Shown here piece by piece: positions 1 to 64,000 of a stretch of DNA of 64,000 bases. The position numbers and the translations under genes are program-made. The notes beneath the pieces were generated by a model that was not told the origin of the DNA, did no database searches, and was given only the letters and a program-made list of their open reading frames with translations. The number at the start of each line of letters is the position of its first letter. Position 1 is the first letter of the stretch. This DNA comes from Bacteroidetes Order II. bacterium (lineage in GTDB: Bacteria > Bacteroidota > Rhodothermia > Rhodothermales > UBA2364), in contig JAEUSQ010000018.1 in NCBI GenBank assembly GCA_016788705.1, positions 124,001 to 188,000 on the forward strand, in the 5' to 3' direction.

Positions 1-1
1 G

Positions 2-1906
2 GAAGATGCACCCATAGCAGAAATCGTACCTGCTACAGAAGATACCGGATTGGCAGATGCCGCCAGTATGGACGAAGTCTTGCGTCCGGTTGCACCCAAG
101 ACGGTAAAGAAAGGGTATTATGGCAAGCGAGAAGGACGGGTTTATAACCTTGACGAACTGAATGCTTTGGATGAGGAGAAGAGTGATGCAGACAGGGCCT
201 TTTTGGAAATGCTCGCTCAATATGACCCGATCAAAGTGGACTTCACGGAAGGGGATATCCTGACCGGTAAAGTCGTCAGTATTGGCGAAAAAGACGTGGT
301 AGTAGATATCGGTTTTAAATCGGACGGGGTGGTTTCCAAAAACGAATTTGATGGCCCAATTGCCATTGGAGACGATGTGGATGTTTTCCTCGAAAGACTC
401 GAAGACCGTCAAGGCCAGCCTATGTTGTCACGTCGCCGTGCCACTGAATTGCGTCGTTGGCAACGGATTGACGAAGCCTTCAAGAATGATGAAGTGATCG
501 AAGGTCTGATTATCCGCCGGATTAAAGGTGGTATGATTGTAGATCTCTTCGGAAAGGAAGCCTTTTTGCCCGGTTCACAAATTGATGTTCGCCCCGTTCG
601 GGACTTCGATGCGTATCTTGACAAACGCATGGAATTCAAAATTGTGAAGTTGAACGAGCAAAATGGCAACGTGGTTGTGTCCCATAAGGCGCTTATTGAA
701 AAAGACCTTGAAAACCAACGTTCGCGCATTCTAGATAAGATGGAACCAGGCCAGGTTCTGGAAGGAACCGTCAAAAACATTACCGACTTTGGTGTGTTTA
801 TTGATCTTGGTGGTGTGGATGGCCTCCTGCATATTACCGACCTTTCATGGGGGCGGGTCTCGCACCCCAGTGAGGTCGTTGAATTAGATCAAAAGATTCA
901 GGTGGTTGTGTTGGATTACGACAAAGACCGTCACCGTATCTCCCTTGGGATGAAGCAATTGCAAGCCCATCCGTGGGATCAGATTGCAGAGAACTTCAAA
1001 GAAAGCCAAGATGTGGAAGGAAAAGTGGTTTCGATCACTGATTATGGCGCATTTGTGGAATTAGATAAAGGGATTGAAGGATTGGTGCATATCAGCGAAA
1101 TGAGCTGGCGACAACACATCAAGCACCCCACCCAAATGGTCTCCTTAGGTGACGATGTAAAGGTTAAAATCCTAAGTATAGATTCCGAAAATAGAAAGAT
1201 TTCATTGGGAATGAAGCAACTCGAACCCGATCCTTGGACCGAGATTGAAGCGCGTTTCCCGGCTGGAACCGTTACCAAAGGGGTTGTACGCAACCTGACC
1301 AACTTCGGGGTATTTGTTGAAATTGAAGCAGGTGTAGATGGCTTGGTACACGTTTCTGACTTGTCTTGGACAAAGAAGATTCGTCATCCTGGAGAAGTGG
1401 TTAAAAAAGGAGATGAGATTGATGTGGTGGTCTTGGACATTGACCAACAAAACCGCCGCCTCTCTTTAGGACATAAGCAGGTCTCGACCGATCCGTGGAG
1501 CCAATTTGAAAATGCGTATGCCGTTGGAACGGATGTCGAAGTGAAAGTTGTTCGTTTTAATGAAAACGGGGTTATTGTAGAAATGCCACTCGATGTGGAA
1601 GCCTTTATTCCCGCCGGGCATTTGGCAAAACCTGCCAAGAATCCTGAAGAATCTTACAAACCGGGCGATCTGCTTACGGTGCGGGTGATTGAATTCAATA
1701 AAGCGGATAAGCGCATTATTTTAAGCGAAAAGGCCATCCTCCAAGCGGCCAAACAAGCGGAGAAAGAAGCACAGGATGCAGAAAAAGACAAAGAGAAGAG
1801 CCAAGAGCGTAAAGCATTGGAGGAGTATCAGGCAAATGCGGGCACCAGCGGCCCTGCTACCCTCGGTGAAATTGCGGGACTTGGTAACCTCAGGTTTGAT
1901 GATTGA
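2..1906 (+). CDS. rpsA: 30S ribosomal protein S1 (5' end cut by the window edge)
   Basis: The protein binds mRNA on the small ribosomal subunit and helps load it for translation. Six S1 (OB-fold) repeats follow one another, beginning near bases 250, 490, 750, 1010, 1270 and 1530; repeats 3-5 show the typical DFGVFI / DGLLHITDLSW pattern and repeats 1, 2 and 6 are more diverged, as expected for a six-repeat bacterial S1. The reading frame is open from base 2 with no stop, so the true start lies outside the window; the TTG at 50 is not needed as a start. The C-terminal tail is a charged, lysine/glutamate-rich helix. A strong terminator follows, so rpsA ends its transcript here. Confidence 0.96.
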   Translation, partial: EDAPIAEIVPATEDTGLADAASMDEVLRPVAPKTVKKGYYGKREGRVYNLDELNALDEEKSDADRAFLEMLAQYDPIKVDFTEGDILTGKVVSIGEKDVVVDIGFKSDGVVSKNEFDGPIAIGDDVDVFLERLEDRQGQPMLSRRRATELRRWQRIDEAFKNDEVIEGLIIRRIKGGMIVDLFGKEAFLPGSQIDVRPVRDFDAYLDKRMEFKIVKLNEQNGNVVVSHKALIEKDLENQRSRILDKMEPGQVLEGTVKNITDFGVFIDLGGVDGLLHITDLSWGRVSHPSEVVELDQKIQVVVLDYDKDRHRISLGMKQLQAHPWDQIAENFKESQDVEGKVVSITDYGAFVELDKGIEGLVHISEMSWRQHIKHPTQMVSLGDDVKVKILSIDSENRKISLGMKQLEPDPWTEIEARFPAGTVTKGVVRNLTNFGVFVEIEAGVDGLVHVSDLSWTKKIRHPGEVVKKGDEIDVVVLDIDQQNRRLSLGHKQVSTDPWSQFENAYAVGTDVEVKVVRFNENGVIVEMPLDVEAFIPAGHLAKPAKNPEESYKPGDLLTVRVIEFNKADKRIILSEKAILQAAKQAEKEAQDAEKDKEKSQERKALEEYQANAGTSGPATLGEIAGLGNLRFDD

Positions 1907-1932
1907 TGTATGCTGAGTCTATGAGCTAATGA

Positions 1933-1963
1933 AGCAGCCCTCTTTCCGGGGCTGCTTTTTTTG
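1933..1963 (+). terminator. Rho-independent terminator of rpsA
   Basis: An 8-bp perfect stem (AGCAGCCC at 1933-1940 with GGGCTGCT at 1949-1956) is followed by a run of T. It lies 27 bases after the rpsA stop and before the next gene. Confidence 0.92.
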
Positions 1964-1981
1964 TATCTTAGAGGAAAAAAG

Positions 1982-2404
1982 ATGAGAAACCCGCTTTACA
2001 CCCCTTTATTAATTTTCTGGCTCCTCATTTTTGTGACTGGATGCAAAGAAAAACCCGTTTCATTCGGTCAGAAGGGGTCTCTTTCCTTGCCTGATTATGA
2101 AGTGATTTCGGAAACCGAAACGCCTATGGGAAAGGCGGTTGCCCTTTTGGTGCCAGGTATCCACACCAAAGAAGCCTATGTTGGTCTTGTAAAAGCCGTT
2201 GTAACAAAACTCGGCCCCTCAAACCTGCAAATTTATACCAGTAAAGCAGCTTTTGAAGCGGTCAAAAAGCCGGATGTAAATGATGCTTACCGGAAGGGAT
2301 TTATTCTGGTCTTCCGCAAAGAAGTCCAAACTGCTGGCGAAATTTGGTGGATGCAGGAAGATGGGCCTTTGGCCGCATTAAGTGGAACCGTTACGCGGCT
2401 TTAG
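1982..2404 (+). CDS. Small predicted lipoprotein of unknown function
   Basis: About 140 residues. The N-terminus is a lipoprotein signal: basic start (MRNP), a hydrophobic stretch and a lipobox ending VTGC, with Cys21 as the lipidation site, so the product should sit in the inner or outer membrane. The start chosen is the ATG at 1982, which has AGAGGA 8-13 bases upstream; the TTG at 1961 lies inside the rpsA terminator T-run and is unlikely. The mature part is a compact alpha/beta-looking domain with no motif I recognise. It precedes a secreted TPR protein and a VWA protein on the same strand, so a shared envelope role is possible but not shown. Confidence 0.75.
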   Translation: MRNPLYTPLLIFWLLIFVTGCKEKPVSFGQKGSLSLPDYEVISETETPMGKAVALLVPGIHTKEAYVGLVKAVVTKLGPSNLQIYTSKAAFEAVKKPDVNDAYRKGFILVFRKEVQTAGEIWWMQEDGPLAALSGTVTRL

Positions 2405-2439
2405 GCATATACCATTCATCCTTTTTTATTCTAACACAT

Positions 2440-3600
2440 ATGAGGCATCATATACGCCGCTCACTGTGGTTCTTTTTCTTTTTCTTTGGGTGGAGCATAC
2501 AAGCCCAAGACCTGATGAAAGATTCACTCTTTGTACAACGCGCAATGAGGGGGGTAGATGCGGCTTATGACATGCGCTTCACAGAGGCGGACCGCATTTT
2601 CTCAGATATAGAGCGTCAATATCCGCAGCATCCTGCAGGGCCCTTTCTTAAAGCACTCTCGCGTTGGTGGCTTATTCTCGCCAATGTAGGTGATACAGCC
2701 ATTGACGATGTCTTTCACCAGGAAATGACACAGGTGAGCCAACGAAGCGACCGAATGTTGGCCCGTAATCCCAATAGCTATGATGCCGTACTCTTTAAAG
2801 GAATGGCCGTAGGCTTCAGAAGTAGGCTGTACGCCAATCGGTCTGAATGGATTAAATCGTTCAAATATGGCAAAGAAGCGGTTGATTATGTGACAAGAGC
2901 TGCTCAGATTGCACCGGAAAACAACGATTATTACTTTGGATGGGGGGTGTATGATTATTTTGCGGATGTTTTGCCTCGGAAATATCCTGCAATGAAATAT
3001 GCTATGTGGTTTTTACCGAGAGGGAGCCGCGAGAGAGGGCTTGAAGAGATTAAACGCACATTTAACCGTGGCTCATTTATGCGTGCAGAAGCCGCTTACT
3101 ATCTGTTCCAAATTAATTATGTTTATGAGCCACGATATGAAGGAGCAAATTATTACATCGGCTGGCTGCGCGCTCGTTATCCGAACAATGCTTTTTACCA
3201 TATTCTGCAGGCCAGAACCGAAAACTATTTTGGATATAGTGAGCGGGCGAAAGAATTATTCCACGAGGTGGCTGCCCGACATGAACGAAAACAATCTGGA
3301 TACACACCTGCCATCGCTGAACAGGCGTATTATTACTTGAGTGGGCTGTATCTCTTTAAAGGTGATTATGGAAATGCAAAAGCGGTCACGACAAAATTAT
3401 TATTATTGGATACCAAGGCAAAGAAAAAATCGGACTTTCACGTGTTAGGCCGACTGCGTTTAGGCATGACCTATGATGCAATGGGAGATCGCACCAAAGC
3501 AAAAGAAATGTACCAATTGGTTATGCGGTTACCCGATGTGCAAAGGTCTCGGGACCGTGCAAAGGAATTTCTTCAAAACCCATACAGAGGAATCAAATGA
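2440..3600 (+). CDS. Secreted TPR-like helical repeat protein
   Basis: About 386 residues. The start is placed at the ATG at 2440, which opens a clear Sec signal peptide (two Arg, then a very Phe-rich hydrophobic core, ending near WSIQAQ); upstream in-frame codons would overlap the lipoprotein gene. The rest is helical with TPR-like repeats: an early one around residues 20-60 (AMRGVDAAYDMRFTEADRIF), others near 95-160, and C-terminal ones from about 290 (YYYLSGLYLFKGDYGNAKAV). It probably acts as a periplasmic or surface protein-interaction scaffold. The stop overlaps the start of the VWA gene by four bases (ATGA), which implies translational coupling. Specific function unknown. Confidence 0.8.
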   Translation: MRHHIRRSLWFFFFFFGWSIQAQDLMKDSLFVQRAMRGVDAAYDMRFTEADRIFSDIERQYPQHPAGPFLKALSRWWLILANVGDTAIDDVFHQEMTQVSQRSDRMLARNPNSYDAVLFKGMAVGFRSRLYANRSEWIKSFKYGKEAVDYVTRAAQIAPENNDYYFGWGVYDYFADVLPRKYPAMKYAMWFLPRGSRERGLEEIKRTFNRGSFMRAEAAYYLFQINYVYEPRYEGANYYIGWLRARYPNNAFYHILQARTENYFGYSERAKELFHEVAARHERKQSGYTPAIAEQAYYYLSGLYLFKGDYGNAKAVTTKLLLLDTKAKKKSDFHVLGRLRLGMTYDAMGDRTKAKEMYQLVMRLPDVQRSRDRAKEFLQNPYRGIK

Positions 3601-4739
3601 ACACATCTGAGGCGTTGCCACTCGGCAAATCAGACTTTTTATTTCGTTACACACAGTGGATTGAGGCGGTACATGGAGACGCCCCAAGTGCGCCAAGCAA
3701 GTTGATGGACCTGTTCCAGCAATTATTGATGATAGCAGCCGGAAATGTGGAAGAAGCCCTGCAATGGTTAACAGAGTTGGATCAAAGATATCGGCTTACT
3801 GATGACCGTTATGGCATAGGAAATTTAATTGAAGACCTAAAACGACAAGGACTTTTGGAAGAAGATGTACAAAACGGAAAAATGAGCCTCACCCAAAAGG
3901 CGGAACGGGGGCTACGACAAAAATCGTTGGAAGAAGTTTTTAAAAATGTAAGGGCTGGAAAAGCAGGCCAACATAAAACACAAAGTGCAGGCAAAGGTGA
4001 TGAGCGTCAGCCTGAAACCACACCTTGGCAATTTGGTGATGACCTCAACCGTTTGGATATCACGGGCACGTTATCCAATACCTACCGACGGACAGGTGCG
4101 GATGGCTGGGAACTGAAAGAAGAAGATTTTGAGGTCTTTGAGTCCGATCACCATACTTCAACATCTACAGTTTTAATGATTGACCTTTCTCATTCCATGA
4201 TCTTGTATGGCGAAGACCGGATCACACCTGCACGGAAAACGGCGATGGCATTGGCGGAGCTAATTATGACGCGCTATCCCAAGGATACTTTAGATATTGT
4301 CGCCTTTGGAAACGATGCCTGGGAAGTCTCTGTCAAAGATTTGCCATACCTCCAAGTAGGCCCCTTTCACACGAATACGCGCGCGGGTTTACAGCGGGCA
4401 CGTATGATTCTTAGCCGTCGAAAAAACCGCAATAAACAGATTTTTATGATCACCGATGGAAAACCCAGTTGTCATCATGAATTTGGACGACTGTATAAAA
4501 ATCCATACGGTTTGGATCGGAAAATTGTGAATAAGGTGCTGGACGAAGCGGTTATTTGCCGACGTGAAGGTATTACCATTACCACATTTATGATTGCACA
4601 TGATGGTTATCTTCAACATTTTATTCAAGAAATGACGGAGGCAAATGCAGGTAGGGCGTACTATTCAGGGCTTGATCAATTGGGAGCTTTTATATTTGAG
4701 GACTATACCCGCAGTCGGAAAAAACGTAATATCCGGTGA
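3597..4739 (+). CDS. VWA (von Willebrand factor A) domain protein, cytosolic
   Basis: 380 residues with no signal peptide. The first 140 residues are helical and charged; a VWA domain occupies roughly residues 190-370. It carries a metal-ion-dependent adhesion site: DLSHS at 196-200 (DxSxS), and later ITDGKPS as the conserved acidic loop. Proteins of this layout usually act together with a MoxR/magnesium-chelatase-type AAA+ ATPase, which remodels a target complex; no such ATPase is encoded in the immediate neighbourhood. The gene overlaps the upstream TPR gene by ATGA, so the two are likely made together although the TPR protein is exported. Family assignment is firm; the role is unknown. Confidence 0.85.
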   Translation: MNTSEALPLGKSDFLFRYTQWIEAVHGDAPSAPSKLMDLFQQLLMIAAGNVEEALQWLTELDQRYRLTDDRYGIGNLIEDLKRQGLLEEDVQNGKMSLTQKAERGLRQKSLEEVFKNVRAGKAGQHKTQSAGKGDERQPETTPWQFGDDLNRLDITGTLSNTYRRTGADGWELKEEDFEVFESDHHTSTSTVLMIDLSHSMILYGEDRITPARKTAMALAELIMTRYPKDTLDIVAFGNDAWEVSVKDLPYLQVGPFHTNTRAGLQRARMILSRRKNRNKQIFMITDGKPSCHHEFGRLYKNPYGLDRKIVNKVLDEAVICRREGITITTFMIAHDGYLQHFIQEMTEANAGRAYYSGLDQLGAFIFEDYTRSRKKRNIR

Positions 4740-4830
4740 GATAATGCCTTTCAAATTCTGTTTATTCTTTGATAAAGCATTCCTCTTTGTGTGGTATAAA
4801 GGCAATACATTGACTACGTCATCAAGACGG

Positions 4831-5802
4831 TTAATCCTCTTCGTTAATGGGTATATATCTTTCTCTACAATAGTTTTCAACTTCGGTATCTGATTTAAAG
4901 AAATTGTCGCAGAATTCATTAAATTCCTTTTCGGCGCCAGAGAAATATTTTTCGTCTGCTGTCATTAATTTTTCTGTTTTTTCAATGAACTTATCAAATT
5001 CTCTATTCATCTTACAGAGCTTGTCAATCGTCTTAAAATCCAAATCACGAAAGGTGGAAGGGAATAAAATTTTACTTCCATACGGATTTGCGTTAAGTTC
5101 TATGATACCAATGCCGAATGCCTGATTGAGTCGTGCCATTTCTTCGTTTAGGTTGTCGCTAAATTCAAAAGCAACTAAATACCCGTAGTTTGCCCAACTT
5201 GAATTAGAAACCGCTTGGAAAAATGCTTTTTTGAGTTCGCTATCACTATTAATTTCGCGTTTTAGTTCATAAGAACTTATTTTGAAAGTGTCTATACGGT
5301 TGATGGACTTTAGAAACGCTTGGCTTGCTTTTGACTGTAAATTTAGGAACTTAATTCCAACCATATCGGGATGAGTCCAAATTTGGTTATTGTCTTTTAT
5401 AGTTGATTTTTCATGGAAAATCGTCTTTGAATAAGTGTCAGTAGATTTAAGATAGCTACTCAATAATTTATGTAAATCTTTTTCAGCATAAGTCTTCGAT
5501 TTATTAACACTACGGGGCTTTAACACCAAAGCATTTGAATCACCACTCAGAATTTCTATTCCAATGGTATGTTCATTTTGCGTTAGGTAATACGCATAAA
5601 TTCCGTTACCTTGTTTGATTCGTTTTACCCTTGTGTCACCATTTCTAATAAAATCACCCAATTGTGCTGAAATGGTTGCGTGAGGAGTTTTTCCTGAAAA
5701 TTCGTAGTATCGTTTTGCCAGAATATGATCACAAATTTCTATGGAATTTGCTAATGTACCAAAATCATAAAGGCTTTTTATGATTGCTTCTTTTATTGTC
5801 AT
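4831..5802 (-). CDS. HrgA-like HARE-HTH domain protein, possible restriction-associated protein
   Basis: 323 residues. Residues 1-75 form a HARE-HTH winged-helix domain (starts TIKEAI; core motif FIRNGDTRVKRIKQGNG), a module found on restriction enzymes and chromatin proteins that is thought to sense modified DNA bases. The remainder resembles the C-terminal part of HrgA/COG2958-type proteins, which in Helicobacter replace the restriction endonuclease of a restriction-modification locus. No methyltransferase lies nearby, so this is an orphan. The coding strand and its flanks are much more AT-rich than the surrounding genes, suggesting recent acquisition. Family is reasonably sure; a nuclease activity is only inferred. 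Confidence 0.75.
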   Translation of the reverse strand: MTIKEAIIKSLYDFGTLANSIEICDHILAKRYYEFSGKTPHATISAQLGDFIRNGDTRVKRIKQGNGIYAYYLTQNEHTIGIEILSGDSNALVLKPRSVNKSKTYAEKDLHKLLSSYLKSTDTYSKTIFHEKSTIKDNNQIWTHPDMVGIKFLNLQSKASQAFLKSINRIDTFKISSYELKREINSDSELKKAFFQAVSNSSWANYGYLVAFEFSDNLNEEMARLNQAFGIGIIELNANPYGSKILFPSTFRDLDFKTIDKLCKMNREFDKFIEKTEKLMTADEKYFSGAEKEFNEFCDNFFKSDTEVENYCRERYIPINEED

Positions 5803-5823
5803 GTTTTGCTTTTGTCATGTTTA
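5797..5823 (-). repeat. Tandem 16-bp duplication of the hrgA-like start region
   Basis: TTGTCATGTTT occurs at 5797-5807 and again at 5813-5823, 16 bases apart. The first copy contains the start codon (5800-5802) of the HrgA-like gene; the second would offer another ATG at 5818 in a different frame. Confidence 0.6.
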
Positions 5824-6089
5824 GGTGAAGGTATTTATTAAATTTTATTTTTAGCAATATAGACATTTATAGCTGTAAGCGTCAAGCGATAGAATAGATT
5901 CTTTCATCTACTCAGCATAGATATAAACAGGTGTTATTTTTATAATGGCTGTTATTTTTTTGGCTTTAGGGTGCATACAAGTTTTTCCGTGATACAGAAC
6001 TAAATTTTTATTCCGTTATTGCAAATTATTCTTTCCGCTAATGACATGCCTTATCTTCCCACAGTATCAACACCTCAAACACCATCATT
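5803..6089. other. AT-rich intergenic region, no gene seen
   Basis: 287 bases between the divergent HrgA-like gene and rsmA. It is clearly AT-rich and must hold both promoters, but I cannot point to a convincing promoter or operator. An in-frame stop at 6042 shows that rsmA does not extend into it. Confidence 0.5.
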
Positions 6090-6857
6090 GTGGCAGTTCC
6101 ATTTGTTCCCTTAAAACGATTCGGTCAAAATTTCTTACAGGATCCGAATATCATCCGGAAAATTGTTTCTGCGGTGCAGGCCCCGTCTGGAGCAAAAGTT
6201 GTTGAAATTGGGCCGGGGACCGGAGCGCTAACCGCTTTATTATTAGAATTGTATCCGGACATGGTGGCCATTGAAGTTGATCCACGAGCTGTATCATGGT
6301 TAAGTGAGCAATACCCTTCCTTGGAGGTGCGCCAGGAGGATGTGTTAGAGACAGGGTGGGAGGCATTGGCTTCTGGATATCCACTTTTTGTGGTTGGAAA
6401 CCTACCTTACTACATTACAACTCCTATTTTATTTTCTCTGATAGATCATGCACCAATGGTAAAGCGGGCTGTATTGATGATGCAATATGAAGTGGCCCAA
6501 CGCTTAGTAGCCCCGCCCAATTCCAAGGCATATGGCATTTTGAGTGTTGCGACGCAATTATGTGCCCGGCCTGAGGTTTTGTTTAAGGTTCCACCAAGCG
6601 TGTTCTATCCTAAACCAGAAGTAAATAGCGCCGTTATTGCATTAAACTTTTATTCACCCTCTGAACGCCAACTTCCAATTCCAGCAGCGTATCTTCGGCA
6701 AGTGATTCGGACGGCCTTTAACCAAAGGCGAAAAACCTTACGGAACAGCCTGCATTCATTGGGGCAGGTTCCAGAAAAATGGGCTGGATTGCGGGCAGAA
6801 GATCTTATGCCAAACGATTTTGTCAACTTAGCCGTTGCGCTTTCTTTGAATACATAA
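6090..6857 (+). CDS. rsmA: 16S rRNA dimethyladenosine transferase RsmA/KsgA
   Basis: Dimethylates two adjacent adenines (A1518/A1519, E. coli numbering) in the 3' helix of 16S rRNA using S-adenosylmethionine, a late step of 30S assembly. 255 residues, normal for the family. Visible motifs: FGQNFL (11-16), the SAM-binding motif EIGPGTG (39-45), the acidic ribose-contact IEVDP (61-65), and the catalytic NLPYYI (104-109); the C-terminal FNQRRKTLRNSL is also typical. It starts with GTG at 6090; an in-frame stop upstream leaves no earlier option. mgtE begins 13 bases after its stop, so they are likely one transcript. Confidence 0.95.
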   Translation: MAVPFVPLKRFGQNFLQDPNIIRKIVSAVQAPSGAKVVEIGPGTGALTALLLELYPDMVAIEVDPRAVSWLSEQYPSLEVRQEDVLETGWEALASGYPLFVVGNLPYYITTPILFSLIDHAPMVKRAVLMMQYEVAQRLVAPPNSKAYGILSVATQLCARPEVLFKVPPSVFYPKPEVNSAVIALNFYSPSERQLPIPAAYLRQVIRTAFNQRRKTLRNSLHSLGQVPEKWAGLRAEDLMPNDFVNLAVALSLNT

Positions 6858-6870
6858 GTTTGTTATCTGT

Positions 6871-8274
6871 ATGGCACAGACGAATGAAGACCGCTTCGGG
6901 CTTCCTGAAGTTGATCATCAATTGATCGAGGATATTGAAGACCTTATCTCAAAAAAAGAGATGGGTATGGTCTTGAATATTGTTTTAGATCTGCATTATG
7001 CTGACCTGGCCATGCTTATTGAGCGCCTCGAAAAAGAGGAGGCACGGCAACTTTTTGATTGGTTACCTGCAAACCAGCGGGCAGATGTCTTACCAGAACT
7101 GGATTATCCGCTGCGTGCTGTTCTGCTGGATGAAATGGATGCATCCGAAATTGTGGAGATGATGGATGAGATGGATACGGATGACGCCGCAGATGTACTA
7201 TCGGAATTGTCTGATGAATTGACCGAAGAAGTGTTGACATCGCTCGAAGATGCCGAAGAGGTGCGTGGCCTTCTGCAATTTGGAGAAGACAGCGCAGGCC
7301 GCTTGATGGCCACCGAGTTGGTTTCGGCGCCACAGTACTGGACAGTTGCAGAGGCCACCGAAGAAGTACGGCGATTGGCAGAAGAAGTGGAGCCCATTTA
7401 TTTGGTCTATGTATTGGATGATGAAGGGGTATTACAAGGATTGGTGACCCTCAAACAATTGTTACTAAATCCTGCACAAACCACACTAAGAGCCATCATG
7501 GAAACAGAGATTGTTTCGGTTCAACCCGAAATGGATCAAGAGGAGGTGGCCAGAATCATGGAGAAATATGACCTTACCGTATTGCCGGTTGTTGATGTCA
7601 ATGGGAAATTAATTGGGCGAATCACCATTGACGATGTGGTAGATGTGATTCGTGAAGAAGCCGAAGAAGACTTGCAGCGTTTGAGCGGGATTTCCTTTGG
7701 AGATGAAGAAATTGGAGATTCGGTTCTTGCTGTAAGTCGGGGCCGCTTGCCTTGGCTACTGTTTGGTCTTACAGGCTCCCTCATTTCCGCATTTGTTATC
7801 GGCAATTTCACCGCTATTCTCGAAAAAGTAGTTGTCTTGGCGATGTTCATTCCGGTTATTGGTTCAACAGCTGGCAATGTAGGGGTTCAATGTGCCGCTA
7901 TTGCAGTTCAAGGGATTGCCTCTGGAGACATTTGGGCGAGCGACATCCTAAAGCGGCTATTGAAAGAAATTTCTGTCGCGTTTATAAATGCAATAGCCCT
8001 CGCGCTAGTGATTGGATGTGTAATGCTAATATTGAAGTTATCTGGTTGGGGAGAAATGGCTGGTGCTGATTTACTCAGGCTCTTTGAAACCGTAGGGATT
8101 TCCCTTTTGACATGTATTCTTATGGCAGCGAGTATTGGTTCGGGAGCACCCCTATTGTTACATCGGTATGGAATTGATCCGGCAAAAGCAACAGGGCCTT
8201 TTGTGACCACCAGTAACGACATCATTGGCGTGATGATCTACTTTTCAATTGCACAATTTATGTATTTCAGGTAA
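6871..8274 (+). CDS. mgtE: Magnesium transporter MgtE
   Basis: Mg2+ channel of the inner membrane, gated by cytosolic magnesium. 467 residues in the classical order: an acidic helical N domain (about 15-140), two CBS domains (about 145-265; the second has LPVVDVNGKLIGRITIDDVVD), then five membrane helices from about 285. Pore features include the loop PVIGSTAGNVGVQ and, near the C-terminus, the TTSND segment that places the conserved Asp of the magnesium pathway. Start is ATG 6871. It sits between rsmA and an SDR gene in a closely spaced run on the plus strand. Confidence 0.95.
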   Translation: MAQTNEDRFGLPEVDHQLIEDIEDLISKKEMGMVLNIVLDLHYADLAMLIERLEKEEARQLFDWLPANQRADVLPELDYPLRAVLLDEMDASEIVEMMDEMDTDDAADVLSELSDELTEEVLTSLEDAEEVRGLLQFGEDSAGRLMATELVSAPQYWTVAEATEEVRRLAEEVEPIYLVYVLDDEGVLQGLVTLKQLLLNPAQTTLRAIMETEIVSVQPEMDQEEVARIMEKYDLTVLPVVDVNGKLIGRITIDDVVDVIREEAEEDLQRLSGISFGDEEIGDSVLAVSRGRLPWLLFGLTGSLISAFVIGNFTAILEKVVVLAMFIPVIGSTAGNVGVQCAAIAVQGIASGDIWASDILKRLLKEISVAFINAIALALVIGCVMLILKLSGWGEMAGADLLRLFETVGISLLTCILMAASIGSGAPLLLHRYGIDPAKATGPFVTTSNDIIGVMIYFSIAQFMYFR

Positions 8275-8279
8275 ACATT

Positions 8280-9134
8280 ATGATAAAAGAACTTTTTTCT
8301 CCTGACGCCCTTTCGGGTAAACATATTCTGATTACGGGAGGGGGAACGGGCTTGGGGCGTTCTATGGCCCTCCGTTGTGCCAAATTGGGCGCAGCTGTTA
8401 CCATTTGTGGGCGCAGGCCAGAGCCCCTAGCCGAAACAGTGGCAGATATGCAGGCCTTGGGCGCAAACGCCAATGGGATTAGTTGTAACATCCGTGAAGC
8501 GGAAAGTGTCGTCGAGATGGCGGCGGCGGCAGAGGCACAATTAGGGCCTATTCATGGTCTTGTGAATAATGCTGCGGGAAATTTTCTTGCTCCTACGCAC
8601 GAAATTTCGCCCAATGCCTTCGACTCGGTCGTGAAAACCAACCTATATGGGGCATTTTTTACCACCCAAGCCTTGGCAAAAAAATGGATTGAACGCAGTC
8701 AACCTGCTTCGGTGGTTTCTATTACCACCTCATATGCACAGACGGGCAGTGCATTTGTTATCCCAAGTGCCGTTTCTAAGGCTGGCATTGAGGCAATGAC
8801 CAAGTCTCTTGCCGTAGAATGGGGGTTCTATAATATCCGGCTTAATGCCATACAGCCAGGCCCTTTTCCAACGGAGGGCGCATGGAAGCGTTTGGTTCCG
8901 AATGAGCAGGTAGCTGAACAAATGCGGTCACGAGTTGCATTAGGCCGTTTCGGCGAGCATGATGAACTAACAGCGCTTGTGGTTTTCTTGTTGTCGGATG
9001 CAAGTTCTTACATGACGGGTACCGTACTAACCCTCGATGGCGGCGAAGTTTTGAATGCTGGAGGACAATTTAATGAGCTAACCCGGCTACCACGGCCATT
9101 CTTGCTGGAGATGCTAAAATCTATGCGTAGTTAA
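8280..9134 (+). CDS. 2,4-dienoyl-CoA reductase-type SDR oxidoreductase
   Basis: 284 residues, a Rossmann short-chain dehydrogenase. The NADP-binding motif TGGGTGLG is at 19-26 and NNAAGNF at 96-102. The usual catalytic YxxxK is absent: Lys167 is preceded four residues earlier by Ser163 (PSAVSKAGIEAM). That variant, with the following IQPGP, is the hallmark of mammalian DECR1 and related bacterial 2,4-dienoyl-CoA reductases, which remove awkward double bonds during unsaturated fatty-acid beta-oxidation. The gene starts 5 bases after mgtE and is followed 14 bases later by an acyl-CoA carboxylase subunit, supporting a fatty-acid or amino-acid catabolic role. Confidence 0.87.
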   Translation: MIKELFSPDALSGKHILITGGGTGLGRSMALRCAKLGAAVTICGRRPEPLAETVADMQALGANANGISCNIREAESVVEMAAAAEAQLGPIHGLVNNAAGNFLAPTHEISPNAFDSVVKTNLYGAFFTTQALAKKWIERSQPASVVSITTSYAQTGSAFVIPSAVSKAGIEAMTKSLAVEWGFYNIRLNAIQPGPFPTEGAWKRLVPNEQVAEQMRSRVALGRFGEHDELTALVVFLLSDASSYMTGTVLTLDGGEVLNAGGQFNELTRLPRPFLLEMLKSMRS

Positions 9135-9148
9135 TATCTGTTATTGAA

Positions 9149-10726
9149 ATGAAAATAAACACCATAAAGGCAAAAATCATAGAAGGAGGGGGCGCAAAGG
9201 CTTTATCCAAGGAACATTCACGTGGGAAATTTTCTGCACGAGAACGAATTCATTTACTTGTAGATGAAGGTACATTTGCGGAATGGGGAATCTTCGCCGG
9301 ATATGAACAATATGAAGCAGAGGGGGGATGTCCGGCTGGTGGGGTTATTACGGGTATCGCTCGTATTGCTGGACGGCTATGCGTGATCGTTGCGAATGAT
9401 GCGACCGTCAAAGCCGGTGCTTGGTTTCCCATAACGGCCAAAAAAAACCTCCGTGCCCAAGAAATGGCAATGGAAAACCATTTACCGATCATTTACCTTG
9501 TGGATTCAGCAGGTGTATTTTTACCAATGCAAGAGGATATTTTTCCAGATAAAGAGCACTTTGGGCGCATTTTTAGAAATAATGCGAAAATGTCATCGCT
9601 GGGCATTCCACAAATTGCCGCGATTATGGGAAGTTGCGTAGCCGGCGGTGCCTACTTGCCAATTATGAGTGACGAGGCATTGATCGTAGATGGAACAGGA
9701 TCTGTCTTCCTTGCAGGACCTTTTCTGGTTAAGGCAGCCATTGGAGAGGAGACAGACAACGAAGCCTTAGGCGGGGCTACCACCCATTCACAAATTTCGG
9801 GTGTGACCGATTATAAGATGCCCGATGAAACGACGTGCCTAAGTACCATTAGAAACCTCGTCTCTCATTTTGGGAGCAAGCCTACCGCCGGATTTGTAAG
9901 AACGGAACCTAAAGACCCCAAAGTTTCTCCGGCTACTTTATCAAGTATCCTTCCTCAAAATCCGATGCAGCCATATGATATGCAGGCTATTTTAGAGGGA
10001 TTGATAGATGAAAATTCTTGGACGCCTTATAAGGCAGATTACGGCAAGAGTTTACTTTGTGGATATGCGAAAATCGAAGGGTGGAGTGTGGGGATTGTGG
10101 CCAACCAACGCAAAATCACACGATCGGGCAAAGGAGAAATGCAAGTGGGTGGGGTTATCTATTCCGATTCCGCAGACAAGGCAGCTCGATTTATTATGAA
10201 TTGCAACCAAAAAAGAATTCCATTGGTTTTTTTGCAGGATGTTACTGGATTTATGGTCGGCTCTCGCGCCGAGCAAGGTGGCATCATCAAGGACGGTGCA
10301 AAAATGGTTAATGCTGTGGCAAATTCCATTGTCCCCAAATTTACTGTTGTTATTGGGAATTCATATGGTGCCGGAAATTATGCCATGTGCGGACGGGCAT
10401 ATGATCCAAGGTTGATGCTTGCCTGGCCTACCGCAAAAATTGCCGTGATGGGCGGCGCCCAAGCAGCAAAAACCTTACTTCAAATTCAAGTAGCAAAGTC
10501 AGAAAAAAAGTGTATTGTACTTGGAGAGGCCGAAAAACAAGCCTTACTGGACGAAATAACGGCAAAATACGAAGCCAAAGCACATATTACATATGCCGCT
10601 TCCCGTCTTTGGGTGGATGAAATTATTTCGCCAGAAGAAACCAGGGCATGGCTTGCTTTGGGCATTGACATGGCAAACCACAACCCTCATCTCCCTACAT
10701 TTAACCCTGGAATTATCCAAACATAA
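9149..10726 (+). CDS. Acyl-CoA carboxylase beta (carboxyltransferase) subunit, methylcrotonyl-CoA carboxylase-like
   Basis: 525 residues with two crotonase-like carboxyltransferase halves. It transfers CO2 from carboxybiotin to an acyl-CoA. Features: GGVITGIARI, NDATVKAG, LVDSAGVFLP, the oxyanion region MGSCVAGGAYLP and GSVFLAGPFLVKAA in the N half; DVTGFMVG and GNSYGAGNYAMCGRAYDP in the C half. The wording of the N half is closest to methylcrotonyl-CoA carboxylase beta (leucine breakdown), but propionyl- or geranyl-CoA specificity cannot be excluded from sequence. The biotin-carrying alpha subunit is not in the window. It follows the dienoyl-CoA reductase closely. Confidence 0.9.
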   Translation: MKINTIKAKIIEGGGAKALSKEHSRGKFSARERIHLLVDEGTFAEWGIFAGYEQYEAEGGCPAGGVITGIARIAGRLCVIVANDATVKAGAWFPITAKKNLRAQEMAMENHLPIIYLVDSAGVFLPMQEDIFPDKEHFGRIFRNNAKMSSLGIPQIAAIMGSCVAGGAYLPIMSDEALIVDGTGSVFLAGPFLVKAAIGEETDNEALGGATTHSQISGVTDYKMPDETTCLSTIRNLVSHFGSKPTAGFVRTEPKDPKVSPATLSSILPQNPMQPYDMQAILEGLIDENSWTPYKADYGKSLLCGYAKIEGWSVGIVANQRKITRSGKGEMQVGGVIYSDSADKAARFIMNCNQKRIPLVFLQDVTGFMVGSRAEQGGIIKDGAKMVNAVANSIVPKFTVVIGNSYGAGNYAMCGRAYDPRLMLAWPTAKIAVMGGAQAAKTLLQIQVAKSEKKCIVLGEAEKQALLDEITAKYEAKAHITYAASRLWVDEIISPEETRAWLALGIDMANHNPHLPTFNPGIIQT

Positions 10727-10851
10727 ATTCCGATTGTGTATGGACGTAGATCGTATTATTTTAAGGCCAACAAGCCTGCTATCAACTTTTCCCACCAATT
10801 GTTTTTTTAAGATCAGTCCGGCATGTTTGATACTCATCTGATAAATGAAAT

Positions 10852-12357
10852 ATGCTAAATTATAGAATTATTGTGGGTATTCAGGGCGCCATCCTTTTGG
10901 TAGTGGGGTTTCTGATGCTAATCCCGATGATGGTGGGATTGGGTTATGGTGATGCCGACTGGTGGTCATTTGGAGGAACTGCCGCTATTTGTATTTCTTT
11001 TGGGGTTGCAACCTGGAACATCTACCGACCAGATGAGGAGCTTCGTATTCGAGAAGCTTTCGCCATCTTAACCTTGGCTTGGGTTTTGGTTCCATTGATT
11101 GCAGCATTGCCGTTTGTCTGGTCAAATGTTATTCCTTCTTTTACCGATGCCTATTTTGAAATGATGAGCGGCTTTACTGGGACGGGCGCAACAATCATGG
11201 GTGGTGCCGGCAATGTAACGATTGAAGAATTACCTTATGCTTTTCAATTCTGGCGTGCTTTTAGTCAGTGGTTGGGTGGTATAAGCATGATCGTTTTAGC
11301 GACCTCTTTATTGCCCTTGCTTGGTGTGGGTGGCATGCAATTGTTTAAATCTGAGGTGAGTGGTCCGGCAATCAAGCGTCTTTCCTATCGCGTGAGTGAA
11401 ATTTCTAAACGTGTATGGGGATTGTATATCCTCTTTACCATCATTCTTGCCCTGCTTCTGCTCCCCGTTATGAGCTTTTTCGACGCGGTTACCACAGCGT
11501 TAGCAACAATTTCTACTGGAGGTTTTTCCACCCGTACCGATTCTTTGGCTGCTTTTGATTCGGTTTATGTAGAAATGATTGTAATGCTCTTCATGATAAT
11601 TGGGGCGATAAATTTTAATTTTTTGTATCAAGCTTTGGTATTAAGGAACCTCAAAGTCTTCAGCAGAACCGTTTTTAAGGTTTTTTTGGCGATCATGGGT
11701 ATTGCAATCGTCCTCCTCACACTTGCGCTTTGGAGACCCATTGCAGAGTATTTCCCCCCACTACAACTCACTGCACCTGAATACATGATGTATCCTTCAT
11801 TTGGAGATGCCCTTAGATTTTCCTCTTTTCAGGTGATTTCAGTTTTTACGACAACGGGTTTTACCAATACTGATATTCATAAATGGATGCCATTCACAAC
11901 CTTTCTCCTAATTACACTGGCAATGATTGGTGGAATGGCAGGGTCTTCTGCTGGTGGGATTAAAATCTTACGATTAGTACTTGTAGTCAAACAAATCCTG
12001 CGCGAAATACAACTTATGATACATCCAAGAGCCATCATCGCCATACGTTTAGATCATGAGGTAGTGGCCCCAGACATCAGCCGCAATGTAACCAGTTTTG
12101 TCTTCATTTATTTTGCAACCTTCATCTGCGCAACCGGAATAATGACTTTTACAGGAGTGGAATTGGTAGATGCGGCTGGTATTGTCATTTCTTGCTTATC
12201 TGGGGTTGGGCCTCCTATAGGTGCTTTTGGAACTTCTGAAAGTTATGCTGTATTACCAGATATTGCTAAATGGTTTTTAAGCTTGGTTATGGTATTGGGT
12301 CGTTTAGAGATATTTACCGTGTTACTGGTACTAATGCCTTCCTATTGGCGCCGATGA
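10852..12357 (+). CDS. trkH: TrkH-family potassium uptake channel
   Basis: 501 residues, polytopic inner-membrane protein that takes up K+ with a cytosolic TrkA gate. All four P-loop filter regions are visible: FTGTGATIMGG, LATISTGGFSTR, FTTTGFTNTD and LSGVGPPIGAFG, each preceded by membrane helices. No trkA is encoded nearby. A 125-base gap separates it from the carboxylase gene, so it may have its own promoter. Its last 16 bases overlap the convergent flavin oxidoreductase gene. Confidence 0.93.
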   Translation: MLNYRIIVGIQGAILLVVGFLMLIPMMVGLGYGDADWWSFGGTAAICISFGVATWNIYRPDEELRIREAFAILTLAWVLVPLIAALPFVWSNVIPSFTDAYFEMMSGFTGTGATIMGGAGNVTIEELPYAFQFWRAFSQWLGGISMIVLATSLLPLLGVGGMQLFKSEVSGPAIKRLSYRVSEISKRVWGLYILFTIILALLLLPVMSFFDAVTTALATISTGGFSTRTDSLAAFDSVYVEMIVMLFMIIGAINFNFLYQALVLRNLKVFSRTVFKVFLAIMGIAIVLLTLALWRPIAEYFPPLQLTAPEYMMYPSFGDALRFSSFQVISVFTTTGFTNTDIHKWMPFTTFLLITLAMIGGMAGSSAGGIKILRLVLVVKQILREIQLMIHPRAIIAIRLDHEVVAPDISRNVTSFVFIYFATFICATGIMTFTGVELVDAAGIVISCLSGVGPPIGAFGTSESYAVLPDIAKWFLSLVMVLGRLEIFTVLLVLMPSYWRR

Positions 12358-13406
12358 CGTACGGTTAGCTGGGCGGGAATAAGATGTGGATTTTGTAGCC
12401 AATATGCCAGATTTTCAGCTAAATAAGGTGCCATCAAAAGACCTTTAGATCCTAATCCCGTCAACACCCATAGATTTCCTTTCTCCGTGACAGGTCCCAC
12501 CATCGGAAGTCTGGTTCTTGGTATAGTTATGCGTATTCCCACTTCAGAGACACTTTGAATCTCTGTCGGGAATGCTGGAACCATAGACCTAACACCACTT
12601 AAGATTTGGGACCTATCCGAATGTGAAGGATTTAAGTCTTCATAATGATGTCTAAAACTACTTCCAGCCACCCATTGATCTTCAAATGCTGCCACGTACA
12701 TTCCGCCGCTTAGACTGGGTATATCTGATGGCAAATGCGATGGTTCTGTCTTCTCAACTTGGCCCTTCACTGGATGTAAATCCAAGTACTTAAAAGGGGT
12801 GAAATTTAGAAGGCCATTTCCAAGACACGTTAAACATTTCTTCGCAAAGAAGGCATTCCCATCTTGGGTCTCTATCCGGACGCCAGTAGGTTCTTCGTCA
12901 ATGGCAGTTATGTGTACACATTGTTGGTCAACCTTTGCTTCAGAGACCAACCACTTGGCTAAATGGTTGATTTTTACCGTACCCCCGCTATGTACCCAAA
13001 TCCCTCCATGAGGTGCATTAAGCATACGGAATTGCGCTTTTAAGACCATCTTATCATACCAGAGACCCAGATGAGGTGATGTCTCGACAGATGACATAAA
13101 CCAATTTGCTTGTTCAGGCTTTTGCGCGGGTCGGAATAAGCCGTCCATTCTAACGATATGGCTGGGAACATGGGCTTCGTCAGCAATACGTCTAAAAGCA
13201 TTTAATGCAGTTTCTGCTTCCCAAACCCCTCGCCCCTTTTGTGCCATCATTGGGTTAATCAACCCACCAGACACGCCTGATCCTCTCCCAAGAACAGACG
13301 GTCCATCTATCACCAGCACTTGAAAATGTTTTTGAAGTTCCCATGCAGCAAACGCGCCAGCCAGTCCAGCACCAAGGATTATCAAGTCATATTCTGTTTG
13401 CGCCAT
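12342..13406 (-). CDS. FAD-dependent amino-acid-oxidase-type (DAO) oxidoreductase
   Basis: 354 residues. The N-terminus has the dinucleotide motif LGAGLAGAFAAWEL for FAD; the C-terminal part ends with GLGSKGLLMAPYLAENLAYWL, the DAO-family FAD contact. Similar proteins include glycine oxidase ThiO and the C-terminal half of MnmC, but neither a thiamin operon nor the MnmC methyltransferase half is present, so the substrate is open. The ATG at 13406 (MAQTEYD) is preferred over the one at 13418; it still overlaps the end of the upstream M50-like gene by 20 bases, so the two are probably cotranscribed. Confidence 0.8.
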   Translation of the reverse strand: MAQTEYDLIILGAGLAGAFAAWELQKHFQVLVIDGPSVLGRGSGVSGGLINPMMAQKGRGVWEAETALNAFRRIADEAHVPSHIVRMDGLFRPAQKPEQANWFMSSVETSPHLGLWYDKMVLKAQFRMLNAPHGGIWVHSGGTVKINHLAKWLVSEAKVDQQCVHITAIDEEPTGVRIETQDGNAFFAKKCLTCLGNGLLNFTPFKYLDLHPVKGQVEKTEPSHLPSDIPSLSGGMYVAAFEDQWVAGSSFRHHYEDLNPSHSDRSQILSGVRSMVPAFPTEIQSVSEVGIRITIPRTRLPMVGPVTEKGNLWVLTGLGSKGLLMAPYLAENLAYWLQNPHLIPAQLTVRHRRQ

Positions 13407-14079
13407 GAATACCACCAATCTCTTTTTCTGAATCAGATTTTAAAAGCGACCATCTAAAAACGTGAAAGATTAGGTAAAAAGAAATGAATAACCAAAACAT
13501 GCCCCACATAATCGTTGTTCCCCCGTAAGCCTCTGCCAGCATTCGTGCATCGGAAACTAAATAGGAACGAGCAATGGTGTCGCTATAAATATCGTGTGGG
13601 ACATACATCATACTCGTAAGCCCCACGGCCTTGAGAATGAGTGCATTCCAATCGTCGGCAAGATAACGTCCAGCTATAAAAAAAAGTACCCCAGCGATTA
13701 AGCTAAAACCGAAGCCAAACCAATTACGCACAAAAACCAAAGTGATGAGTAGTATAAAAAGCCCTATTCCCATCACCATCCATTTTTGATAACGTTTTGA
13801 TTCGGATAAGATGTAAAAAAGTACGCCAAATCCCAATGAACCAAGATATCCGGCGCTTAGGGTAATGAAAGGCCATCCCCCCAACGAGACAACATGCCCT
13901 CCTTGCTCTCTCACCAATACCATTTCTTTAACTTGCCCTCCTGTCAAAATAGTAGCAATGGCATGAGAGGCTTCATGAAAGAAAACTACCAGCATTTGTA
14001 ATGGGTACAGGACAGGAGTATCCCATAAAAACAAAATTGCCAGACAGGCAGCCACAAGAATAGAAAGTTTTTTTAACAT
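13387..14079 (-). CDS. M50B-like membrane metalloprotease-family protein
   Basis: About 230 residues and at least five hydrophobic segments. The zinc-binding HExxH is present as HEASH in VFFHEASHAIATILTGG, located in or next to the second membrane segment, as in M50-type intramembrane proteases. A second conserved metal ligand is less clear; DDWNALILKAVGLTSMMYVPHDI is a candidate. Bacterial proteins of this kind are usually annotated as uncharacterised M50 family. The start is placed at the ATG at 14079, right before the first membrane segment (MLKKLSILVAA); longer versions would run toward the ssb terminator. Confidence 0.72.
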   Translation of the reverse strand: MLKKLSILVAACLAILFLWDTPVLYPLQMLVVFFHEASHAIATILTGGQVKEMVLVREQGGHVVSLGGWPFITLSAGYLGSLGFGVLFYILSESKRYQKWMVMGIGLFILLITLVFVRNWFGFGFSLIAGVLFFIAGRYLADDWNALILKAVGLTSMMYVPHDIYSDTIARSYLVSDARMLAEAYGGTTIMWGMFWLFISFYLIFHVFRWSLLKSDSEKEIGGIHGANRI

Positions 14080-14146
14080 TGTTTTAGCATTAGTTGACAG
14101 GAATGCCACAGGCATACGAAGCAACAATAGTCTGGATACACCCCTG

Positions 14147-14186
14147 AAATATAAAAGGGGTAGAAAATTCCACCCCTTTTATATTT
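14147..14186 (-). terminator. Strong hairpin terminator after ssb
   Basis: Perfect 15-bp arms (14147-14161 and 14172-14186) around a 10-base loop, AT-rich at the base and GC-rich at the tip (GGGG/CCCC). It begins 3 bases after the ssb stop on the minus strand. The downstream sequence is mixed T/A rather than a pure T-run. Confidence 0.8.
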
Positions 14187-14189
14187 TCA

Positions 14190-14708
14190 TCAGAATGGCA
14201 AATCGTCATCAGGCCCAAAATCATCGTCTTGGGGTGGGGGCGGCGGGGTGGCAACTCGCTGAGGCGCCTGATACCCTCCACTTGTTTGATACCCGCCTCC
14301 ACCATATGAAGACTGGGCGGTATTGTACGAAGAGGGGCCGGATTGGAAATTTCCTGCACCCGCTTCGTTGTTTCCACGATCCAGCATTAGCATTTCATTT
14401 GCTTTGATTTCAGTAGTATATCGTTTGATCCCATCTTTATCGTCATACGAGCGTGTTTGCAAAGAACCTTCAATATAAACCTTGCGTCCTTTTGTCAAAT
14501 ACTTGGCGCAGATGTCAGCCAATTTATCAAACACGACAATCCGATGCGCTTCTGATCGCTCTACAAGATTTCCGTTTGCATCTCGGTAGCCTTCGTTGGT
14601 CATCACCGTAAAATTAGTAATCGTTACACCATTTCCGGTTGCACGCGTCTGTGGATCTGCTGCCAGGTTCCCAATTAGCATTACACGATTAAGTGAATTT
14701 CGTGCCAT
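14190..14708 (-). CDS. ssb: Single-stranded DNA-binding protein, paralogue 1
   Basis: 172 residues. An OB-fold domain fills residues 1-110 (NRVMLIGNLAADPQ; KLADICAKYLTKGRKVYIEG; LQTRSYDDKDG). A Gly/Ser/Gln-rich linker follows, then the acidic tip DDDLPF that docks SSB partner proteins such as RecQ, RecO and polymerase chi. It coats single-stranded DNA in replication and repair. A rare strong Shine-Dalgarno (GGAGGT) lies just before the ATG at 14708. It sits directly downstream of a second ssb in the same orientation. Its full-length acidic tail suggests this copy is the main cellular SSB. Confidence 0.95.
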   Translation of the reverse strand: MARNSLNRVMLIGNLAADPQTRATGNGVTITNFTVMTNEGYRDANGNLVERSEAHRIVVFDKLADICAKYLTKGRKVYIEGSLQTRSYDDKDGIKRYTTEIKANEMLMLDRGNNEAGAGNFQSGPSSYNTAQSSYGGGGYQTSGGYQAPQRVATPPPPPQDDDFGPDDDLPF

Positions 14709-14734
14709 GAACTTACCTCCGTTCTAATTATTGT

Positions 14735-14769
14735 CAAAACTACTTTGGCCAATAGCATGTTTTATCAAA
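14735..14769 (-). promoter_or_regulatory. Candidate Bacteroidota-type promoter for ssb
   Basis: On the minus strand TAGTTTTG (14742 to 14735) matches the phylum -7 consensus TAnnTTTG, with TTTG at 14769 to 14766 as the -33 element, 23 bases apart, slightly wide. It lies 27 bases upstream of the ssb start. Confidence 0.4.
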
Positions 14770-14850
14770 TGTACATCATTCAAATTACAACATTCAAATG
14801 TACCTTCAAACGATCCCATAAAAAAAGTATCAATTTGCACAAAGAGAAGT

Positions 14851-14874
14851 GGGCCGGCACCAAGGATCCGACCC
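14851..14874 (-). terminator. Weak hairpin downstream of the second ssb
   Basis: On the minus strand GGGTCGG (14874 to 14868) can pair with CCGGCCC (14857 to 14851) using one G-U pair, loop of 10. No immediate T-run follows, so termination is doubtful. Confidence 0.3.
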
Positions 14875-14900
14875 GATCGTTTTAATAGGGACATCGGCAC

Positions 14901-15389
14901 TTAAAAAGGCAGATCGGCTGTTGCTTCAAGAACTTCCTCGCCAACTGGTTCAGCAACAACCCGATTTGCACTACGTCCATTGGCATAACGTTTGGTTGCA
15001 TTTTGCTGACCATTGCCATTTTGCTGGCTCGTATGCTGAGAAGTAGCTTCTGGAGAGCGATCCAGCATCATCATTTCGTGGACTCGAATTTCGGTCAAAT
15101 AGCGTTTGTTACCATCTTTATCTTCGTAGGAGCGAGTTTGTAAAGCCCCCTCAATATACACTTTACGGCCCTTGGTCAAATACTTTGCACAAATATCAGC
15201 CAATTTGTCGAAAGCGACGAGGCGATGAGGCTCTGAGCGCTCCACTGTTTGGCCATTACCATCTCGGTACGACTCATTGGTCATAACAACAAAATTGGTA
15301 ACGGTTATTCCGGATCCGGTTGCACGGACTTGAGGATCTGCGGCCAAGAAGCCAATGAGGGTAACGCGGTTGATGGTGTTGTGTGCCAT
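14901..15389 (-). CDS. ssb: Single-stranded DNA-binding protein, paralogue 2
   Basis: 162 residues. The OB domain (1-110) is strikingly similar to the neighbouring ssb (shared KLADICAKYLTKGRKVYIEG and LQTRSY). The linker differs: Gln/Asn-rich and then Arg/Ala-rich, and the C-terminus keeps only LPF preceded by ATAD instead of the acidic DDDDLPF-like tip. That weakens the canonical partner-docking tail, so this copy may be specialised, for example for competence or recombination. It also has a strong Shine-Dalgarno before the ATG at 15389. The pair is most simply a local gene duplication followed by divergence of the tails. Confidence 0.93.
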   Translation of the reverse strand: MAHNTINRVTLIGFLAADPQVRATGSGITVTNFVVMTNESYRDGNGQTVERSEPHRLVAFDKLADICAKYLTKGRKVYIEGALQTRSYEDKDGNKRYLTEIRVHEMMMLDRSPEATSQHTSQQNGNGQQNATKRYANGRSANRVVAEPVGEEVLEATADLPF

Positions 15390-15571
15390 AGGAATACCTC
15401 CTGAAATTATTTAAAGTTTGTACAAGAACCCTGGTCTGTTCGATGTATGACGTATCTTCTTTCATGAACCCAACCAGGAGATAGTTTGGTTGACACTGCA
15501 AGAACCATTTGTTCGTTGCTAATGCCAAACTAAAAACCTACGGTGACAACAGTATGTCATAAGGCAAAAAG

Positions 15572-16396
15572 ATGGAAATAAAAAAAAATGATATCCCCCC
15601 TGCTTCGTTGGCAGCAGAAAGCAGTGCACAAGCCTATGCGGACTTTATCCAGATCGTTCATCGTCTCAGAAAAGAATGTCCGTGGGACCGAGAACAAACC
15701 CCCGAAAGTATCCGGCATTTGATTATAGAGGAAGCATACGAAGCGGTGGAAGCCATTGAAAAAGGAGATTGGGAAGAACTTCGGAAAGAATTAGGAGATC
15801 TCTTTTTGCATATTGTATTCCACGGCGTGATGGCGGAAGAAAAATCACGATTCACCATAGGAGGCATTTTGCACGGGATTTCAGAAAAGCTAATTCGTCG
15901 CCACCCACATGTTTATGGTGATCTTGCTGTAACGGATGCGCAATCCGTCTTGGAGAATTGGGAAAAGATTAAGCAGCGAGAAAATCCCAGTAATAAGTCT
16001 GTTTTGTCTGGAATACCTACCCATCTACCAGGTCTTTTACAAGCACATCGTATTCAGGAAAAGGCTGCAGGAGTTGGATTTGATTTTCCTAATCCTCATG
16101 AGGCTTTTTTAAAGGTGAAAGAAGAATTACAAGAATACGAGGAAATAATGTCCGATCCTTCCATTCCAGAAGAAGACAAAGAAATGGAATTAGGTGATTT
16201 ATTGTTTTCGATTGTAAACCATGCTAGACTTATCGGCCTAGTTCCAGAAAATTCAATCCGCCTTACCAATAAAAAATTTATTCATCGCTTTTCTTATGTT
16301 GAAAAAAAACTTGCAGACCAAGGAAGGAGCTTTTCGGATACTGGTTTAGATGAAATGGATCAGTACTGGAATGAATCCAAGACATTTGAGGTCTAA
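15572..16396 (+). CDS. mazG: Nucleoside triphosphate pyrophosphohydrolase MazG
   Basis: 274 residues, close to E. coli MazG (263). It hydrolyses NTPs/dNTPs to monophosphates plus pyrophosphate, cleaning up aberrant nucleotides. Two MazG repeats are visible: the first has CPWDREQTPESIRHLIIEEAYE..E, then ELGDLFLHIVFH (ExxE..ExxD metal site); the second has EKAAGVGFDF, then ELGDLLFSIVNHARL. Start ATG 15572 lies in the divergent region shared with ssb paralogue 2. Its stop overlaps the convergent acyltransferase-like gene's stop by four bases. Confidence 0.94.
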   Translation: MEIKKNDIPPASLAAESSAQAYADFIQIVHRLRKECPWDREQTPESIRHLIIEEAYEAVEAIEKGDWEELRKELGDLFLHIVFHGVMAEEKSRFTIGGILHGISEKLIRRHPHVYGDLAVTDAQSVLENWEKIKQRENPSNKSVLSGIPTHLPGLLQAHRIQEKAAGVGFDFPNPHEAFLKVKEELQEYEEIMSDPSIPEEDKEMELGDLLFSIVNHARLIGLVPENSIRLTNKKFIHRFSYVEKKLADQGRSFSDTGLDEMDQYWNESKTFEV

Positions 16397-17574
16397 ATAA
16401 GATGTATTACCCAATCATTAATAAGGAATAAATACAAGAGTAACCCAGTCCCAACTATTTGAAAAATTTTAAACTCTGAAGGTTTTTCTTTTTTAAACCA
16501 TGACCAAAATCTGGCATAATAAAACATAGAAATAAAAAGAATCAATGCATATATAAATGCGGGCAAGACTTGCATATTATATCGTAAGGAAGGTAATATG
16601 CTTTGGTTTAGAGGGGATCCATACACAATAAAAAGGTGCATCACATATATTGCCAAAGTCTCTTGACCCATTAGGGTGACATGGCGCAAAAGGGGTAGTC
16701 CATGCGGATTTTCTGAAACCTTAGGCTGGATATAAGCCTGATCAAGCCAATATAGAAAAGAAATAATAAGTAGTATATATCCTAAATTATGCAATACTAA
16801 AAAAGAATAAACACCATCTGGATCTTTAAAAGGATTGATCCAATATTCTATCCCTGGTTTTCCAATCATAATAAACAGTATCCCGATTAAAGTGAACCGA
16901 ATTATAATTTGTTTTATAGAAATGACTTCTTGCCATTTCTTGAAATAATATGCAGAAATAATACCTGCCAATAAATACATGCTCCACGGAAAAATCGGGA
17001 AATAAGAACCGATAGATTTATCCAGATACCCCCTTATCCAAAGTGGCACAGCCTGCAAGTCGCTTCCCCAAAGATAGGGCGTTGTTAAGAATATGAAGAG
17101 AAACAAAAAAGACAAAAACGTAATAAAGACTTTCTTCTTTTTTAGTAAGTAAACTAAAAACTGGCAAAATGCTAGCGTTATACCAATAATCTGAAGGGCA
17201 TCAATCTGGAAAAAGAATAAAATATTCTTCTCAGACATTTGGGTAAGGAGTTTATAAAAAGAAAAATAAGCCAAATGCAGCCAATAACCAATTGCAAGAA
17301 GCAAAAGATATCGCCTTATCCTTTTCCAAAGTGCGGGCGACCATTGGATGAAGTGTGTCCATTTTCTAAATGTGGCAACACCAAAAGCCAAGCCAGAAGA
17401 AAACAGAAAGATAGGACTTGTAAAACCATGAATGAATGTATGCGCTCCTTGGAACCAGTCCATCTTTTTAATTTCTGGAGAAAGATACGCATCAAAAGTA
17501 TGCCCTTGTAGCATTAACACAACGGCAGTGAAACGGAAAATATCTACAAATACCCAACGATTGGCGGCTTTCAT
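16393..17574 (-). CDS. Multi-spanning acyltransferase-like membrane protein (DUF1624/heparan-glucosaminide N-acetyltransferase-like)
   Basis: About 393 residues with roughly ten hydrophobic helices. The N-terminal segment DIFRFTAVVLMLQGHTFDAYL followed by HGFTSPIFLFSSGLAFGVA resembles the DUF1624 / YeiB / HGSNAT group of membrane acyltransferases, in which the first-helix His and Asp are conserved. The acceptor is unknown; envelope sugars are the usual suggestion. ATG 17574 is preferred because it begins right before the first helix. The gene is AT-richer than its neighbours, partly due to its hydrophobic content. Confidence 0.68.
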   Translation of the reverse strand: MKAANRWVFVDIFRFTAVVLMLQGHTFDAYLSPEIKKMDWFQGAHTFIHGFTSPIFLFSSGLAFGVATFRKWTHFIQWSPALWKRIRRYLLLLAIGYWLHLAYFSFYKLLTQMSEKNILFFFQIDALQIIGITLAFCQFLVYLLKKKKVFITFLSFLFLFIFLTTPYLWGSDLQAVPLWIRGYLDKSIGSYFPIFPWSMYLLAGIISAYYFKKWQEVISIKQIIIRFTLIGILFIMIGKPGIEYWINPFKDPDGVYSFLVLHNLGYILLIISFLYWLDQAYIQPKVSENPHGLPLLRHVTLMGQETLAIYVMHLFIVYGSPLNQSILPSLRYNMQVLPAFIYALILFISMFYYARFWSWFKKEKPSEFKIFQIVGTGLLLYLFLINDWVIHLI

Positions 17575-17641
17575 GAAAACGATTTTATGCAGTTTGAAAA
17601 TCAAATGTAAACATGGAAAGGCACTGCTTCCAAATCATCCT

Positions 17642-17676
17642 AAAAAAAGGGTCAGTCAACGAATGAACTGACCCTT
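17642..17676 (-). terminator. Rho-independent terminator after the 154-residue membrane protein gene
   Basis: 10-bp arms (AAGGGTCAGT at 17647-17656, ACTGACCCTT at 17667-17676). Read on the minus strand, the hairpin ends in a run of seven T. It separates this gene from the acyltransferase-like gene. Confidence 0.88.
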
Positions 17677-17695
17677 AATTGCACCATAGAAGACC

Positions 17696-18160
17696 TTAGA
17701 ACCTGAACCATGCCATTTTCCCTGTCATTAGACCAGGTAAGAGGGAGAGCAGTAGAAGAAACAAAGCAGATAGCTGATACATAAACAACTTTTTATGTGC
17801 TAACATACTTGTATTCGCCTTTTTGCTCGCAATACTACCTATCTGAACCATCACGACAGCAAGAATCATGAGCAATAAGTGTTCAACGGCATAGAAACGA
17901 ATCGCACTTACTTTCATCAAAGCCATGCCCATGCCTTGCCAAAAAGGGATGTAAATAATGGCATACAGGATCAAACCAACGAGCAGTTGCAGATGAAACA
18001 AGCCTGTCAGTATGACCGATTGTTTTCGCAAAGAGGGCGACATTTCCATATTTGCTTTCCAGCCTTGGAAACTTTTTACCAATACCAAGGCCATCAATAT
18101 CAAAATCGCCCAGCGGTTATACGAATGCAGATATCGAAGAATTTCTGTAAACAAATACAT
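17696..18160 (-). CDS. Four-helix integral membrane protein, unknown
   Basis: 154 residues with four clear hydrophobic helices and little else. His12 with YNRW (LHSYNRW), another His in the second helix (LFHLQL), and His in the third (AVEHLLL) could bind haem, and relatives are sometimes labelled cytochrome-b-like, but no defined motif confirms that. It is followed by its own terminator and starts 30 bases after the HerA-like gene's minus-strand end region, so it may be the last or a separate unit. Confidence 0.6.
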   Translation of the reverse strand: MYLFTEILRYLHSYNRWAILILMALVLVKSFQGWKANMEMSPSLRKQSVILTGLFHLQLLVGLILYAIIYIPFWQGMGMALMKVSAIRFYAVEHLLLMILAVVMVQIGSIASKKANTSMLAHKKLFMYQLSALFLLLLSLLPGLMTGKMAWFRF

Positions 18161-18190
18161 GTTTTTTATTAATTTGGGGTGATAAAGGGC

Positions 18191-19885
18191 TTAGAATAAA
18201 TCTTTCATTTGTTTGCGAATATCGGTGATTTTTTCATTTTCTTCTGCACGCATGGCGGCATAGAAATGCTCATCGTAGCTTCTGGTTTTAAGCACAACTG
18301 GCATTGGAACCGCATGCCCCATTACCAACGCTTGTTGCTTTGAATCGAGGCTTGCAAGTACTTGCCGTAGGCCAGAGGCATCGCTGGTTCCAACCAAAGC
18401 AGCGTTTAGGTCTTTTTCATCATTTAACTGAGCAACGATTTTGGTTCCAATCTGGCTTAGGACTTCGTCATCAATGGCACTCGGTCTTTGGTCCACAATC
18501 AGGAGAGATACAAAATATTTCCTCATCTCGCGTGCAATGACCCCAAACGGAGTCTCTGAAGCAATGCCAGGTTGAAGAAATTTATGCGCTTCCTCGATCG
18601 TAATCATCAATTGTGGTGGCTTATCTTCTTCTTTGCGGGAAGAGAGATACGCATTCGTTTTCTGTTCATATGCAGCACGCAAACGACGGGTGATGATATT
18701 GGCCACAAACATGTAGGCTTTTAGGCTGTCATAACGGCCAAATTCCAACACAACGGAACGGTTTTTCAGGATATTCTCCAGTAATTGTTCTATGACATCG
18801 GTTTTTCCGCTTCCTGGCTCCCGTTTAAAAAAACCAAGTCCACAAACTTGTTCTAACTTGCGTTTTAGGGCAGCAACAGACTGAAAATTGGCCCCGCAGT
18901 CTTTCGCTAACTCATTTAATTCTTCTTCAGAGTCAGATTTCAGCAGACGAATGAGCCAAGATTTACCCAGTTTATTGCGTAAAAGATACGTACTTTCTGC
19001 CGCTGTTTGGGTAAGGTTTAACGTATTTTGTAAGGGTAAAATGTCTTCTGGTTCAACCTGGTCTGCATAGAGAAAAACTTCATAATCCGGATTTATGCCA
19101 TTGTTTCGCTTGCGTGTACTTTCTGGATCCAGCGAAAAGATGGCCACTTTTCCAGGAAATAGTTCACGTAGTCCTTTGACAAAAGACGCCGATTTTCCTT
19201 CCTGTCTTGCTGATATGCCATACTCCGAGTGCATATCGAAAATTAGATTTACCGCTTTGTCACTTTTTAGCGTACCGCAAATTAGCAGGCGCGTTAGGAA
19301 GGTTTTTCCAGTTCCTGTTTTTCCAAAAACGGCATTGCTCCTTTCAACGAGACGATCCAGATCAATACAAACGGGAATTTCGTCCATATCCAAGGGAGCA
19401 CCGACATGAAAAAAACGCTGTTTTTGGTTTTCGTCTAAGTTGGCCTCGTGTCCAAAAATGCGGGCAATGTCTTCGGCTTGGGCTTCGCTCACCAGTGAGA
19501 AATGACTAGGAATGGTTTTTACCCGCGAGGCTTCCAGTCGTCCTAAATCTGGATGGCTCCCATTAGGGGTCATTAATAGGGGTTTCAGCACAACCGTCAC
19601 ATAGGTTGCATGTCCCATCATCACTTGACGCAGCAATAAATCTGATGTATCAGGTGGATTTAACAATATATTCGGATTTGCAGCTTCCAACGAAACATCG
19701 GTGATCATGGTGAAGAAGTCGTATTGAGCACCCTCAACCACCATAAACTTCCCCGCTTTTAATTGTTCAACGGAATGGTTTGCATCCAACCGCATGATGA
19801 TTCCCTTACCCAAAGAACCTTGGGTAATGACCCCAAGTTTAGGGCGCTGGCTAGCATAAGGTGTATGGGCTGTGATTTTGCTCAT
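18191..19885 (-). CDS. HerA-like DUF87 ATPase (hexameric DNA translocase family)
   Basis: 564 residues from the ATG at 19885. An N-terminal beta-rich barrel-like region precedes a RecA-fold ATPase: Walker A GKTGTGKT at 188-195, and a Walker B-type LMITIEEAHKFLQPG in the C-terminal third, followed by a sensor VDQRPS. HerA family members pump DNA during end resection with the nuclease NurA; no nurA is adjacent, so its partner and target are unknown. The start codon overlaps the rlmN stop (ATGA, 19882-19885), indicating translational coupling to an RNA methylase gene, an unusual pairing. Confidence 0.85.
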   Translation of the reverse strand: MSKITAHTPYASQRPKLGVITQGSLGKGIIMRLDANHSVEQLKAGKFMVVEGAQYDFFTMITDVSLEAANPNILLNPPDTSDLLLRQVMMGHATYVTVVLKPLLMTPNGSHPDLGRLEASRVKTIPSHFSLVSEAQAEDIARIFGHEANLDENQKQRFFHVGAPLDMDEIPVCIDLDRLVERSNAVFGKTGTGKTFLTRLLICGTLKSDKAVNLIFDMHSEYGISARQEGKSASFVKGLRELFPGKVAIFSLDPESTRKRNNGINPDYEVFLYADQVEPEDILPLQNTLNLTQTAAESTYLLRNKLGKSWLIRLLKSDSEEELNELAKDCGANFQSVAALKRKLEQVCGLGFFKREPGSGKTDVIEQLLENILKNRSVVLEFGRYDSLKAYMFVANIITRRLRAAYEQKTNAYLSSRKEEDKPPQLMITIEEAHKFLQPGIASETPFGVIAREMRKYFVSLLIVDQRPSAIDDEVLSQIGTKIVAQLNDEKDLNAALVGTSDASGLRQVLASLDSKQQALVMGHAVPMPVVLKTRSYDEHFYAAMRAEENEKITDIRKQMKDLF

Positions 19886-20970
19886 TGCGCCGCTGTTTTC
19901 TCGATTTCCCCTACATTTATCGCTAACTGACCACATGCTGCCTCTATATCTTGTCCTCTGCTCCGTCTAACCGTTACGGTTACCTTATTTGCAACAAGTA
20001 CACGGATAAAGGCATTTAGCCGTTGTTCGCGGCTCGCTTCAAAAGCCACTCCTTTCACGGGGTTAAACATAATTAGGTTTACCTTGCTTGGCGCCCATCG
20101 AACAATTTTTGCCAAGGCTTTTGCATCCTCTTCATGGTCATTGAAGTGATCAAAGATACAATACTCGTAGGTGATTTGGTTTTTGGTTCGCTGATAAAAA
20201 TACTGTACGGCCTCTTTAAGCGCTTTTAGGTCTGTTTTGAGGCTTCGGTTTACTGGCATAATTTCCGACCTTTTTTCGGGAGTGGGGGCATGTAGAGAAA
20301 TCGCCAAGTTAACCTTAACATCATCATCGGCTAGGCGCATGATTCGTCCGGCAAGTCCGACCGTGGAGAGCGTAATCCGGCGAGAGGCAAGGCCCAACCC
20401 TTCTGGTGATGTTAAAAGACCAATGGCTTGTAATACCTGCTCATAATTTTGAAGGGGTTCCCCCATGCCCATAAAGACGACATTTGTAATTTTACGCCCA
20501 TATTGTTCATTTGCCAATTGGTTCATTTGCCAAACTTGGTCATAAATTTCACCTGCATGAAGGTTCTGCATAAATCCCATTTGCCCCGTCGCACAAAAAG
20601 TACACCCCATTGCGCAACCTACCTGACTCGAAACACAGACCGTAAGGCGAGAAGCATCTCCATCCTCATCAAAACCAGGAATAAGTACGGTTTCTATCGC
20701 CTTGCCCGAATGTAGTTGGTAGAGACTCTTTACAGTTCCATCTATTACAGAGGTCTGCATTTGGATACATTTCAGGGTCTGAAGATCAAAATGGGTATCG
20801 AGTGCGCTTCTAAATGCAGTGGGGAGATTAGACATCGCTTCGAAAGATGTTGCGCCCTTTGCATACAGCCATTGGAAAAGTTGACGTCCTCTGAAACGCG
20901 GTTCGCCCAATGAAAGGGCAAGTGCTTCTAACTGTTCTAATGATAAAGACTTAATATTTTTTTTAGACAT
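19882..20970 (-). CDS. rlmN: Dual-specificity 23S rRNA/tRNA adenine C2-methyltransferase RlmN
   Basis: 362 residues. A radical-SAM enzyme that methylates C2 of A2503 in 23S rRNA and A37 in some tRNAs. The [4Fe-4S] motif CAMGCTFC (CxxxCxxC) is followed by the family-typical ATGQMGF and VFMGMGEPLQNYE. The two methyl-transfer cysteines expected near residue 118 and near the C-terminus are plausible (VSSQVGC region; EAACGQL at the end). Starts at 20970, three bases after the lycopene cyclase stop, and runs into the HerA-like gene. Confidence 0.95.
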   Translation of the reverse strand: MSKKNIKSLSLEQLEALALSLGEPRFRGRQLFQWLYAKGATSFEAMSNLPTAFRSALDTHFDLQTLKCIQMQTSVIDGTVKSLYQLHSGKAIETVLIPGFDEDGDASRLTVCVSSQVGCAMGCTFCATGQMGFMQNLHAGEIYDQVWQMNQLANEQYGRKITNVVFMGMGEPLQNYEQVLQAIGLLTSPEGLGLASRRITLSTVGLAGRIMRLADDDVKVNLAISLHAPTPEKRSEIMPVNRSLKTDLKALKEAVQYFYQRTKNQITYEYCIFDHFNDHEEDAKALAKIVRWAPSKVNLIMFNPVKGVAFEASREQRLNAFIRVLVANKVTVTVRRSRGQDIEAACGQLAINVGEIEKTAAQ

Positions 20971-20973
20971 TCT

Positions 20974-21711
20974 TTATTCTGTTTCTATCTTTGGGTGATC
21001 TCCTTCCCAAAAGCGCATAAAGATAGATAGTCCACCCAAACAAAGTAGGTTGGTTATTAGGAAAAATGTGGCTTCTTCAATTGGGAGACCTAATATATGC
21101 CATCCAATTGTGTAGTTCCTTGAAATTTCCCATATCCCCAGGCCAATGGCGATCCGATCGGCAATCCAGAGATACACGGTTGGGATACTCAAACTCCAGA
21201 TGAAGGTGCGGCGGATGTCCCAAAGGGCCGACCCGATGAGGTACCACATACCCGCAAATACAGGGGCTGCCCAAGCCAATATTAATCCCATATAGGTGGT
21301 TTTGTCAAATGTTAGCATGTACACACCAGCACAGGCAGCCAACAACCAAAAAGTTACGCCCACATACCGGACATAAGGATACAAGAGACCCGTTGGCCGC
21401 TCCGATTTTCGGCGGGTATATAGTTGGAAAAAGAATAATCCGGTCAATATAGGTTGTAACAAAAAGAAAAGGTATTCTTCTATGGGAACATAACCAATCA
21501 CCCCAATAACTCGTTCGTTGCCATACCCCCAAATTCCCCGATAGACCAAATAATTGTCCCATGGCGTGGTATAAACAAAGGCAATTCCCATTACAGCGAG
21601 TAAATAGAACCAATGTTTTCCCTGTGTACCCGCTACTTTTGAGGGAAGCATGTACCACAAAAGGCCAATGACTGGCAGAATAAAAACAAAATGGAATTGT
21701 AAATATGTCAT
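20974..21711 (-). CDS. Lycopene beta-cyclase, CrtYcd/CarR-type membrane protein
   Basis: 245 residues and about seven membrane helices. It contains two copies of the lycopene-cyclase repeat: PIEEY at 76-80 and PIEEA at 210-214, each preceded by a WD-containing segment (WDNYLVYRGIWGYG near 51-64 and the IADRIAIG region near 183-190). In actinobacteria this enzyme is split into CrtYc and CrtYd; here the two halves are fused, as in fungi, archaea and several Bacteroidota. It closes lycopene ends to beta-rings. It lies 19 bases after a CrtO ketolase gene, so the pair builds keto-carotenoids. Confidence 0.9.
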   Translation of the reverse strand: MTYLQFHFVFILPVIGLLWYMLPSKVAGTQGKHWFYLLAVMGIAFVYTTPWDNYLVYRGIWGYGNERVIGVIGYVPIEEYLFFLLQPILTGLFFFQLYTRRKSERPTGLLYPYVRYVGVTFWLLAACAGVYMLTFDKTTYMGLILAWAAPVFAGMWYLIGSALWDIRRTFIWSLSIPTVYLWIADRIAIGLGIWEISRNYTIGWHILGLPIEEATFFLITNLLCLGGLSIFMRFWEGDHPKIETE

Positions 21712-21730
21712 TTAACCTTATGATTTATTA

Positions 21731-23266
21731 TCAGATACGTTTTTTTTCTAAGTCTTTCAAAATGACCCTTGCGGCGCTTCGTCCAGAGGCGCCCATAATT
21801 CCACCACCAGGATGTGTGCTGGCACCTGTTAGGTAAAGCCCTTTCAAGTGGGACTTATATTCCGACATACCAAGCATGGGGCGGAGCATAAACATCTGAT
21901 CTAATGTCATTTCGAGGTGCATTACATTGGCCCGATATAACCCCAATTCGCGTTCTAACCAAAGCGGATGTTGAAACAATGTGCCCACAACACTGGCTTT
22001 GGTTCCTGGTGCATATTCCTCAAAGGTATCCAAAATATCTTCTGCGACGGCAGGTGCGATCTCGTCCCAATGCCCGTTTTGCAGTTCGTATGGAAAATAT
22101 TGCGCCCATAACCAGAGGACTTCGCCACCCGGCGGAGCAAGCGTGCCGTCCACCGCACTAAAAGACATGGCAACAATCGGCGGGCGAGGGGTAGGCTCTC
22201 CTTTTAAGTAGTGACCAAAAGCCCGGCTCACTTCTTGACGGTTTTCGCACAGGAGTTGCAGGGCAATCCGTGACTCAATCCCGGAAAAGGCTTTATATGA
22301 AATAGGTTTGTTCAGTGCAAGACGTAAGATGGCACCAAAACCATTTCCTACTCGCAAAGATTTTGCTTGTTCGGGTTGGTGTTCACTCGGCAGCAACTTG
22401 GTAAATGTCTCTAAGGCATGGGTACCAGACACAACGGCTCGTGCAGTATAATCTATCCCATTAGAGTGAATGCCTATCACTTTTTTTTCTGATACCAAAA
22501 ACCGGCTTACAGGACTATTAACAAAGACGGTGCCTCCATAATGTTCTATCTGACGTTGGAGTGCTTGTGTTAACATTCCTGAGCCTCCTTTTGGCCGTGC
22601 AGCACCTCCTTCATGGTACAAAGGGTGCCATAACAAGAAAGGCGCATTGAGAGGTTCCGTAGGCGGTGGCCCAGATTGTGCCGCCATCCATACCATCGGA
22701 GATTTAATCTTTTCCTCCTTGAAATAGTGATCCACCACCTCGCCATAAGGCTTTAGAATCATGGGTAAGGCTTTTTTCCAATCACCTTGTATGGCTTTTC
22801 CTAAAACGAACTTTTTACCCAATTCCAATGGACTTGGCGTGGACAGAAAAACTTCTTTGACGGTTTTTGCAAACGGAGACCAATCGGCCAAAAAGCGACG
22901 ATAGGCTTCTCCTTCGCCGGGGAACTTCAATTCAAGATGGTCTATGGTTTTATCTGCACTTCGATAGAAAAAAACAGCATCGTTATCTTTAAAGGGGGCA
23001 AAAAAAACCGGATCAAGTTCAAGATAACTTAATCCAAATTTCTCCAGTTCCAATTCCTCGACAATGGGGGTGAGTCGAATTAGTATGTGCGCGCTCCCCC
23101 CTAAGTCAAATCGGTATCCGGGCACAACTTCCTCGGTCGAAACAGCCCCCCCTACCATGGAACGCCGCTCAAAAACCCCAACCTTATACCCTGCTTTTGC
23201 GAGGTATGCAGCAGTAATAAGGCCATTATGGCCTGCACCAACTAGGATTACATCAAAATCAGGCAT
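21731..23266 (-). CDS. crtO: Carotenoid 4-ketolase, CrtO type (phytoene-desaturase-like FAD enzyme)
   Basis: 511 residues, the same length I recall for Deinococcus CrtO, and it follows that protein closely: GAGHNGL FAD motif (11-17), [39 protein letters not shown], and the C-terminal [20 protein letters not shown]. CrtO adds keto groups to the beta-rings of carotenoids such as gamma- or beta-carotene. Placement directly upstream of a lycopene cyclase supports this over a desaturase role. crtB and crtI are not in the window, so the early pathway is encoded elsewhere. Confidence 0.9.
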
Positions 23267-23349
23267 ATGACAATTGGCTAACTGAAAGGCGAAAGAGACC
23301 CAAATGAATGTATATTGTGTGATCTATAAAAACCAAACCGTTTATCGCT

Positions 23350-23814
23350 ATGGGACGCTACTACGACGAATTAGAAACGGGTGAGGTCATCCGTCATTAC
23401 GTAACCAAAACCATAACGGAGGGTGAGCATTTTTTGTTCTGCTCGATCACCTTAAATACACAACCTCTACACATAGACGCCGAGTTTGCCCGGAAATCTA
23501 CTTTTGGGCGCATTTTGGTTGATGGGCTTTTTGTGCTCAGTCTGGCAGTGGGCATTTCAGTGGGCGACCTTACTTCCGGGACCATTGTGGCCAATCTCGG
23601 CTATGATTCGGTGCGCCATACCCATCCGGTTTTTCATGGAGATACCATCCATGTGGAAACAGTAGTAATCCAAAAAAGACTTTCTGCCTCTCGTGAAGGT
23701 GTGGGAATTGTTACTTTTCTGCATAAAGCCTTTAATCAAAGAGAAGAAATAGTATTGGAGGTAAAACGAAGCGCCATGATGTTGATGAAACCGCAAAAAA
23801 AACCCTCGGTATGA
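23350..23814 (+). CDS. MaoC-like (hot-dog fold) enoyl-CoA hydratase family protein
   Basis: 154 residues, one MaoC hot-dog domain. The hydratase signature is visible as TLNTQPLHIDAEFARKSTFGRILVDGLF, with the catalytic Asp/His pair in PLHID. The wording resembles one half of mesaconyl-CoA hydratase and the itaconyl-CoA/mesaconyl-CoA hydratases. Its stop overlaps the following CitE-like lyase gene by ATGA. The pair makes biochemical sense as hydratase plus citramalyl/methylmalyl-CoA lyase: add water to an unsaturated C5 dicarboxyl-CoA, then split the product. Substrate is inferred from context only. Confidence 0.82.
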   Translation: MGRYYDELETGEVIRHYVTKTITEGEHFLFCSITLNTQPLHIDAEFARKSTFGRILVDGLFVLSLAVGISVGDLTSGTIVANLGYDSVRHTHPVFHGDTIHVETVVIQKRLSASREGVGIVTFLHKAFNQREEIVLEVKRSAMMLMKPQKKPSV

Positions 23815-24677
23815 GACGAAGTTTTCTTTTTATGCCCGCAACCGACCGTCATAAAGCAGAGAAAGCTGCAAAAATGGAGGTAGATGTGGTGGTCTTGGAT
23901 TTGGAAGATGGCACTGCCTTATCCAGAAAGGAAGAAGCAAGACAAATTGCTGTTGCCATTTTGAACGAGGTTGAGTTTGGAAATCGGTTGGTTATGGTGC
24001 GCATAAACGACCTAAGAAGCCCATTTTGGCAAGATGATCTGGCTGCTTTTTCTGAAAAACTGCCGGATGGAATTGTGATTGCGAAAACAGAAGCCGCATC
24101 TGAGGTAGAAATGGTGGCGGCATATGTAGAGGAGCAGGAACAAAAGTTGAGCATAGAAGCGGGCCGAACAAAACTCTTTGCGGTAATCGAATCTTCAAGA
24201 GGGTTGGTGTCAATTCGAGAAATTGCGATGTGTTCGCAGACGTTCCCCAGACTGTCCGGATTGATTTTTGGTGCCGAAGATTATGCGGGGAGCGTTGGAG
24301 CAACACGAACAAAAGAAGGAATTGAAATTCTGTTTGCCAGAAGTCGTTTGGTAATGTTTGCCAAAGCTTTTGGCTTGGATGCCATTGACACCATTTACGG
24401 CAATTTTAAAGACATGACGGGACTTGAGGCGGAGACAACTTGGGCAAAAAATTTGGGATTTACCGGAAAATTGGCCATCCATCCTACCCAAGTGCCCGTG
24501 ATCCACCAGGTATTGAGACCCTCCCAAAAAGAAATTGAGGAAGCAAGGCAATTGATTCATGCCTACAAAGATCATCAGGAAAATGGAAAAGGGGTATTTT
24601 CGTGGAATGGTAGAATGATGGATGCACCAAATATTATTCAGGCGAAGGAAATTTTAATTCGTGCTAATTTATTGTAA
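23811..24677 (+). CDS. HpcH/HpaI aldolase family CoA lyase, CitE/malyl-CoA-lyase-like
   Basis: 288 residues, a TIM-barrel of the CitE group. Features in order: RSFLFMPATD at the N-terminus, VVLDLEDGT, VRIND, IVIAKTEAASE, then the magnesium ligands in AVIESSRGL (Glu) and GAEDYAGSVGA (Asp), and FTGKLAIHPTQV toward the end. Relatives include L-malyl-CoA/beta-methylmalyl-CoA lyase, citramalyl-CoA lyase (CLYBL) and malyl-CoA thioesterase. No citD/citF are nearby, so it is not part of a citrate lyase complex. Coupled by ATGA to the MaoC-like gene. Confidence 0.86.
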   Translation: MRRSFLFMPATDRHKAEKAAKMEVDVVVLDLEDGTALSRKEEARQIAVAILNEVEFGNRLVMVRINDLRSPFWQDDLAAFSEKLPDGIVIAKTEAASEVEMVAAYVEEQEQKLSIEAGRTKLFAVIESSRGLVSIREIAMCSQTFPRLSGLIFGAEDYAGSVGATRTKEGIEILFARSRLVMFAKAFGLDAIDTIYGNFKDMTGLEAETTWAKNLGFTGKLAIHPTQVPVIHQVLRPSQKEIEEARQLIHAYKDHQENGKGVFSWNGRMMDAPNIIQAKEILIRANLL

Positions 24678-24703
24678 AATCATTCTGCTGTGAAGTAAAA
24701 AAT

Positions 24704-24730
24704 AAAAAGATGGCACGTTTTTATCTTTTT
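24704..24730 (+). terminator. Weak AT-rich hairpin after the citE-like gene
   Basis: AAAAAGAT (24704-24711) pairs with ATCTTTTT (24723-24730), 11-base loop, 26 bases after the stop. The stem is all but one AT pairs and there is no extra T-run. Confidence 0.4.
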
Positions 24731-24803
24731 AGATATGTGCTACCTCCAAAATTGTGTTCCGCCACTTACTTCCTTCTGTTTCTTAACATAAACCATAACA
24801 TTG

Positions 24804-25496
24804 ATGCCTGAATTTGATACGGTAACGTACCAAGTAGGCGCGGCGTTTCCTGATCTCACCCTTGGTATAGACGATGATTCTGTATGGGCAAGTGCGGAAA
24901 TGACTGCTGAAATCTTGGGCAAAAGTTTATCAGAGGTACAGTCTCTTCTAAGCCATAAAAAAATCCAAACCCTGTTTGATACAGCTCACTTCCGCAGGTC
25001 TTCCAACACCGAGGGGGGGGAGCAGATGTTTATCTCGTTGGATGTCATCCTTTACCTCGCAACCAAAACCCATTCAGAAAAAGGAATGCGTTTTTGTATG
25101 TGGGCGTCCGAACAGATCAAGGAACGGCTGCACGAGAAAAAGTTTTCCACCATGCGGGAACGGCTTGAACTTTCTGAAAAACGATTGGATATCCAGCGTA
25201 AGAAGAAAGAAATGGTATTGGATATTACGGACAAAAAAACCGAAATCCGCAGGAAACGTTTGGAAATGCAAAAAGACTTGTTGACAGTCCCCGAGCTGGA
25301 AAAAGTCAAAATTGCACTCGAAGAGCAGCGCCTGCTACTGGATAAAGCAACCGAACTCTCCAATATTCTTGCCACCATTACAGTGGATGAAAACAAAACT
25401 GTGGTGGGGAGCGAACCAGTCCTTGTACCCATTTTAGACGAAGGAGAGCGAGATATCGTGAAGATGAAACTGATGGAACTGATCCTTAAGTTTTAA
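24804..25496 (+). CDS. RhuM-like N-terminal domain protein with a coiled coil
   Basis: About 230 residues from ATG 24804 (the adjacent TTG is less likely). Residues 1-110 resemble the RhuM domain of Salmonella pathogenicity islands and many phage/plasmid proteins: D-x-SVWASAEMTAEILGKS, later MFISLDVILYLATKTHS, then MRFCMWASEQIKERL. Residues about 110-190 are a heptad-rich coiled coil (ERLELSEKRLDIQRKKKEM...). RhuM function is not established; it is common in mobile DNA. It converges on a tyrosine recombinase gene with only 5 bases between stops, forming a compact two-gene cassette. Confidence 0.68.
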   Translation: MPEFDTVTYQVGAAFPDLTLGIDDDSVWASAEMTAEILGKSLSEVQSLLSHKKIQTLFDTAHFRRSSNTEGGEQMFISLDVILYLATKTHSEKGMRFCMWASEQIKERLHEKKFSTMRERLELSEKRLDIQRKKKEMVLDITDKKTEIRRKRLEMQKDLLTVPELEKVKIALEEQRLLLDKATELSNILATITVDENKTVVGSEPVLVPILDEGERDIVKMKLMELILKF

Positions 25497-25501
25497 TACC
25501 C

Positions 25502-26389
25502 TTAAACGTCTAAATAATCTGAAGAACTCTCATTGGGTCGTGCGTGGGTATAACGCCCAGTAGTGGCAACCGACGCATGACCTAATGTTGCTTGTACCAG
25601 ATGGATCGGCGCTCCCGCATCTAAGGCATGACTTGCGTGGGCGTGTCGCATCCAGTGAGGACTGACCTTTTGCCATAACCCAGCTTTTTCGGCAGCTTTT
25701 TTAACAATTCTATACACTTGTACTCGCCCGAGTGAGCCGCCTTTTTTACTCCTAAAAATCGGATCATCGGGTGTTCTATCTTTTTGTAGTTGCAACAATT
25801 CTTCCGTGGTGGCTTTGGATAACCGGATAGTGCGGGTTTTGCCACCTTTTCCGAAGACCACGACTTGACTACCGTTATTGCGGATGGTAAAATCACGCCA
25901 TGTAAGTGCCGTCATCTCGGAAACCCGAATACCTGTGCTGTATAAAAGCCTCAGTATGGCATGATTGCGCTCATCGGTTTCCAAGGCCAGCATAGTAGCT
26001 AATTCATGTTCACTTAAAATTCGTTCAGCAAGCGTGTCTTTGAGTGCTGGAATCTTTAAGGGGGCACCAGTGTCATAGACGAGATAGCCAAGTCGGTGAG
26101 CAAAAGCAATAAGGCTTTTGACAGCATAAAGTTTTCGTTTTTTGGAGCCATCGGCATATTGAACCAACGCATCTGAAAAAATTTGCAGGTCTGCCAAAGT
26201 CAATGACTTAATAGGCTTATCTATGAAATCTAAAAACTGCCGAATGTCGCGTGCATAATTTTCGATGGTATTGGCAGGACGACCGTGTAGCCAAAGCCGA
26301 ACGAGGTGCTCGTCATTGATAGCTTCTTGAGAGGCGATTTCGGGCTGCTCGGTCTTGATGAGTACAAAACTGCGTTTGGGTACTGGCAT
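25502..26389 (-). CDS. Tyrosine recombinase, XerC/XerD-like
   Basis: 295 residues: an N-terminal SAM-like DNA-binding domain (about 25-110) and a C-terminal catalytic domain. All active-site residues are present: Arg155 (GIRVSEM), Lys181 (beta-hairpin, FGKGG), His245 and Arg248 (PHWMRHAHAS), His271 (LGHAS) and nucleophile Tyr280 (GRYTHA). The size and sequence fit Xer-type enzymes, which act at dif sites, but integrase or transposon relatives look alike. A dif-like 11-6-11 palindrome lies about 70 bases upstream of its start, in the manner of streptococcal XerS with its adjacent site. Convergent with the RhuM-like gene. Confidence 0.88.
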   Translation of the reverse strand: MPVPKRSFVLIKTEQPEIASQEAINDEHLVRLWLHGRPANTIENYARDIRQFLDFIDKPIKSLTLADLQIFSDALVQYADGSKKRKLYAVKSLIAFAHRLGYLVYDTGAPLKIPALKDTLAERILSEHELATMLALETDERNHAILRLLYSTGIRVSEMTALTWRDFTIRNNGSQVVVFGKGGKTRTIRLSKATTEELLQLQKDRTPDDPIFRSKKGGSLGRVQVYRIVKKAAEKAGLWQKVSPHWMRHAHASHALDAGAPIHLVQATLGHASVATTGRYTHARPNESSSDYLDV

Positions 26390-26458
26390 GGGTTAACTAT
26401 TTGGTTGGGGGTGTGATCAGCCTATCTGTTGATATAAAATACAAAATACCAAGACTTG

Positions 26459-26486
26459 ATGCAACATAACAATACTTATGTTACAT
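26459..26486. other. dif-like recombination site candidate (11-6-11 palindrome)
   Basis: Left arm ATGCAACATAA (26459-26469), 6-base centre CAATAC, right arm TTATGTTACAT (26476-26486). The arms are inverted copies at 10 of 11 positions. The right arm matches the E. coli XerD arm TTATGTTAAAT at 10 of 11. The left arm shares only CATAA with the XerC arm. Confidence 0.55.
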
Positions 26487-26535
26487 TAAAGAAACAGACA
26501 AAATTCAAACATTGGATAACCGTTATGCGACCCTA

Positions 26536-27942
26536 TCAATCCGTCCTGAAAAGCTGAACAGTTGAAATCAACGGGCACGCCCGCGACTGCTCGATGGTTA
26601 TTTTGAGCTTAGTGGCTTTGATCGTTGGGAATTTCAGAATGCGCTTATAACCAATGGTGGTTCCGGTGGTGATGGTTTTCCATTTGCCCTGAACCTCAGC
26701 CGCCACCGAAAAACGCTCTACACGTTGTCCTAAGGCAATGTATTCTTGTATTAGTACCGTATTAACCTCGGTTGGATCGTTGAACGTTAATTCCAACCAA
26801 CCTGTTTTTGCCTCGTTCTTTGTTGTCCAGTAAGAATGAAAGTTGGTATCTAATACGTTATTTCCTGAAAACCTACGTCCTTTTTTTGCAGTATCCCCAA
26901 TAACGGTTGCATAAGTGGCCAGATTTTCGCGGAAGTCCTGATCCAATTGGGCACGCAAGCCCATCAACGCCGTAGAATCATTCGGATGAACCAACCCCCG
27001 TGTATCTACGGGTATGTTGAGTAATAGATTGGCATTTCTTCCAACGGATTCATAATATATTTGCCGTAATTTTTCAATAGATTTCACTTTTTCGTCTTCA
27101 CTGGAACGGTAATACCAACCGGGTCGTATGGACACATCCACTTCCCCCGGAATCCAATGGGTTCCGTTGGCGTGGCCTTCGATGAGTTCTGTATATTTGG
27201 GATAACCCGCATAAACTTCAGCTCCGCGCAACAAAGACCAATTGGTTTCGCCTGCATATCCGGCTTCATTTCCAATCCAGCGTACATCGGGTCCGCCATC
27301 ACTAAACATCACCGCATTGGGTGCATATTTGCGTACTGTGGCATGGAAAGCAGGCCAATCATACACTTGTTTTTTTCCGTTTGGCCCCTCCCCATTCGCA
27401 CCGTCAAACCAGAATTCAAACACTTCTCCGTACTGCGTCAGCACTTCCCGAATTTGGTTTGTGTAAAGTTCATTATATCTTTGAGAGTCCCCGTATTCCG
27501 GTGCATTTCGATCCCACGGAGACAAATAAATTCCAAATTTAAGGCCATATTTTTTAGCGGCTTCCGAGAGTTCGCGTAACACATCACCATTCCCCCCTCG
27601 CCAAGAACTTTTCTTCACCGAGTGTTCGGTATATGCGGAAGGCCAGAGGCAAAATCCGTCGTGGTGCTTTGCGGTGATAATCACGCCCTTCATTCCAGCG
27701 GCCTTGAAAATGCGCACCCATTGTTCGGCATCAAATTGCGTTGGGTTAAATTTTTCTGGATGCTCGCGGCCATCGCCCCACTCCACACCCGTAAACGTGT
27801 TCATATTAAAATGGACAAAGGCGTAATACTCCAACTGTTGCCACGCCAATTGCTGTTTGGTGGGAACCGGCCCAAAGGGTTTGGGAGGCTTAATGTTATT
27901 GCAAGCCATTAATAAACAAGTACTTAAGAGCAGAAGACGCAT
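26536..27942 (-). CDS. GH29 alpha-L-fucosidase lipoprotein with C-terminal discoidin-like domain
   Basis: 468 residues. The lipoprotein signal ends at the lipobox LMAC (Cys13-14 region), so the enzyme is membrane-anchored, probably facing the periplasm or surface. The GH29 barrel spans about 30-340: YYAFVHFNMNTFTG, AKHHDGFCLWPSAYTEHSV, GIYLSPWDRN and the nucleophile Asp180 in EFWFDGANG. The C-terminal 120 residues look like a coagulation-factor-5/8 (discoidin) carbohydrate-binding fold. It releases terminal alpha-fucose from glycans. It stands alone here, without SusC/SusD neighbours, so it is not a classical polysaccharide-utilisation locus. Confidence 0.9.
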   Translation of the reverse strand: MRLLLLSTCLLMACNNIKPPKPFGPVPTKQQLAWQQLEYYAFVHFNMNTFTGVEWGDGREHPEKFNPTQFDAEQWVRIFKAAGMKGVIITAKHHDGFCLWPSAYTEHSVKKSSWRGGNGDVLRELSEAAKKYGLKFGIYLSPWDRNAPEYGDSQRYNELYTNQIREVLTQYGEVFEFWFDGANGEGPNGKKQVYDWPAFHATVRKYAPNAVMFSDGGPDVRWIGNEAGYAGETNWSLLRGAEVYAGYPKYTELIEGHANGTHWIPGEVDVSIRPGWYYRSSEDEKVKSIEKLRQIYYESVGRNANLLLNIPVDTRGLVHPNDSTALMGLRAQLDQDFRENLATYATVIGDTAKKGRRFSGNNVLDTNFHSYWTTKNEAKTGWLELTFNDPTEVNTVLIQEYIALGQRVERFSVAAEVQGKWKTITTGTTIGYKRILKFPTIKATKLKITIEQSRACPLISTVQLFRTD

Positions 27943-27996
27943 GACTTTGGGGGTTTAGGTCAGTTGTTTTTCCGTGGGGAAGTTTGAGTTGTTCAA

Positions 27997-28635
27997 TCAA
28001 ATCACAATATCCTTGATATGCCCTAAAATGTGTAAAATAAGCACCAATTCATCGTATTGTGTCGCATCAAATGCTTTGCTCACGCAATATTTTTTCTCGT
28101 GCAAGGTGGTGAAATACCAATGCCTCCCCAAAATATAGCAACCATAAATAGGTTTTTCGTCTTGGTTTAATTCCTGTGCAATCAGCATGGCAATCAGCAT
28201 TTGCCCTTCGGCATCGTCCTGTATTTTCTTGCCTTTCTTAAATTCTTGCATAAAAAAATAAGGCTTCTGCGGCGTGTTGATGCCATAAGGGGAAGCCAAT
28301 AACGCATCGCAAATCACCGTAAGCGCCGTATCATTTACCGTAGCGGATAAACTGCGCTCATAAAACAACTTGATCTTGTGGGCAACTTCAAATTTTGCAA
28401 AGGTAAATACAATAGACAGAAAGTGCATTTTAAGCTCTTCTTCATTCCAAACATCTACTTCCCAAGCCAAACGCTCGCGCTTCTCTTCCAATAATTCGGG
28501 TAAGGCAAAATCGTTTGGAACAATAACATCAAGCCACCGATTGAGATGTGCACACGTTATATCGCGCTGAAGTTGGAAATGCCCTAAAACATGATCAATA
28601 TCGTACTTGACTTTCTTGAAATTGATGCTCGGCAT
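27997..28635 (-). CDS. PD-(D/E)XK nuclease-like protein of unknown role
   Basis: 212 residues, cytosolic. A restriction-nuclease-like pattern is visible: Glu near 66 (EEELKMHFL), Asp110 (VICDALLASP), then strand PYFFMQ leading to Glu131-x-Lys133 (EFKKGKK) and a following helix EGQMLIAM. That spacing matches the PD-(D/E)XK core. Similar proteins are widespread and often multicopy in Bacteroidota but uncharacterised. Next to it is a non-coding patch with palindromic repeats. The nuclease reading is an inference from motif order. Confidence 0.6.
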   Translation of the reverse strand: MPSINFKKVKYDIDHVLGHFQLQRDITCAHLNRWLDVIVPNDFALPELLEEKRERLAWEVDVWNEEELKMHFLSIVFTFAKFEVAHKIKLFYERSLSATVNDTALTVICDALLASPYGINTPQKPYFFMQEFKKGKKIQDDAEGQMLIAMLIAQELNQDEKPIYGCYILGRHWYFTTLHEKKYCVSKAFDATQYDELVLILHILGHIKDIVI

Positions 28636-29153
28636 GGTGGTGCGGATTCGTGTATGGGCACGCCAAGATACGAAATTAGCAATTAGATTGCCACGAAAAG
28701 CGGTAATGGAAACGAAACTGATTCTTCATGCCGCCACGCTTTGCAACACGATTGCGGGATGCTGTGTCACAATGCGAAGCAATGTTTTGGACGCGCCTTG
28801 CGGTTTGCGGCGACCTTCATGTTTTACAATGGTTTAGAAGTTGAAAATCTGATAAGTTTTTGCGCCTTTTAACCATCTGTAAAATCTGTCAGATTAAAAG
28901 TATCAATCGAATCATGGTTCGACTTCGCTCACCATGACATTAATCAAATCAATCGTAAATCGAATCATTCAATCGTCCATGTGCCGCCTTTGGCAAGCAG
29001 TTGCGCAACGCGCTTCCTTTGCCCTTTATAGCCACGACTTCTGTGGTGTGTTGATTTGGACTTCCGACCAATACTTAGCGCATGACGCGACTTGGTTTCA
29101 TAACATCTGCAAGCCACCTCAAATAACGAGATGGCTTACCTAGAAGTTCAACG
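28636..29153. other. Non-coding 0.5 kb region with repeat-like sequence
   Basis: No gene is convincing here. It contains imperfect palindromic fragments (GATTGC / GCAATG / CATTGC variants around 28690-28795), a REP-like palindrome at 28912-28937, and a doubled AATCGAATCAT (about 28906 and 28959). A short minus-strand frame ending near 28975 reads like the end of a basic DNA-binding protein (GYKGQRKRVAQLLAKGG) but has no start of its own. The patch may be debris of a mobile or repeated element. Confidence 0.45.
28912..28937. repeat. REP-like palindrome
   Basis: TCATGGT (28912-28918) and ACCATGA (28931-28937) are perfect inverted arms around TCGACTTCGCTC, whose core CGACTTCG is itself nearly symmetric. 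The TTCGACTTCGCTCA core resembles short repeats scattered in many Bacteroidota genomes. Only one copy occurs in the window. Confidence 0.5.
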
Positions 29154-31292
29154 TTACTCCGCAACCGCTACCGGTTTGGAGAGTTCTTCCAAAATCGCAA
29201 TGGCTGCTTGAGCAATGACGGTTCCCGGGCCAAAAACAAAGGATGCGCCGGCAGCCAGCAGCGTAGGCTCGTCTTGTGGCGGAATCACCCCGCCCACTGT
29301 CACCAAAATATCTGGCCGTCCCAATTCCTTGAGGGCCTGCACCACCTGCGGAACAAGGGTATTGTGTGCCCCTGCCAAACTGGAAACACCCAATACATGC
29401 ACATCATTTTCCACCGCCTGACGTGCCGCCTCGGCGGGGGTTTGGAAGAGTGGGCCAATGTCCACATCAAATCCCAGATCGGCGAAACTGGTAGCAATCA
29501 CCTTTGCCCCGCGGTCGTGGCCGTCCTGGCCCAATTTGGCAACCATAATACGCGGACGGCGGCCCTCGGCCTCGGCAAAGGCATCCGAAAGGGTTTGTGC
29601 TTTTTGGAAGGTTTCGTTATTTGCCATTTCTTTTGCAAAAACTCCGGATACCGACCGGATTTGGGGTTTAAAACGTCCGAAGACCACTTCGAGGGCATCC
29701 GAAATTTCGCCCAATGTGGCGCGTCGGCGAGCGGCCTCAACGGCAAGCGCCAAAAGATTTCCTTCGCCCGTTTTGGCACATTCGGTAAGTTTTTCCAATG
29801 CAATCTTGACTTTTTCTCCGTTCCGGCTGGCCTTTATTTGGTGCAGACGTTCAACCTGCGTAGCACGTACCGACGTATTATCCACCACCAACACTTCCAA
29901 ATCGCCCGCTTCCTTGTCTTGGCGGTATCGGTTTACCCCAACAATCACATCCAGCCCCGCATCAATCCGGGCTTGTTTTCTTGCAGCAGCCTCCTCTATA
30001 CGTAGTTTCGGAATACCAGCTTCAATGGCCTTTGTCATGCCTCCCAATGCTTCTACTTCTTGGATAAGAGACCACGCTTTTTTGGCTAACTGATCGGTCA
30101 GGTATTCCACATAATAAGAACCACCCCAAGGATCCACTGTTTTGCAAATTTCGGTTTCTAATTGTAAAAAAATCTGTGTGTTTCTGGCAATTCGGGCAGA
30201 AAAATCAGTGGGCAGTGCAATGGCTTCGTCTAAGGCATTGGTGTGAAGAGATTGAGTATGTCCCATTGCCGAGGCCATTGCTTCGACGCAAGTACGCGCT
30301 ACATTATTAAATGGGTCTTGGGCGGTGAGGCTCCAGCCTGATGTTTGCGAGTGCGTCCGTAAGGCCAACGACTTTGGATTTTTAGGGCCAAACGTCTGGA
30401 CAATTTTTGCCCAGAGCATCCTCCCTGCCCGCATTTTAGCAATTTCCATGAAATGATCCATACCAATCGCCCAGAAGAAAGACAGGCGCGGGGCAAAAGC
30501 GTCAATATTCAAGCCCGACTTAATGCCCGTCCGGAGGTATTCCCAACCGTCGGCAAGGGTATAAGCCAATTCGATATCGGCAGTTGCTCCGGCTTCCTGC
30601 ATATGGTAACCAGAAATAGAAATCGAATTAAACTTAGGCATATTGGCCGAAGTATAGCGGAAAATATCTCCAATAATATGAATAGACGCTTCTGGCGGAT
30701 AAATAAAAGTATTCCGTACCATGAACTCCTTTAGAATGTCGTTCTGGATGGTTCCGCTGAGTTGATCATTCGCAACACCTTGTTCTTCAGCGGCCACCAT
30801 ATAGAAAGCAAGCACGGGTAAAACCGCACCATTCATCGTCATGGACACCGAGATTTTATCCAAAGGGATTTGATTGAAGAGGATTTTCATATCCTCCACC
30901 GAATCTATGGCCACGCCAGCCTTCCCCACATCGCCCACCACACGCTCGTGGTCTGAGTCGTAGCCTCGATGTGTGGCCAAGTCAAATGCAACGGAAAGCC
31001 CCTTTTGTCCGGCGGCGAGGTTCCTCCGGTAAAAGGCATTCGATTCTTCTGCCGTAGAAAATCCGGCATACTGACGAATCGTCCATGGTTGGTTGACGTA
31101 CATGGTGGCATAAGGCCCACGCAAAAACGGTGGTATCCCAGCAGCGTACTCTAAATGTTGAAGGCTTTGGAGGTCTTCAGGCCCAAAAGCTGGCTTGATG
31201 GAAATATGTTCTGGCGTTTCGATAGGCGTATATGCCTCTGAAAAAGTAAATGCAGAAGGTTTTAAGGCTATTTTTGAGAAATCTGGTCTCAT
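29154..31292 (-). CDS. mutB: Methylmalonyl-CoA mutase large (catalytic) subunit
   Basis: 712 residues from the ATG at 31292; earlier in-frame ATGs would overlap mutA. It interconverts (R)-methylmalonyl-CoA and succinyl-CoA using adenosylcobalamin. The substrate barrel shows [43 protein letters not shown] and TSGWSL; the C-terminal cobalamin domain has GQDGHDRG, whose His ligates cobalt, then [13 protein letters not shown] and [14 protein letters not shown]. It follows mutA by 19 bases. With the carboxylase subunit and sucC in this window it fits propionyl-CoA breakdown to succinate, or the reverse. Confidence 0.96.
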
Positions 31293-31311
31293 TTTATTGT
31301 TTTTTTTCGGG

Positions 31312-33015
31312 TTAGCAGGAAGCATACCAATGGGCAATGGCAGCCGTCAAGTTAAGAGACTTTGTACCAGACTCAGACGGAACAAGGCCCTCGGGTACTC
31401 CGCCTCGTCCCATGCGGAGGAACTCAATTCCTTGTTCTAAGAATAGAGCTTCTTGGGCACTTTTCCCTGCAATAATGACCCGTTTTGTTGCTGATTTCAG
31501 GTTGTTCAGGTCATCTACCGTCAATTCATCGTATTGCTCATCTGTACTACAAAGCACTACAACATCGGTTTGTGCATTTGCCACATATCCGAGGGCTGCT
31601 GTTTTATCATCAAGCAACGGGCTTTCGATCACCTCAAAGGGGCCGCATCCTACCATATTTCCAGCAAAAACACCCCGAGCCGTTGCCATGGCAGAAGACC
31701 CAAACCGAATCAATGTACACGTTGGACGTTTGTTTTCCTCGATGGCTTTTTTCCGGAGTTCATCCAAATCTGCGCTCAAGGCATAGGAATCAGCCGCTTG
31801 AGTAGGCCATTTTTCGATCAGATTCGGGAAAGTATTGGTTCCGAGAAGAACCCGTTTACCGGAAGATGTGGCAGATTTTTCCGACTCGTCTGCTTTTTGA
31901 ATCCAGTTTTCTACCATTTCGCTTGATTTTGCCAAGCCGCCCCCTGCTTCCATTTCCTGAAACAAGCCCCACGCTTTTTCGGCCAAGGAATGAGTGAGCC
32001 ATTCGATATAATAGGAGCCGGCAGCGGGGTCTTGTACCCGATTTAGGTGCGATTCGTGCCGCAGGATATGTTGGATATTTCGGGAAAGGCGTAAAGACAA
32101 GTCGCTTCCTTCTGGATCAAAGAAGTCAAATCGTGGAAGCGAAATCGCATCTACACCACCAAAAATAGCCGACATACACTCGGTTGTCATACGCAAGAGG
32201 TTTGTATGGCGGTCGCGGGTGGTTTTGTTGCGTTTTAGCGAGAAAGCTGTTACCGAAATCGCAAACTCCGGAACTTGATACGCATCAAACAGCATAGGAA
32301 CAAGCTGCATTAGTGCCCGCAATTTGGCAATTTCGGAAAAATAATCCGATCCGATACCTGTATGAATAAATAGGTTCTCTGGTACTACCTGCGATGCCAA
32401 GGCGTCGCTCAGGCCTCCAATTAGGATGGCCAGTTCAAAAACGGGGGTAGCACCTCGTTCTCTGGCCGTTAATCCGTCCAACTTTGCGGTTTTCAGGTTT
32501 GGGAATGGAAAGTCTTCCAAGGTCTTACCCAGCCACGTGCCTTTCAACTGTTCTGGTACATATCCAAGTGTTTCTATGGCAGTTTCTAAGGGTATGGTTT
32601 CTGAAAGCCCTAAATGCAAAGGCAAGGCATCAATCCATACCCCTTCGAGTAATTTCACAAGGGCATCGGGCGTAGGAGAAGTTGGAAACCACAAACCAAT
32701 CTCTTCCACGTCTTCTTTTAAAGCAGTCAGCAGTTGTGTATTCGACTTAATCGGGTCTGTAATGAAAAAATCTTGCCGAATTTTTGCCGTTTTGGAACGA
32801 CCTTTGCCTTTAACTAAACCAGCGTCCCCATTGTGCATCCAAGAGGGCAAATCTTCCGCCCTATAAAAAGGTTTTCTCCTCAGTCCGTCTGAAGTGGTTG
32901 TGACAAGTTTTTTTTCATAGTCAGCCCCTTTCAGTGCCGCCAAAATTTGTGCTTCCCACGCCTGGGTTGTGGTAGGTTCAAAGGAACTAAAAAGGTTTTC
33001 GTCGAGGGTTTGCAT
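31312..33015 (-). CDS. mutA: Methylmalonyl-CoA mutase small subunit
   Basis: 567 residues, shorter than the roughly 620-640 of better-known MutA proteins. It has the mutase barrel ([33 protein letters not shown]) and a degenerate C-terminal flavodoxin-like domain. The cobalamin-binding DxHxxG is absent (the region reads [15 protein letters not shown]), as expected for the non-catalytic partner of the heterodimer. It is the first gene of the mutA-mutB pair, and is divergent from the secreted caspase-like gene across 84 bases. Confidence 0.92.
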
Positions 33016-33099
33016 ACTATCGTCGAATTAGTGAAACATGACTGCAAGACAGCCTGCCATATTATAAGCGGATTTTGTTCATCAGTACAGGAAAATACC

Positions 33100-34344
33100 A
33101 TGTATAAAAACGGTCTGCATTCGTTGTTTTTGGCACTACTTGTAGTGATTTCCATTACACGTCCCACAGAAGTTGTGTTTGCACAATCTGGATGGGATCA
33201 ACTTCGTTCAGGAGAAGCCCTTCAAGGGGTATTAAACAACCTTGATAGCCGCTTACAAAATGGTGCTTTTGCAGATTATTATCGCTTTACCGGAGAAGTC
33301 AGCGAAGAGATTCAGCTGGACCTTTATTCTTCTGCGTTTGATACCTATCTCACCCTAACATCGCCCTCTGGAAGATTTGTGGACAACGACGATGCGGCAG
33401 GCTCGAAAAGCCATTCTCAACTACGCCTTTCCTTACCGGAATCTGGTGAATACAAAGTCACGATTTCGTCGTATCTCCCAAGAAAAACAGGTGGTTATTC
33501 TGTTGTTTTCACAAAAAAAATGGGTGACCAGATTCGTTCGGAAGTGAGTATTGCTTCTGTGCAACAAGAAACCCGGGTAGCATCCACCCCCCCTTCCTCA
33601 GGGCGCGTTTTTGGGTTATTTATTGGAATTAGCGATTATAATGGCCGTGCGCCCAATTTATCCTATACAGCGCAAGATGCCCACGTGGTACGTCAGGCGA
33701 TGCTAACCGGGCTTGGTATGTTACCCTCTCATGGCTTAGTTCTCACCGATCGCCAGGCAACAGAGTCCAATTTCCAGCGAGCGATGTATCAGTTTTCAAA
33801 GGAAATGACGGCTAATGATGTATTTATCTTATTTTTTTCTGGTCATGGTTTTCGCGTAAAGCGCCATTCCTTTCAATCCCAAGATCCCGATGGCTTTGAT
33901 GAAACACTGGAGCTATATGACGGAACGGTATTGGACGATGAATTGGATGTTTTATTGGGTATGATTCCATCCAAAACACAAATTATCGTTATTGATGCCT
34001 GTTTTAGCGGTGGATTCGCAAAAGACATCATATCGCGTCCTAACAGAATGGGGCTTTTCTCTTCGGAAGAAGACTTAGAATCCAATGTAGCTTCTCAATT
34101 CCGGGCTGGAGGCTACCTCTCCTATTTATTTGCCGAAGGGGTAAAAGAAGCTCGTGCGGATTTAAACCGAGACAATATTATTACGGCTTTAGAACTGAGT
34201 CAATATGTTCAAAATCGGTTTCAAGACGTTTCCTCGCAAATTCCTGCATCGGCCTCGGTGTCTGACCCTAACTATATTTCGATGCAACGTTTAGTTGTTG
34301 ACCGTGGCAGTATCCGCCCCAACGATGTCTTGTTTTTCAAATAA
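33100..34344 (+). CDS. Secreted caspase-like (peptidase C14) protein with PPC domain
   Basis: 414 residues from ATG 33100; the longer open frame would run into mutA. A Sec signal peptide ends near VFAQSG. Residues 35-140 form a bacterial pre-peptidase C-terminal (PPC-like) beta domain (YYRFTGEVSEEIQLDLYSS; DTYLTLTSPSGRFVDNDDA). The caspase fold follows from about 168 (VFGLFIGISDY). The catalytic dyad is intact: His249 in FFSGHG and Cys301 in VIDACFSGG. Such orthocaspases usually cut after Arg or Lys. The 'DNRDNIITALEL' -like stretch near 355-365 (DLNRDNIITALELS) resembles a dockerin/EF-hand calcium loop. Exported location and target unknown. Confidence 0.85.
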   Translation: MYKNGLHSLFLALLVVISITRPTEVVFAQSGWDQLRSGEALQGVLNNLDSRLQNGAFADYYRFTGEVSEEIQLDLYSSAFDTYLTLTSPSGRFVDNDDAAGSKSHSQLRLSLPESGEYKVTISSYLPRKTGGYSVVFTKKMGDQIRSEVSIASVQQETRVASTPPSSGRVFGLFIGISDYNGRAPNLSYTAQDAHVVRQAMLTGLGMLPSHGLVLTDRQATESNFQRAMYQFSKEMTANDVFILFFSGHGFRVKRHSFQSQDPDGFDETLELYDGTVLDDELDVLLGMIPSKTQIIVIDACFSGGFAKDIISRPNRMGLFSSEEDLESNVASQFRAGGYLSYLFAEGVKEARADLNRDNIITALELSQYVQNRFQDVSSQIPASASVSDPNYISMQRLVVDRGSIRPNDVLFFK

Positions 34345-34351
34345 TGGCCGT

Positions 34352-35629
34352 TCAAGGCTTGAGGTATTTCTCGGCCAGTTGAACCCATTTGTTTATTTCC
34401 TTTTCATCCATGGGTTTTTGTTGGTCATCCACTTCAACGAGAACAAAAAAACCTGTGCTAGTGCCTAATTTTTTAAGTTGTTGAACAAATGGCCTCTGGT
34501 CACTCCTTGCCAATTTACCAGTTTCAGGAGACCATAATTCAGAAGCGGTTAAACAGCCCAAAGAAGGGGTATTGGGATAGAAAGGGGTATTGGGGTAAAA
34601 TTCAGGATTGATGGTGGTTCCATGTGCCCATATTTCAAATCGTCCGGCTTTCCCTGCCCAATAAGCTTCGGTGATGGCTGGGCGATTGCGCCATGAATCA
34701 GGCCAAAGAGACAAATAGTCGTGTAAAGCAAGGCTCTTGGTAGTATCCTGTTTTAAGGGCAAGAATCGGTTTTCGGCAATCTCAAAAGGCAAATACAAAG
34801 GCAACACTTCAGAGGGGCCAATGAAGGAATTTTCTGTATTCGAGATGCCCTCCCAACGTAAAATGCCCTGCGGTGAATTTCCATTCGTCAGGTAGCCGGG
34901 TAAATTTGTGACCGCTCTGGCAAGATGTGGAATACTAAACAACGAACCTACACTATCTCTGACAAATGATCCATCCGCTTTTCGGATGATGGTTCTTCCG
35001 GGGTAATCTCGGTTGTATCGTTGAAAACTAAAAATGATGGTCTCACCCGCCAAAAATGGGTGAGAAAGCAGCTTCCCCCACTCTTTCTCCGGTGTTGAAA
35101 TGGGCTTAGTCTTTCCCGCCAATTGATACAACAACATGTTTAATATGGGGTTTTCCGCTGCGTTTTTGTACCTGTTTTTTGTAATTGAAAGGTAATGCTG
35201 CCCCAACTCCGGATTTATTCGTACCAGATAAAGAACGGCCATTGCAAACAATTTAGGGTGTTCTGATTTTCTCGCCACTTCTTCCATTTCCTTTTTAAAC
35301 TGAAAATGGAATAACGTAAAAACCACTTCCATCCAGGCCCGTTGAAAAGAGGGGGATTGTTCCCAGAAAACAGCAAAAGCACGTCGCACAGACCCAAGTG
35401 CAAAAGAATCTTTCACTTGCATCAGTTCCATGGCCCAAAATGCGGTTTCCCAGTCCGGTGCGGTTTCCGAGGTTAATGTGCCTATAAATGTTTTTCGGAT
35501 GGCTTCGTCCCGTAAAATACGCTCTTGTTCCATCCGTTGTGTTTGGGTAGCACCGCGAAATTGTAGCGGCTGCGATGTTACCCAAGGTATTGTACACATC
35601 AAAACCCACAAAAAGAAGGTCATTTTCAT
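34352..35629 (-). CDS. Exported protein of unknown function with possible L,D-transpeptidase-like C-terminus
   Basis: About 425 residues from the ATG at 35629, with a Sec signal (MTFFLWVLMCTIPWVTSQ). Residues about 40-190 are helical. The C-terminal third contains FEIWAHGT, then 18 residues later SLGCLTASELW: this His...Ser-x-Gly-Cys order is the signature of YkuD-type L,D-transpeptidases, but the match is short and the spacing slightly long. Between the two lies a small tandem duplication (FYPNTP twice). It follows the amidohydrolase gene by 25 bases on the minus strand, likely one operon. Not firmly assigned. Confidence 0.5.
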   Translation of the reverse strand: MKMTFFLWVLMCTIPWVTSQPLQFRGATQTQRMEQERILRDEAIRKTFIGTLTSETAPDWETAFWAMELMQVKDSFALGSVRRAFAVFWEQSPSFQRAWMEVVFTLFHFQFKKEMEEVARKSEHPKLFAMAVLYLVRINPELGQHYLSITKNRYKNAAENPILNMLLYQLAGKTKPISTPEKEWGKLLSHPFLAGETIIFSFQRYNRDYPGRTIIRKADGSFVRDSVGSLFSIPHLARAVTNLPGYLTNGNSPQGILRWEGISNTENSFIGPSEVLPLYLPFEIAENRFLPLKQDTTKSLALHDYLSLWPDSWRNRPAITEAYWAGKAGRFEIWAHGTTINPEFYPNTPFYPNTPSLGCLTASELWSPETGKLARSDQRPFVQQLKKLGTSTGFFVLVEVDDQQKPMDEKEINKWVQLAEKYLKP

Positions 35630-35654
35630 CTTAATGCTCTTTTGGGAAATGTTT

Positions 35655-37334
35655 TTATTTGGCTGCATAGACCCTTCTGCCGGCAATCCACGTTTCCAAG
35701 ACTTTGGTTTCCAAGACTTCTTTGGGAGAGACCGTCATGATGTCGCGATCCAGAATCACAAAATCCGCCCATTTACCCGCTTCCAACGACCCCAACACGT
35801 TTTCCTGAAAAGCAGCATAAGCCGCATCCAAGGTAAACCCGCGTAAGGCTTCCATTCGGCTGAGTTTTTGATCCGGAAACCACCCTTGTAAGGGGTTGCC
35901 CTCGGCGTCTTGTCGGGTTATGGCGGCATAAAAGCCAAGCATAGGATTCACCAATTCAACAGGAAAGTCTGAACCTAATGCAAGTTTGGCTTTGGATTTT
36001 AAAAGTGCTTGCCATACGTACCCTCCTTGGATCCGTTCTGGGCCCACACGATCTTGTGCCCAGGGCATATCACTGGTAGCATGGGTGGGCTGCATGGAAG
36101 CAATGATCCCATTTTTTGAAAAACGCGGAATATCGGATAATGCAACAATTTGCGCGTGTTCCACACGGTTACGCCATTCTTTCCTAGGGTATTGTTTTTG
36201 AATGGCCTCATACACCTCCAAAACAATACGGTTGGCGCGGTCTCCGATTGCATGGGTATTTACCTGAATACCAGCCCGCACCGCCTTCTCGACGACTTCC
36301 CTAAAGTAGTTTTCCTGTGTAAGCAAAAGCCCACGATTTCCGGCATCATCACTATAATCGGTTAACATGGCAGCACCTCGGCTTCCCAAAGCGCCATCCA
36401 TGTACATTTTCACCGAACGCATGGTTAGTTTATGCCCATAATTCATGACCGCTCCCTTTCGGAGGAGGAACTCAAAAGCCGCAAGTGGGCCATCGGCCAT
36501 TGCATAGACCCTTAAATCAAATTGATTCCGGTCAATGGCTTTTTTATACCGATTGAGTGTCTCGACAGAAGTTCCGGCATCATGGATCCCCGTTAGCCCC
36601 AGCGAAATACAGTTCTGAATGGCCATTTGCAGGGCGCGGTTCAACATGGCTTCGGTGGGTTGTGGGATGCGCCTCTCCACCAACGCCATTGCATTATCAA
36701 TAAATATGCCCGTTGGTCCTCCTTTTTGATCACGGTATATTTTACCCCCCTCCGGTTCAAGCAGTTTGGCGGGATCCTCTGCCAAGCGGCGCAACGCTGC
36801 GGTATTCGTCCAACCTGCATGACCATCAATTCGTACCAACCAAACAGGACGATTGGGAAAAGCCTCATCCAAATCTTGTGCCGTTGGGAATTGCTTGTCC
36901 GGCCAGTCGTTTTGGTCCCATCCCCTGCCGAGAATCCACTCCCCTTCCGTTTGTTGTGCTGCAAATGCCTGTAGCCGTTGAATGATTTCTGATTTTGATT
37001 GAGTAGCAACCAAATTTGCTGACATCAGGCTTTCGCCAAGCCCCATTAGATGTGCATGTGCATCAATAAGACCAGGAATAACGGTTTTCCCTTTTGCATC
37101 CACCCGTTTTATTTTGGGGAACCGATGGATAAGATCCGCCGATTTCCCAACGACAACCACTTTGCCGCCACGAATCAACATCGCTTCCGTTTCGGGTTGT
37201 TTGGTATTTACGGTATAAATGCGTGCATTATGCAGCAGAAGCGAACCGGTTTGTTGGGAAAAAAGGCTTGGGTGGATAAATAGAACCATCAATACCCATA
37301 AGAAATGTAACATCTGTTTTTTTGCATGTTTCAT
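35655..37334 (-). CDS. Exported YtcJ-type metal-dependent amidohydrolase
   Basis: 559 residues. A Sec signal ends near SLFSQQ. The amidohydrolase barrel begins with the beta-sandwich LLLHNARIYTVN...AMLIRGGKVVVVG, then the first metal site VIPGLIDAHAHL (HxH). Later ligands are seen as VNTHAIGDRAN and VEHAQIV, with ALGSDFPVE supplying the last Asp, and the C-terminal KWADFVILDRD closes the sandwich. YtcJ/AepA relatives hydrolyse N-acyl or formamide-type substrates; the true substrate here is unknown. Export is somewhat unusual for the family. It is divergent from a TonB receptor gene. Confidence 0.88.
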   Translation of the reverse strand: MKHAKKQMLHFLWVLMVLFIHPSLFSQQTGSLLLHNARIYTVNTKQPETEAMLIRGGKVVVVGKSADLIHRFPKIKRVDAKGKTVIPGLIDAHAHLMGLGESLMSANLVATQSKSEIIQRLQAFAAQQTEGEWILGRGWDQNDWPDKQFPTAQDLDEAFPNRPVWLVRIDGHAGWTNTAALRRLAEDPAKLLEPEGGKIYRDQKGGPTGIFIDNAMALVERRIPQPTEAMLNRALQMAIQNCISLGLTGIHDAGTSVETLNRYKKAIDRNQFDLRVYAMADGPLAAFEFLLRKGAVMNYGHKLTMRSVKMYMDGALGSRGAAMLTDYSDDAGNRGLLLTQENYFREVVEKAVRAGIQVNTHAIGDRANRIVLEVYEAIQKQYPRKEWRNRVEHAQIVALSDIPRFSKNGIIASMQPTHATSDMPWAQDRVGPERIQGGYVWQALLKSKAKLALGSDFPVELVNPMLGFYAAITRQDAEGNPLQGWFPDQKLSRMEALRGFTLDAAYAAFQENVLGSLEAGKWADFVILDRDIMTVSPKEVLETKVLETWIAGRRVYAAK

Positions 37335-37426
37335 TTTGGACCTCCTATTTCTAACAGAAAATCAAATTGGACTTTGGTTTCTTGTAAATACGGACAGTTT
37401 TATATATGGAAAATAAAAAAACAGGC

Positions 37427-37453
37427 AAATCAAGACATTCATCATCTTGATTT
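37427..37453. promoter_or_regulatory. Perfect inverted repeat in a divergent promoter region
   Basis: AAATCAAGA (37427-37435) and TCTTGATTT (37445-37453) flank 9 bases. It lies 93 bases before the amidohydrolase start and 69 before the TonB receptor start. No gene ends here, so an operator is more likely than a terminator. Confidence 0.5.
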
Positions 37454-37522
37454 ATGACGGGGCAATGTCGTACTATCCGCTACCTTGCAATTTAACCATA
37501 ACCTCCCAAACTCCAAACATTT

Positions 37523-40135
37523 ATGCTAAACCGTATAGGACTCATACTGGTTTGCCTTTTTGCAGGCTTTGCGACCGCCTCTGCACAGGTAAATCTGTCT
37601 GGTCAAGTAACCGATGCGGACTCCGGAACCCCTCTACCCGGCGTCAATATTCTGGTTCTTGGAACAACCGGTGGAACCACAACCAGTACTTCAGGCAAGT
37701 TCTCGCTAAAGGTTTCTAAATTGCCCGTAACCCTACAATTCCGTTTTGTGGGCTACGAGACCAAAGACGTTACGGTCAACGACGAGCAGCCCCTGAACGT
37801 TAGGCTTTCGGAAACGGTAAATCAATCCGACGAACTTATCATTGTCGGGAGTCGTTTTTTTCCACGAACCCAAACCGACTCCCCTGCGCCCATAGACAAT
37901 ATTCGGGCACAGGACTTGATGAATTCCGGACAGTTGCAGTTCGACAAGCAATTAATGTACAAAGTTCCAGCGTACAATTCCACCCAACAAACCATTTCGG
38001 ATGCAACGGCACATTTTGATCCGGCAGATCTTCGCGGCTTAGGCCCCTCCCGTACCTTGGTCTTGGTCAATGGTAAGCGAAAAAATCCTTCTGCTTTGCT
38101 CTATCTAAATGATACGCCTGGAAAAGGAGAAGTGGGCGTGGACATGAAGAGTATTCCATCTGCGGCCATCAAACGTGTTGAAATCCTCCGTGACGGAGCT
38201 TCGGCGCAATATGGTTCCGATGCCATCGCTGGGGTGGTTAACATTATCCTAAACGACGAAGTGGAATATACGGATCTTAATTTCTTTTCGGGTATGACCA
38301 CCGAAGGAGATGGCCTTACGGCTGGTTTTTCCGCCAATACAGGTTTCCGGATCGGAACCAAAGGGTTTGTAAACTTTACGACCGGATTTTCGGACCAACA
38401 AGAAACCAATCGTGCCGGAACCCCTGGAAAAGATGACCTTTTTGGTGTACCCGCCAATGACCCAACGTTTGGATCGTGGCTATCGAAACACCCTGATCTT
38501 GGGATGCGGGTAGGCCAACCCAATATGACCTCCAGCAACATATTTTTTAATGCGACGCTACCCGTAGGGGAAGCAGAAGTCTATGCAATGGGAGGAACCA
38601 TTCTCCGCAAAGGCACCAGCTATGCCTTGTATCGCCCGCCCTATTGGAAAAGTGATCCGTTTAATTTATTGCATACTGCCGGAACCACTTATGAAGGCTT
38701 CCAACCAAGCTTCGAAACAGACATTTTGGATAACACCTTGGTGATGGGGGTACGGGGCAAAAAAGCAGAATGGAGCTATGATTTAAGTTCCAGCATGGGC
38801 AGTAACAAAGCAGATTATACCGTCAATAACAGTAAAAACGACGACCTTGGCGCGAGTAGTCCTACTTCTTTTAATACGGGTGGCAATGCTTTTAGCCATA
38901 TCGTCAATAATTTGGATGTATCCCGTAGCATTGGCAAAATAAACCTCTCGTTTGGTTCGGAATTCCGTTTGGAAAACTTCATCGCTCGTGAAGGACAATT
39001 GGAATCTTACGTCGGCGGGGGAACCATATCTTTCCCTGGGCTTAAGCCTGCCGATGCAGTAAACGCCCGTCGTTATAATATTGGTTTTTATGCCGATGCA
39101 ACCGCAGATGTGACAAAAGACTTCTTAATTGGCGGTGCGCTCCGTTATGAGCATTACACAGACTTTGGCAATACAATTAACTGGAAAGCCCAGACACGGT
39201 ATAAGTTATTTGATGATAAAATGGTCATTCGTGCCTCGGCCAGTACGGGTTTCCGTGCGCCCTCCTTGCACCAAATTCATACCCGCAACATTCAAACCCT
39301 CGTCTCTGGAGGTACTGTTTCCAATCAAGGAACCTTTGCCAATACCAGTCCGGTTCTCCGTGCTTTGGGTGTACCAAAACTCAAACAAGAAGAAGCCTTT
39401 AACATTACCGCTGGGGTGGCCCTAAAACCTATAACAGGCTTGACGGCTACTTTTGACTATTACAACATTGTCGTAAACGACCGTGTCTTATTCTCTGGAG
39501 AAATTAACTCAAGTGATCCCAACTCCCCTGTAGGAAAAGTGCTTAAAACGTATGATGTTACGTCTATTAAGTTCTTTATCAATGCCTTAAATACCAAAAC
39601 ATCAGGGGTAGATGCTGTTGTTAGTTATGCAGGTTTGGGAGTAGGTAGTGGATATTTGGATGTCACCCTTTCCGGAAACGTCAACAAAACGGTTTTGGAG
39701 GGAGAACCAGAAACCCCAGCCGCCATCAAACAATCTGGAGCGGTTTTGTTTAACCGTAAAGAACAAGCCCGTATTACTTCGGCACGCCCACGGGACAAAT
39801 TTACCTTGGCATTGGACTATACGCTCAACAAAGCCACCATTTCTTTAAACAATACCCGTTTTGGTGAAGTCACTTGGCAGCATGATAGTGATCCTAAGAA
39901 AGACCAAACCTTTGGTGCAAAAGTGATTACAGACCTGGTCGCCAATTATCGCTTCTCCAAAAAAGTGGGATTGGGTGTTACCATTGCCAACTTGTTAAAT
40001 GTGTATCCAGATACCATTGACAACAAAGGAGATGTGGTCACCGATCTTGGCGGACGCTTTAAGTATCCGTGGGAAGTGAACCAGTTCGGATTTAACGGCA
40101 CCACCTTACAAGCCAACCTGAACGTTCGGTTCTAA
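37523..40135 (+). CDS. TonB-dependent outer-membrane receptor
   Basis: 870 residues. The signal peptide ends at ATASAQ; a carboxypeptidase-regulatory-like beta domain follows (about 22-100: VNLSGQVTDADSGTPLPGVNILV, FRFVGYETKDV), then the plug (about 110-245: DNIRAQDLMN, LRGLGPSRTLVLVNGKR, VEILRDGASAQYGSDAIAGVVNII) and a 22-strand-type barrel ending in the aromatic NLNVRF that BAM recognises. It imports a large ligand across the outer membrane with energy from TonB. No SusD partner follows, so it is not a polysaccharide-utilisation SusC pair; the ligand is unknown. A terminator ends the transcript. Confidence 0.94.
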   Translation: MLNRIGLILVCLFAGFATASAQVNLSGQVTDADSGTPLPGVNILVLGTTGGTTTSTSGKFSLKVSKLPVTLQFRFVGYETKDVTVNDEQPLNVRLSETVNQSDELIIVGSRFFPRTQTDSPAPIDNIRAQDLMNSGQLQFDKQLMYKVPAYNSTQQTISDATAHFDPADLRGLGPSRTLVLVNGKRKNPSALLYLNDTPGKGEVGVDMKSIPSAAIKRVEILRDGASAQYGSDAIAGVVNIILNDEVEYTDLNFFSGMTTEGDGLTAGFSANTGFRIGTKGFVNFTTGFSDQQETNRAGTPGKDDLFGVPANDPTFGSWLSKHPDLGMRVGQPNMTSSNIFFNATLPVGEAEVYAMGGTILRKGTSYALYRPPYWKSDPFNLLHTAGTTYEGFQPSFETDILDNTLVMGVRGKKAEWSYDLSSSMGSNKADYTVNNSKNDDLGASSPTSFNTGGNAFSHIVNNLDVSRSIGKINLSFGSEFRLENFIAREGQLESYVGGGTISFPGLKPADAVNARRYNIGFYADATADVTKDFLIGGALRYEHYTDFGNTINWKAQTRYKLFDDKMVIRASASTGFRAPSLHQIHTRNIQTLVSGGTVSNQGTFANTSPVLRALGVPKLKQEEAFNITAGVALKPITGLTATFDYYNIVVNDRVLFSGEINSSDPNSPVGKVLKTYDVTSIKFFINALNTKTSGVDAVVSYAGLGVGSGYLDVTLSGNVNKTVLEGEPETPAAIKQSGAVLFNRKEQARITSARPRDKFTLALDYTLNKATISLNNTRFGEVTWQHDSDPKKDQTFGAKVITDLVANYRFSKKVGLGVTIANLLNVYPDTIDNKGDVVTDLGGRFKYPWEVNQFGFNGTTLQANLNVRF

Positions 40136-40153
40136 TGCCTGTTCATTACTAAG

Positions 40154-40193
40154 CAAAAGCCGCTTCCTTTATCACGAGGCGGCTTTTGTTTTA
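40154..40193 (+). terminator. Rho-independent terminator of the TonB receptor gene
   Basis: 10-bp perfect stem CAAAAGCCGC (40154-40163) with GCGGCTTTTG (40179-40188), followed by TTTT, 18 bases after the stop. Confidence 0.9.
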
Positions 40194-40238
40194 ATTCCTA
40201 TCATTTCAAAATCTTAAATCGTATTTATCATAAAAAAG

Positions 40239-40757
40239 ATGCTTAAAAAAACCAATTGGTTCGATCGTATATTCAGCCCTATTCAAGACAATGGCCTGCT
40301 TCCGGGGGTTATTGAACGCTTGGATGGAACCCCTATCCGATTGAACGATAAAGTAAAGCGTTTGAAAGATGTTGATAAAAACCCCTTTGTTGGTGGATGG
40401 AGTATCAAGCAAGAAGTGGCGCATTTAATGTTATTAGAAACCCTCTGGTTCACACGCCTACAACAAATTGCACATGGAGAAGAATATCTGATCTCGGCGG
40501 ATTTATCCAATCGGGCAACCCATGAAGCCGATCTTTCTGGAATCAGCATCCTCGAATTAAGTGAGGACTTTGCCCAAGAACGATACAAAATGACCGATTG
40601 GCTTCAGAATTGCACAGCGCCAGCTCTCAACAAAACCGCACGGCACCCCAGACTAGGTACGCCAATGCGCATTATTGATCTAGCTTATTTTGTGGCCGAA
40701 CACGATGACCACCATTTGGCCCAAATTACATTTTTATCTGCACTTCATTCCACCTAA
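40239..40757 (+). CDS. DinB-family four-helix metal-binding protein
   Basis: 172 residues. The DinB/YfiT four-helix bundle is recognisable by its three metal-binding histidines: His62 (QEVAHLML) and the pair His155/His159 in AEHDDHHLAQI near the C-terminus. Members are often thiol-dependent transferases or damage-induced proteins; the particular reaction cannot be read from sequence. A broken acetyltransferase gene begins 4 bases downstream. Confidence 0.85.
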   Translation: MLKKTNWFDRIFSPIQDNGLLPGVIERLDGTPIRLNDKVKRLKDVDKNPFVGGWSIKQEVAHLMLLETLWFTRLQQIAHGEEYLISADLSNRATHEADLSGISILELSEDFAQERYKMTDWLQNCTAPALNKTARHPRLGTPMRIIDLAYFVAEHDDHHLAQITFLSALHST

Positions 40758-40761
40758 CCTT

Positions 40762-41267
40762 ATGCGCCACATCCTAACCCCGCGACTTAATATCTTTCCG
40801 TGCGACATTGGGGTGATAGAAGCCGCACAACAAGGTCATGCGCATCTTACCCGTAAGATTGCAGCCGATGTCCCTTAAAACTGGACCGAATTTGGAGCAG
40901 AACCCCTGTTTTTTATCCATGACAGACTTGTAAAACATCCACAAGAAGCCTTAGGATGGCTGTCCACCGTACCGAAAAGTCTTTGGTTGTGAATGGTGGA
41001 TTTAAAGGCGCTCCCAGTAACGAATGCATCGAGGAAATTGGGGATGAAGTGGTTCCCGCTTACCGTAATTTGGGGATGGCAACCGAGTTTGCCGATGCCT
41101 TGATTCAACATGCCTTCTCCTACAAAGAAGTGAACAAGATCATGGCTCATACACTGGCGGAAGAAAATGCTTCGGTTCGGGTCTTAAAAAAGCGTGGGGG
41201 TGAATTTATACAACCACTGCACGATCCAGAAGAAAGCGAAATATGGCAATGGATACGTAATAGATAA
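40762..41267 (+). pseudogene. Broken GNAT-family N-acetyltransferase gene
   Basis: The frame starting at ATG 40762 reads MRHILTPRLNIFP..., a typical GNAT start, and stops at TAA 40876-40878. Reading through, the same frame gives NWTEFGAEPLFFIHDRL and then loses sense; a second frame, one base out, resumes from about 40965 with SLVVNGGFKGAP, VVPAYRNLGMATEFADALI (the acetyl-CoA-binding motif A) and AEENASVRVLKKRGGEFI (motif B). Thus one nonsense codon and one frameshift (near 40960-40980) separate two halves of an ordinary acetyltransferase of about 168 residues. It is in tandem with the DinB gene. Decay is the simplest reading; two sequencing errors this close are less likely. Confidence 0.82.
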
Positions 41268-41270
41268 GCA

Positions 41271-44200
41271 TTAAAATGTTGCATTTATCTGGGCCCGTAC
41301 ATTATGGAGTGTCGGCGCATCGCTGGCCGTTCTGCCATCATAATAGACCGATGCCCGAAGCAAACGAGACACATTGTATTGTAAACTGGAACCCCAAAGC
41401 CAATTCCGTCCGGCGCCACGACCATCTGTCAATTCATAGCCCGCAAGCCCTTCGGCTGACCCATTCAGGCGAATATTCGAAAATTCAATCTGGCCATTCC
41501 ACTGCAGTTTGCCCGCTTTCGCCAAACGAATAGCCAACGGAAAACGCAAAATTGCTGCATTTTTAGGAGTATCAGAAAACTGATCGCTTTTACTTGCGTT
41601 TGTGAAGCCTATCGTCAATAATTGAGTCGGATAGGGTTGAAACTGTGTTTCCATATGCCAAATGCGTGACCTGATGTCATAATTCCGGCTAACAAAGGTT
41701 TTACTTTCTTGCCTGTTCTGCTCTATGGTTCCTGTAATGCGGAATTTCCAGTTTTTATGAGGGCTATACCGTGCTTCTGCATTCCATCGTTCTTGTATCC
41801 GGTTTTCTAACCCGGCGGCAAGTCGCGAAAGGCCAGACATCTTCAGGAATTGAAGGGTTCCTCCAAAAGTGGGATGATTCCTCCAAAAGTGTACATCTTG
41901 CGAAAACCGTAATCGGCCATTAATGGTTTTGTCTGGATTGCGAAGAACGGCTGGAGCCAAACGATATACCCTACCCAAATCGGTTTCTTCTGTTTTTTCT
42001 ACCATATCTGCAACGCTTTGTGTTTCGATTGCACGTACCAGCCGATAAAGCCAATGGTTCTGGGCAACCAAAATGCGTTGCGGGACGAGGACAAGGCGCA
42101 AACGTGCCTCTACATTTGCTACGGGTTTTAATTCATCGGAAGGGACTAATAAGCGGGTATAATTTCCCTCAATTTCCGAGACCGCTGGCAAGAATTCATC
42201 AACCTGCCTCAAGCCATCTTTATTTACATCTGTCCAAACATATGCGCCTTGGCCTGGGAGAACCTCCCGGAAGATCTCTTGTAAAATAGGAGATTTTTCT
42301 GTATTTGCCTCGTAGAATCCTTGCACCTCGAATGCACGTTTAAATGGCGAAACTCGTATATTCCCTTTTAGAAGAAGCGAAGAAGCGTTTTGAGAGGATT
42401 CCGCCGCTTTGGCCCATTCTGAATATTTTTTTTGACGAAACCCCAATATTGTTTCGCCACTAAGCCAATTCACTGGATTAAACTGGGCAGATGCTTTTCC
42501 TGTGAGGGCCTTGTGTTCGGGCAACATGGATGCCTCAAATACTTTTTTTTCATGACGGATTTCCATACCGATCGTGCCCGATAATCGCTTGTTCCCAAAG
42601 CCAATCGCAGGCTGGAGGTCATAAAATGAAAAAGACCCTTTCTGTAAGAACGCTTCGGTAATAAGAGTTTTATGCTCGCCTTCGAAGGCAATGGAGGGAG
42701 TCAAAGACGATTTTCGAGGAGACATTTTGACAAGCCCTTTCTGACGGAGCCATCCAGAATCTACACTAAGGCCATTTTGAAGCATTTGGCTGTTGATCTG
42801 TTCGATCATATACACGACATCAGGTAATCCGGGTTGGGCCATATGTATGTGCCCAGACACCCGCCCTGCTCGGAATATATCCGAAAAATGGATAGAACCT
42901 GCTGAAAGTGCCAGACGGTGATGCGCTCCATAGTCAATCCCCACCTCCACTTCTTGGTTATTTTCCGCAAAACCTTTAAAGCCCGACCCAATGCCACCCG
43001 TAGATTCTCCGAGGTTCCAATACCTGGCAAACTCCACCCGCTGTATGCGGTCAAAGGCTTCAAAGGTTGCTCCAGTATAGCGATAATGACCTTGACCCGA
43101 AATGGCCCATTTTGCAAGTTTTAATGGTTTAAGGCGAACACCAAACTGTGCAGCCTGGCTGCTATTGTCTTCATCATTTATTTGCGATAAACGATTTAAA
43201 TCTTGTTTAGACTGTGCCCACTCCGCCATCATGGTCAATCCAGGTACCACCATTATCTGGCCCCTAACCGCCACCAATGCTTTTTCCTGCGGCCTCGGCA
43301 ACAACCGCATAGAGACGTAATTTCCTTTTCCCGGCCCAACAAACCGGTAGGTGAGGCCATTGGTGGCTTCCCCCACACGAATATAATCCCCCTTTCCCTG
43401 TTCCACCGACGTAAACCGAACACGATAGACCTCACCGGCCTCTTCTAAGGTTTTGAGCACGCTGAAAAATGGTAAAACAACGCCCGCCACCACCGTATCC
43501 CGTTTAACATAGAAAGTATAGCCGGCAAGCGGGTCGTAGGGAACCAATGAAGCGCCAGAAACCGCCGCCGCTGCCGGGTCGTCGCCGGCATTTTTAAGGA
43601 CTTCCAATTCTAATTCCGAAACATTAAGTTCCTCGGTAAAAGAAACCGCATCGGCCTCCCGCAAAGCATGAATACCAATCTTTACACGGCCTGTAGGGGC
43701 ATGACGGTCTTTCAAAAAGCCAGACTCGGCACCCGCACCAACCAAACTTCGGGAAAACCGATTGGTGGTATATTCAAACTCTACTACCACCCTTTTTACA
43801 GAAGTCATTAAAATCTTTGAAGTGAACATAATTTCCCCCGCCGCATAATCAATGATATAATCCAAGGTTGATCCACGCTCTAATATTTTACCATCTAAAA
43901 AAACCCGTTCAGACCCTGCAATGACGATAATAAACGACTCTCCTTGCTTCCCATAGAGCCGATATGGCCCTTGAACACCCTCCTGACCACTAAAAGATAA
44001 ACTGTGATAAATGCCTCGAGACGTAGCCGCAGCAAGTTGTACATATTGTTCGCCCAATATCCCGGTGGAAGGTGAATAATTTACTTGTGCGGATAAGCCT
44101 TGTAACTTTCTGTTTATTCGCGCAAAATCGGCCCTTGTCATAGACAAATCAAAATCTCCAAGGTTCAAAAGCCCATACCGACTCTTGAGTGCAATCACTA

Positions 44201-44801
44201 TTCGGTCCACATCACTAATGCGTTGTGTAGTCCCTTCTGGCTGAATCGGCGTATTCTCATCCGTCAGACTAGCATTGAGCTGAACACCGGGTGCAATCTC
44301 GCCGTTCAATTGCATCTTAAATCCGGATTCAATCGTGACATCGCGGCGATTTCCAGCCACAATACCCCGCGTGATAGAGCCATTCCTTTGCAATGGACTG
44401 CCTTCAAATGGATTATTGCTTCGCGGAACCGGGGAACGATATGCTGTTACATCCCTGAGCAAGGTTGTATCGGGCTTGAATGCTGGGGGCAGATAACGGA
44501 AATAGAGGATAGGAATGTCTAATGGAAAGGCATGGTATCGGGCAATTAATGGCTGGCCTTGGTTTGAGGTTGGTTTTTTCACCAGTTTTAGCCACCCAGT
44601 CTTTAAATTGAGTTCATACCACGTTGAGTCCAATACCGCTTGCCCCAGCGATAGCTGAAAGGTTTCTTTTTGTATAAAAGGCTTTAGACGGAATTGCAGG
44701 CCTTTCTCCACCCACAACGTATCGGTAACAGAAACTTGTCCGAAAACGGGCTGAAGTGCAAACAAAAGCACTAACCAAAAAAGCCGATCTGTTTTTCCCA
44801 T
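41271..44801 (-). CDS. Very large predicted outer-membrane beta-barrel-like protein
   Basis: 1176 residues from the ATG at 44801, which begins a Sec signal ending at QPVFGQ. After an N-terminal beta domain, residues about 130-260 carry a recurrent pattern: RNGSITRGIVAGNRRDVTIESG, LNASLTDENTPIQPEGTTQ and LNLGDFDLSMTRADFARINRKLQG. I associate this pattern with large uncharacterised proteins of Rhodothermia/Balneolia and with parts of the T9SS translocon protein SprA, though this one is half the size of SprA. The rest is long amphipathic beta strands, and the C-terminus (RAQINATF) is aromatic. Function unknown; it lies directly after a T9SS-exported protease. Confidence 0.65.
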   Translation of the reverse strand: MGKTDRLFWLVLLFALQPVFGQVSVTDTLWVEKGLQFRLKPFIQKETFQLSLGQAVLDSTWYELNLKTGWLKLVKKPTSNQGQPLIARYHAFPLDIPILYFRYLPPAFKPDTTLLRDVTAYRSPVPRSNNPFEGSPLQRNGSITRGIVAGNRRDVTIESGFKMQLNGEIAPGVQLNASLTDENTPIQPEGTTQRISDVDRIVIALKSRYGLLNLGDFDLSMTRADFARINRKLQGLSAQVNYSPSTGILGEQYVQLAAATSRGIYHSLSFSGQEGVQGPYRLYGKQGESFIIVIAGSERVFLDGKILERGSTLDYIIDYAAGEIMFTSKILMTSVKRVVVEFEYTTNRFSRSLVGAGAESGFLKDRHAPTGRVKIGIHALREADAVSFTEELNVSELELEVLKNAGDDPAAAAVSGASLVPYDPLAGYTFYVKRDTVVAGVVLPFFSVLKTLEEAGEVYRVRFTSVEQGKGDYIRVGEATNGLTYRFVGPGKGNYVSMRLLPRPQEKALVAVRGQIMVVPGLTMMAEWAQSKQDLNRLSQINDEDNSSQAAQFGVRLKPLKLAKWAISGQGHYRYTGATFEAFDRIQRVEFARYWNLGESTGGIGSGFKGFAENNQEVEVGIDYGAHHRLALSAGSIHFSDIFRAGRVSGHIHMAQPGLPDVVYMIEQINSQMLQNGLSVDSGWLRQKGLVKMSPRKSSLTPSIAFEGEHKTLITEAFLQKGSFSFYDLQPAIGFGNKRLSGTIGMEIRHEKKVFEASMLPEHKALTGKASAQFNPVNWLSGETILGFRQKKYSEWAKAAESSQNASSLLLKGNIRVSPFKRAFEVQGFYEANTEKSPILQEIFREVLPGQGAYVWTDVNKDGLRQVDEFLPAVSEIEGNYTRLLVPSDELKPVANVEARLRLVLVPQRILVAQNHWLYRLVRAIETQSVADMVEKTEETDLGRVYRLAPAVLRNPDKTINGRLRFSQDVHFWRNHPTFGGTLQFLKMSGLSRLAAGLENRIQERWNAEARYSPHKNWKFRITGTIEQNRQESKTFVSRNYDIRSRIWHMETQFQPYPTQLLTIGFTNASKSDQFSDTPKNAAILRFPLAIRLAKAGKLQWNGQIEFSNIRLNGSAEGLAGYELTDGRGAGRNWLWGSSLQYNVSRLLRASVYYDGRTASDAPTLHNVRAQINATF

Positions 44802-44891
44802 TATTAGATACAGTTTCCGAAAAAGGCTTCTCCCAACTGAAAGAAGCCTTCCGACATAAACCTTCTTATGACCAACTGTATCCCAAACCAA

Positions 44892-47072
44892 TCATTTCTT
44901 CAATACGGCTTTAAATGTATGCCCAAAACTTTCGCCAGCTACCCGGATTAAGTAAACACCAGAAGGCAGCGAGCCAGCATCTATCGTAAACGACTGGATT
45001 TCGTTTTCCAACATCTTGTCTCGGTATAAGTCCGCCATTTTCCGCCCCAATAGGTCAAAAACGGAGATATGGACGTTTTGTTCTTTTTGTACAGACATTC
45101 GGAAGGTTGCTTGCGTAGTGAAAGGATTGGGATATAAACCTGTTACCGCAAATGGCGTTTGGCCTGGTAGAATAATTTCGATGGGTGGGCTGTAAGAAAA
45201 CCCAAACCCAAGGTCTCGTTGCTTAAGCCGGAAAGTATGTAGGCCGGGTAACAAACCTGTGGTATTAAATTGATAGTTCTTTTGTTCTACCGTTGTACCA
45301 CTGCCTTCCACAAAACCAATAACCTTAAACGGCGTATCCGGATTATTTCCTTCTTTGTGTTCAACATCAAAACCATAATTTTGTAGTTCGCTAATGGTTA
45401 CCCAGCTTAATTGTATCTGTTTTTCCTGAATACTGGCATCAAAACTGACCATCGAGATCGGCAAATTGGCGGGCGCCATACAGGTTTCTCCAGACTCTGC
45501 TTCAAAATCAGGTGTGCAGATGTCCATCATAGCTTCCCCTCCTCCTATATCTCCAGCATACAGTGTCCTTAAGTCTGTATTGTTTAAGATACTATAATAC
45601 ATGACGGAGGTCACCATATTTGGGGTTTGGAGACGATTGCCACCCATATCTTGGGGAGACATACTTGGTTGGGCTAAATTAATGACATGATTGAGTTGGT
45701 GCGTATGACCTAATTCATGTAAAGCAACCGATTCAAAATCATATTGCGTAGGAGATCCCGGGGTTGCCCCGGGTCCAAAATTCCATGTTATGCCCCCTGT
45801 TCCACTTCTTCTAAAAACAATATCCAATTCCAGCACCACCGAAATATCATAGGTATCCCCCGGTAGCGGCGGGAAATCTGAATACCAAGAACTTGCTGTT
45901 CCCAGAATACCGGATCCAATTAAGTTTGTGTCGTTATCAAATCGGACCAGGCTGACATCATCAAATGCTTTAACATTCAGCGCTGAGCTTCCTCCACTTA
46001 AGACATTAAATCCGGTATTGTTTCTCCATGTGTTTGCGGCACGTTCAAAAGCAGATTTTGCTGTATGGGTGTAAAAATTCACGCCATTGCCTTCCGTTGC
46101 GGTACTATATGAAAAGGTGTACCCTCCTTGCGAATTGTTGTCTATCAGACGTCGTCGGGTGATTTTCCCCGTGTAACCATGTGTATGGTTGGCATGTGCA
46201 TAAGGGATATAAACCACTGCCGACGATGTACCTGTTGTGGGATCATTGTTTCGAACCCGAACCGTTCCAGACCCCGCTTTTGCCGGAACTTTGACCACTA
46301 TTTGGGTATTGCTCCAAGAAACGATGAGGCTGGAAGGCGTTTCAACGTAGGTTGCCCCGCCATCATCAACATTTTTAAAGTACACCTTCGAGTTACTGGC
46401 ATTGTACGTTCCAAAATTAGACCCGGTAAGGGTCAATTGTTGATCTGCCCCGCCAGCAATGGTCGAGGGTGAAAGGCCCGAAATAATGGGAGTCGCGACA
46501 TGTTTATGGAGTACGGGCAATCGAAACGCTGGCAATTCTTTCATCCATTGGGCACGTTCCCCAGTAATCTCACCAATGCCTTTATAGAGTTCTTGCGCCG
46601 ATTCATATCGGTTAAAGGGATCTGCCGGAACAAGGTCTGTCGGGTCATAACGAATCACCTCCAAAGGACCAATATAACCTGTTGGTTGGTCACTTGGCGT
46701 GGTCTTTGATAAAACTCTTCGAGGTGTTACGAGGGCCATATAAATGCCCAGAGTTCCTACTTCCAAACCAGGAGAGGGGTGTACATCCACCCCTATATTG
46801 TCTACTTGTCCTCCTTGTGTCACCAAGAGAACTTTTTCCGTTGAAGGAAGCCCTTTGAGGATTTGTCTAACAGCAACCTCATAAGCCGTATATATCATTT
46901 CTTTCCGGTCATCCCAGAACGAAGTTTTATTAATCACTTGGCCTTCCACAATGAAGGCAGCACTCCGAATCCGCTCCTCGAGTGGAACCCTTTGCAAGAA
47001 TGCACATTGGGCTGAAACAACAAGGAAATTACTTATGAGCAATGCGCCCACCATCACGCTTTTCTGAAGCAT
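44892..47072 (-). CDS. T9SS-exported metzincin-type metalloprotease
   Basis: 726 residues. A Sec signal ends near VVSAQ. An IPT/TIG immunoglobulin-like domain covers about 195-290 (ISGLSPSTIAGGADQQLTLTGSNFG). The protease domain holds HELGHTHQLNH at 452-462, the three-His metzincin zinc site, followed by VMYYS, the Met-turn. After a fibronectin-like segment with ELQNYGFDVEH, the C-terminal 80 residues form a type A Por sorting domain (GLYPNPFTTQATF...VFDLLGRKM...LPSGVYLIRV...KAVLKK), marking export by the type IX system and probable attachment to the surface. It likely degrades or processes external proteins. Confidence 0.9.
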   Translation of the reverse strand: MLQKSVMVGALLISNFLVVSAQCAFLQRVPLEERIRSAAFIVEGQVINKTSFWDDRKEMIYTAYEVAVRQILKGLPSTEKVLLVTQGGQVDNIGVDVHPSPGLEVGTLGIYMALVTPRRVLSKTTPSDQPTGYIGPLEVIRYDPTDLVPADPFNRYESAQELYKGIGEITGERAQWMKELPAFRLPVLHKHVATPIISGLSPSTIAGGADQQLTLTGSNFGTYNASNSKVYFKNVDDGGATYVETPSSLIVSWSNTQIVVKVPAKAGSGTVRVRNNDPTTGTSSAVVYIPYAHANHTHGYTGKITRRRLIDNNSQGGYTFSYSTATEGNGVNFYTHTAKSAFERAANTWRNNTGFNVLSGGSSALNVKAFDDVSLVRFDNDTNLIGSGILGTASSWYSDFPPLPGDTYDISVVLELDIVFRRSGTGGITWNFGPGATPGSPTQYDFESVALHELGHTHQLNHVINLAQPSMSPQDMGGNRLQTPNMVTSVMYYSILNNTDLRTLYAGDIGGGEAMMDICTPDFEAESGETCMAPANLPISMVSFDASIQEKQIQLSWVTISELQNYGFDVEHKEGNNPDTPFKVIGFVEGSGTTVEQKNYQFNTTGLLPGLHTFRLKQRDLGFGFSYSPPIEIILPGQTPFAVTGLYPNPFTTQATFRMSVQKEQNVHISVFDLLGRKMADLYRDKMLENEIQSFTIDAGSLPSGVYLIRVAGESFGHTFKAVLKK

Positions 47073-47117
47073 GTTTTACTCCAAATTTTTTTGAGAGAAA
47101 TTGGTGGGGGTATAAAC

Positions 47118-48362
47118 TTACTTTGGTGGGAGTATGGTACCAACGACGTCTCCGAAACCAATGCAAAAAACATCGTTCTGGGCAAAGGCACGTAGCGTCA
47201 GTGTATCGCCGTCATGTAACCACGTTCGGGTTTCGGCTCCAACGGATATAGGAAATTTTCCTCCCCAGGACAACTCCAACATACTTCCATAAGAGCCGAT
47301 AGATTCGCCACTGATGGTGCCACTGGCGAGCAAATCTCCTGGCCTAAGGTTACAGCCGTTACTGGTGTGATGGGCAATCATTTGATCAAACGTCCAATAC
47401 AATTCTTTTGCATTTGTTTGACTGATGAGAACAGGATCCGTCGCCTCTTGGGGCTGTAAATACACTTCGAGTGCTACATCCCATTTGGGTAATAAATCTT
47501 GGTCTAAATATCGGGCCAATCCCACCTGTTTAGGAAAAAAAGCGACAAACGGTTCCAAAGCTTCCATCGGAACTACCCACGGGGAAACGAAGGTAGCAAA
47601 GTTTTTCCCCAAAAATGGTCCGAGTGGTTGGTATTCAAAGCGTTGGATGTCCCGTGCACTCCAATCGTTTAGCAAAGTGAATCCAAAAATGTAGCGAGCC
47701 GCTTCGTTGACCGAGATCGGCTCTCCAAGTTCATTCCCAAATCCGATATAAGCTCCCAATTCCAGTTCAAAATCCAATTGTGAACAAGGGCCGAATTCAA
47801 CCGTCCCTGTTATTGGGTTTTGCAATTGTCCTTTGGGGCGATATAAAGGCTCGCCGGATTTCCTAATACTGCTTGTTCTTCCGTGATAGCCAATAGGCAT
47901 ATGTTTCCAGTTTAAGAAAAGAGGCTGGTCTTTGTCACGGAATATTTTCCCTACATTGCTTGCATGGTGGATGGAGGCATAAAAATCGGTATAATCGCCA
48001 ATTTTGACCCCTAAATGCAGGTTTACCGCCGATTGTGCCACGAGAACGTTCCCCCTTAGAACAGCATTATCCCTTAAAATAGACCCATCAATTGATAATA
48101 ATTTCATGATAGATTTTCTTACATCAGACCATACAGACGGGGGTTGTGTCATAAGTGGATTTAGCCAACCTTCCTGGAAGAGGTGTTCTTTTCCAAATTG
48201 GGGCAAAAGACCTAAATTTTCACACTGGGTAAGGTCTAATATCCAGTCACCAATGGCGACACCAACATGTCGTTGTGCAGTACTATGGCGGGTAAAAACG
48301 CCGTACGGAAGGTTTTGAATAGGAAACGGATGGTTTTTGGGTACATGAATGAAGGATTGCAT
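47118..48362 (-). CDS. fahA: Fumarylacetoacetase
   Basis: 414 residues, as in eukaryotic FAH. It splits fumarylacetoacetate into fumarate and acetoacetate, the last step of tyrosine and phenylalanine degradation. The N-terminal SH3-like domain is followed by the catalytic domain with DYTDFYASIHHASNVG, YHGRTSSIRKSG, FELELGAYIG and NLRPGDLLASGTISG, which hold the calcium/magnesium and active-site His/Glu/Asp residues. Other genes of the homogentisate pathway are not in the window. Confidence 0.95.
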   Translation of the reverse strand: MQSFIHVPKNHPFPIQNLPYGVFTRHSTAQRHVGVAIGDWILDLTQCENLGLLPQFGKEHLFQEGWLNPLMTQPPSVWSDVRKSIMKLLSIDGSILRDNAVLRGNVLVAQSAVNLHLGVKIGDYTDFYASIHHASNVGKIFRDKDQPLFLNWKHMPIGYHGRTSSIRKSGEPLYRPKGQLQNPITGTVEFGPCSQLDFELELGAYIGFGNELGEPISVNEAARYIFGFTLLNDWSARDIQRFEYQPLGPFLGKNFATFVSPWVVPMEALEPFVAFFPKQVGLARYLDQDLLPKWDVALEVYLQPQEATDPVLISQTNAKELYWTFDQMIAHHTSNGCNLRPGDLLASGTISGESIGSYGSMLELSWGGKFPISVGAETRTWLHDGDTLTLRAFAQNDVFCIGFGDVVGTILPPK

Positions 48363-48539
48363 AAAACGGTGATTCCCCTACATTTTTTTATCGTAATAAG
48401 GTGTATTGTTTTTTAAGATTAAAGGTAATCCGATATAAGTTAAATTGTGAACGTTGTTCTATCTCCTTTTTATCGTTACCTTCTGTATCATTCCACAACG
48501 GAACGCACATTACGTTCCCCTTTCCCTATCCTTAAAATC

Positions 48540-49712
48540 ATGTTGAAGATGTACAAAAGACTCAACCCATACTTGCTGCTCGTATTAATCGTAGCGGGTT
48601 TGTTTACAATGGGGGCTGGTTGTTCAAGTGACCCCAATGTCGAAGGCGGAAAGCTTAATATGAACAACAAAGATTATGCAACAGCCTTGACCAAGTTTGA
48701 AAAAGCAATCGAAACGAACGCCAATAATGCTGAGGCTTGGAAATACAAAGCAATGGCCCTTGCCGAAATCGCAAAAGCATCCAACGACCCCAAAGTACGT
48801 GCTTCCAAATATGCGGAAATGGCGACTGCTATCGGAAAAGCCCGTGAACTGGACCCCAAACAAATGGTCGAATTGCAACGGGTGTCTTTGTCTTCTTGGG
48901 CCTCTGAAATTAACGACGGGGTAAATGCCTTCAATAGCTCCCAAGCTGGAATGACCGAAAAAGCATCCGGACACTTCAAAAATGCGACCACCATTCTTCC
49001 AGACTCCACCTATGCGTTTGAATTATTGGGCCGGAGCTATTATAAGATGGAAAAATATGAGGAGGCAGCGGCACCTTATGAACAAGCAATCAAGTCTGGA
49101 AAAGCAAAAGAAGACACCTATGTACTATTAGGCAATATCTATTTGTACCTTCTAAAAGACCGTGCAACTGATGCTTTACGCGTACTGGAAGCCGCATCTG
49201 CAAAATTCCCGGCCAATGAGCAAATATCAACCATGCTGACCGATGCTTACCGGAAGTCCGGTCAGGCAGACCGTGCCTTGGCTAGTTACAAAGCACAAGA
49301 TGGCAAAAATCCCAATGATTTTGACAACTTGCTTCGCTGGGGCAACCTTTTGCTTCAACTAGACCGCTTCGATGAAGCAATGCCTATTTTGGAACGTGCT
49401 TTGGCATTGAAGTCCGAGGATGAGAACGCAGTGTATAATATTGGAATCGCATATTTCAACAAAGCAGCAGCCGTTAATAAACTAATGGTTGAGCTTAAGC
49501 CAGATGAAACCCAAAAATTTAATACGCTAAAAGCAGATCGGGATGGATTTTTCAGAAAAGCCATGCCGCTATTAGAAAAAGTACGTGCCCAAAATACTGC
49601 CGCAAAGCGGGACAACAAACAAATCTGTCAGTCTCTTTTTAGTATATATGCGCAGATATTGGGAACCAAAGACCCCAAAACTACGGAAGCATATACCTGT
49701 GCAGGCAACTAA
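48540..49712 (+). CDS. TPR-repeat lipoprotein
   Basis: 390 residues from ATG 48540. A lipoprotein signal ends at the lipobox MGAGC (Cys28). At least five TPR units follow: around residues 40-75 (DYATALTKFEKAIETNANNAEAWKYKAMAL), 155-225, 235-265 and 270-340 (FDEAMPILERALALKSEDENAVYNIGIAYF). It is anchored on the periplasmic face of the inner or outer membrane and likely tethers an envelope complex. No specific partner is indicated by neighbours. A G-U-rich terminator follows. Confidence 0.88.
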   Translation: MLKMYKRLNPYLLLVLIVAGLFTMGAGCSSDPNVEGGKLNMNNKDYATALTKFEKAIETNANNAEAWKYKAMALAEIAKASNDPKVRASKYAEMATAIGKARELDPKQMVELQRVSLSSWASEINDGVNAFNSSQAGMTEKASGHFKNATTILPDSTYAFELLGRSYYKMEKYEEAAAPYEQAIKSGKAKEDTYVLLGNIYLYLLKDRATDALRVLEAASAKFPANEQISTMLTDAYRKSGQADRALASYKAQDGKNPNDFDNLLRWGNLLLQLDRFDEAMPILERALALKSEDENAVYNIGIAYFNKAAAVNKLMVELKPDETQKFNTLKADRDGFFRKAMPLLEKVRAQNTAAKRDNKQICQSLFSIYAQILGTKDPKTTEAYTCAGN

Positions 49713-49741
49713 GGCTGCTGACCGAGTTTTTATAGTTCATG

Positions 49742-49775
49742 AGGCTGGGTCTTTTCCGGATCCGGCTTTTTTTTT
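49742..49775 (+). terminator. Rho-independent terminator after the TPR lipoprotein gene
   Basis: AGGCTGGGTC (49742-49751) pairs with GATCCGGCTT (49759-49768) through 10 pairs, three of them G-U, around a 7-base loop; seven further T follow (49769-49775). Its position argues that the next gene starts at 49796, not at the upstream ATG 49739. Confidence 0.8.
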
Positions 49776-49795
49776 CCCAATACCCCTCACTTAAC

Positions 49796-50950
49796 ATGCA
49801 AAAATACCACGTAGAAACCCTTGCGATTCATGCAGGGCAGCACCCCGACCCTTCAACGGGAGCGGTAATGACGCCTATCTACCAGACATCTACCTTTGCT
49901 CAGGCGGCTCCCGGAGTTCACAAAGGCTATGAATATGCCCGCGTTCACAATCCCACCCGCACCGCACTAGAGGAAAATTTGGCAGCATTAGAAGGGGCCT
50001 CCACAGGCATTGCCTTTTCTTCGGGCGTTGCAGCAACCGACGCCATTATGCGCTCCTTGAGGCCAGGCGACCACATCATTGCCACGAGCGATTTATATGG
50101 CGGAACCTATCGGCTGTTTACGCAAACCTTCGAACGATTTGGTCTTTCTTTCAGTTTTGTAGATATGCGCGATATCTCTCAAATCGAAGCCGCTCTTACA
50201 CCAAAAACCCGCATTATATGGGTAGAAACACCAACGAACCCGCTTATCCGGATTTTGGACATAAAAGCCATCGCCTCCATAGGGACTCAAAATGAGATAG
50301 CGGTTGTTGTGGATAATACATTTGCCTCGCCTTACCTTCAACAGCCTTTGGCAATGGGTGCAACCATGGTACTCCATTCTACTACAAAATATTTGGGAGG
50401 ACATTCAGATGTAATCGGAGGAGCGATTTGTACCAGTGATGCCACTTGGATAGAGCGTCTGCGGTTTCAAGTTAAAGCTGCAGGTGCTGTCCCCGGGCCT
50501 ATGGATTGCTTCCTGACATTACGGGGGATCAAGACGCTGCATGTACGAATGGAAAGACATGGCCAAAATGCCCTTCAAATCGCGACATTTTTACGCGACC
50601 ACCCCAATGTTGGTATGGTTTATTATCCAGGACTCCCCTCGCATGAAGGACATGAATTAGCAAAAAAACAAATGAAAAATTATGGTGGTATGCTAAGTTT
50701 TATGCTTAAAAATAATTCCTTAGAAAATGCCATAAAATTCATGTCTGCAACGCGACTTTTTACACTTGCGGAAAGTTTAGGGGGGGTGGAAAGTCTGGTA
50801 AACCATCCTGCAACCATGACCCATGCTTCCATACCGGCAGAAATCAGACATGCAGCTGGATTACACGACTCGTTGATTCGATTATCGGTGGGAATAGAAC
50901 ATGTTGAAGACCTGATTGCAGACCTTGCATCCGCTTTATCAGGGGTATGA
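49796..50950 (+). CDS. Cystathionine gamma-synthase/gamma-lyase family PLP enzyme
   Basis: 384 residues, fold-type I PLP enzyme of trans-sulfuration. Lys198 in HSTTKYLGGH forms the PLP aldimine; VVDNTFASPYLQ and YEYARVHNPTR are further family hallmarks, and PATMTHASIP near the C-terminus is typical. Sequence alone cannot separate gamma-synthase (methionine synthesis), gamma-lyase (cysteine synthesis) or a methionine gamma-lyase; gamma-lyase/synthase is the safest label. The ATG at 49796 is chosen because the terminator of the previous gene lies upstream of it. Confidence 0.9.
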   Translation: MQKYHVETLAIHAGQHPDPSTGAVMTPIYQTSTFAQAAPGVHKGYEYARVHNPTRTALEENLAALEGASTGIAFSSGVAATDAIMRSLRPGDHIIATSDLYGGTYRLFTQTFERFGLSFSFVDMRDISQIEAALTPKTRIIWVETPTNPLIRILDIKAIASIGTQNEIAVVVDNTFASPYLQQPLAMGATMVLHSTTKYLGGHSDVIGGAICTSDATWIERLRFQVKAAGAVPGPMDCFLTLRGIKTLHVRMERHGQNALQIATFLRDHPNVGMVYYPGLPSHEGHELAKKQMKNYGGMLSFMLKNNSLENAIKFMSATRLFTLAESLGGVESLVNHPATMTHASIPAEIRHAAGLHDSLIRLSVGIEHVEDLIADLASALSGV

Positions 50951-51047
50951 ACACATTTATCGTTATTACCAGATCGTTTGGAGGTGTTTTGGAATAATAA
51001 TTGCGGGGGCTTCGATTAACCTATTACTTCCCAAATATTATCCAACC

Positions 51048-51827
51048 ATGATCAAACGATTTCTGTATGCCTTGGCCCTCTTCGTTTTCATTAACGAAGA
51101 GGGCATTGCACAAACCAAGAGTGCAAACCCTTCCTTTTCAGGTGGTTACACTGAAGAATATCAAATACCCCCACAAAACTCCGAGTCTGAGGCAATCGTT
51201 TTTACACGTGGCCGCCCACCTATTCCAGTTGCGGATGCTTTTGCAGCCGGATGGGCTACGTATTATGCACATGCCTATGCTGGAAGGTTAACTTCAGCAG
51301 GAGAGGTATTCGATCCAAATGCTTTTACAGCGGCACACCGTTATTTACCCACGGGAACCATGGTCAGGGTGGTGAATCAGAACAACCAAAAAGAAGTGAC
51401 CGTCCGCATCAATGACCGCGGGCCGTTTATGCGAGGATCTAATAATGTTATTGACCTTTCCTATCGAGCAGCTGTAGAAATTGACATGATTAATCCAGGC
51501 GTTGTACCCGTCCGTATCTATGTGCTTTCTTCTGTCCCCGAATATGTATCACGTGTTCCAAAAGACTTCGAGGCATGGGCGATTCAGGTTTCTGCTTCAA
51601 AAGACCGAGTTTCTTCTGAAAAAGTGGTAGCGAAATTGGGACCACAAGCCACCTTACGGAGTATTCGGACAGCCCAAGGCGTTATCATGTACCGCGTTTT
51701 GTATGGGCGTTATAGCCGCAAAGAAGAGGCTATTGCAGCCAAATCGGAACTATCGGCAAAAGGTTTTCCTAATAGCTTTGAAAAGTATTTGGTGGATGAA
51801 CACCCAGATTTGGCTGGCATCAAATAA
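51048..51827 (+). CDS. rlpA: RlpA-like protein with SPOR domain
   Basis: 259 residues from ATG 51048, with a Sec signal ending near GIAQT. A double-psi beta-barrel (about 68-160) carries GWATYYAHAYAGRLTSAGE, AAHRYLPTGTMVRV and INDRGPF, the lytic-transglycosylase signature. The C-terminal SPOR domain (about 180-255: WAIQVSASKDR, VLYGRYSRKEEAIAAKSEL) binds denuded glycan strands at the septum. It trims peptidoglycan during division. No lipobox Cys follows the signal, so it is probably periplasmic rather than a lipoprotein as in E. coli. Confidence 0.92.
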   Translation: MIKRFLYALALFVFINEEGIAQTKSANPSFSGGYTEEYQIPPQNSESEAIVFTRGRPPIPVADAFAAGWATYYAHAYAGRLTSAGEVFDPNAFTAAHRYLPTGTMVRVVNQNNQKEVTVRINDRGPFMRGSNNVIDLSYRAAVEIDMINPGVVPVRIYVLSSVPEYVSRVPKDFEAWAIQVSASKDRVSSEKVVAKLGPQATLRSIRTAQGVIMYRVLYGRYSRKEEAIAAKSELSAKGFPNSFEKYLVDEHPDLAGIK

Positions 51828-51843
51828 TTCTTATTATCATCGT

Positions 51844-52578
51844 CTATTTTCCATTCCCTTCTCGTTCAGCAGTAATGAGAAGGGATTTTTTGGGCTGATC
51901 GGGATCGTTTGTTTCCACGAGAATGGGAATCTCCAATCGGCCTTGGCTCGTCCCCATAGCACGTGTAAGCCGGATCCGAATGTGCGACAGGTCTTGTGGA
52001 AAAAGGGCTTGGGCTTCCCATATTCCATTTACTGGCATACCGTTTGAGCTGACACCTATAATTTTGATAGGTTTAGTACCAAAATTTTGAACCAAAAACG
52101 ACACTTCAAGCCCCTCTAACTCCTTAATCAATCCAAGGTCTATTTTCTCATGTTCAAATGCAAAACTACCTTGTCGAGGCTTGTCTTGTAACGAAACGGG
52201 AAGTACATGGCCCGAAATGCCAAAGAACACTTCTTCCCCGTCAGTAGTGGTCATTACGACCGATTTGCTAAAAGGTCCTGGCCTTCCGGTGGAATCAAAG
52301 ACCACCTTAATCTGGCCAGAACTATCCGCAGGAATGCCTTTTCTGGTCCATTCGGGTATGGTACAGCCACAGGATGCACGGACATCTCGGATGGTGAGTG
52401 GGGTTTGTCCCTTATTGGTAAAGGAAAAAATGTGTTGTGCTTTGGTTCCTTCACGAATTTCACCAAAAGAGTGAGTGGGAGCCAATACCGATACTGCTTG
52501 CCCAAATAGCGACACAACATTCAGAAAAAAAGTTGCGCCAAAAAACAGCGAATGCCATAAGGCTTTTTTCATAGTCAT
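51844..52578 (-). CDS. DUF1573 family exported protein
   Basis: About 244 residues from the ATG at 52578 (52572 is also possible). A Sec signal ends near SLFGQ. The DUF1573 immunoglobulin-like domain is recognised by HSFGEIREGTKAQHIFSFTNKGQTPL followed by VRASCGCT, the cysteine-containing motif typical of the family, which is very common in Bacteroidota; some members bind metals or redox partners, but function is unproven. A second similar beta domain follows. It starts just after the E1 gene stop and may be cotranscribed with it. Confidence 0.85.
   Translation of the reverse strand: MTMKKALWHSLFFGATFFLNVVSLFGQAVSVLAPTHSFGEIREGTKAQHIFSFTNKGQTPLTIRDVRASCGCTIPEWTRKGIPADSSGQIKVVFDSTGRPGPFSKSVVMTTTDGEEVFFGISGHVLPVSLQDKPRQGSFAFEHEKIDLGLIKELEGLEVSFLVQNFGTKPIKIIGVSSNGMPVNGIWEAQALFPQDLSHIRIRLTRAMGTSQGRLEIPILVETNDPDQPKKSLLITAEREGNGK
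51855..51891 (+). terminator. rlpA terminator embedded in the 3' end of the convergent gene
   Basis: 9-bp stem TCCCTTCTC (51855-51863) with GAGAAGGGA (51877-51885), then six T. It lies 28 bases after the rlpA stop and inside the last codons of the minus-strand DUF1573 gene. Confidence 0.8.
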
Positions 52579-52583
52579 GGTAG

Positions 52584-54692
52584 TCAAAAAGATAATAGTT
52601 CGTTTGCTGCAGCCAAAATATCCGCATCTTGTGGCAGTGATGCACGCTCTAGAACATCGGAGAATGGCGAAGGAGTAAAGGTTCCTGCAACCCGCTTTAC
52701 GGGCGCATCCAGATGACGAAATGCTTTTTGCGTAATCTGTGCCGCTATTTCTGCCCCAAAACCCATAAACTCATGGTCTTCGTGCAGCACCATGACCCGG
52801 TTGGTTTTTTTAACTGACTGGATGACTGTTTCCGAATCAAAAGGTATAATGGTTCTGATATCAATAATCTCTGTGGAGACCCCTTTTTTCTCTAGCGCCC
52901 TCGAAACAGCAAGCGCTTTATATACCAACGCGCCATAGGTTACAATTGTTAGATCACTCCCTTCCTGAACCAATTTAGCTTTCCCAATGGGGACTAAGTA
53001 GTTTTCATCAGGCTCAGGAGTTTTGGCAACTGGTTGACGGTATAGGAATTTATGTTCTAAGAACAAAATAGGGTCTTTGGAGCGAATGGCTGTTTTTAAT
53101 AGCCCTTTTGCGTCAGCGGCATTGGAAGGCATCACCACTACCAATCCTGGCATGTGTGCAAAGAAGGCTTCAATATTTTGAGAATGGCATAGCCCCCCGT
53201 GAATATAGCCTCCGGTTGGAATTCGGATAACCATAGGACACTCAAACATATTATTAGACCGCCAGCGGAAGGTAGAAACCATATTGCGGATCGCCTGAAG
53301 ACCTGGCCATACATAATCGGCAAACTGAATTTCCACAACGGGTTTGTATCCTAAAAGACTAAACCCAACCGCCGTCCCAATGATTGAGTTTTCGGCCAGT
53401 GGCGAATTAAAGCACCGGTCATGTCCGAAAAGTTTTGATAAATCACGGGTAGCCGTAAAGACGCCGCCCTTTCCATCCGCCACATCTTCCCCATAAACAA
53501 TGACGTTTTTATCACGGGTCATTTCCTCTTTCAACGCATTGTTAATGGCATCTACCACCACAATATCAGGCCCGGAGGGCTTGGATTGTTCATATTTTAG
53601 CCCCAAGTCTCCATCAAACAGCACATGATGATGAAGGGTTTTGGGGTCAGGATCAGCCTGCTTTGCAGCCCAATGGGCTTCGTGGTCAATTTCTTTATGA
53701 ATGTGCTTTTTTAGATCATGTAACGCTTGTTCGGTAGCAAAACCTGCTTCAATCAACTGAAGTTCAAGCTGGATCATCGGATCCCGTTTTTTCTCGGCCT
53801 CCAGAATGGTTTTAGGCCGATATTTTGCATGGTTATCGGAGGAAGAATGAGGGAGCAAACGGACCGTTTGTGCCACAAGCATTACAGGACCATTGCCGTC
53901 CAAAATATGTTTTCGGGCAGCAGATACCGCAGCATAGCTCTTAGCCAAGTCCGTACCGTCCACCTCAATTCGGGCAAGACCTTCAAATCCTGCGGCAAGT
54001 TTATAGGCACTTCCACCAGCAGTTTGGTCTTTTACAGGTACCGAGATAGCAATCCCATTGTCTTGAACCACAAAAAGCACGGGGGCTTTATCCCTCGATG
54101 CCCAGTTTAAAGCCTCGAAAAAAGCACCCTGCGAAGTGGCCCCATCACCACAACCTACATACACCAATCCTTTTTGTTTACGATGCTTTAAGGCAAGGGC
54201 AAGACCAGCAGCAGGTAGAAACTGGGAACCCACTTCCGCCGAAGGAACCACTATATTTAACGCTTTGCTACAAAAATGCTCGGACATTTGCCGTCCACCA
54301 GAGAATGGGTCATCGGCTTTCGCCAAATGGTGTAACAAAACCTCTCGCGGGGTAATGCCCATTGCAAGACTGAGACACAAATCCCTATAATAGACATGTG
54401 CCCAATCTGTACCAATCTCCATTTGCATACCGAGCGCCATTTGTATGGCCTCGTGCCCAGAACCACCGATATGAAAAAAGCCTTTATTCTGCTTCAGTAG
54501 CATGAGCATTTTTTCATCGAGGCGTCGAGAGGTGTACATCACCTCATAAGCCCTTAGGGCTTGCTCCTTCGTAAAATCGGTTATGGAAAAGCAATTCGCA
54601 ACCAGGTCAACACAATGGCCTGTTGTTGAAAGAGTGGTTGAATCTTGCAAAGGTGGCAACACATCCGTAGCCAATTGAGGAGGTTGTAGCAT
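52584..54692 (-). CDS. Fused E1 alpha-beta subunit of a 2-oxoacid dehydrogenase
   Basis: 702 residues from ATG 54692. The first half is the E1 alpha chain (SRRLDEKMLMLLKQNKGFFHIGGSGHEAIQ; thiamine-diphosphate motif GCGDGATSQGAFFEALNWA...DN); the second half, from about 375, is E1 beta (VVDAINNALKEEMTRDKNVIVYGEDVADGKGGVF; PVVEIQFADYVWP; FRWRSNNMFECPMVIRIP). In most bacteria these are two proteins. The closest functional classes are branched-chain 2-oxoacid or pyruvate dehydrogenase E1, and given the leucine and propionyl-CoA genes here the branched-chain type is attractive but unproven. E2 and E3 are not in the window. Confidence 0.9.
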   Translation of the reverse strand: MLQPPQLATDVLPPLQDSTTLSTTGHCVDLVANCFSITDFTKEQALRAYEVMYTSRRLDEKMLMLLKQNKGFFHIGGSGHEAIQMALGMQMEIGTDWAHVYYRDLCLSLAMGITPREVLLHHLAKADDPFSGGRQMSEHFCSKALNIVVPSAEVGSQFLPAAGLALALKHRKQKGLVYVGCGDGATSQGAFFEALNWASRDKAPVLFVVQDNGIAISVPVKDQTAGGSAYKLAAGFEGLARIEVDGTDLAKSYAAVSAARKHILDGNGPVMLVAQTVRLLPHSSSDNHAKYRPKTILEAEKKRDPMIQLELQLIEAGFATEQALHDLKKHIHKEIDHEAHWAAKQADPDPKTLHHHVLFDGDLGLKYEQSKPSGPDIVVVDAINNALKEEMTRDKNVIVYGEDVADGKGGVFTATRDLSKLFGHDRCFNSPLAENSIIGTAVGFSLLGYKPVVEIQFADYVWPGLQAIRNMVSTFRWRSNNMFECPMVIRIPTGGYIHGGLCHSQNIEAFFAHMPGLVVVMPSNAADAKGLLKTAIRSKDPILFLEHKFLYRQPVAKTPEPDENYLVPIGKAKLVQEGSDLTIVTYGALVYKALAVSRALEKKGVSTEIIDIRTIIPFDSETVIQSVKKTNRVMVLHEDHEFMGFGAEIAAQITQKAFRHLDAPVKRVAGTFTPSPFSDVLERASLPQDADILAAANELLSF

Positions 54693-54851
54693 GACAAAAG
54701 ATCGGGAAACGATGATAAGGGTTGTCTGCGTGCCAAACGCTCCTTTTTCACTCAAATGGCCATATGACCTTTGGGTGGGTCAGTTCAATGCTTAGGGGAA
54801 CGTATGGGCTATAAAGACAATATACAAAAAAACGCCCTTCTTGGAAATTGG

Positions 54852-56312
54852 TCAACTTGAATTTGAAGACAAAGCAGACGCAGAAATGGGTAATTCAAAC
54901 CAAAAGCGAGAACCCCTACCCTCCGTACTTTCGACATGGATGTTTTCGCCATGTGCATTTAATATTTGTTTAACAATGCTCAATCCAAGCCCGGTACCTC
55001 CCATTGCTCTAGACCGAGCGGCATCTACCCGATAAAACCGTTCAAAAATGCGATCGAGATGCTCTTCTGGAATTCCCCTACCTGTATCCATAACCTCGAC
55101 CCGTACCTTATCACCATTCCGCCGATAACGTACCCGCACAGTACCATTGGCATGATCGGTATATTTCAAAGCATTGTGGATGAGGTTCGTCAATACCTGC
55201 CTAATCCGGCTTCTGTCTGCAAACACTTGCTGGTGTTCATTATCCACCACCAAATCTAAAGTTTTTTCCTTTGCCAAATAGTCTAACTCATCCGCCACTT
55301 CGTCTAAAAGAGACTTCAAATCAAATTGACTTGGCTTAATGGTCTCTTCGCGATATTCCAAACGTGCAATTTCGAGCAAATCCGAGAATAAGCTATTTAA
55401 ACGTTGAACATTATTTAATCCTTTCCCCACATACATTTGGCGCATTTTGGGCGTCAGGTTGTCAGACGCGAGTGCTTCTAAATAACCACCAATAGAAAAA
55501 ATAGGGTTGCGGACCTCGTGGCTCACATTTCCAATGAACTCATTTTGGAAGCGTGTTAAGCGCTTTAGTTCGAGAATATCTAGACGGAAGCGTCGGGACA
55601 TCAAGTTTAGACTTTCGGCTAAATCCTGAATTTCGGCTGCCTGTGTATCAATTTTGATCTCTTCATCCAGATGTCCTGCATTAATCTTACGTGCGGTCAG
55701 GATAATTTTCTGTAAGGGCTGCGTTATTTTATGAGACGCCAGCCAACTAGCCATCCAAACGAGCGTAATAGAAATAAGAATAGCAAAAAGCAGGATATAA
55801 TTCCCGTTTCGATTAACCTCATAAAAAAAGAGTGAGTGACCATAATATACCTTCAGATTTCCATTAGGATACCCACTTAATTGAGGGAAAAGTATTTTAT
55901 GGTTTATGGAGGCTCCTTTTGGAAGTACCTGAAAATTGTGCGAACGAATTACAAGTCCATTCGATAATTCGATCAAAGTTTGGACACCCGAAATACTTGA
56001 AACCATATCCAATTGTGTTTGAACGTCTGCTACGGTGCGAGCAGTTGTGAGCATATTTTTTAAGTATGCTGCTTGTCTTTCGGTCTCGGTGATTTCAATT
56101 TGCCTAAGTCGAGGAGTGCTATAGAAATGAATAAATAGCGCTATTGAAAAAGATATCGCAATGAGGAATAAAAGATTGGTTGCGACCAACCATGATTGTG
56201 TACTGGCTCGACGCAAAAAAGTAAATTTTGTCAGCCAAGCCAGTAACACAGACCGATTAGGTGTATCGAAGGAGGTCTCTTTTAAAGGATCATTTCCTTT
56301 CGAATGGAGCAT
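54852..56312 (-). CDS. Membrane sensor histidine kinase with HAMP domain
   Basis: 486 residues from ATG 56312 (the GTG at 56321 is an alternative). Two membrane helices (about 41-62 and 171-192) flank a periplasmic sensor of about 105 residues. A HAMP domain follows (192-245), then HisKA with phospho-acceptor His265 in GNVSHEVRNPIF, and the ATPase domain with N box LIHNALKY, G1 DTGRGIPEE and G2 GGTGLGLSIV. It autophosphorylates and passes phosphate to the adjacent OmpR-type regulator, whose 3' end it overlaps by 23 bases. The stimulus is unknown. Confidence 0.94.
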   Translation of the reverse strand: MLHSKGNDPLKETSFDTPNRSVLLAWLTKFTFLRRASTQSWLVATNLLFLIAISFSIALFIHFYSTPRLRQIEITETERQAAYLKNMLTTARTVADVQTQLDMVSSISGVQTLIELSNGLVIRSHNFQVLPKGASINHKILFPQLSGYPNGNLKVYYGHSLFFYEVNRNGNYILLFAILISITLVWMASWLASHKITQPLQKIILTARKINAGHLDEEIKIDTQAAEIQDLAESLNLMSRRFRLDILELKRLTRFQNEFIGNVSHEVRNPIFSIGGYLEALASDNLTPKMRQMYVGKGLNNVQRLNSLFSDLLEIARLEYREETIKPSQFDLKSLLDEVADELDYLAKEKTLDLVVDNEHQQVFADRSRIRQVLTNLIHNALKYTDHANGTVRVRYRRNGDKVRVEVMDTGRGIPEEHLDRIFERFYRVDAARSRAMGGTGLGLSIVKQILNAHGENIHVESTEGRGSRFWFELPISASALSSNSS

Positions 56313-57021
56313 CGTCTTCACCTACTTCCTCTTCGACAAAACGATATCCAACCCCACGAACGGTTTGAATGTATTTAGAGAAAGTACCCAGTTTTTCACG
56401 TAGGTTTTTGATATGGGCATCTACGGTTCTTTCCGTGACCATCATGGCATCTTTCCAAATGGTATCAAGTAATTGGATGCGCGTAAAGGCTTTGCGTGGG
56501 TGACGTACTAAATACATCAGCAATTCAAATTCGGTGAGCGTGAGGCCTAAATCTTTGCCATGGTATTCTGCGCGGTATTCTTCCTCGAAGATGGTGAGGT
56601 CTTTCACGGTAAGGGTACGACTCTCTTCAACACCAGCTCGTCGAATAACCGCTTTGACATTGGCGACCAATACTTGTGGAGATACAGGCTTGGTCAAATA
56701 AACATCTGCACCAAGCATAAGACCACGTACATGGTCTTCTTCTTCGCCTTTTGCACTCAGAAATATGATAGGAATCATTTCCGTTTCTACGCGCGAACGG
56801 AGGCGACGACACACTTCGAAGCCATCAATTTTAGGCAACATAATATCCAAAACAATCAGATCAACCTCACTGGTGGCTTTGGCTATGGCTTCTTCTCCAT
56901 CAAAAGCATTGATTACATTATAACCTTCCTGAGACAGAAAAAGGGTTATGACGTCGTTCACATCTTCCTCGTCATCCACGACCAGAATAGTGAGATGTGA
57001 TGTATTGGTTGTTTTAACCAT
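56290..57021 (-). CDS. OmpR/PhoB-type response regulator
   Basis: 243 residues. Receiver domain about 10-125 with the acidic pair DD (16-17), phospho-acceptor Asp59 (LIVLDIMLPKIDG) and switch Lys in YLTKPVSP. A winged-helix DNA-binding domain follows (about 140-235: LTLTEFELLMYLVRHPRKAFTRIQLL, RTVDAHIKNLREKLG, VRGVGYRF). It is the first gene of a two-gene operon with the histidine kinase. Three copies of TGAAGAC lie upstream of its start and could be its own binding boxes. Confidence 0.95.
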   Translation of the reverse strand: MVKTTNTSHLTILVVDDEEDVNDVITLFLSQEGYNVINAFDGEEAIAKATSEVDLIVLDIMLPKIDGFEVCRRLRSRVETEMIPIIFLSAKGEEEDHVRGLMLGADVYLTKPVSPQVLVANVKAVIRRAGVEESRTLTVKDLTIFEEEYRAEYHGKDLGLTLTEFELLMYLVRHPRKAFTRIQLLDTIWKDAMMVTERTVDAHIKNLREKLGTFSKYIQTVRGVGYRFVEEEVGEDDAPFERK

Positions 57022-57081
57022 AAACGTTTTATTTAGCAGGCTTTAAGGGACCTGATGAATTAAAGAAACAAAATAGAATTA

Positions 57082-57128
57082 TGAAGACAAGATACAAATA
57101 TTGTGAAGACGTTTATGTGTCTTCACAA
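57082..57128. promoter_or_regulatory. TGAAGAC boxes and inverted repeat upstream of the response regulator
   Basis: TGAAGAC occurs at 57082-57088 and 57104-57110, exactly 22 bases (two helical turns) apart, and inverted at 57119-57125. The last two belong to a perfect 10-bp inverted repeat, TTGTGAAGAC (57101-57110) and GTCTTCACAA (57119-57128). It is about 60-107 bases upstream of the regulator start; it could instead terminate the upstream gene. Confidence 0.5.
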
Positions 57129-57146
57129 AAACAACACATTTCATTC

Positions 57147-58787
57147 TTATTGATTCAATATAATGGAACGTGTTAGCGCCCTTTCTCCAATGGTTGTACG
57201 TAGATAATAAAGGCCATTCGCTTTGTCCGATAAACCAAAAGCCTGTCGTTCAGTACCGTTGATGTTCTTTCTTTCAGAAAGCAATCTACGACCTAAGACG
57301 TCAAATATTTCAAAAGTAACCCATTCTGGTTTGGAAGTTACGACTTCGGCCCAGAACCGTCCACGCGCCGGGTTCGGAAACACGGATAGCGTACTGATTG
57401 TGGTTGGCACAGGCTCTTGATTAATGGGGACTGTATTTTTCAGGGTAAGTTTGAGGGCATCCGTCACCACATAGATCGGCGCACCATCTCCTTTGGCATT
57501 ATCGGTCACCACGACCGAATCAGTTGAGGCAAGTTTAAATGTACCCAATTTATTCCATAAGCCCGCAGTGGTAGGAACGGACTGATCTACTTTTACCGTT
57601 GTTGCTATTCCTTTTTGATAGATGGTAAAGGGCGTATCTTTGGCACGATTAAACGAGGGGATCCACCATGCAAACAAGTCATAATCTCCTTCCTGTGGGA
57701 TGGTTTTAAGATAAAAAGTGGCTTTGTCTCCTCCCGTCCCTGTTTCGTTCAATCTTGCTTTTGTGGTTCCATGAAAAGGCGTATTGGCACTTTCGAACCA
57801 ACCATTGGCACCTCTTTCTTTGTAGCAACACGTATCCCCGGTATCAATAAACGTGTCGGCAGAAGGTGCAGGTGGTTTGGGTTTAGGCATAATGGAAAGC
57901 ACGGTTGGTACTTTTCGCTCGGATCCGTCGCTTGGTTTATTGATTACAGTAGTCCCAATCGCCAATGTAGAAGAGCCGCCACCATCAAGGTTCATGGCCT
58001 CCACCGCCCCCAAATCCAGCATCAACTTGGCCATTTCTGGCAACGTAGCCCCCCTACCAGAACCGCGTCCATCCACTACCATAAGGATAAGTTTATTGTC
58101 TGTAGTGTAACCAATTGCTGATCGCGGATCTTGGATATTGGACTCTACTCCCGAACCAAAAAAAACTTCTTCTTCCCAAGTAACTTTTTGGGCACTTTTT
58201 TCCACCAAGACAGGTCCTCCCCCAATGCCTTCAAATACCTTCCAAACACTACCCCCCTCCGGAAATATTTCGGTTGGTTGTGCCTGAGGCACACCTTGCT
58301 TATTGGGCGAAGGGGCGGAATAGCCGTAAACAGTCCCATTTACCTCATAGGTCCAAGCAATATCCGGTTTTTTGTCGGTCATGATGCCAAAAGCGGCACG
58401 TGTTGGGAAGTATGGCGTACCACTTCGGGTAAGTTGTTTGATATTTGGAACAAGTACTTTCCCGTTTTGCGCAACTAGACTAAAGGACGAGGTCCCTCCA
58501 AAAAAGCCCCCGTTGATGGTGGCATAACCCTTGTTAGCAGCAGCAAAGGAAGAAACCGTCTCGGTACCTACTGAGGAGATCAAACTCTTTATTACATAAC
58601 TGCTGGTATCCGCGAGGTCAATCTGTACATAATACGCAGGTATGGCCTTGTCTTCAAAAACACGAATGGAAGCCGGAAGACCTGCATTTAAATCCGCTCT
58701 GGGGCTCCAATTAGCCGAAAACTGGGCTTTTGTATAAGGTGAAAAACACCAGATGAGTAAAAAAAGAACGCTTAGACGCATCATCAT
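57147..58787 (-). CDS. T9SS-exported phosphodiester glycosidase (NAGPA-like) with golvesin-like domain
   Basis: About 546 residues. The Sec signal ends near YTKAQ. The phosphodiester glycosidase (NAGPA/DUF2233) domain covers about 60-305: YATINGGFFGG, PRSAIGYT and MNLDGGGSSTL are its marks; relatives remove GlcNAc from phosphodiesters. A domain of about 125 residues follows (DTCCYKERGANGWFESAN) resembling the golvesin C-terminal/xanthan-lyase carbohydrate-binding domain. The last 75 residues form a type A Por sorting domain (VFPNPARGRFWAE...IFDVLGRRL...NGLYYLRTT). It should be exported and surface-attached, acting on sugar-phosphate polymers; the substrate is unknown. It is 56 bases downstream of alr. 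Confidence 0.86.
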   Translation of the reverse strand: MMMRLSVLFLLIWCFSPYTKAQFSANWSPRADLNAGLPASIRVFEDKAIPAYYVQIDLADTSSYVIKSLISSVGTETVSSFAAANKGYATINGGFFGGTSSFSLVAQNGKVLVPNIKQLTRSGTPYFPTRAAFGIMTDKKPDIAWTYEVNGTVYGYSAPSPNKQGVPQAQPTEIFPEGGSVWKVFEGIGGGPVLVEKSAQKVTWEEEVFFGSGVESNIQDPRSAIGYTTDNKLILMVVDGRGSGRGATLPEMAKLMLDLGAVEAMNLDGGGSSTLAIGTTVINKPSDGSERKVPTVLSIMPKPKPPAPSADTFIDTGDTCCYKERGANGWFESANTPFHGTTKARLNETGTGGDKATFYLKTIPQEGDYDLFAWWIPSFNRAKDTPFTIYQKGIATTVKVDQSVPTTAGLWNKLGTFKLASTDSVVVTDNAKGDGAPIYVVTDALKLTLKNTVPINQEPVPTTISTLSVFPNPARGRFWAEVVTSKPEWVTFEIFDVLGRRLLSERKNINGTERQAFGLSDKANGLYYLRTTIGERALTRSIILNQ

Positions 58788-58843
58788 TGTTAACTGGGTT
58801 AAAGGATTCGCAAATATAACACTTGATAAGGCGCTTGCCAATT

Positions 58844-59950
58844 TTATTCATCAAGATATTCCCTTGGCACACGGTGAGAAACACCTGTCACCAAGGTGTA
58901 AGGGATGGTCTCACCCCAAGATGCCACTTCGGCGGCGCCCAACGTTTCACTTCCCCATAAAACCACTTCGTCTCCATATGCCACCGTTTTGGTAGGCCCC
59001 ACTTCTATCATCAACATATCCATACAAATTTTTCCGATCACCCGATATCGCTTTCCATTGACTTCTACCCATCCTCTATTGCTAAGGTGGCGAATATAAC
59101 CATCCGCATAACCAGCTGCGACCGTAGCCACCCAGGTATCGCAAGGGGCTTTCCAGGTACGTCCATATGAAACAGATGTGCCGCGAGAAATATACTTGAC
59201 TTGGGCGATTTTGCTCACCAACTTCATTACGGGAAGCAACTTCTGTTCTTGCATGGGTTCACAAGGGTCAATTCCCCACAATCCAACACCAATTCGTGCC
59301 CATGAGGGTGCGTATTTTGTGGGAAATCCTGTTTGGTTTAGTATGCCAGCGGTGTTTTGCACGTGGGTTTTTTTATTTGCAATAACGGAAAATGAATTAA
59401 TTTGCTGTTCTGTGAATCCATCGGCAAGATTGTCCGAAACAGCAAAGTGTGTCCAATTTCCCACCAGTGTCAGATTAGGCATGGTTTCAATAGTGTGCCT
59501 CGCGTCCTCCCACTGCTGCGGCCATATCCCAAGTCGGGTCATACCCGTATCTATTTTAACATGGATACGGATAGGATCGTTTTCCTTTTTAAGCACTTCC
59601 AAAAATGACAGGTCATGGAGGGTAAGGTCTAAATCGTATTGTACATATGCCGGTAAAAACTCTGGAAACGGCGCTCCGAGTACCAATATTCTCTCTAAAA
59701 TACCATGCTCCCTAAGTTTAACCGCCTCCGCAACCGTAGCAACGGCAAACATGTGAATAGATTCCTTTTGCAAACATTGCGCAATGCGTATAGCCCCATG
59801 CCCATAAGCATCCGCCTTGACCACTGCCATCACATCTATTGAACCCAAATGCGTGCGTATTACGGCCAAATTATGTCTTAAATTATTTAAGTTGATTATG
59901 GCTTTCGTTGGTGATAAATTATACATGGTTTCTGGTGCTTTTTTTGCCAT
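58844..59950 (-). CDS. alr: Alanine racemase
   Basis: 368 residues, fold-type III PLP enzyme that makes D-alanine for peptidoglycan. Lys45 in VVKADAYGHG holds PLP; Tyr262 (SVSYGRTW) is the second catalytic base. VKIDTGMTRLG and LVTGVSHRVPREY near the end are standard. No UDP-MurNAc-tripeptide ligase (MurF) fusion is present, unlike in some Bacteroidota. Starts at ATG 59950, divergent from the OmpA-like gene. Confidence 0.95.
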   Translation of the reverse strand: MAKKAPETMYNLSPTKAIINLNNLRHNLAVIRTHLGSIDVMAVVKADAYGHGAIRIAQCLQKESIHMFAVATVAEAVKLREHGILERILVLGAPFPEFLPAYVQYDLDLTLHDLSFLEVLKKENDPIRIHVKIDTGMTRLGIWPQQWEDARHTIETMPNLTLVGNWTHFAVSDNLADGFTEQQINSFSVIANKKTHVQNTAGILNQTGFPTKYAPSWARIGVGLWGIDPCEPMQEQKLLPVMKLVSKIAQVKYISRGTSVSYGRTWKAPCDTWVATVAAGYADGYIRHLSNRGWVEVNGKRYRVIGKICMDMLMIEVGPTKTVAYGDEVVLWGSETLGAAEVASWGETIPYTLVTGVSHRVPREYLDE

Positions 59951-60071
59951 AAGATACAGGAAACGAAAATCATAAACTTAAAAGGCTTTGCAAAGAGCAA
60001 TTGGAATATCCCACCTACCTATCTACCTGCCCCGCCATTGTGACTTCTATTTCATCCTAACCATTTACTAA

Positions 60072-61520
60072 ATGGCACACTCACGCTTACACCTTAAATT
60101 AAGTGTTTATATATTTACCTGTGTATTATTTGCAAACTTTAAATGGCTTAAAGGACAAAATGGTTTATACATTGAAGCAACCCCGCTTTGGTCTGTGACC
60201 AATCAGACTGATTCCTTTATGTTTGGGACACTTTTTATTGAACGAGACCAAGTACCATTATATGGTGGGAGATTCGGCTTGGGATACCAATGGAAGTCAC
60301 TTTTCAGTGCGGGACTTTCCGGCGAAGCCGTATTCGAAGACAAAAGATTACGGTTGGAATTATTGCGGGGCGAAGCCCGGTTTTTTCCGTTTCGTCTAAA
60401 GAAATTAGACCCTTATATTCTCTTAGGCTATGCCAAATCGCTATCTCAACATACAACAGTCACATTTTCTGGGCCTTATTTGGGATGGGGCCTTTCTGTG
60501 GCCCTTACTCCTGATTTTTCCTTGATTGGATCGGCCCAATATCGTTTCGATTTCCTCAAAAGCAACATTGTAAACCGCCGTATAACATATGATTATTTAA
60601 TCGGCTTAAAGTATCAATTTGGAAAAAAAATCAGCAATAAAACTTATAATAACCATAATAATTTTCCTCATGACATTGCCGTCATAGGCCGAGAAATCCC
60701 AGCGGCCCTACAGATCAATCAACCAGCCTATTTTGCAATTACACTTTTACCAGCAGACAGTGCTGCCCGAATAAAATGGCATTTTTCAGACGGCCAAAAA
60801 GCTGAAGGAGAAGAAGTACACCTGGTTTTTAGCGAAAAAGGAACCCTGAGGGGCACCCTCGAAGTCGTACTTGGCCGTAGAAAAACCATCGAAAATTTTA
60901 CCGTTGAGATTATAGAGCCGATTGATGCATGTGTGCAGCCAATTATTTCGGAAATACAGGTTCCAGGACGTTTTATGGAAGGCGAGACAACCCGAATTAT
61001 CCCTCATGCTAATGGTAGCTATCCACTACGCTATGCCTGGCGGTTTCCGTTGTCGTTGCAAACTGGTAGGCCAGAGCCAGAGGTCAGATTGCCAGCGGGT
61101 TTTCAAGAAATTGAGCTCTTCGTACAGAACGAATGTGGAGAAGCCCTTCGAACCACACGGGTCTTCGTCATGCAAAACCCTGCTTGTAAAGTGATTCGCC
61201 CCATTCCCCCGGTACGTTTTTCACCCGGAAATATAGAACTTGACACAAACGCCCAATTAGCCCTTGAGCAAAGTTTAGGCCAATTGTCTGCTTGCCCTTC
61301 TGTTTGCCTTTCGGTTCAAGCGTTTGGCGATGGCACCGAGCCAACGGCCTTGAGGGCCAAACAACGCGCCAACCATACCGTTGGTTTTTTGGTTGCACGT
61401 GGTATTCCGGCCACCCGCATCCAAGAAATTACTTCATCAGCGCAACCAGAAGCATCTTGTAAGGCAATATCTGCACCCAATTGTCGAAGAGCAGAGATTA
61501 AGGTTGTGCCTTGTGAATAA
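60072..61520 (+). CDS. Outer-membrane protein with beta-barrel and OmpA-like C-terminal domain
   Basis: 482 residues. After a Sec signal (ending about residue 29), residues 30-195 form an eight-strand-type barrel (GLYIEATPLWSV; GGRFGLGYQWKSL; YDYLIGLKYQFG). Residues about 215-375 are two PKD-like beta domains (IKWHFSDGQKAEG; LRYAWRFPL). The C-terminal part has PPVRFSPGNIELDTNAQLALEQ, VQAFGDGTEPTALRAKQRANHTVGFLVARGIPATRI and NCRRAEIKV, an OmpA/MotB peptidoglycan-binding domain with an extra pair of cysteines. It likely tethers the outer membrane to the wall. Followed immediately by a bidirectional terminator. Confidence 0.85.
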   Translation: MAHSRLHLKLSVYIFTCVLFANFKWLKGQNGLYIEATPLWSVTNQTDSFMFGTLFIERDQVPLYGGRFGLGYQWKSLFSAGLSGEAVFEDKRLRLELLRGEARFFPFRLKKLDPYILLGYAKSLSQHTTVTFSGPYLGWGLSVALTPDFSLIGSAQYRFDFLKSNIVNRRITYDYLIGLKYQFGKKISNKTYNNHNNFPHDIAVIGREIPAALQINQPAYFAITLLPADSAARIKWHFSDGQKAEGEEVHLVFSEKGTLRGTLEVVLGRRKTIENFTVEIIEPIDACVQPIISEIQVPGRFMEGETTRIIPHANGSYPLRYAWRFPLSLQTGRPEPEVRLPAGFQEIELFVQNECGEALRTTRVFVMQNPACKVIRPIPPVRFSPGNIELDTNAQLALEQSLGQLSACPSVCLSVQAFGDGTEPTALRAKQRANHTVGFLVARGIPATRIQEITSSAQPEASCKAISAPNCRRAEIKVVPCE

Positions 61521-61521
61521 A

Positions 61522-61545
61522 AAAAGCCCGAATAGACGGGCTTTT
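61522..61545. terminator. Bidirectional terminator between the OmpA-like gene and sucC
   Basis: AAAAGCCCG (61522-61530) and CGGGCTTTT (61537-61545) with a 6-base loop. A-run and T-run flank the stem on both sides, so it can end transcripts from both convergent genes. Confidence 0.9.
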
Positions 61546-61564
61546 AATTCATGGGTAACAGCAT

Positions 61565-62737
61565 TTATGCAGCAAGCGCATGGGTAACTTTTTCCGCAGC
61601 TTCCTTCAGAAGGATAGCCGTCTCGATCTTTAAGCCACTATTTTTAAGAATCTCTTGCCCTTCTTCGGCATTGGTGCCCTGCAAACGAACAATCAATGGG
61701 ATATTGATATTCACATTTTTAGCAGCTTCTACCACCCCAAGTGCCACTCTGTCACAACGAACAATCCCCCCAAACACGTTGATGAGAATTGCCTTAACAT
61801 TTGGGTCTTTGAGGATAATCCGGAATCCAGCTTCTACCGTTTGTGGATTTGCAGAACCGCCCACATCCAAGAAGTTTGCAGGCTCCCCCCCGGCAATCTT
61901 GATGATGTCCATAGTTCCCATGGCCAAACCAGCGCCATTCACCATGCAACCTACATTGCCATCCAATTTGATATAATTAAGATGGAACTCGCTCGCTTCC
62001 ACTTCTAAAGGGTCTTCCTCGTCGGTATCGCGCATTTCAGCGAGGTCTTTATGCCGAAATAACGCATTGTCATCAAAATTAATTTTTCCATCCAAAGCCA
62101 TCAATTTACCGTCTTTTGTGGTGACCAGCGGATTAATCTCGGCTAAAGAACAATCGGTTTCTTCATAGGCTTTGTAAAGTTTCAGCACAAATCCTACACA
62201 CTGTTTGAACAAGTCCCCTTGAAAGCCAAGTGCAAAAGCAATTTGTCGGGCCTGATAACCCTGAATACCAATCGTTGGGTCAATCCACACTTTATGGATT
62301 AATTCCGGGGTTTCTTCCGCCACTTTTTCAATTTCAACTCCACCTTCTGTAGAAGCCATGATCACATTCATATTGCGACTACGGTCGAGGGTAATCCCGA
62401 GATAATACTCCTTCACAATGTCCACCCCATCAGTTATCAAGATTTTCTTAACCTTCTGTCCTTCCGGCCCGGTTTGGTGTGTTTTGAGCATCATGCCCAG
62501 CATGGCTTCAGATCGTTCGCGGACTTCTTCGATCGTGCGGGCTAATTTCACGCCTCCTCCTTTTCCGCGACCACCCGCATGAATCTGCGCTTTGACCACA
62601 AAGAGGCCTGCCCCATTGGCTTGTAGTTTTTCGGCACCTGCCACGGCATCTTCCACAGTGGTTGCCACATAACCGCCTTGTGTTGCGACGCCAAATTGCG
62701 CAAGCACTTCTTTCGCCTGATATTCGTGTACTTTCAT
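61565..62737 (-). CDS. sucC: Succinyl-CoA ligase (ADP/GDP-forming) beta subunit
   Basis: 390 residues. ATP-grasp domain at the N-terminus (MKVHEYQAKEVLAQFGV; VVKAQIHAGGRGKGGGVKLA), metal-binding EINPLV, then the CoA-ligase domain with GLAMGTMDIIK, NFLDVGGSA and VNVFGGIVRCDRVA that contacts the phosphohistidine of SucD. It converts succinyl-CoA to succinate with nucleotide triphosphate formation, in the citric acid cycle and downstream of methylmalonyl-CoA mutase. sucD is not adjacent; the two are unlinked here. The 172-base gap upstream holds its promoter, not identified. Confidence 0.96.
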   Translation of the reverse strand: MKVHEYQAKEVLAQFGVATQGGYVATTVEDAVAGAEKLQANGAGLFVVKAQIHAGGRGKGGGVKLARTIEEVRERSEAMLGMMLKTHQTGPEGQKVKKILITDGVDIVKEYYLGITLDRSRNMNVIMASTEGGVEIEKVAEETPELIHKVWIDPTIGIQGYQARQIAFALGFQGDLFKQCVGFVLKLYKAYEETDCSLAEINPLVTTKDGKLMALDGKINFDDNALFRHKDLAEMRDTDEEDPLEVEASEFHLNYIKLDGNVGCMVNGAGLAMGTMDIIKIAGGEPANFLDVGGSANPQTVEAGFRIILKDPNVKAILINVFGGIVRCDRVALGVVEAAKNVNINIPLIVRLQGTNAEEGQEILKNSGLKIETAILLKEAAEKVTHALAA

Positions 62738-62909
62738 GGGTTCTCCCGTAAAAATGTATTTAAGGTTTTTCGTTGCCGAACTAAAGCTACATGTAACAAT
62801 GATACGTCTTTATGTTTTAAAATTGAATTTTTTATTTGCAATAACGGATATATTTATACTGGAACTACTTTCTGGCTTGCCCGTTCTGATTTTAACCATC
62901 TTATTGATT

Positions 62910-64000
62910 ATGCAAACCTTTGACCGCCATATTCTTAGACGACTCCTTGCCACCACCTTGGTATTGATTGGAATGCTCACTTCTTTCTTCATTCTTCTTC
63001 ATTACTTGGAATATATAGATGACTTTATAGACCGTGGAGCAACCGAAGGACTGATCCTCTGGTCGTATTATCCCAATGCCCTACCGTTCATTTTCCACCA
63101 AATAACGCCTGCGGCCCTTTTTCTGGCCTGCATTCATCTTACAGGGAAATTGGCGCAAGAACTTCAGCTCACAGCAATCTATACCGCCGGGGTCTCCTTT
63201 TATCGGATTTTACGGCCCCTTCTTTTGTTTGGCCTTTTGGTTTCTATTGGCATGTTTTACATGAGCGGCTGGGTTCTTCCCAAGACAGAGCAAGCGCGAA
63301 TCGGGATCGAAGCCAAGTATCTAAACAAAGGTCGGGAGCAATTAGAGTCCACAAACAACCTATTCAGACAACTCGAAGGCAATCGGATTTTGCAAATTGG
63401 CTCCTTTTCCGCTGAGCAAAAGGCTGGGTTTATGGTTTCGTTGCACTCTTATGACGCACAAAAACATTTGATTTCTCGTACCGATGCCGACCAAATACAA
63501 TGGAATGACCAACAACAACAATGGACTTTTCAAAATGCAGTGACGCATACTTTTCGGACTGACAGTACCATTCTCAGGTCCCAGACCCAACACAACTTGG
63601 CCGCCGGCTTAGAAATTAAACCCGAAGACCTTAGCAGGTCTGCCAATGATGTTGACCTGCTCAATATTCCGGAGGCCAAGCAATATCTACAAGAACTCCA
63701 AAAAAGTGGTGTCTCAGAATTGGGCAAGCCAATGGTGGCATACTATGCTAAGTTTACTTACCCCTTTGCCAATCTTATTGTTGTTTTGCTTGGGTTTTCT
63801 TTGGCCAGTACCCGGCGAAAAGGCGGGCAGGCGGCCCAACTTTCTATTGGCATTATGGTCGCATTTATCTATCTGGCCATGATTAAAACGATCGAGCCTT
63901 TTGGATACTCAGGAGAATTGGACCCTATAGTGGCCACCCTTTTTCCGCATGTCTTTTTCTTGGTGATTGCAATGCTGATGATGTTTCTTGCCAAAAAATA
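62910..64000 (+). CDS. LptF/LptG-family lipopolysaccharide transport permease (3' end at window edge)
   Basis: 363 residues are visible from the ATG at 62910; the last complete codons read LAKK and the next begins TA, so the stop is probably the very next base. The YjgP/YjgQ layout is clear: one short N-terminal segment (MQTFDRHILRRLLATTLVLIG), two further helices, a periplasmic domain (about 130-265), and a C-terminal cluster of three helices (PFANLIVVLLGFSLAS; IGIMVAFIYLAMIK; FPHVFFLVIAMLMMF). It is half of the LptB2FG ABC extractor that pulls LPS from the inner membrane. F and G cannot be told apart from this sequence alone. Confidence 0.92.
   Translation, partial: MQTFDRHILRRLLATTLVLIGMLTSFFILLHYLEYIDDFIDRGATEGLILWSYYPNALPFIFHQITPAALFLACIHLTGKLAQELQLTAIYTAGVSFYRILRPLLLFGLLVSIGMFYMSGWVLPKTEQARIGIEAKYLNKGREQLESTNNLFRQLEGNRILQIGSFSAEQKAGFMVSLHSYDAQKHLISRTDADQIQWNDQQQQWTFQNAVTHTFRTDSTILRSQTQHNLAAGLEIKPEDLSRSANDVDLLNIPEAKQYLQELQKSGVSELGKPMVAYYAKFTYPFANLIVVLLGFSLASTRRKGGQAAQLSIGIMVAFIYLAMIKTIEPFGYSGELDPIVATLFPHVFFLVIAMLMMFLAKK

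Follow-up and report, generated by a model that had tools for sequence, protein, structure and literature searches.

Results

A Palindrome Upstream of a Tyrosine Recombinase Gene

The window, i.e., the whole 64-kb stretch of DNA that was analysed, carries on its minus strand (25502-26389) the gene of a 295-aa tyrosine recombinase, which we assign to a family termed type A here and presume to be the sole Xer recombinase of the genome. Upstream of this gene, in the non-coding gap that separates it from a second minus-strand gene ending at 26536, the window sequence contains the 28-bp palindrome ATGCAACATAA-CAATAC-TTATGTTACAT (26459-26486). Its left 11-bp arm ATGCAACATAA (26459-26469, plus strand) reads TTATGTTGCAT on the recombinase-sense strand, its right 11-bp arm TTATGTTACAT occupies 26476-26486 (plus strand), and the two enclose the 6-bp centre CAATAC (26470-26475), the presumed region of strand exchange, which is identical in congeners and different in other genera. 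The initial annotation had described an 11-6-11 palindrome about 70 bases from the start of the recombinase, and this description holds in detail: 10 of the 11 arm positions agree when one arm is read as the inverted copy of the other, a single base separates the right arm from the XerD arm TTATGTTAAAT of Escherichia coli dif (GGTGCGCATAATGTATATTATGTTAAAT; PMC2731167), as had been claimed, and the gap between the site and the ATG measures 69 bp. The G+C content of the site is 25%, compared with approximately 45% across the window.

Palindromes of this geometry with at least 10 of 11 matching arm positions occur four times in the window and 0-1 times in each of five Markov-random sequences. That there are four of such quality within 64 kb speaks for a chance origin, and a bare palindrome of this kind is not remarkable by itself. 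A perfect 11-6-11 palindrome, CCCTCTTCGTT-TTCATT-AACGAAGAGGG, lies at 51076-51103; its core is not dif-like.

Between the site and the gene we noted the heptamer TATTTTG (26442-26448, minus strand), which may serve the recombinase gene as a -7 promoter element of the Bacteroidota type, and a block similar to it is kept in an alignment of the congeners. If this inferred promoter is real, the palindrome may overlap it, which could allow autoregulation, and binding of the recombinase, itself an inference, may also control expression of its own gene. Such a function could even be the only one, with the palindrome serving as an operator of the recombinase promoter and the true recombination target lying elsewhere. 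The location of the site 69 bp upstream of the gene would suit an operator, as would the arrangement in family f4, where about 10 bases separate the site from the open reading frame and a TTGACT-N17-TATGTT-like promoter surrounds it; the fixed 11-6-11 spacing and the failure to find any other conserved site speak against it. Downstream of the recombinase gene, a convergent open reading frame (24801-25496) matches the RhuM family only weakly, with a score under the Pfam cut-off.

The Recombinase Is Catalytically Complete and Distinct from Canonical Xer Proteins

The recombinase had been called catalytically complete, and residues R155, K181, H245, R248, H271 and Y280 indeed align with the active site of XerD (1a0p), giving the full R-K-H-R-H-Y set that membership of the dif/Xer class demands; the codon of the catalytic nucleophile Tyr280 is located at 25550-25552 (minus strand). 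The protein nevertheless stays well below the curated cut-offs of the XerC and XerD models (TIGR02224, 166 against 335 bits; TIGR02225, 167.5 against 329.6 bits) and of the XerS model NF003462 (69.7 against 267 bits). The best match was obtained with the XerA model NF040815, at 172.4 bits for a cut-off of 220, and similarity to XerH (5jjv) is weak and distant (phmmer E value 1.7e-16), and the protein does not qualify as XerH either. In a tree, which was calculated quickly and contains several long branches, the recombinase falls apart from canonical Xer in a supported clade with sequences from Cyanobacteria, Chloroflexota, Acidobacteriota and others; the clade with the cyanobacterial sequences, including one from a Coleofasciculus, received an SH-aLRT value of 98*. 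Among the 296 genomes sampled from the phylum, Rhodothermales alone yielded close relatives belonging to the family.

Three PF00589 genes are present in the whole genome, namely the 295-aa recombinase and two loci that we refer to as L001 and L003. The only one of the other two that is catalytically plausible is L001, a mobile-type recombinase on another contig (G000:C65:102858-103340), a 590-aa frame, extended at its N terminus, that ends in the recombinase domain and neighbours a DNA-methylase-like gene; the locus resembles a segment of a mobile or defence region. L003 (G000:C18:193271-194251; L003:1075-2055) is a 326-aa tyrosine-recombinase-like gene adjoining a dihydrolipoamide acyltransferase gene, 43 kb from the site and 5 kb past the end of the window. 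It has lost conserved catalytic residues, including arginines (HSLT for HxxR), scores higher against the type B family described below than against type A, and is possibly the relic of an older Xer.

The Site Is Unique and Conserved beside Orthologous Recombinases

The comparison sample comprised 60 Rhodothermales genomes, including Salinibacter ruber DSM 13855 and Rhodothermus marinus DSM 4252; the source genome (G000) spans 4.28 Mb in 66 contigs and is 99.9% complete. The genome-wide search that had been proposed for the site returned a single copy in this genome and no second one at up to three mismatches. Four other matches to the canonical dif-like core CATAA-N6-TTATG were rejected, being poorly palindromic outside the core. 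Simple tyrosine recombinases beside palindromes can be invertases, and NCBIfam invertase models match the protein weakly; a DNA inversion or phase-variation enzyme with a local target is, however, very improbable in the absence of another copy of the site at this mismatch level anywhere in the genome.

In the relatives we searched for ATGTAACATAA-N6-TTATGTTACAT with up to three mismatches. The motif was found in 13 of the 60 genomes, every one of which (13 of 13) encodes an orthologous recombinase; put the other way round, it occurs in 13 of 18 genomes with the ortholog versus 0 of 42 without it. Twelve of the 13 contain exactly one copy and the remaining genome, G026, contains two. A reversed-pattern control gave 0 matches in the 60 Rhodothermales genomes, and about 0.01 chance matches per genome are expected. 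The five ortholog-bearing genomes that the motif missed are G038, a 14th genome with the site, at four mismatches, and four of the Salinibacter family, in which a diverged site is visible upstream (ACGGGATCTAA-TAAGCG-TTATGTTGCGT in S. ruber and ACGAAACAAAA-TAAACG-TTTTGTTTCGT in G047). The second copy in G026 is imperfect (ATGCAACATAA-ATGGCG-CTATGTTGCAT; G026:C29:159-186, L052), lies near a contig end and may mark an integrated element; it counts against the reading as a dif site.

All 14 sites agree at 13 of the 22 arm positions, which is true of none of the six central positions; depending on the genus, the centre reads GTATTG, CAATAA, TTATCC or TTAACC on the gene-sense strand. Constant arms around a variable centre are what is expected of a tyrosine-recombinase core site. 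The absence of the palindrome from the recombinase loci of relatives had been named beforehand as a finding that would refute the proposal, and the palindrome is present there. Because it is unique in the genome, conserved beside orthologs and, among three congeners, an almost constant 28-bp block in an otherwise diverged spacer, the site goes beyond what chance would produce. With arms conserved in 14 genomes whose recombinases share as little as 45% and at most 84% protein identity, and with so few random matches expected, a chance palindrome is, as far as conservation can tell, already refuted, and we give it next to no credence.

The Site Lies at the Replication Terminus

The GC skew switches from plus to minus in the interval 12398-26486, which we take as the region of the replication terminus; the cumulative skew has its maximum within the window at 12398 and forms a shallow plateau from there to the site. 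The initial annotation had named a single copy near the terminus, equated with the minimum of cumulative skew, as support for dimer resolution. The site does lie in the switch region, and the word minimum has to be corrected, as by the usual convention the terminus is the maximum. The skew is positive to the left and negative to the right of the site in eight genomes (G000, G001, G002, G005, G029, G038, G056 and G058), and the switch was seen across the site in every genome in which both flanks could be read. Around the recombinase of three Salinibacter-family genomes the skew likewise passes from plus to minus, and on the finished S. ruber chromosome the switch falls between 1.82 and 1.90 Mb, with the recombinase at 1.875 Mb. 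The site and the local maximum of cumulative skew are 474 bp apart in G058. The corresponding distances of 14 kb in the source genome and 15 kb in G002, both on a shallow plateau, count against a dif site.

Two genomes separate the site from the gene. In G049 they lie 32 kb apart on one contig, with the site between unrelated genes, and in G026 they are on different contigs, at least 9 kb apart. Both show positive skew on the left side of the site, followed in G049 by negative skew on the right side, and in neither does the switch coincide with the gene. G016 was not used as proof of unlinking, since its gene and site, although on different contigs, each lie close to a contig end and could adjoin. 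As the skew tracks the site and not the gene in G049 and G026, a mere operator is argued against; together with the occurrence of the distant site in single copy, or nearly so, this leaves the operator explanation unlikely in our judgement.

XerC and XerD Are Absent and FtsK Is Retained

The possibility that a canonical xerC/xerD pair exists elsewhere, which had been raised as a check, was addressed with the XerC and XerD models: neither the source genome nor any of its 59 relatives contains one, 0 of the 60 Rhodothermales genomes exceeding the curated cut-offs that control genomes do pass. The locus also does not conform to a system of two recombinases on an asymmetric site, given its near-symmetric arms and the lack of a canonical second Xer gene in the genome. 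The gamma domain of FtsK was detected in 58 of 60 genomes, including the source genome. In G000, G002 and G058, the E. coli KOPS sequence GGGNAGGG is oriented toward the site in 46 of 50 cases, and in these three lower-GC genomes none of the 56 motifs of equal composition surpasses it in polarity. Over all six genomes, with three GC-rich ones of the Salinibacter family added, the value is 0.77 compared with a median of 0.73, which is not outstanding among G-rich motifs. The KOPS-like polarity is only suggestive evidence.

A Second Recombinase Family Occurs in the Same Order

Thirty genomes without type A encode another recombinase, type B (alignment A2), which at that strength was found in none of the 18 type A genomes (Fisher p = 2e-7, uncorrected for kinship); 12 genomes have neither at the thresholds used. 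Type B occurs in most other Rhodothermales families (L150, L151, L039, L152, L155, L157, L149 and others). Its genes often have an 11-6-11 palindrome of their own upstream, as in family f14 (ACTTCCGATAA-CAGTTC-TTATCGGAAGT) and G044 (ATGTTTGATAA-GTATTA-TTATCAAACAT), and these linked palindromes take the form ACTTCCGATAA-N6-TTATCGGAAGT. The type B gene coincides with a skew switch or lies close to one in G044, G008 and G034, and not clearly so in G032 and G004. Genus g30 is split, with type A in G058 and type B in G045, and in S. ruber and its relatives type A is accompanied by a neighbouring type-B-like gene that has decayed catalytically. We considered for Salinibacter a hybrid site used by two recombinases, in view of its asymmetric site and the adjoining type-B-like gene, and rejected it because that gene has lost catalytic residues.

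Replacement of type B by type A is a reasonable reading of this distribution, which has not been demonstrated. Taken further, the dimer-resolution machinery would be an exchangeable cassette, in which a plasmid- or phage-type module (type A) became established at the terminus in place of an older and distinct single-recombinase module (type B), leaving decayed genes near the terminus in the genome studied here and beside type A in Salinibacter. We offer this scenario tentatively, and the odds are slightly against it.

Relatives on Plasmids, Phages and Cyanobacterial Genomes

Outside the phylum, relatives of the recombinase were found on 126 plasmids, many of them cyanobacterial, and in some phages, and the protein type is not exclusively chromosomal given these members, a point against the dif interpretation. 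Several have a similar palindrome just upstream, most clearly the Methylorubrum plasmid pCMU02 and the Acetobacter phage phiAP1; by shuffling, the upstream palindromes are clear in some cases (L306, L317) and not significant in most, and no such site was found in the viral relatives L093-L096. The relatives include plasmid loci L304, L306, L307, L312 and L314 and phage loci L316 and L317, some with a dif-like palindrome directly upstream. Those with a linked palindrome are likely self-contained resolution modules. Two IMG/VR contigs (L302:7217-7244 and L303:2663-2690) contain the exact site motif with other centres, the recombinase of L302 being only distantly related; they are possibly Xer-exploiting elements or host contigs.

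The plasmid and phage relatives, and the motif in these viral-collection contigs, could mean that the recombinase is carried by an integrative or IMEX-type mobile element, with the Rhodothermales palindrome as the attachment site of that element. One copy per genome leaves no attL/attR pair (the imperfect second copy in G026 being the exception), the neighbouring gene is common to all three congeners, the site is at the terminus wherever it can be placed, and no element genes adjoin apart from the weak RhuM-like frame; we regard a mobile element as improbable.

Eight family-carrying genomes outside the closest set were screened for canonical XerD-like proteins. Such proteins are present in those of Acidobacteriota, Hyphomicrobium, Chloroflexota and Bdellovibrionota, and were not found in three cyanobacteria and a Bacteroidetes MAG among the eight. 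Oscillatoriophycideae are reported to lack Xer, and a 'Cyan' subgroup of simple tyrosine recombinases may replace it (Smyshlyaev 2021, PMC8138268). The type A family may well correspond to this subgroup, an inference made without the sequences of those authors. The type A clade holds cyanobacterial members; the text of PMC8138268 names neither a site nor members from Rhodothermales.

Discussion

We interpret the palindrome as a chromosomal dif site and the adjacent gene as its single recombinase, with a probability of roughly 0.87. What we observed is the site with its geometry, uniqueness, conservation and terminus position, the co-occurrence of a recombinase with an intact active site, and the lack of XerC and XerD; binding, cleavage and strand exchange, dimer resolution and control by FtsK are inferred. 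The single-recombinase Xer system suggested in the initial annotation thus gains support from the single copy, the position at the skew switch, the missing canonical pair and the palindromes at the loci of relatives. As a single, non-coding site of low G+C content with palindromic arms near the GC-skew maximum, it shows the features of sequence and position expected of the chromosomal dif/Xer class, and the FtsK translocase with gamma domain that this class calls for is present as well.

According to the model that we propose, a recombinase dimer would bind the two near-identical 11-bp arms, and the two sites of a dimeric chromosome would synapse at the septum as a tetramer containing four copies of one recombinase. 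Tyr280 is predicted to cleave at the borders between arms and centre, and strand exchange over the 6-bp centre would convert the chromosome dimer into two monomers. FtsK, whose gamma domain is kept, probably translocates along oriented KOPS-like sequences and in this way brings the two sites into contact.

Few Xer systems with a single recombinase are known, and they were discovered separately from one another. Here, a whole order seems to be without XerC/XerD (60 genomes) and to use two mutually exclusive single-recombinase systems, in one case within one genus. This is a natural setting in which to test how FtsK-linked dimer resolution can switch its recombinase and site, and whether chromosomal Xer systems can be recruited from plasmid or phage resolution modules, an origin that is debated (PMC8138268). 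For cyanobacteria, in which the prediction of dif was unsuccessful (PMC3025954), it also supplies a concrete candidate. No full-text literature on dif in Salinibacter or Rhodothermus was found.

Comparison with Known Systems

The XerS/difSL system of streptococci and lactococci shares with the Rhodothermales system a single recombinase, a gene-linked site, the terminus and the presence of FtsK in the cell. However, difSL has 31 bp, 11 of them in the centre, and XerS is a protein of 356 aa (PMC5357621), whereas the Rhodothermales site has 28 bp and a 6-bp centre, and its 295-aa recombinase scores under the XerS cut-off. In XerH/difH of Campylobacterota, inverted repeats are conserved around a variable hexanucleotide, often gene-linked and at the skew peak (PMC2731167), so that the likeness extends to the single recombinase, the variable centre, the gene linkage and the position; the differences are the length of XerH (354-362 aa versus 295 aa) and the XerD-like arms in Rhodothermales. 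The archaeal XerA/dif pair also combines a single recombinase with an 11-6-11 site, sometimes as a xerA/dif module, but XerA works without FtsK, the gamma domain of which is present in Rhodothermales, and our protein scores under the XerA cut-off. XerL/dif is likewise an order-wide single-recombinase system for dimer resolution, in Legionellales, that XerCD searches had missed, with the Coxiella gene on a plasmid; its orthologs were found within Legionellales (PMC9765430), i.e., in another order and phylum.

We conclude that the Rhodothermales system works like XerS/difSL, XerH/difH or XerL with a recombinase of a different clade, the recombination itself being inferred. Its function is of a known kind. 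The literature searched, which excluded subscription journals, appears to contain no description of this recombinase clade, of such a system in this taxon, or of an order that lacks XerC/XerD throughout and has two alternative modules.
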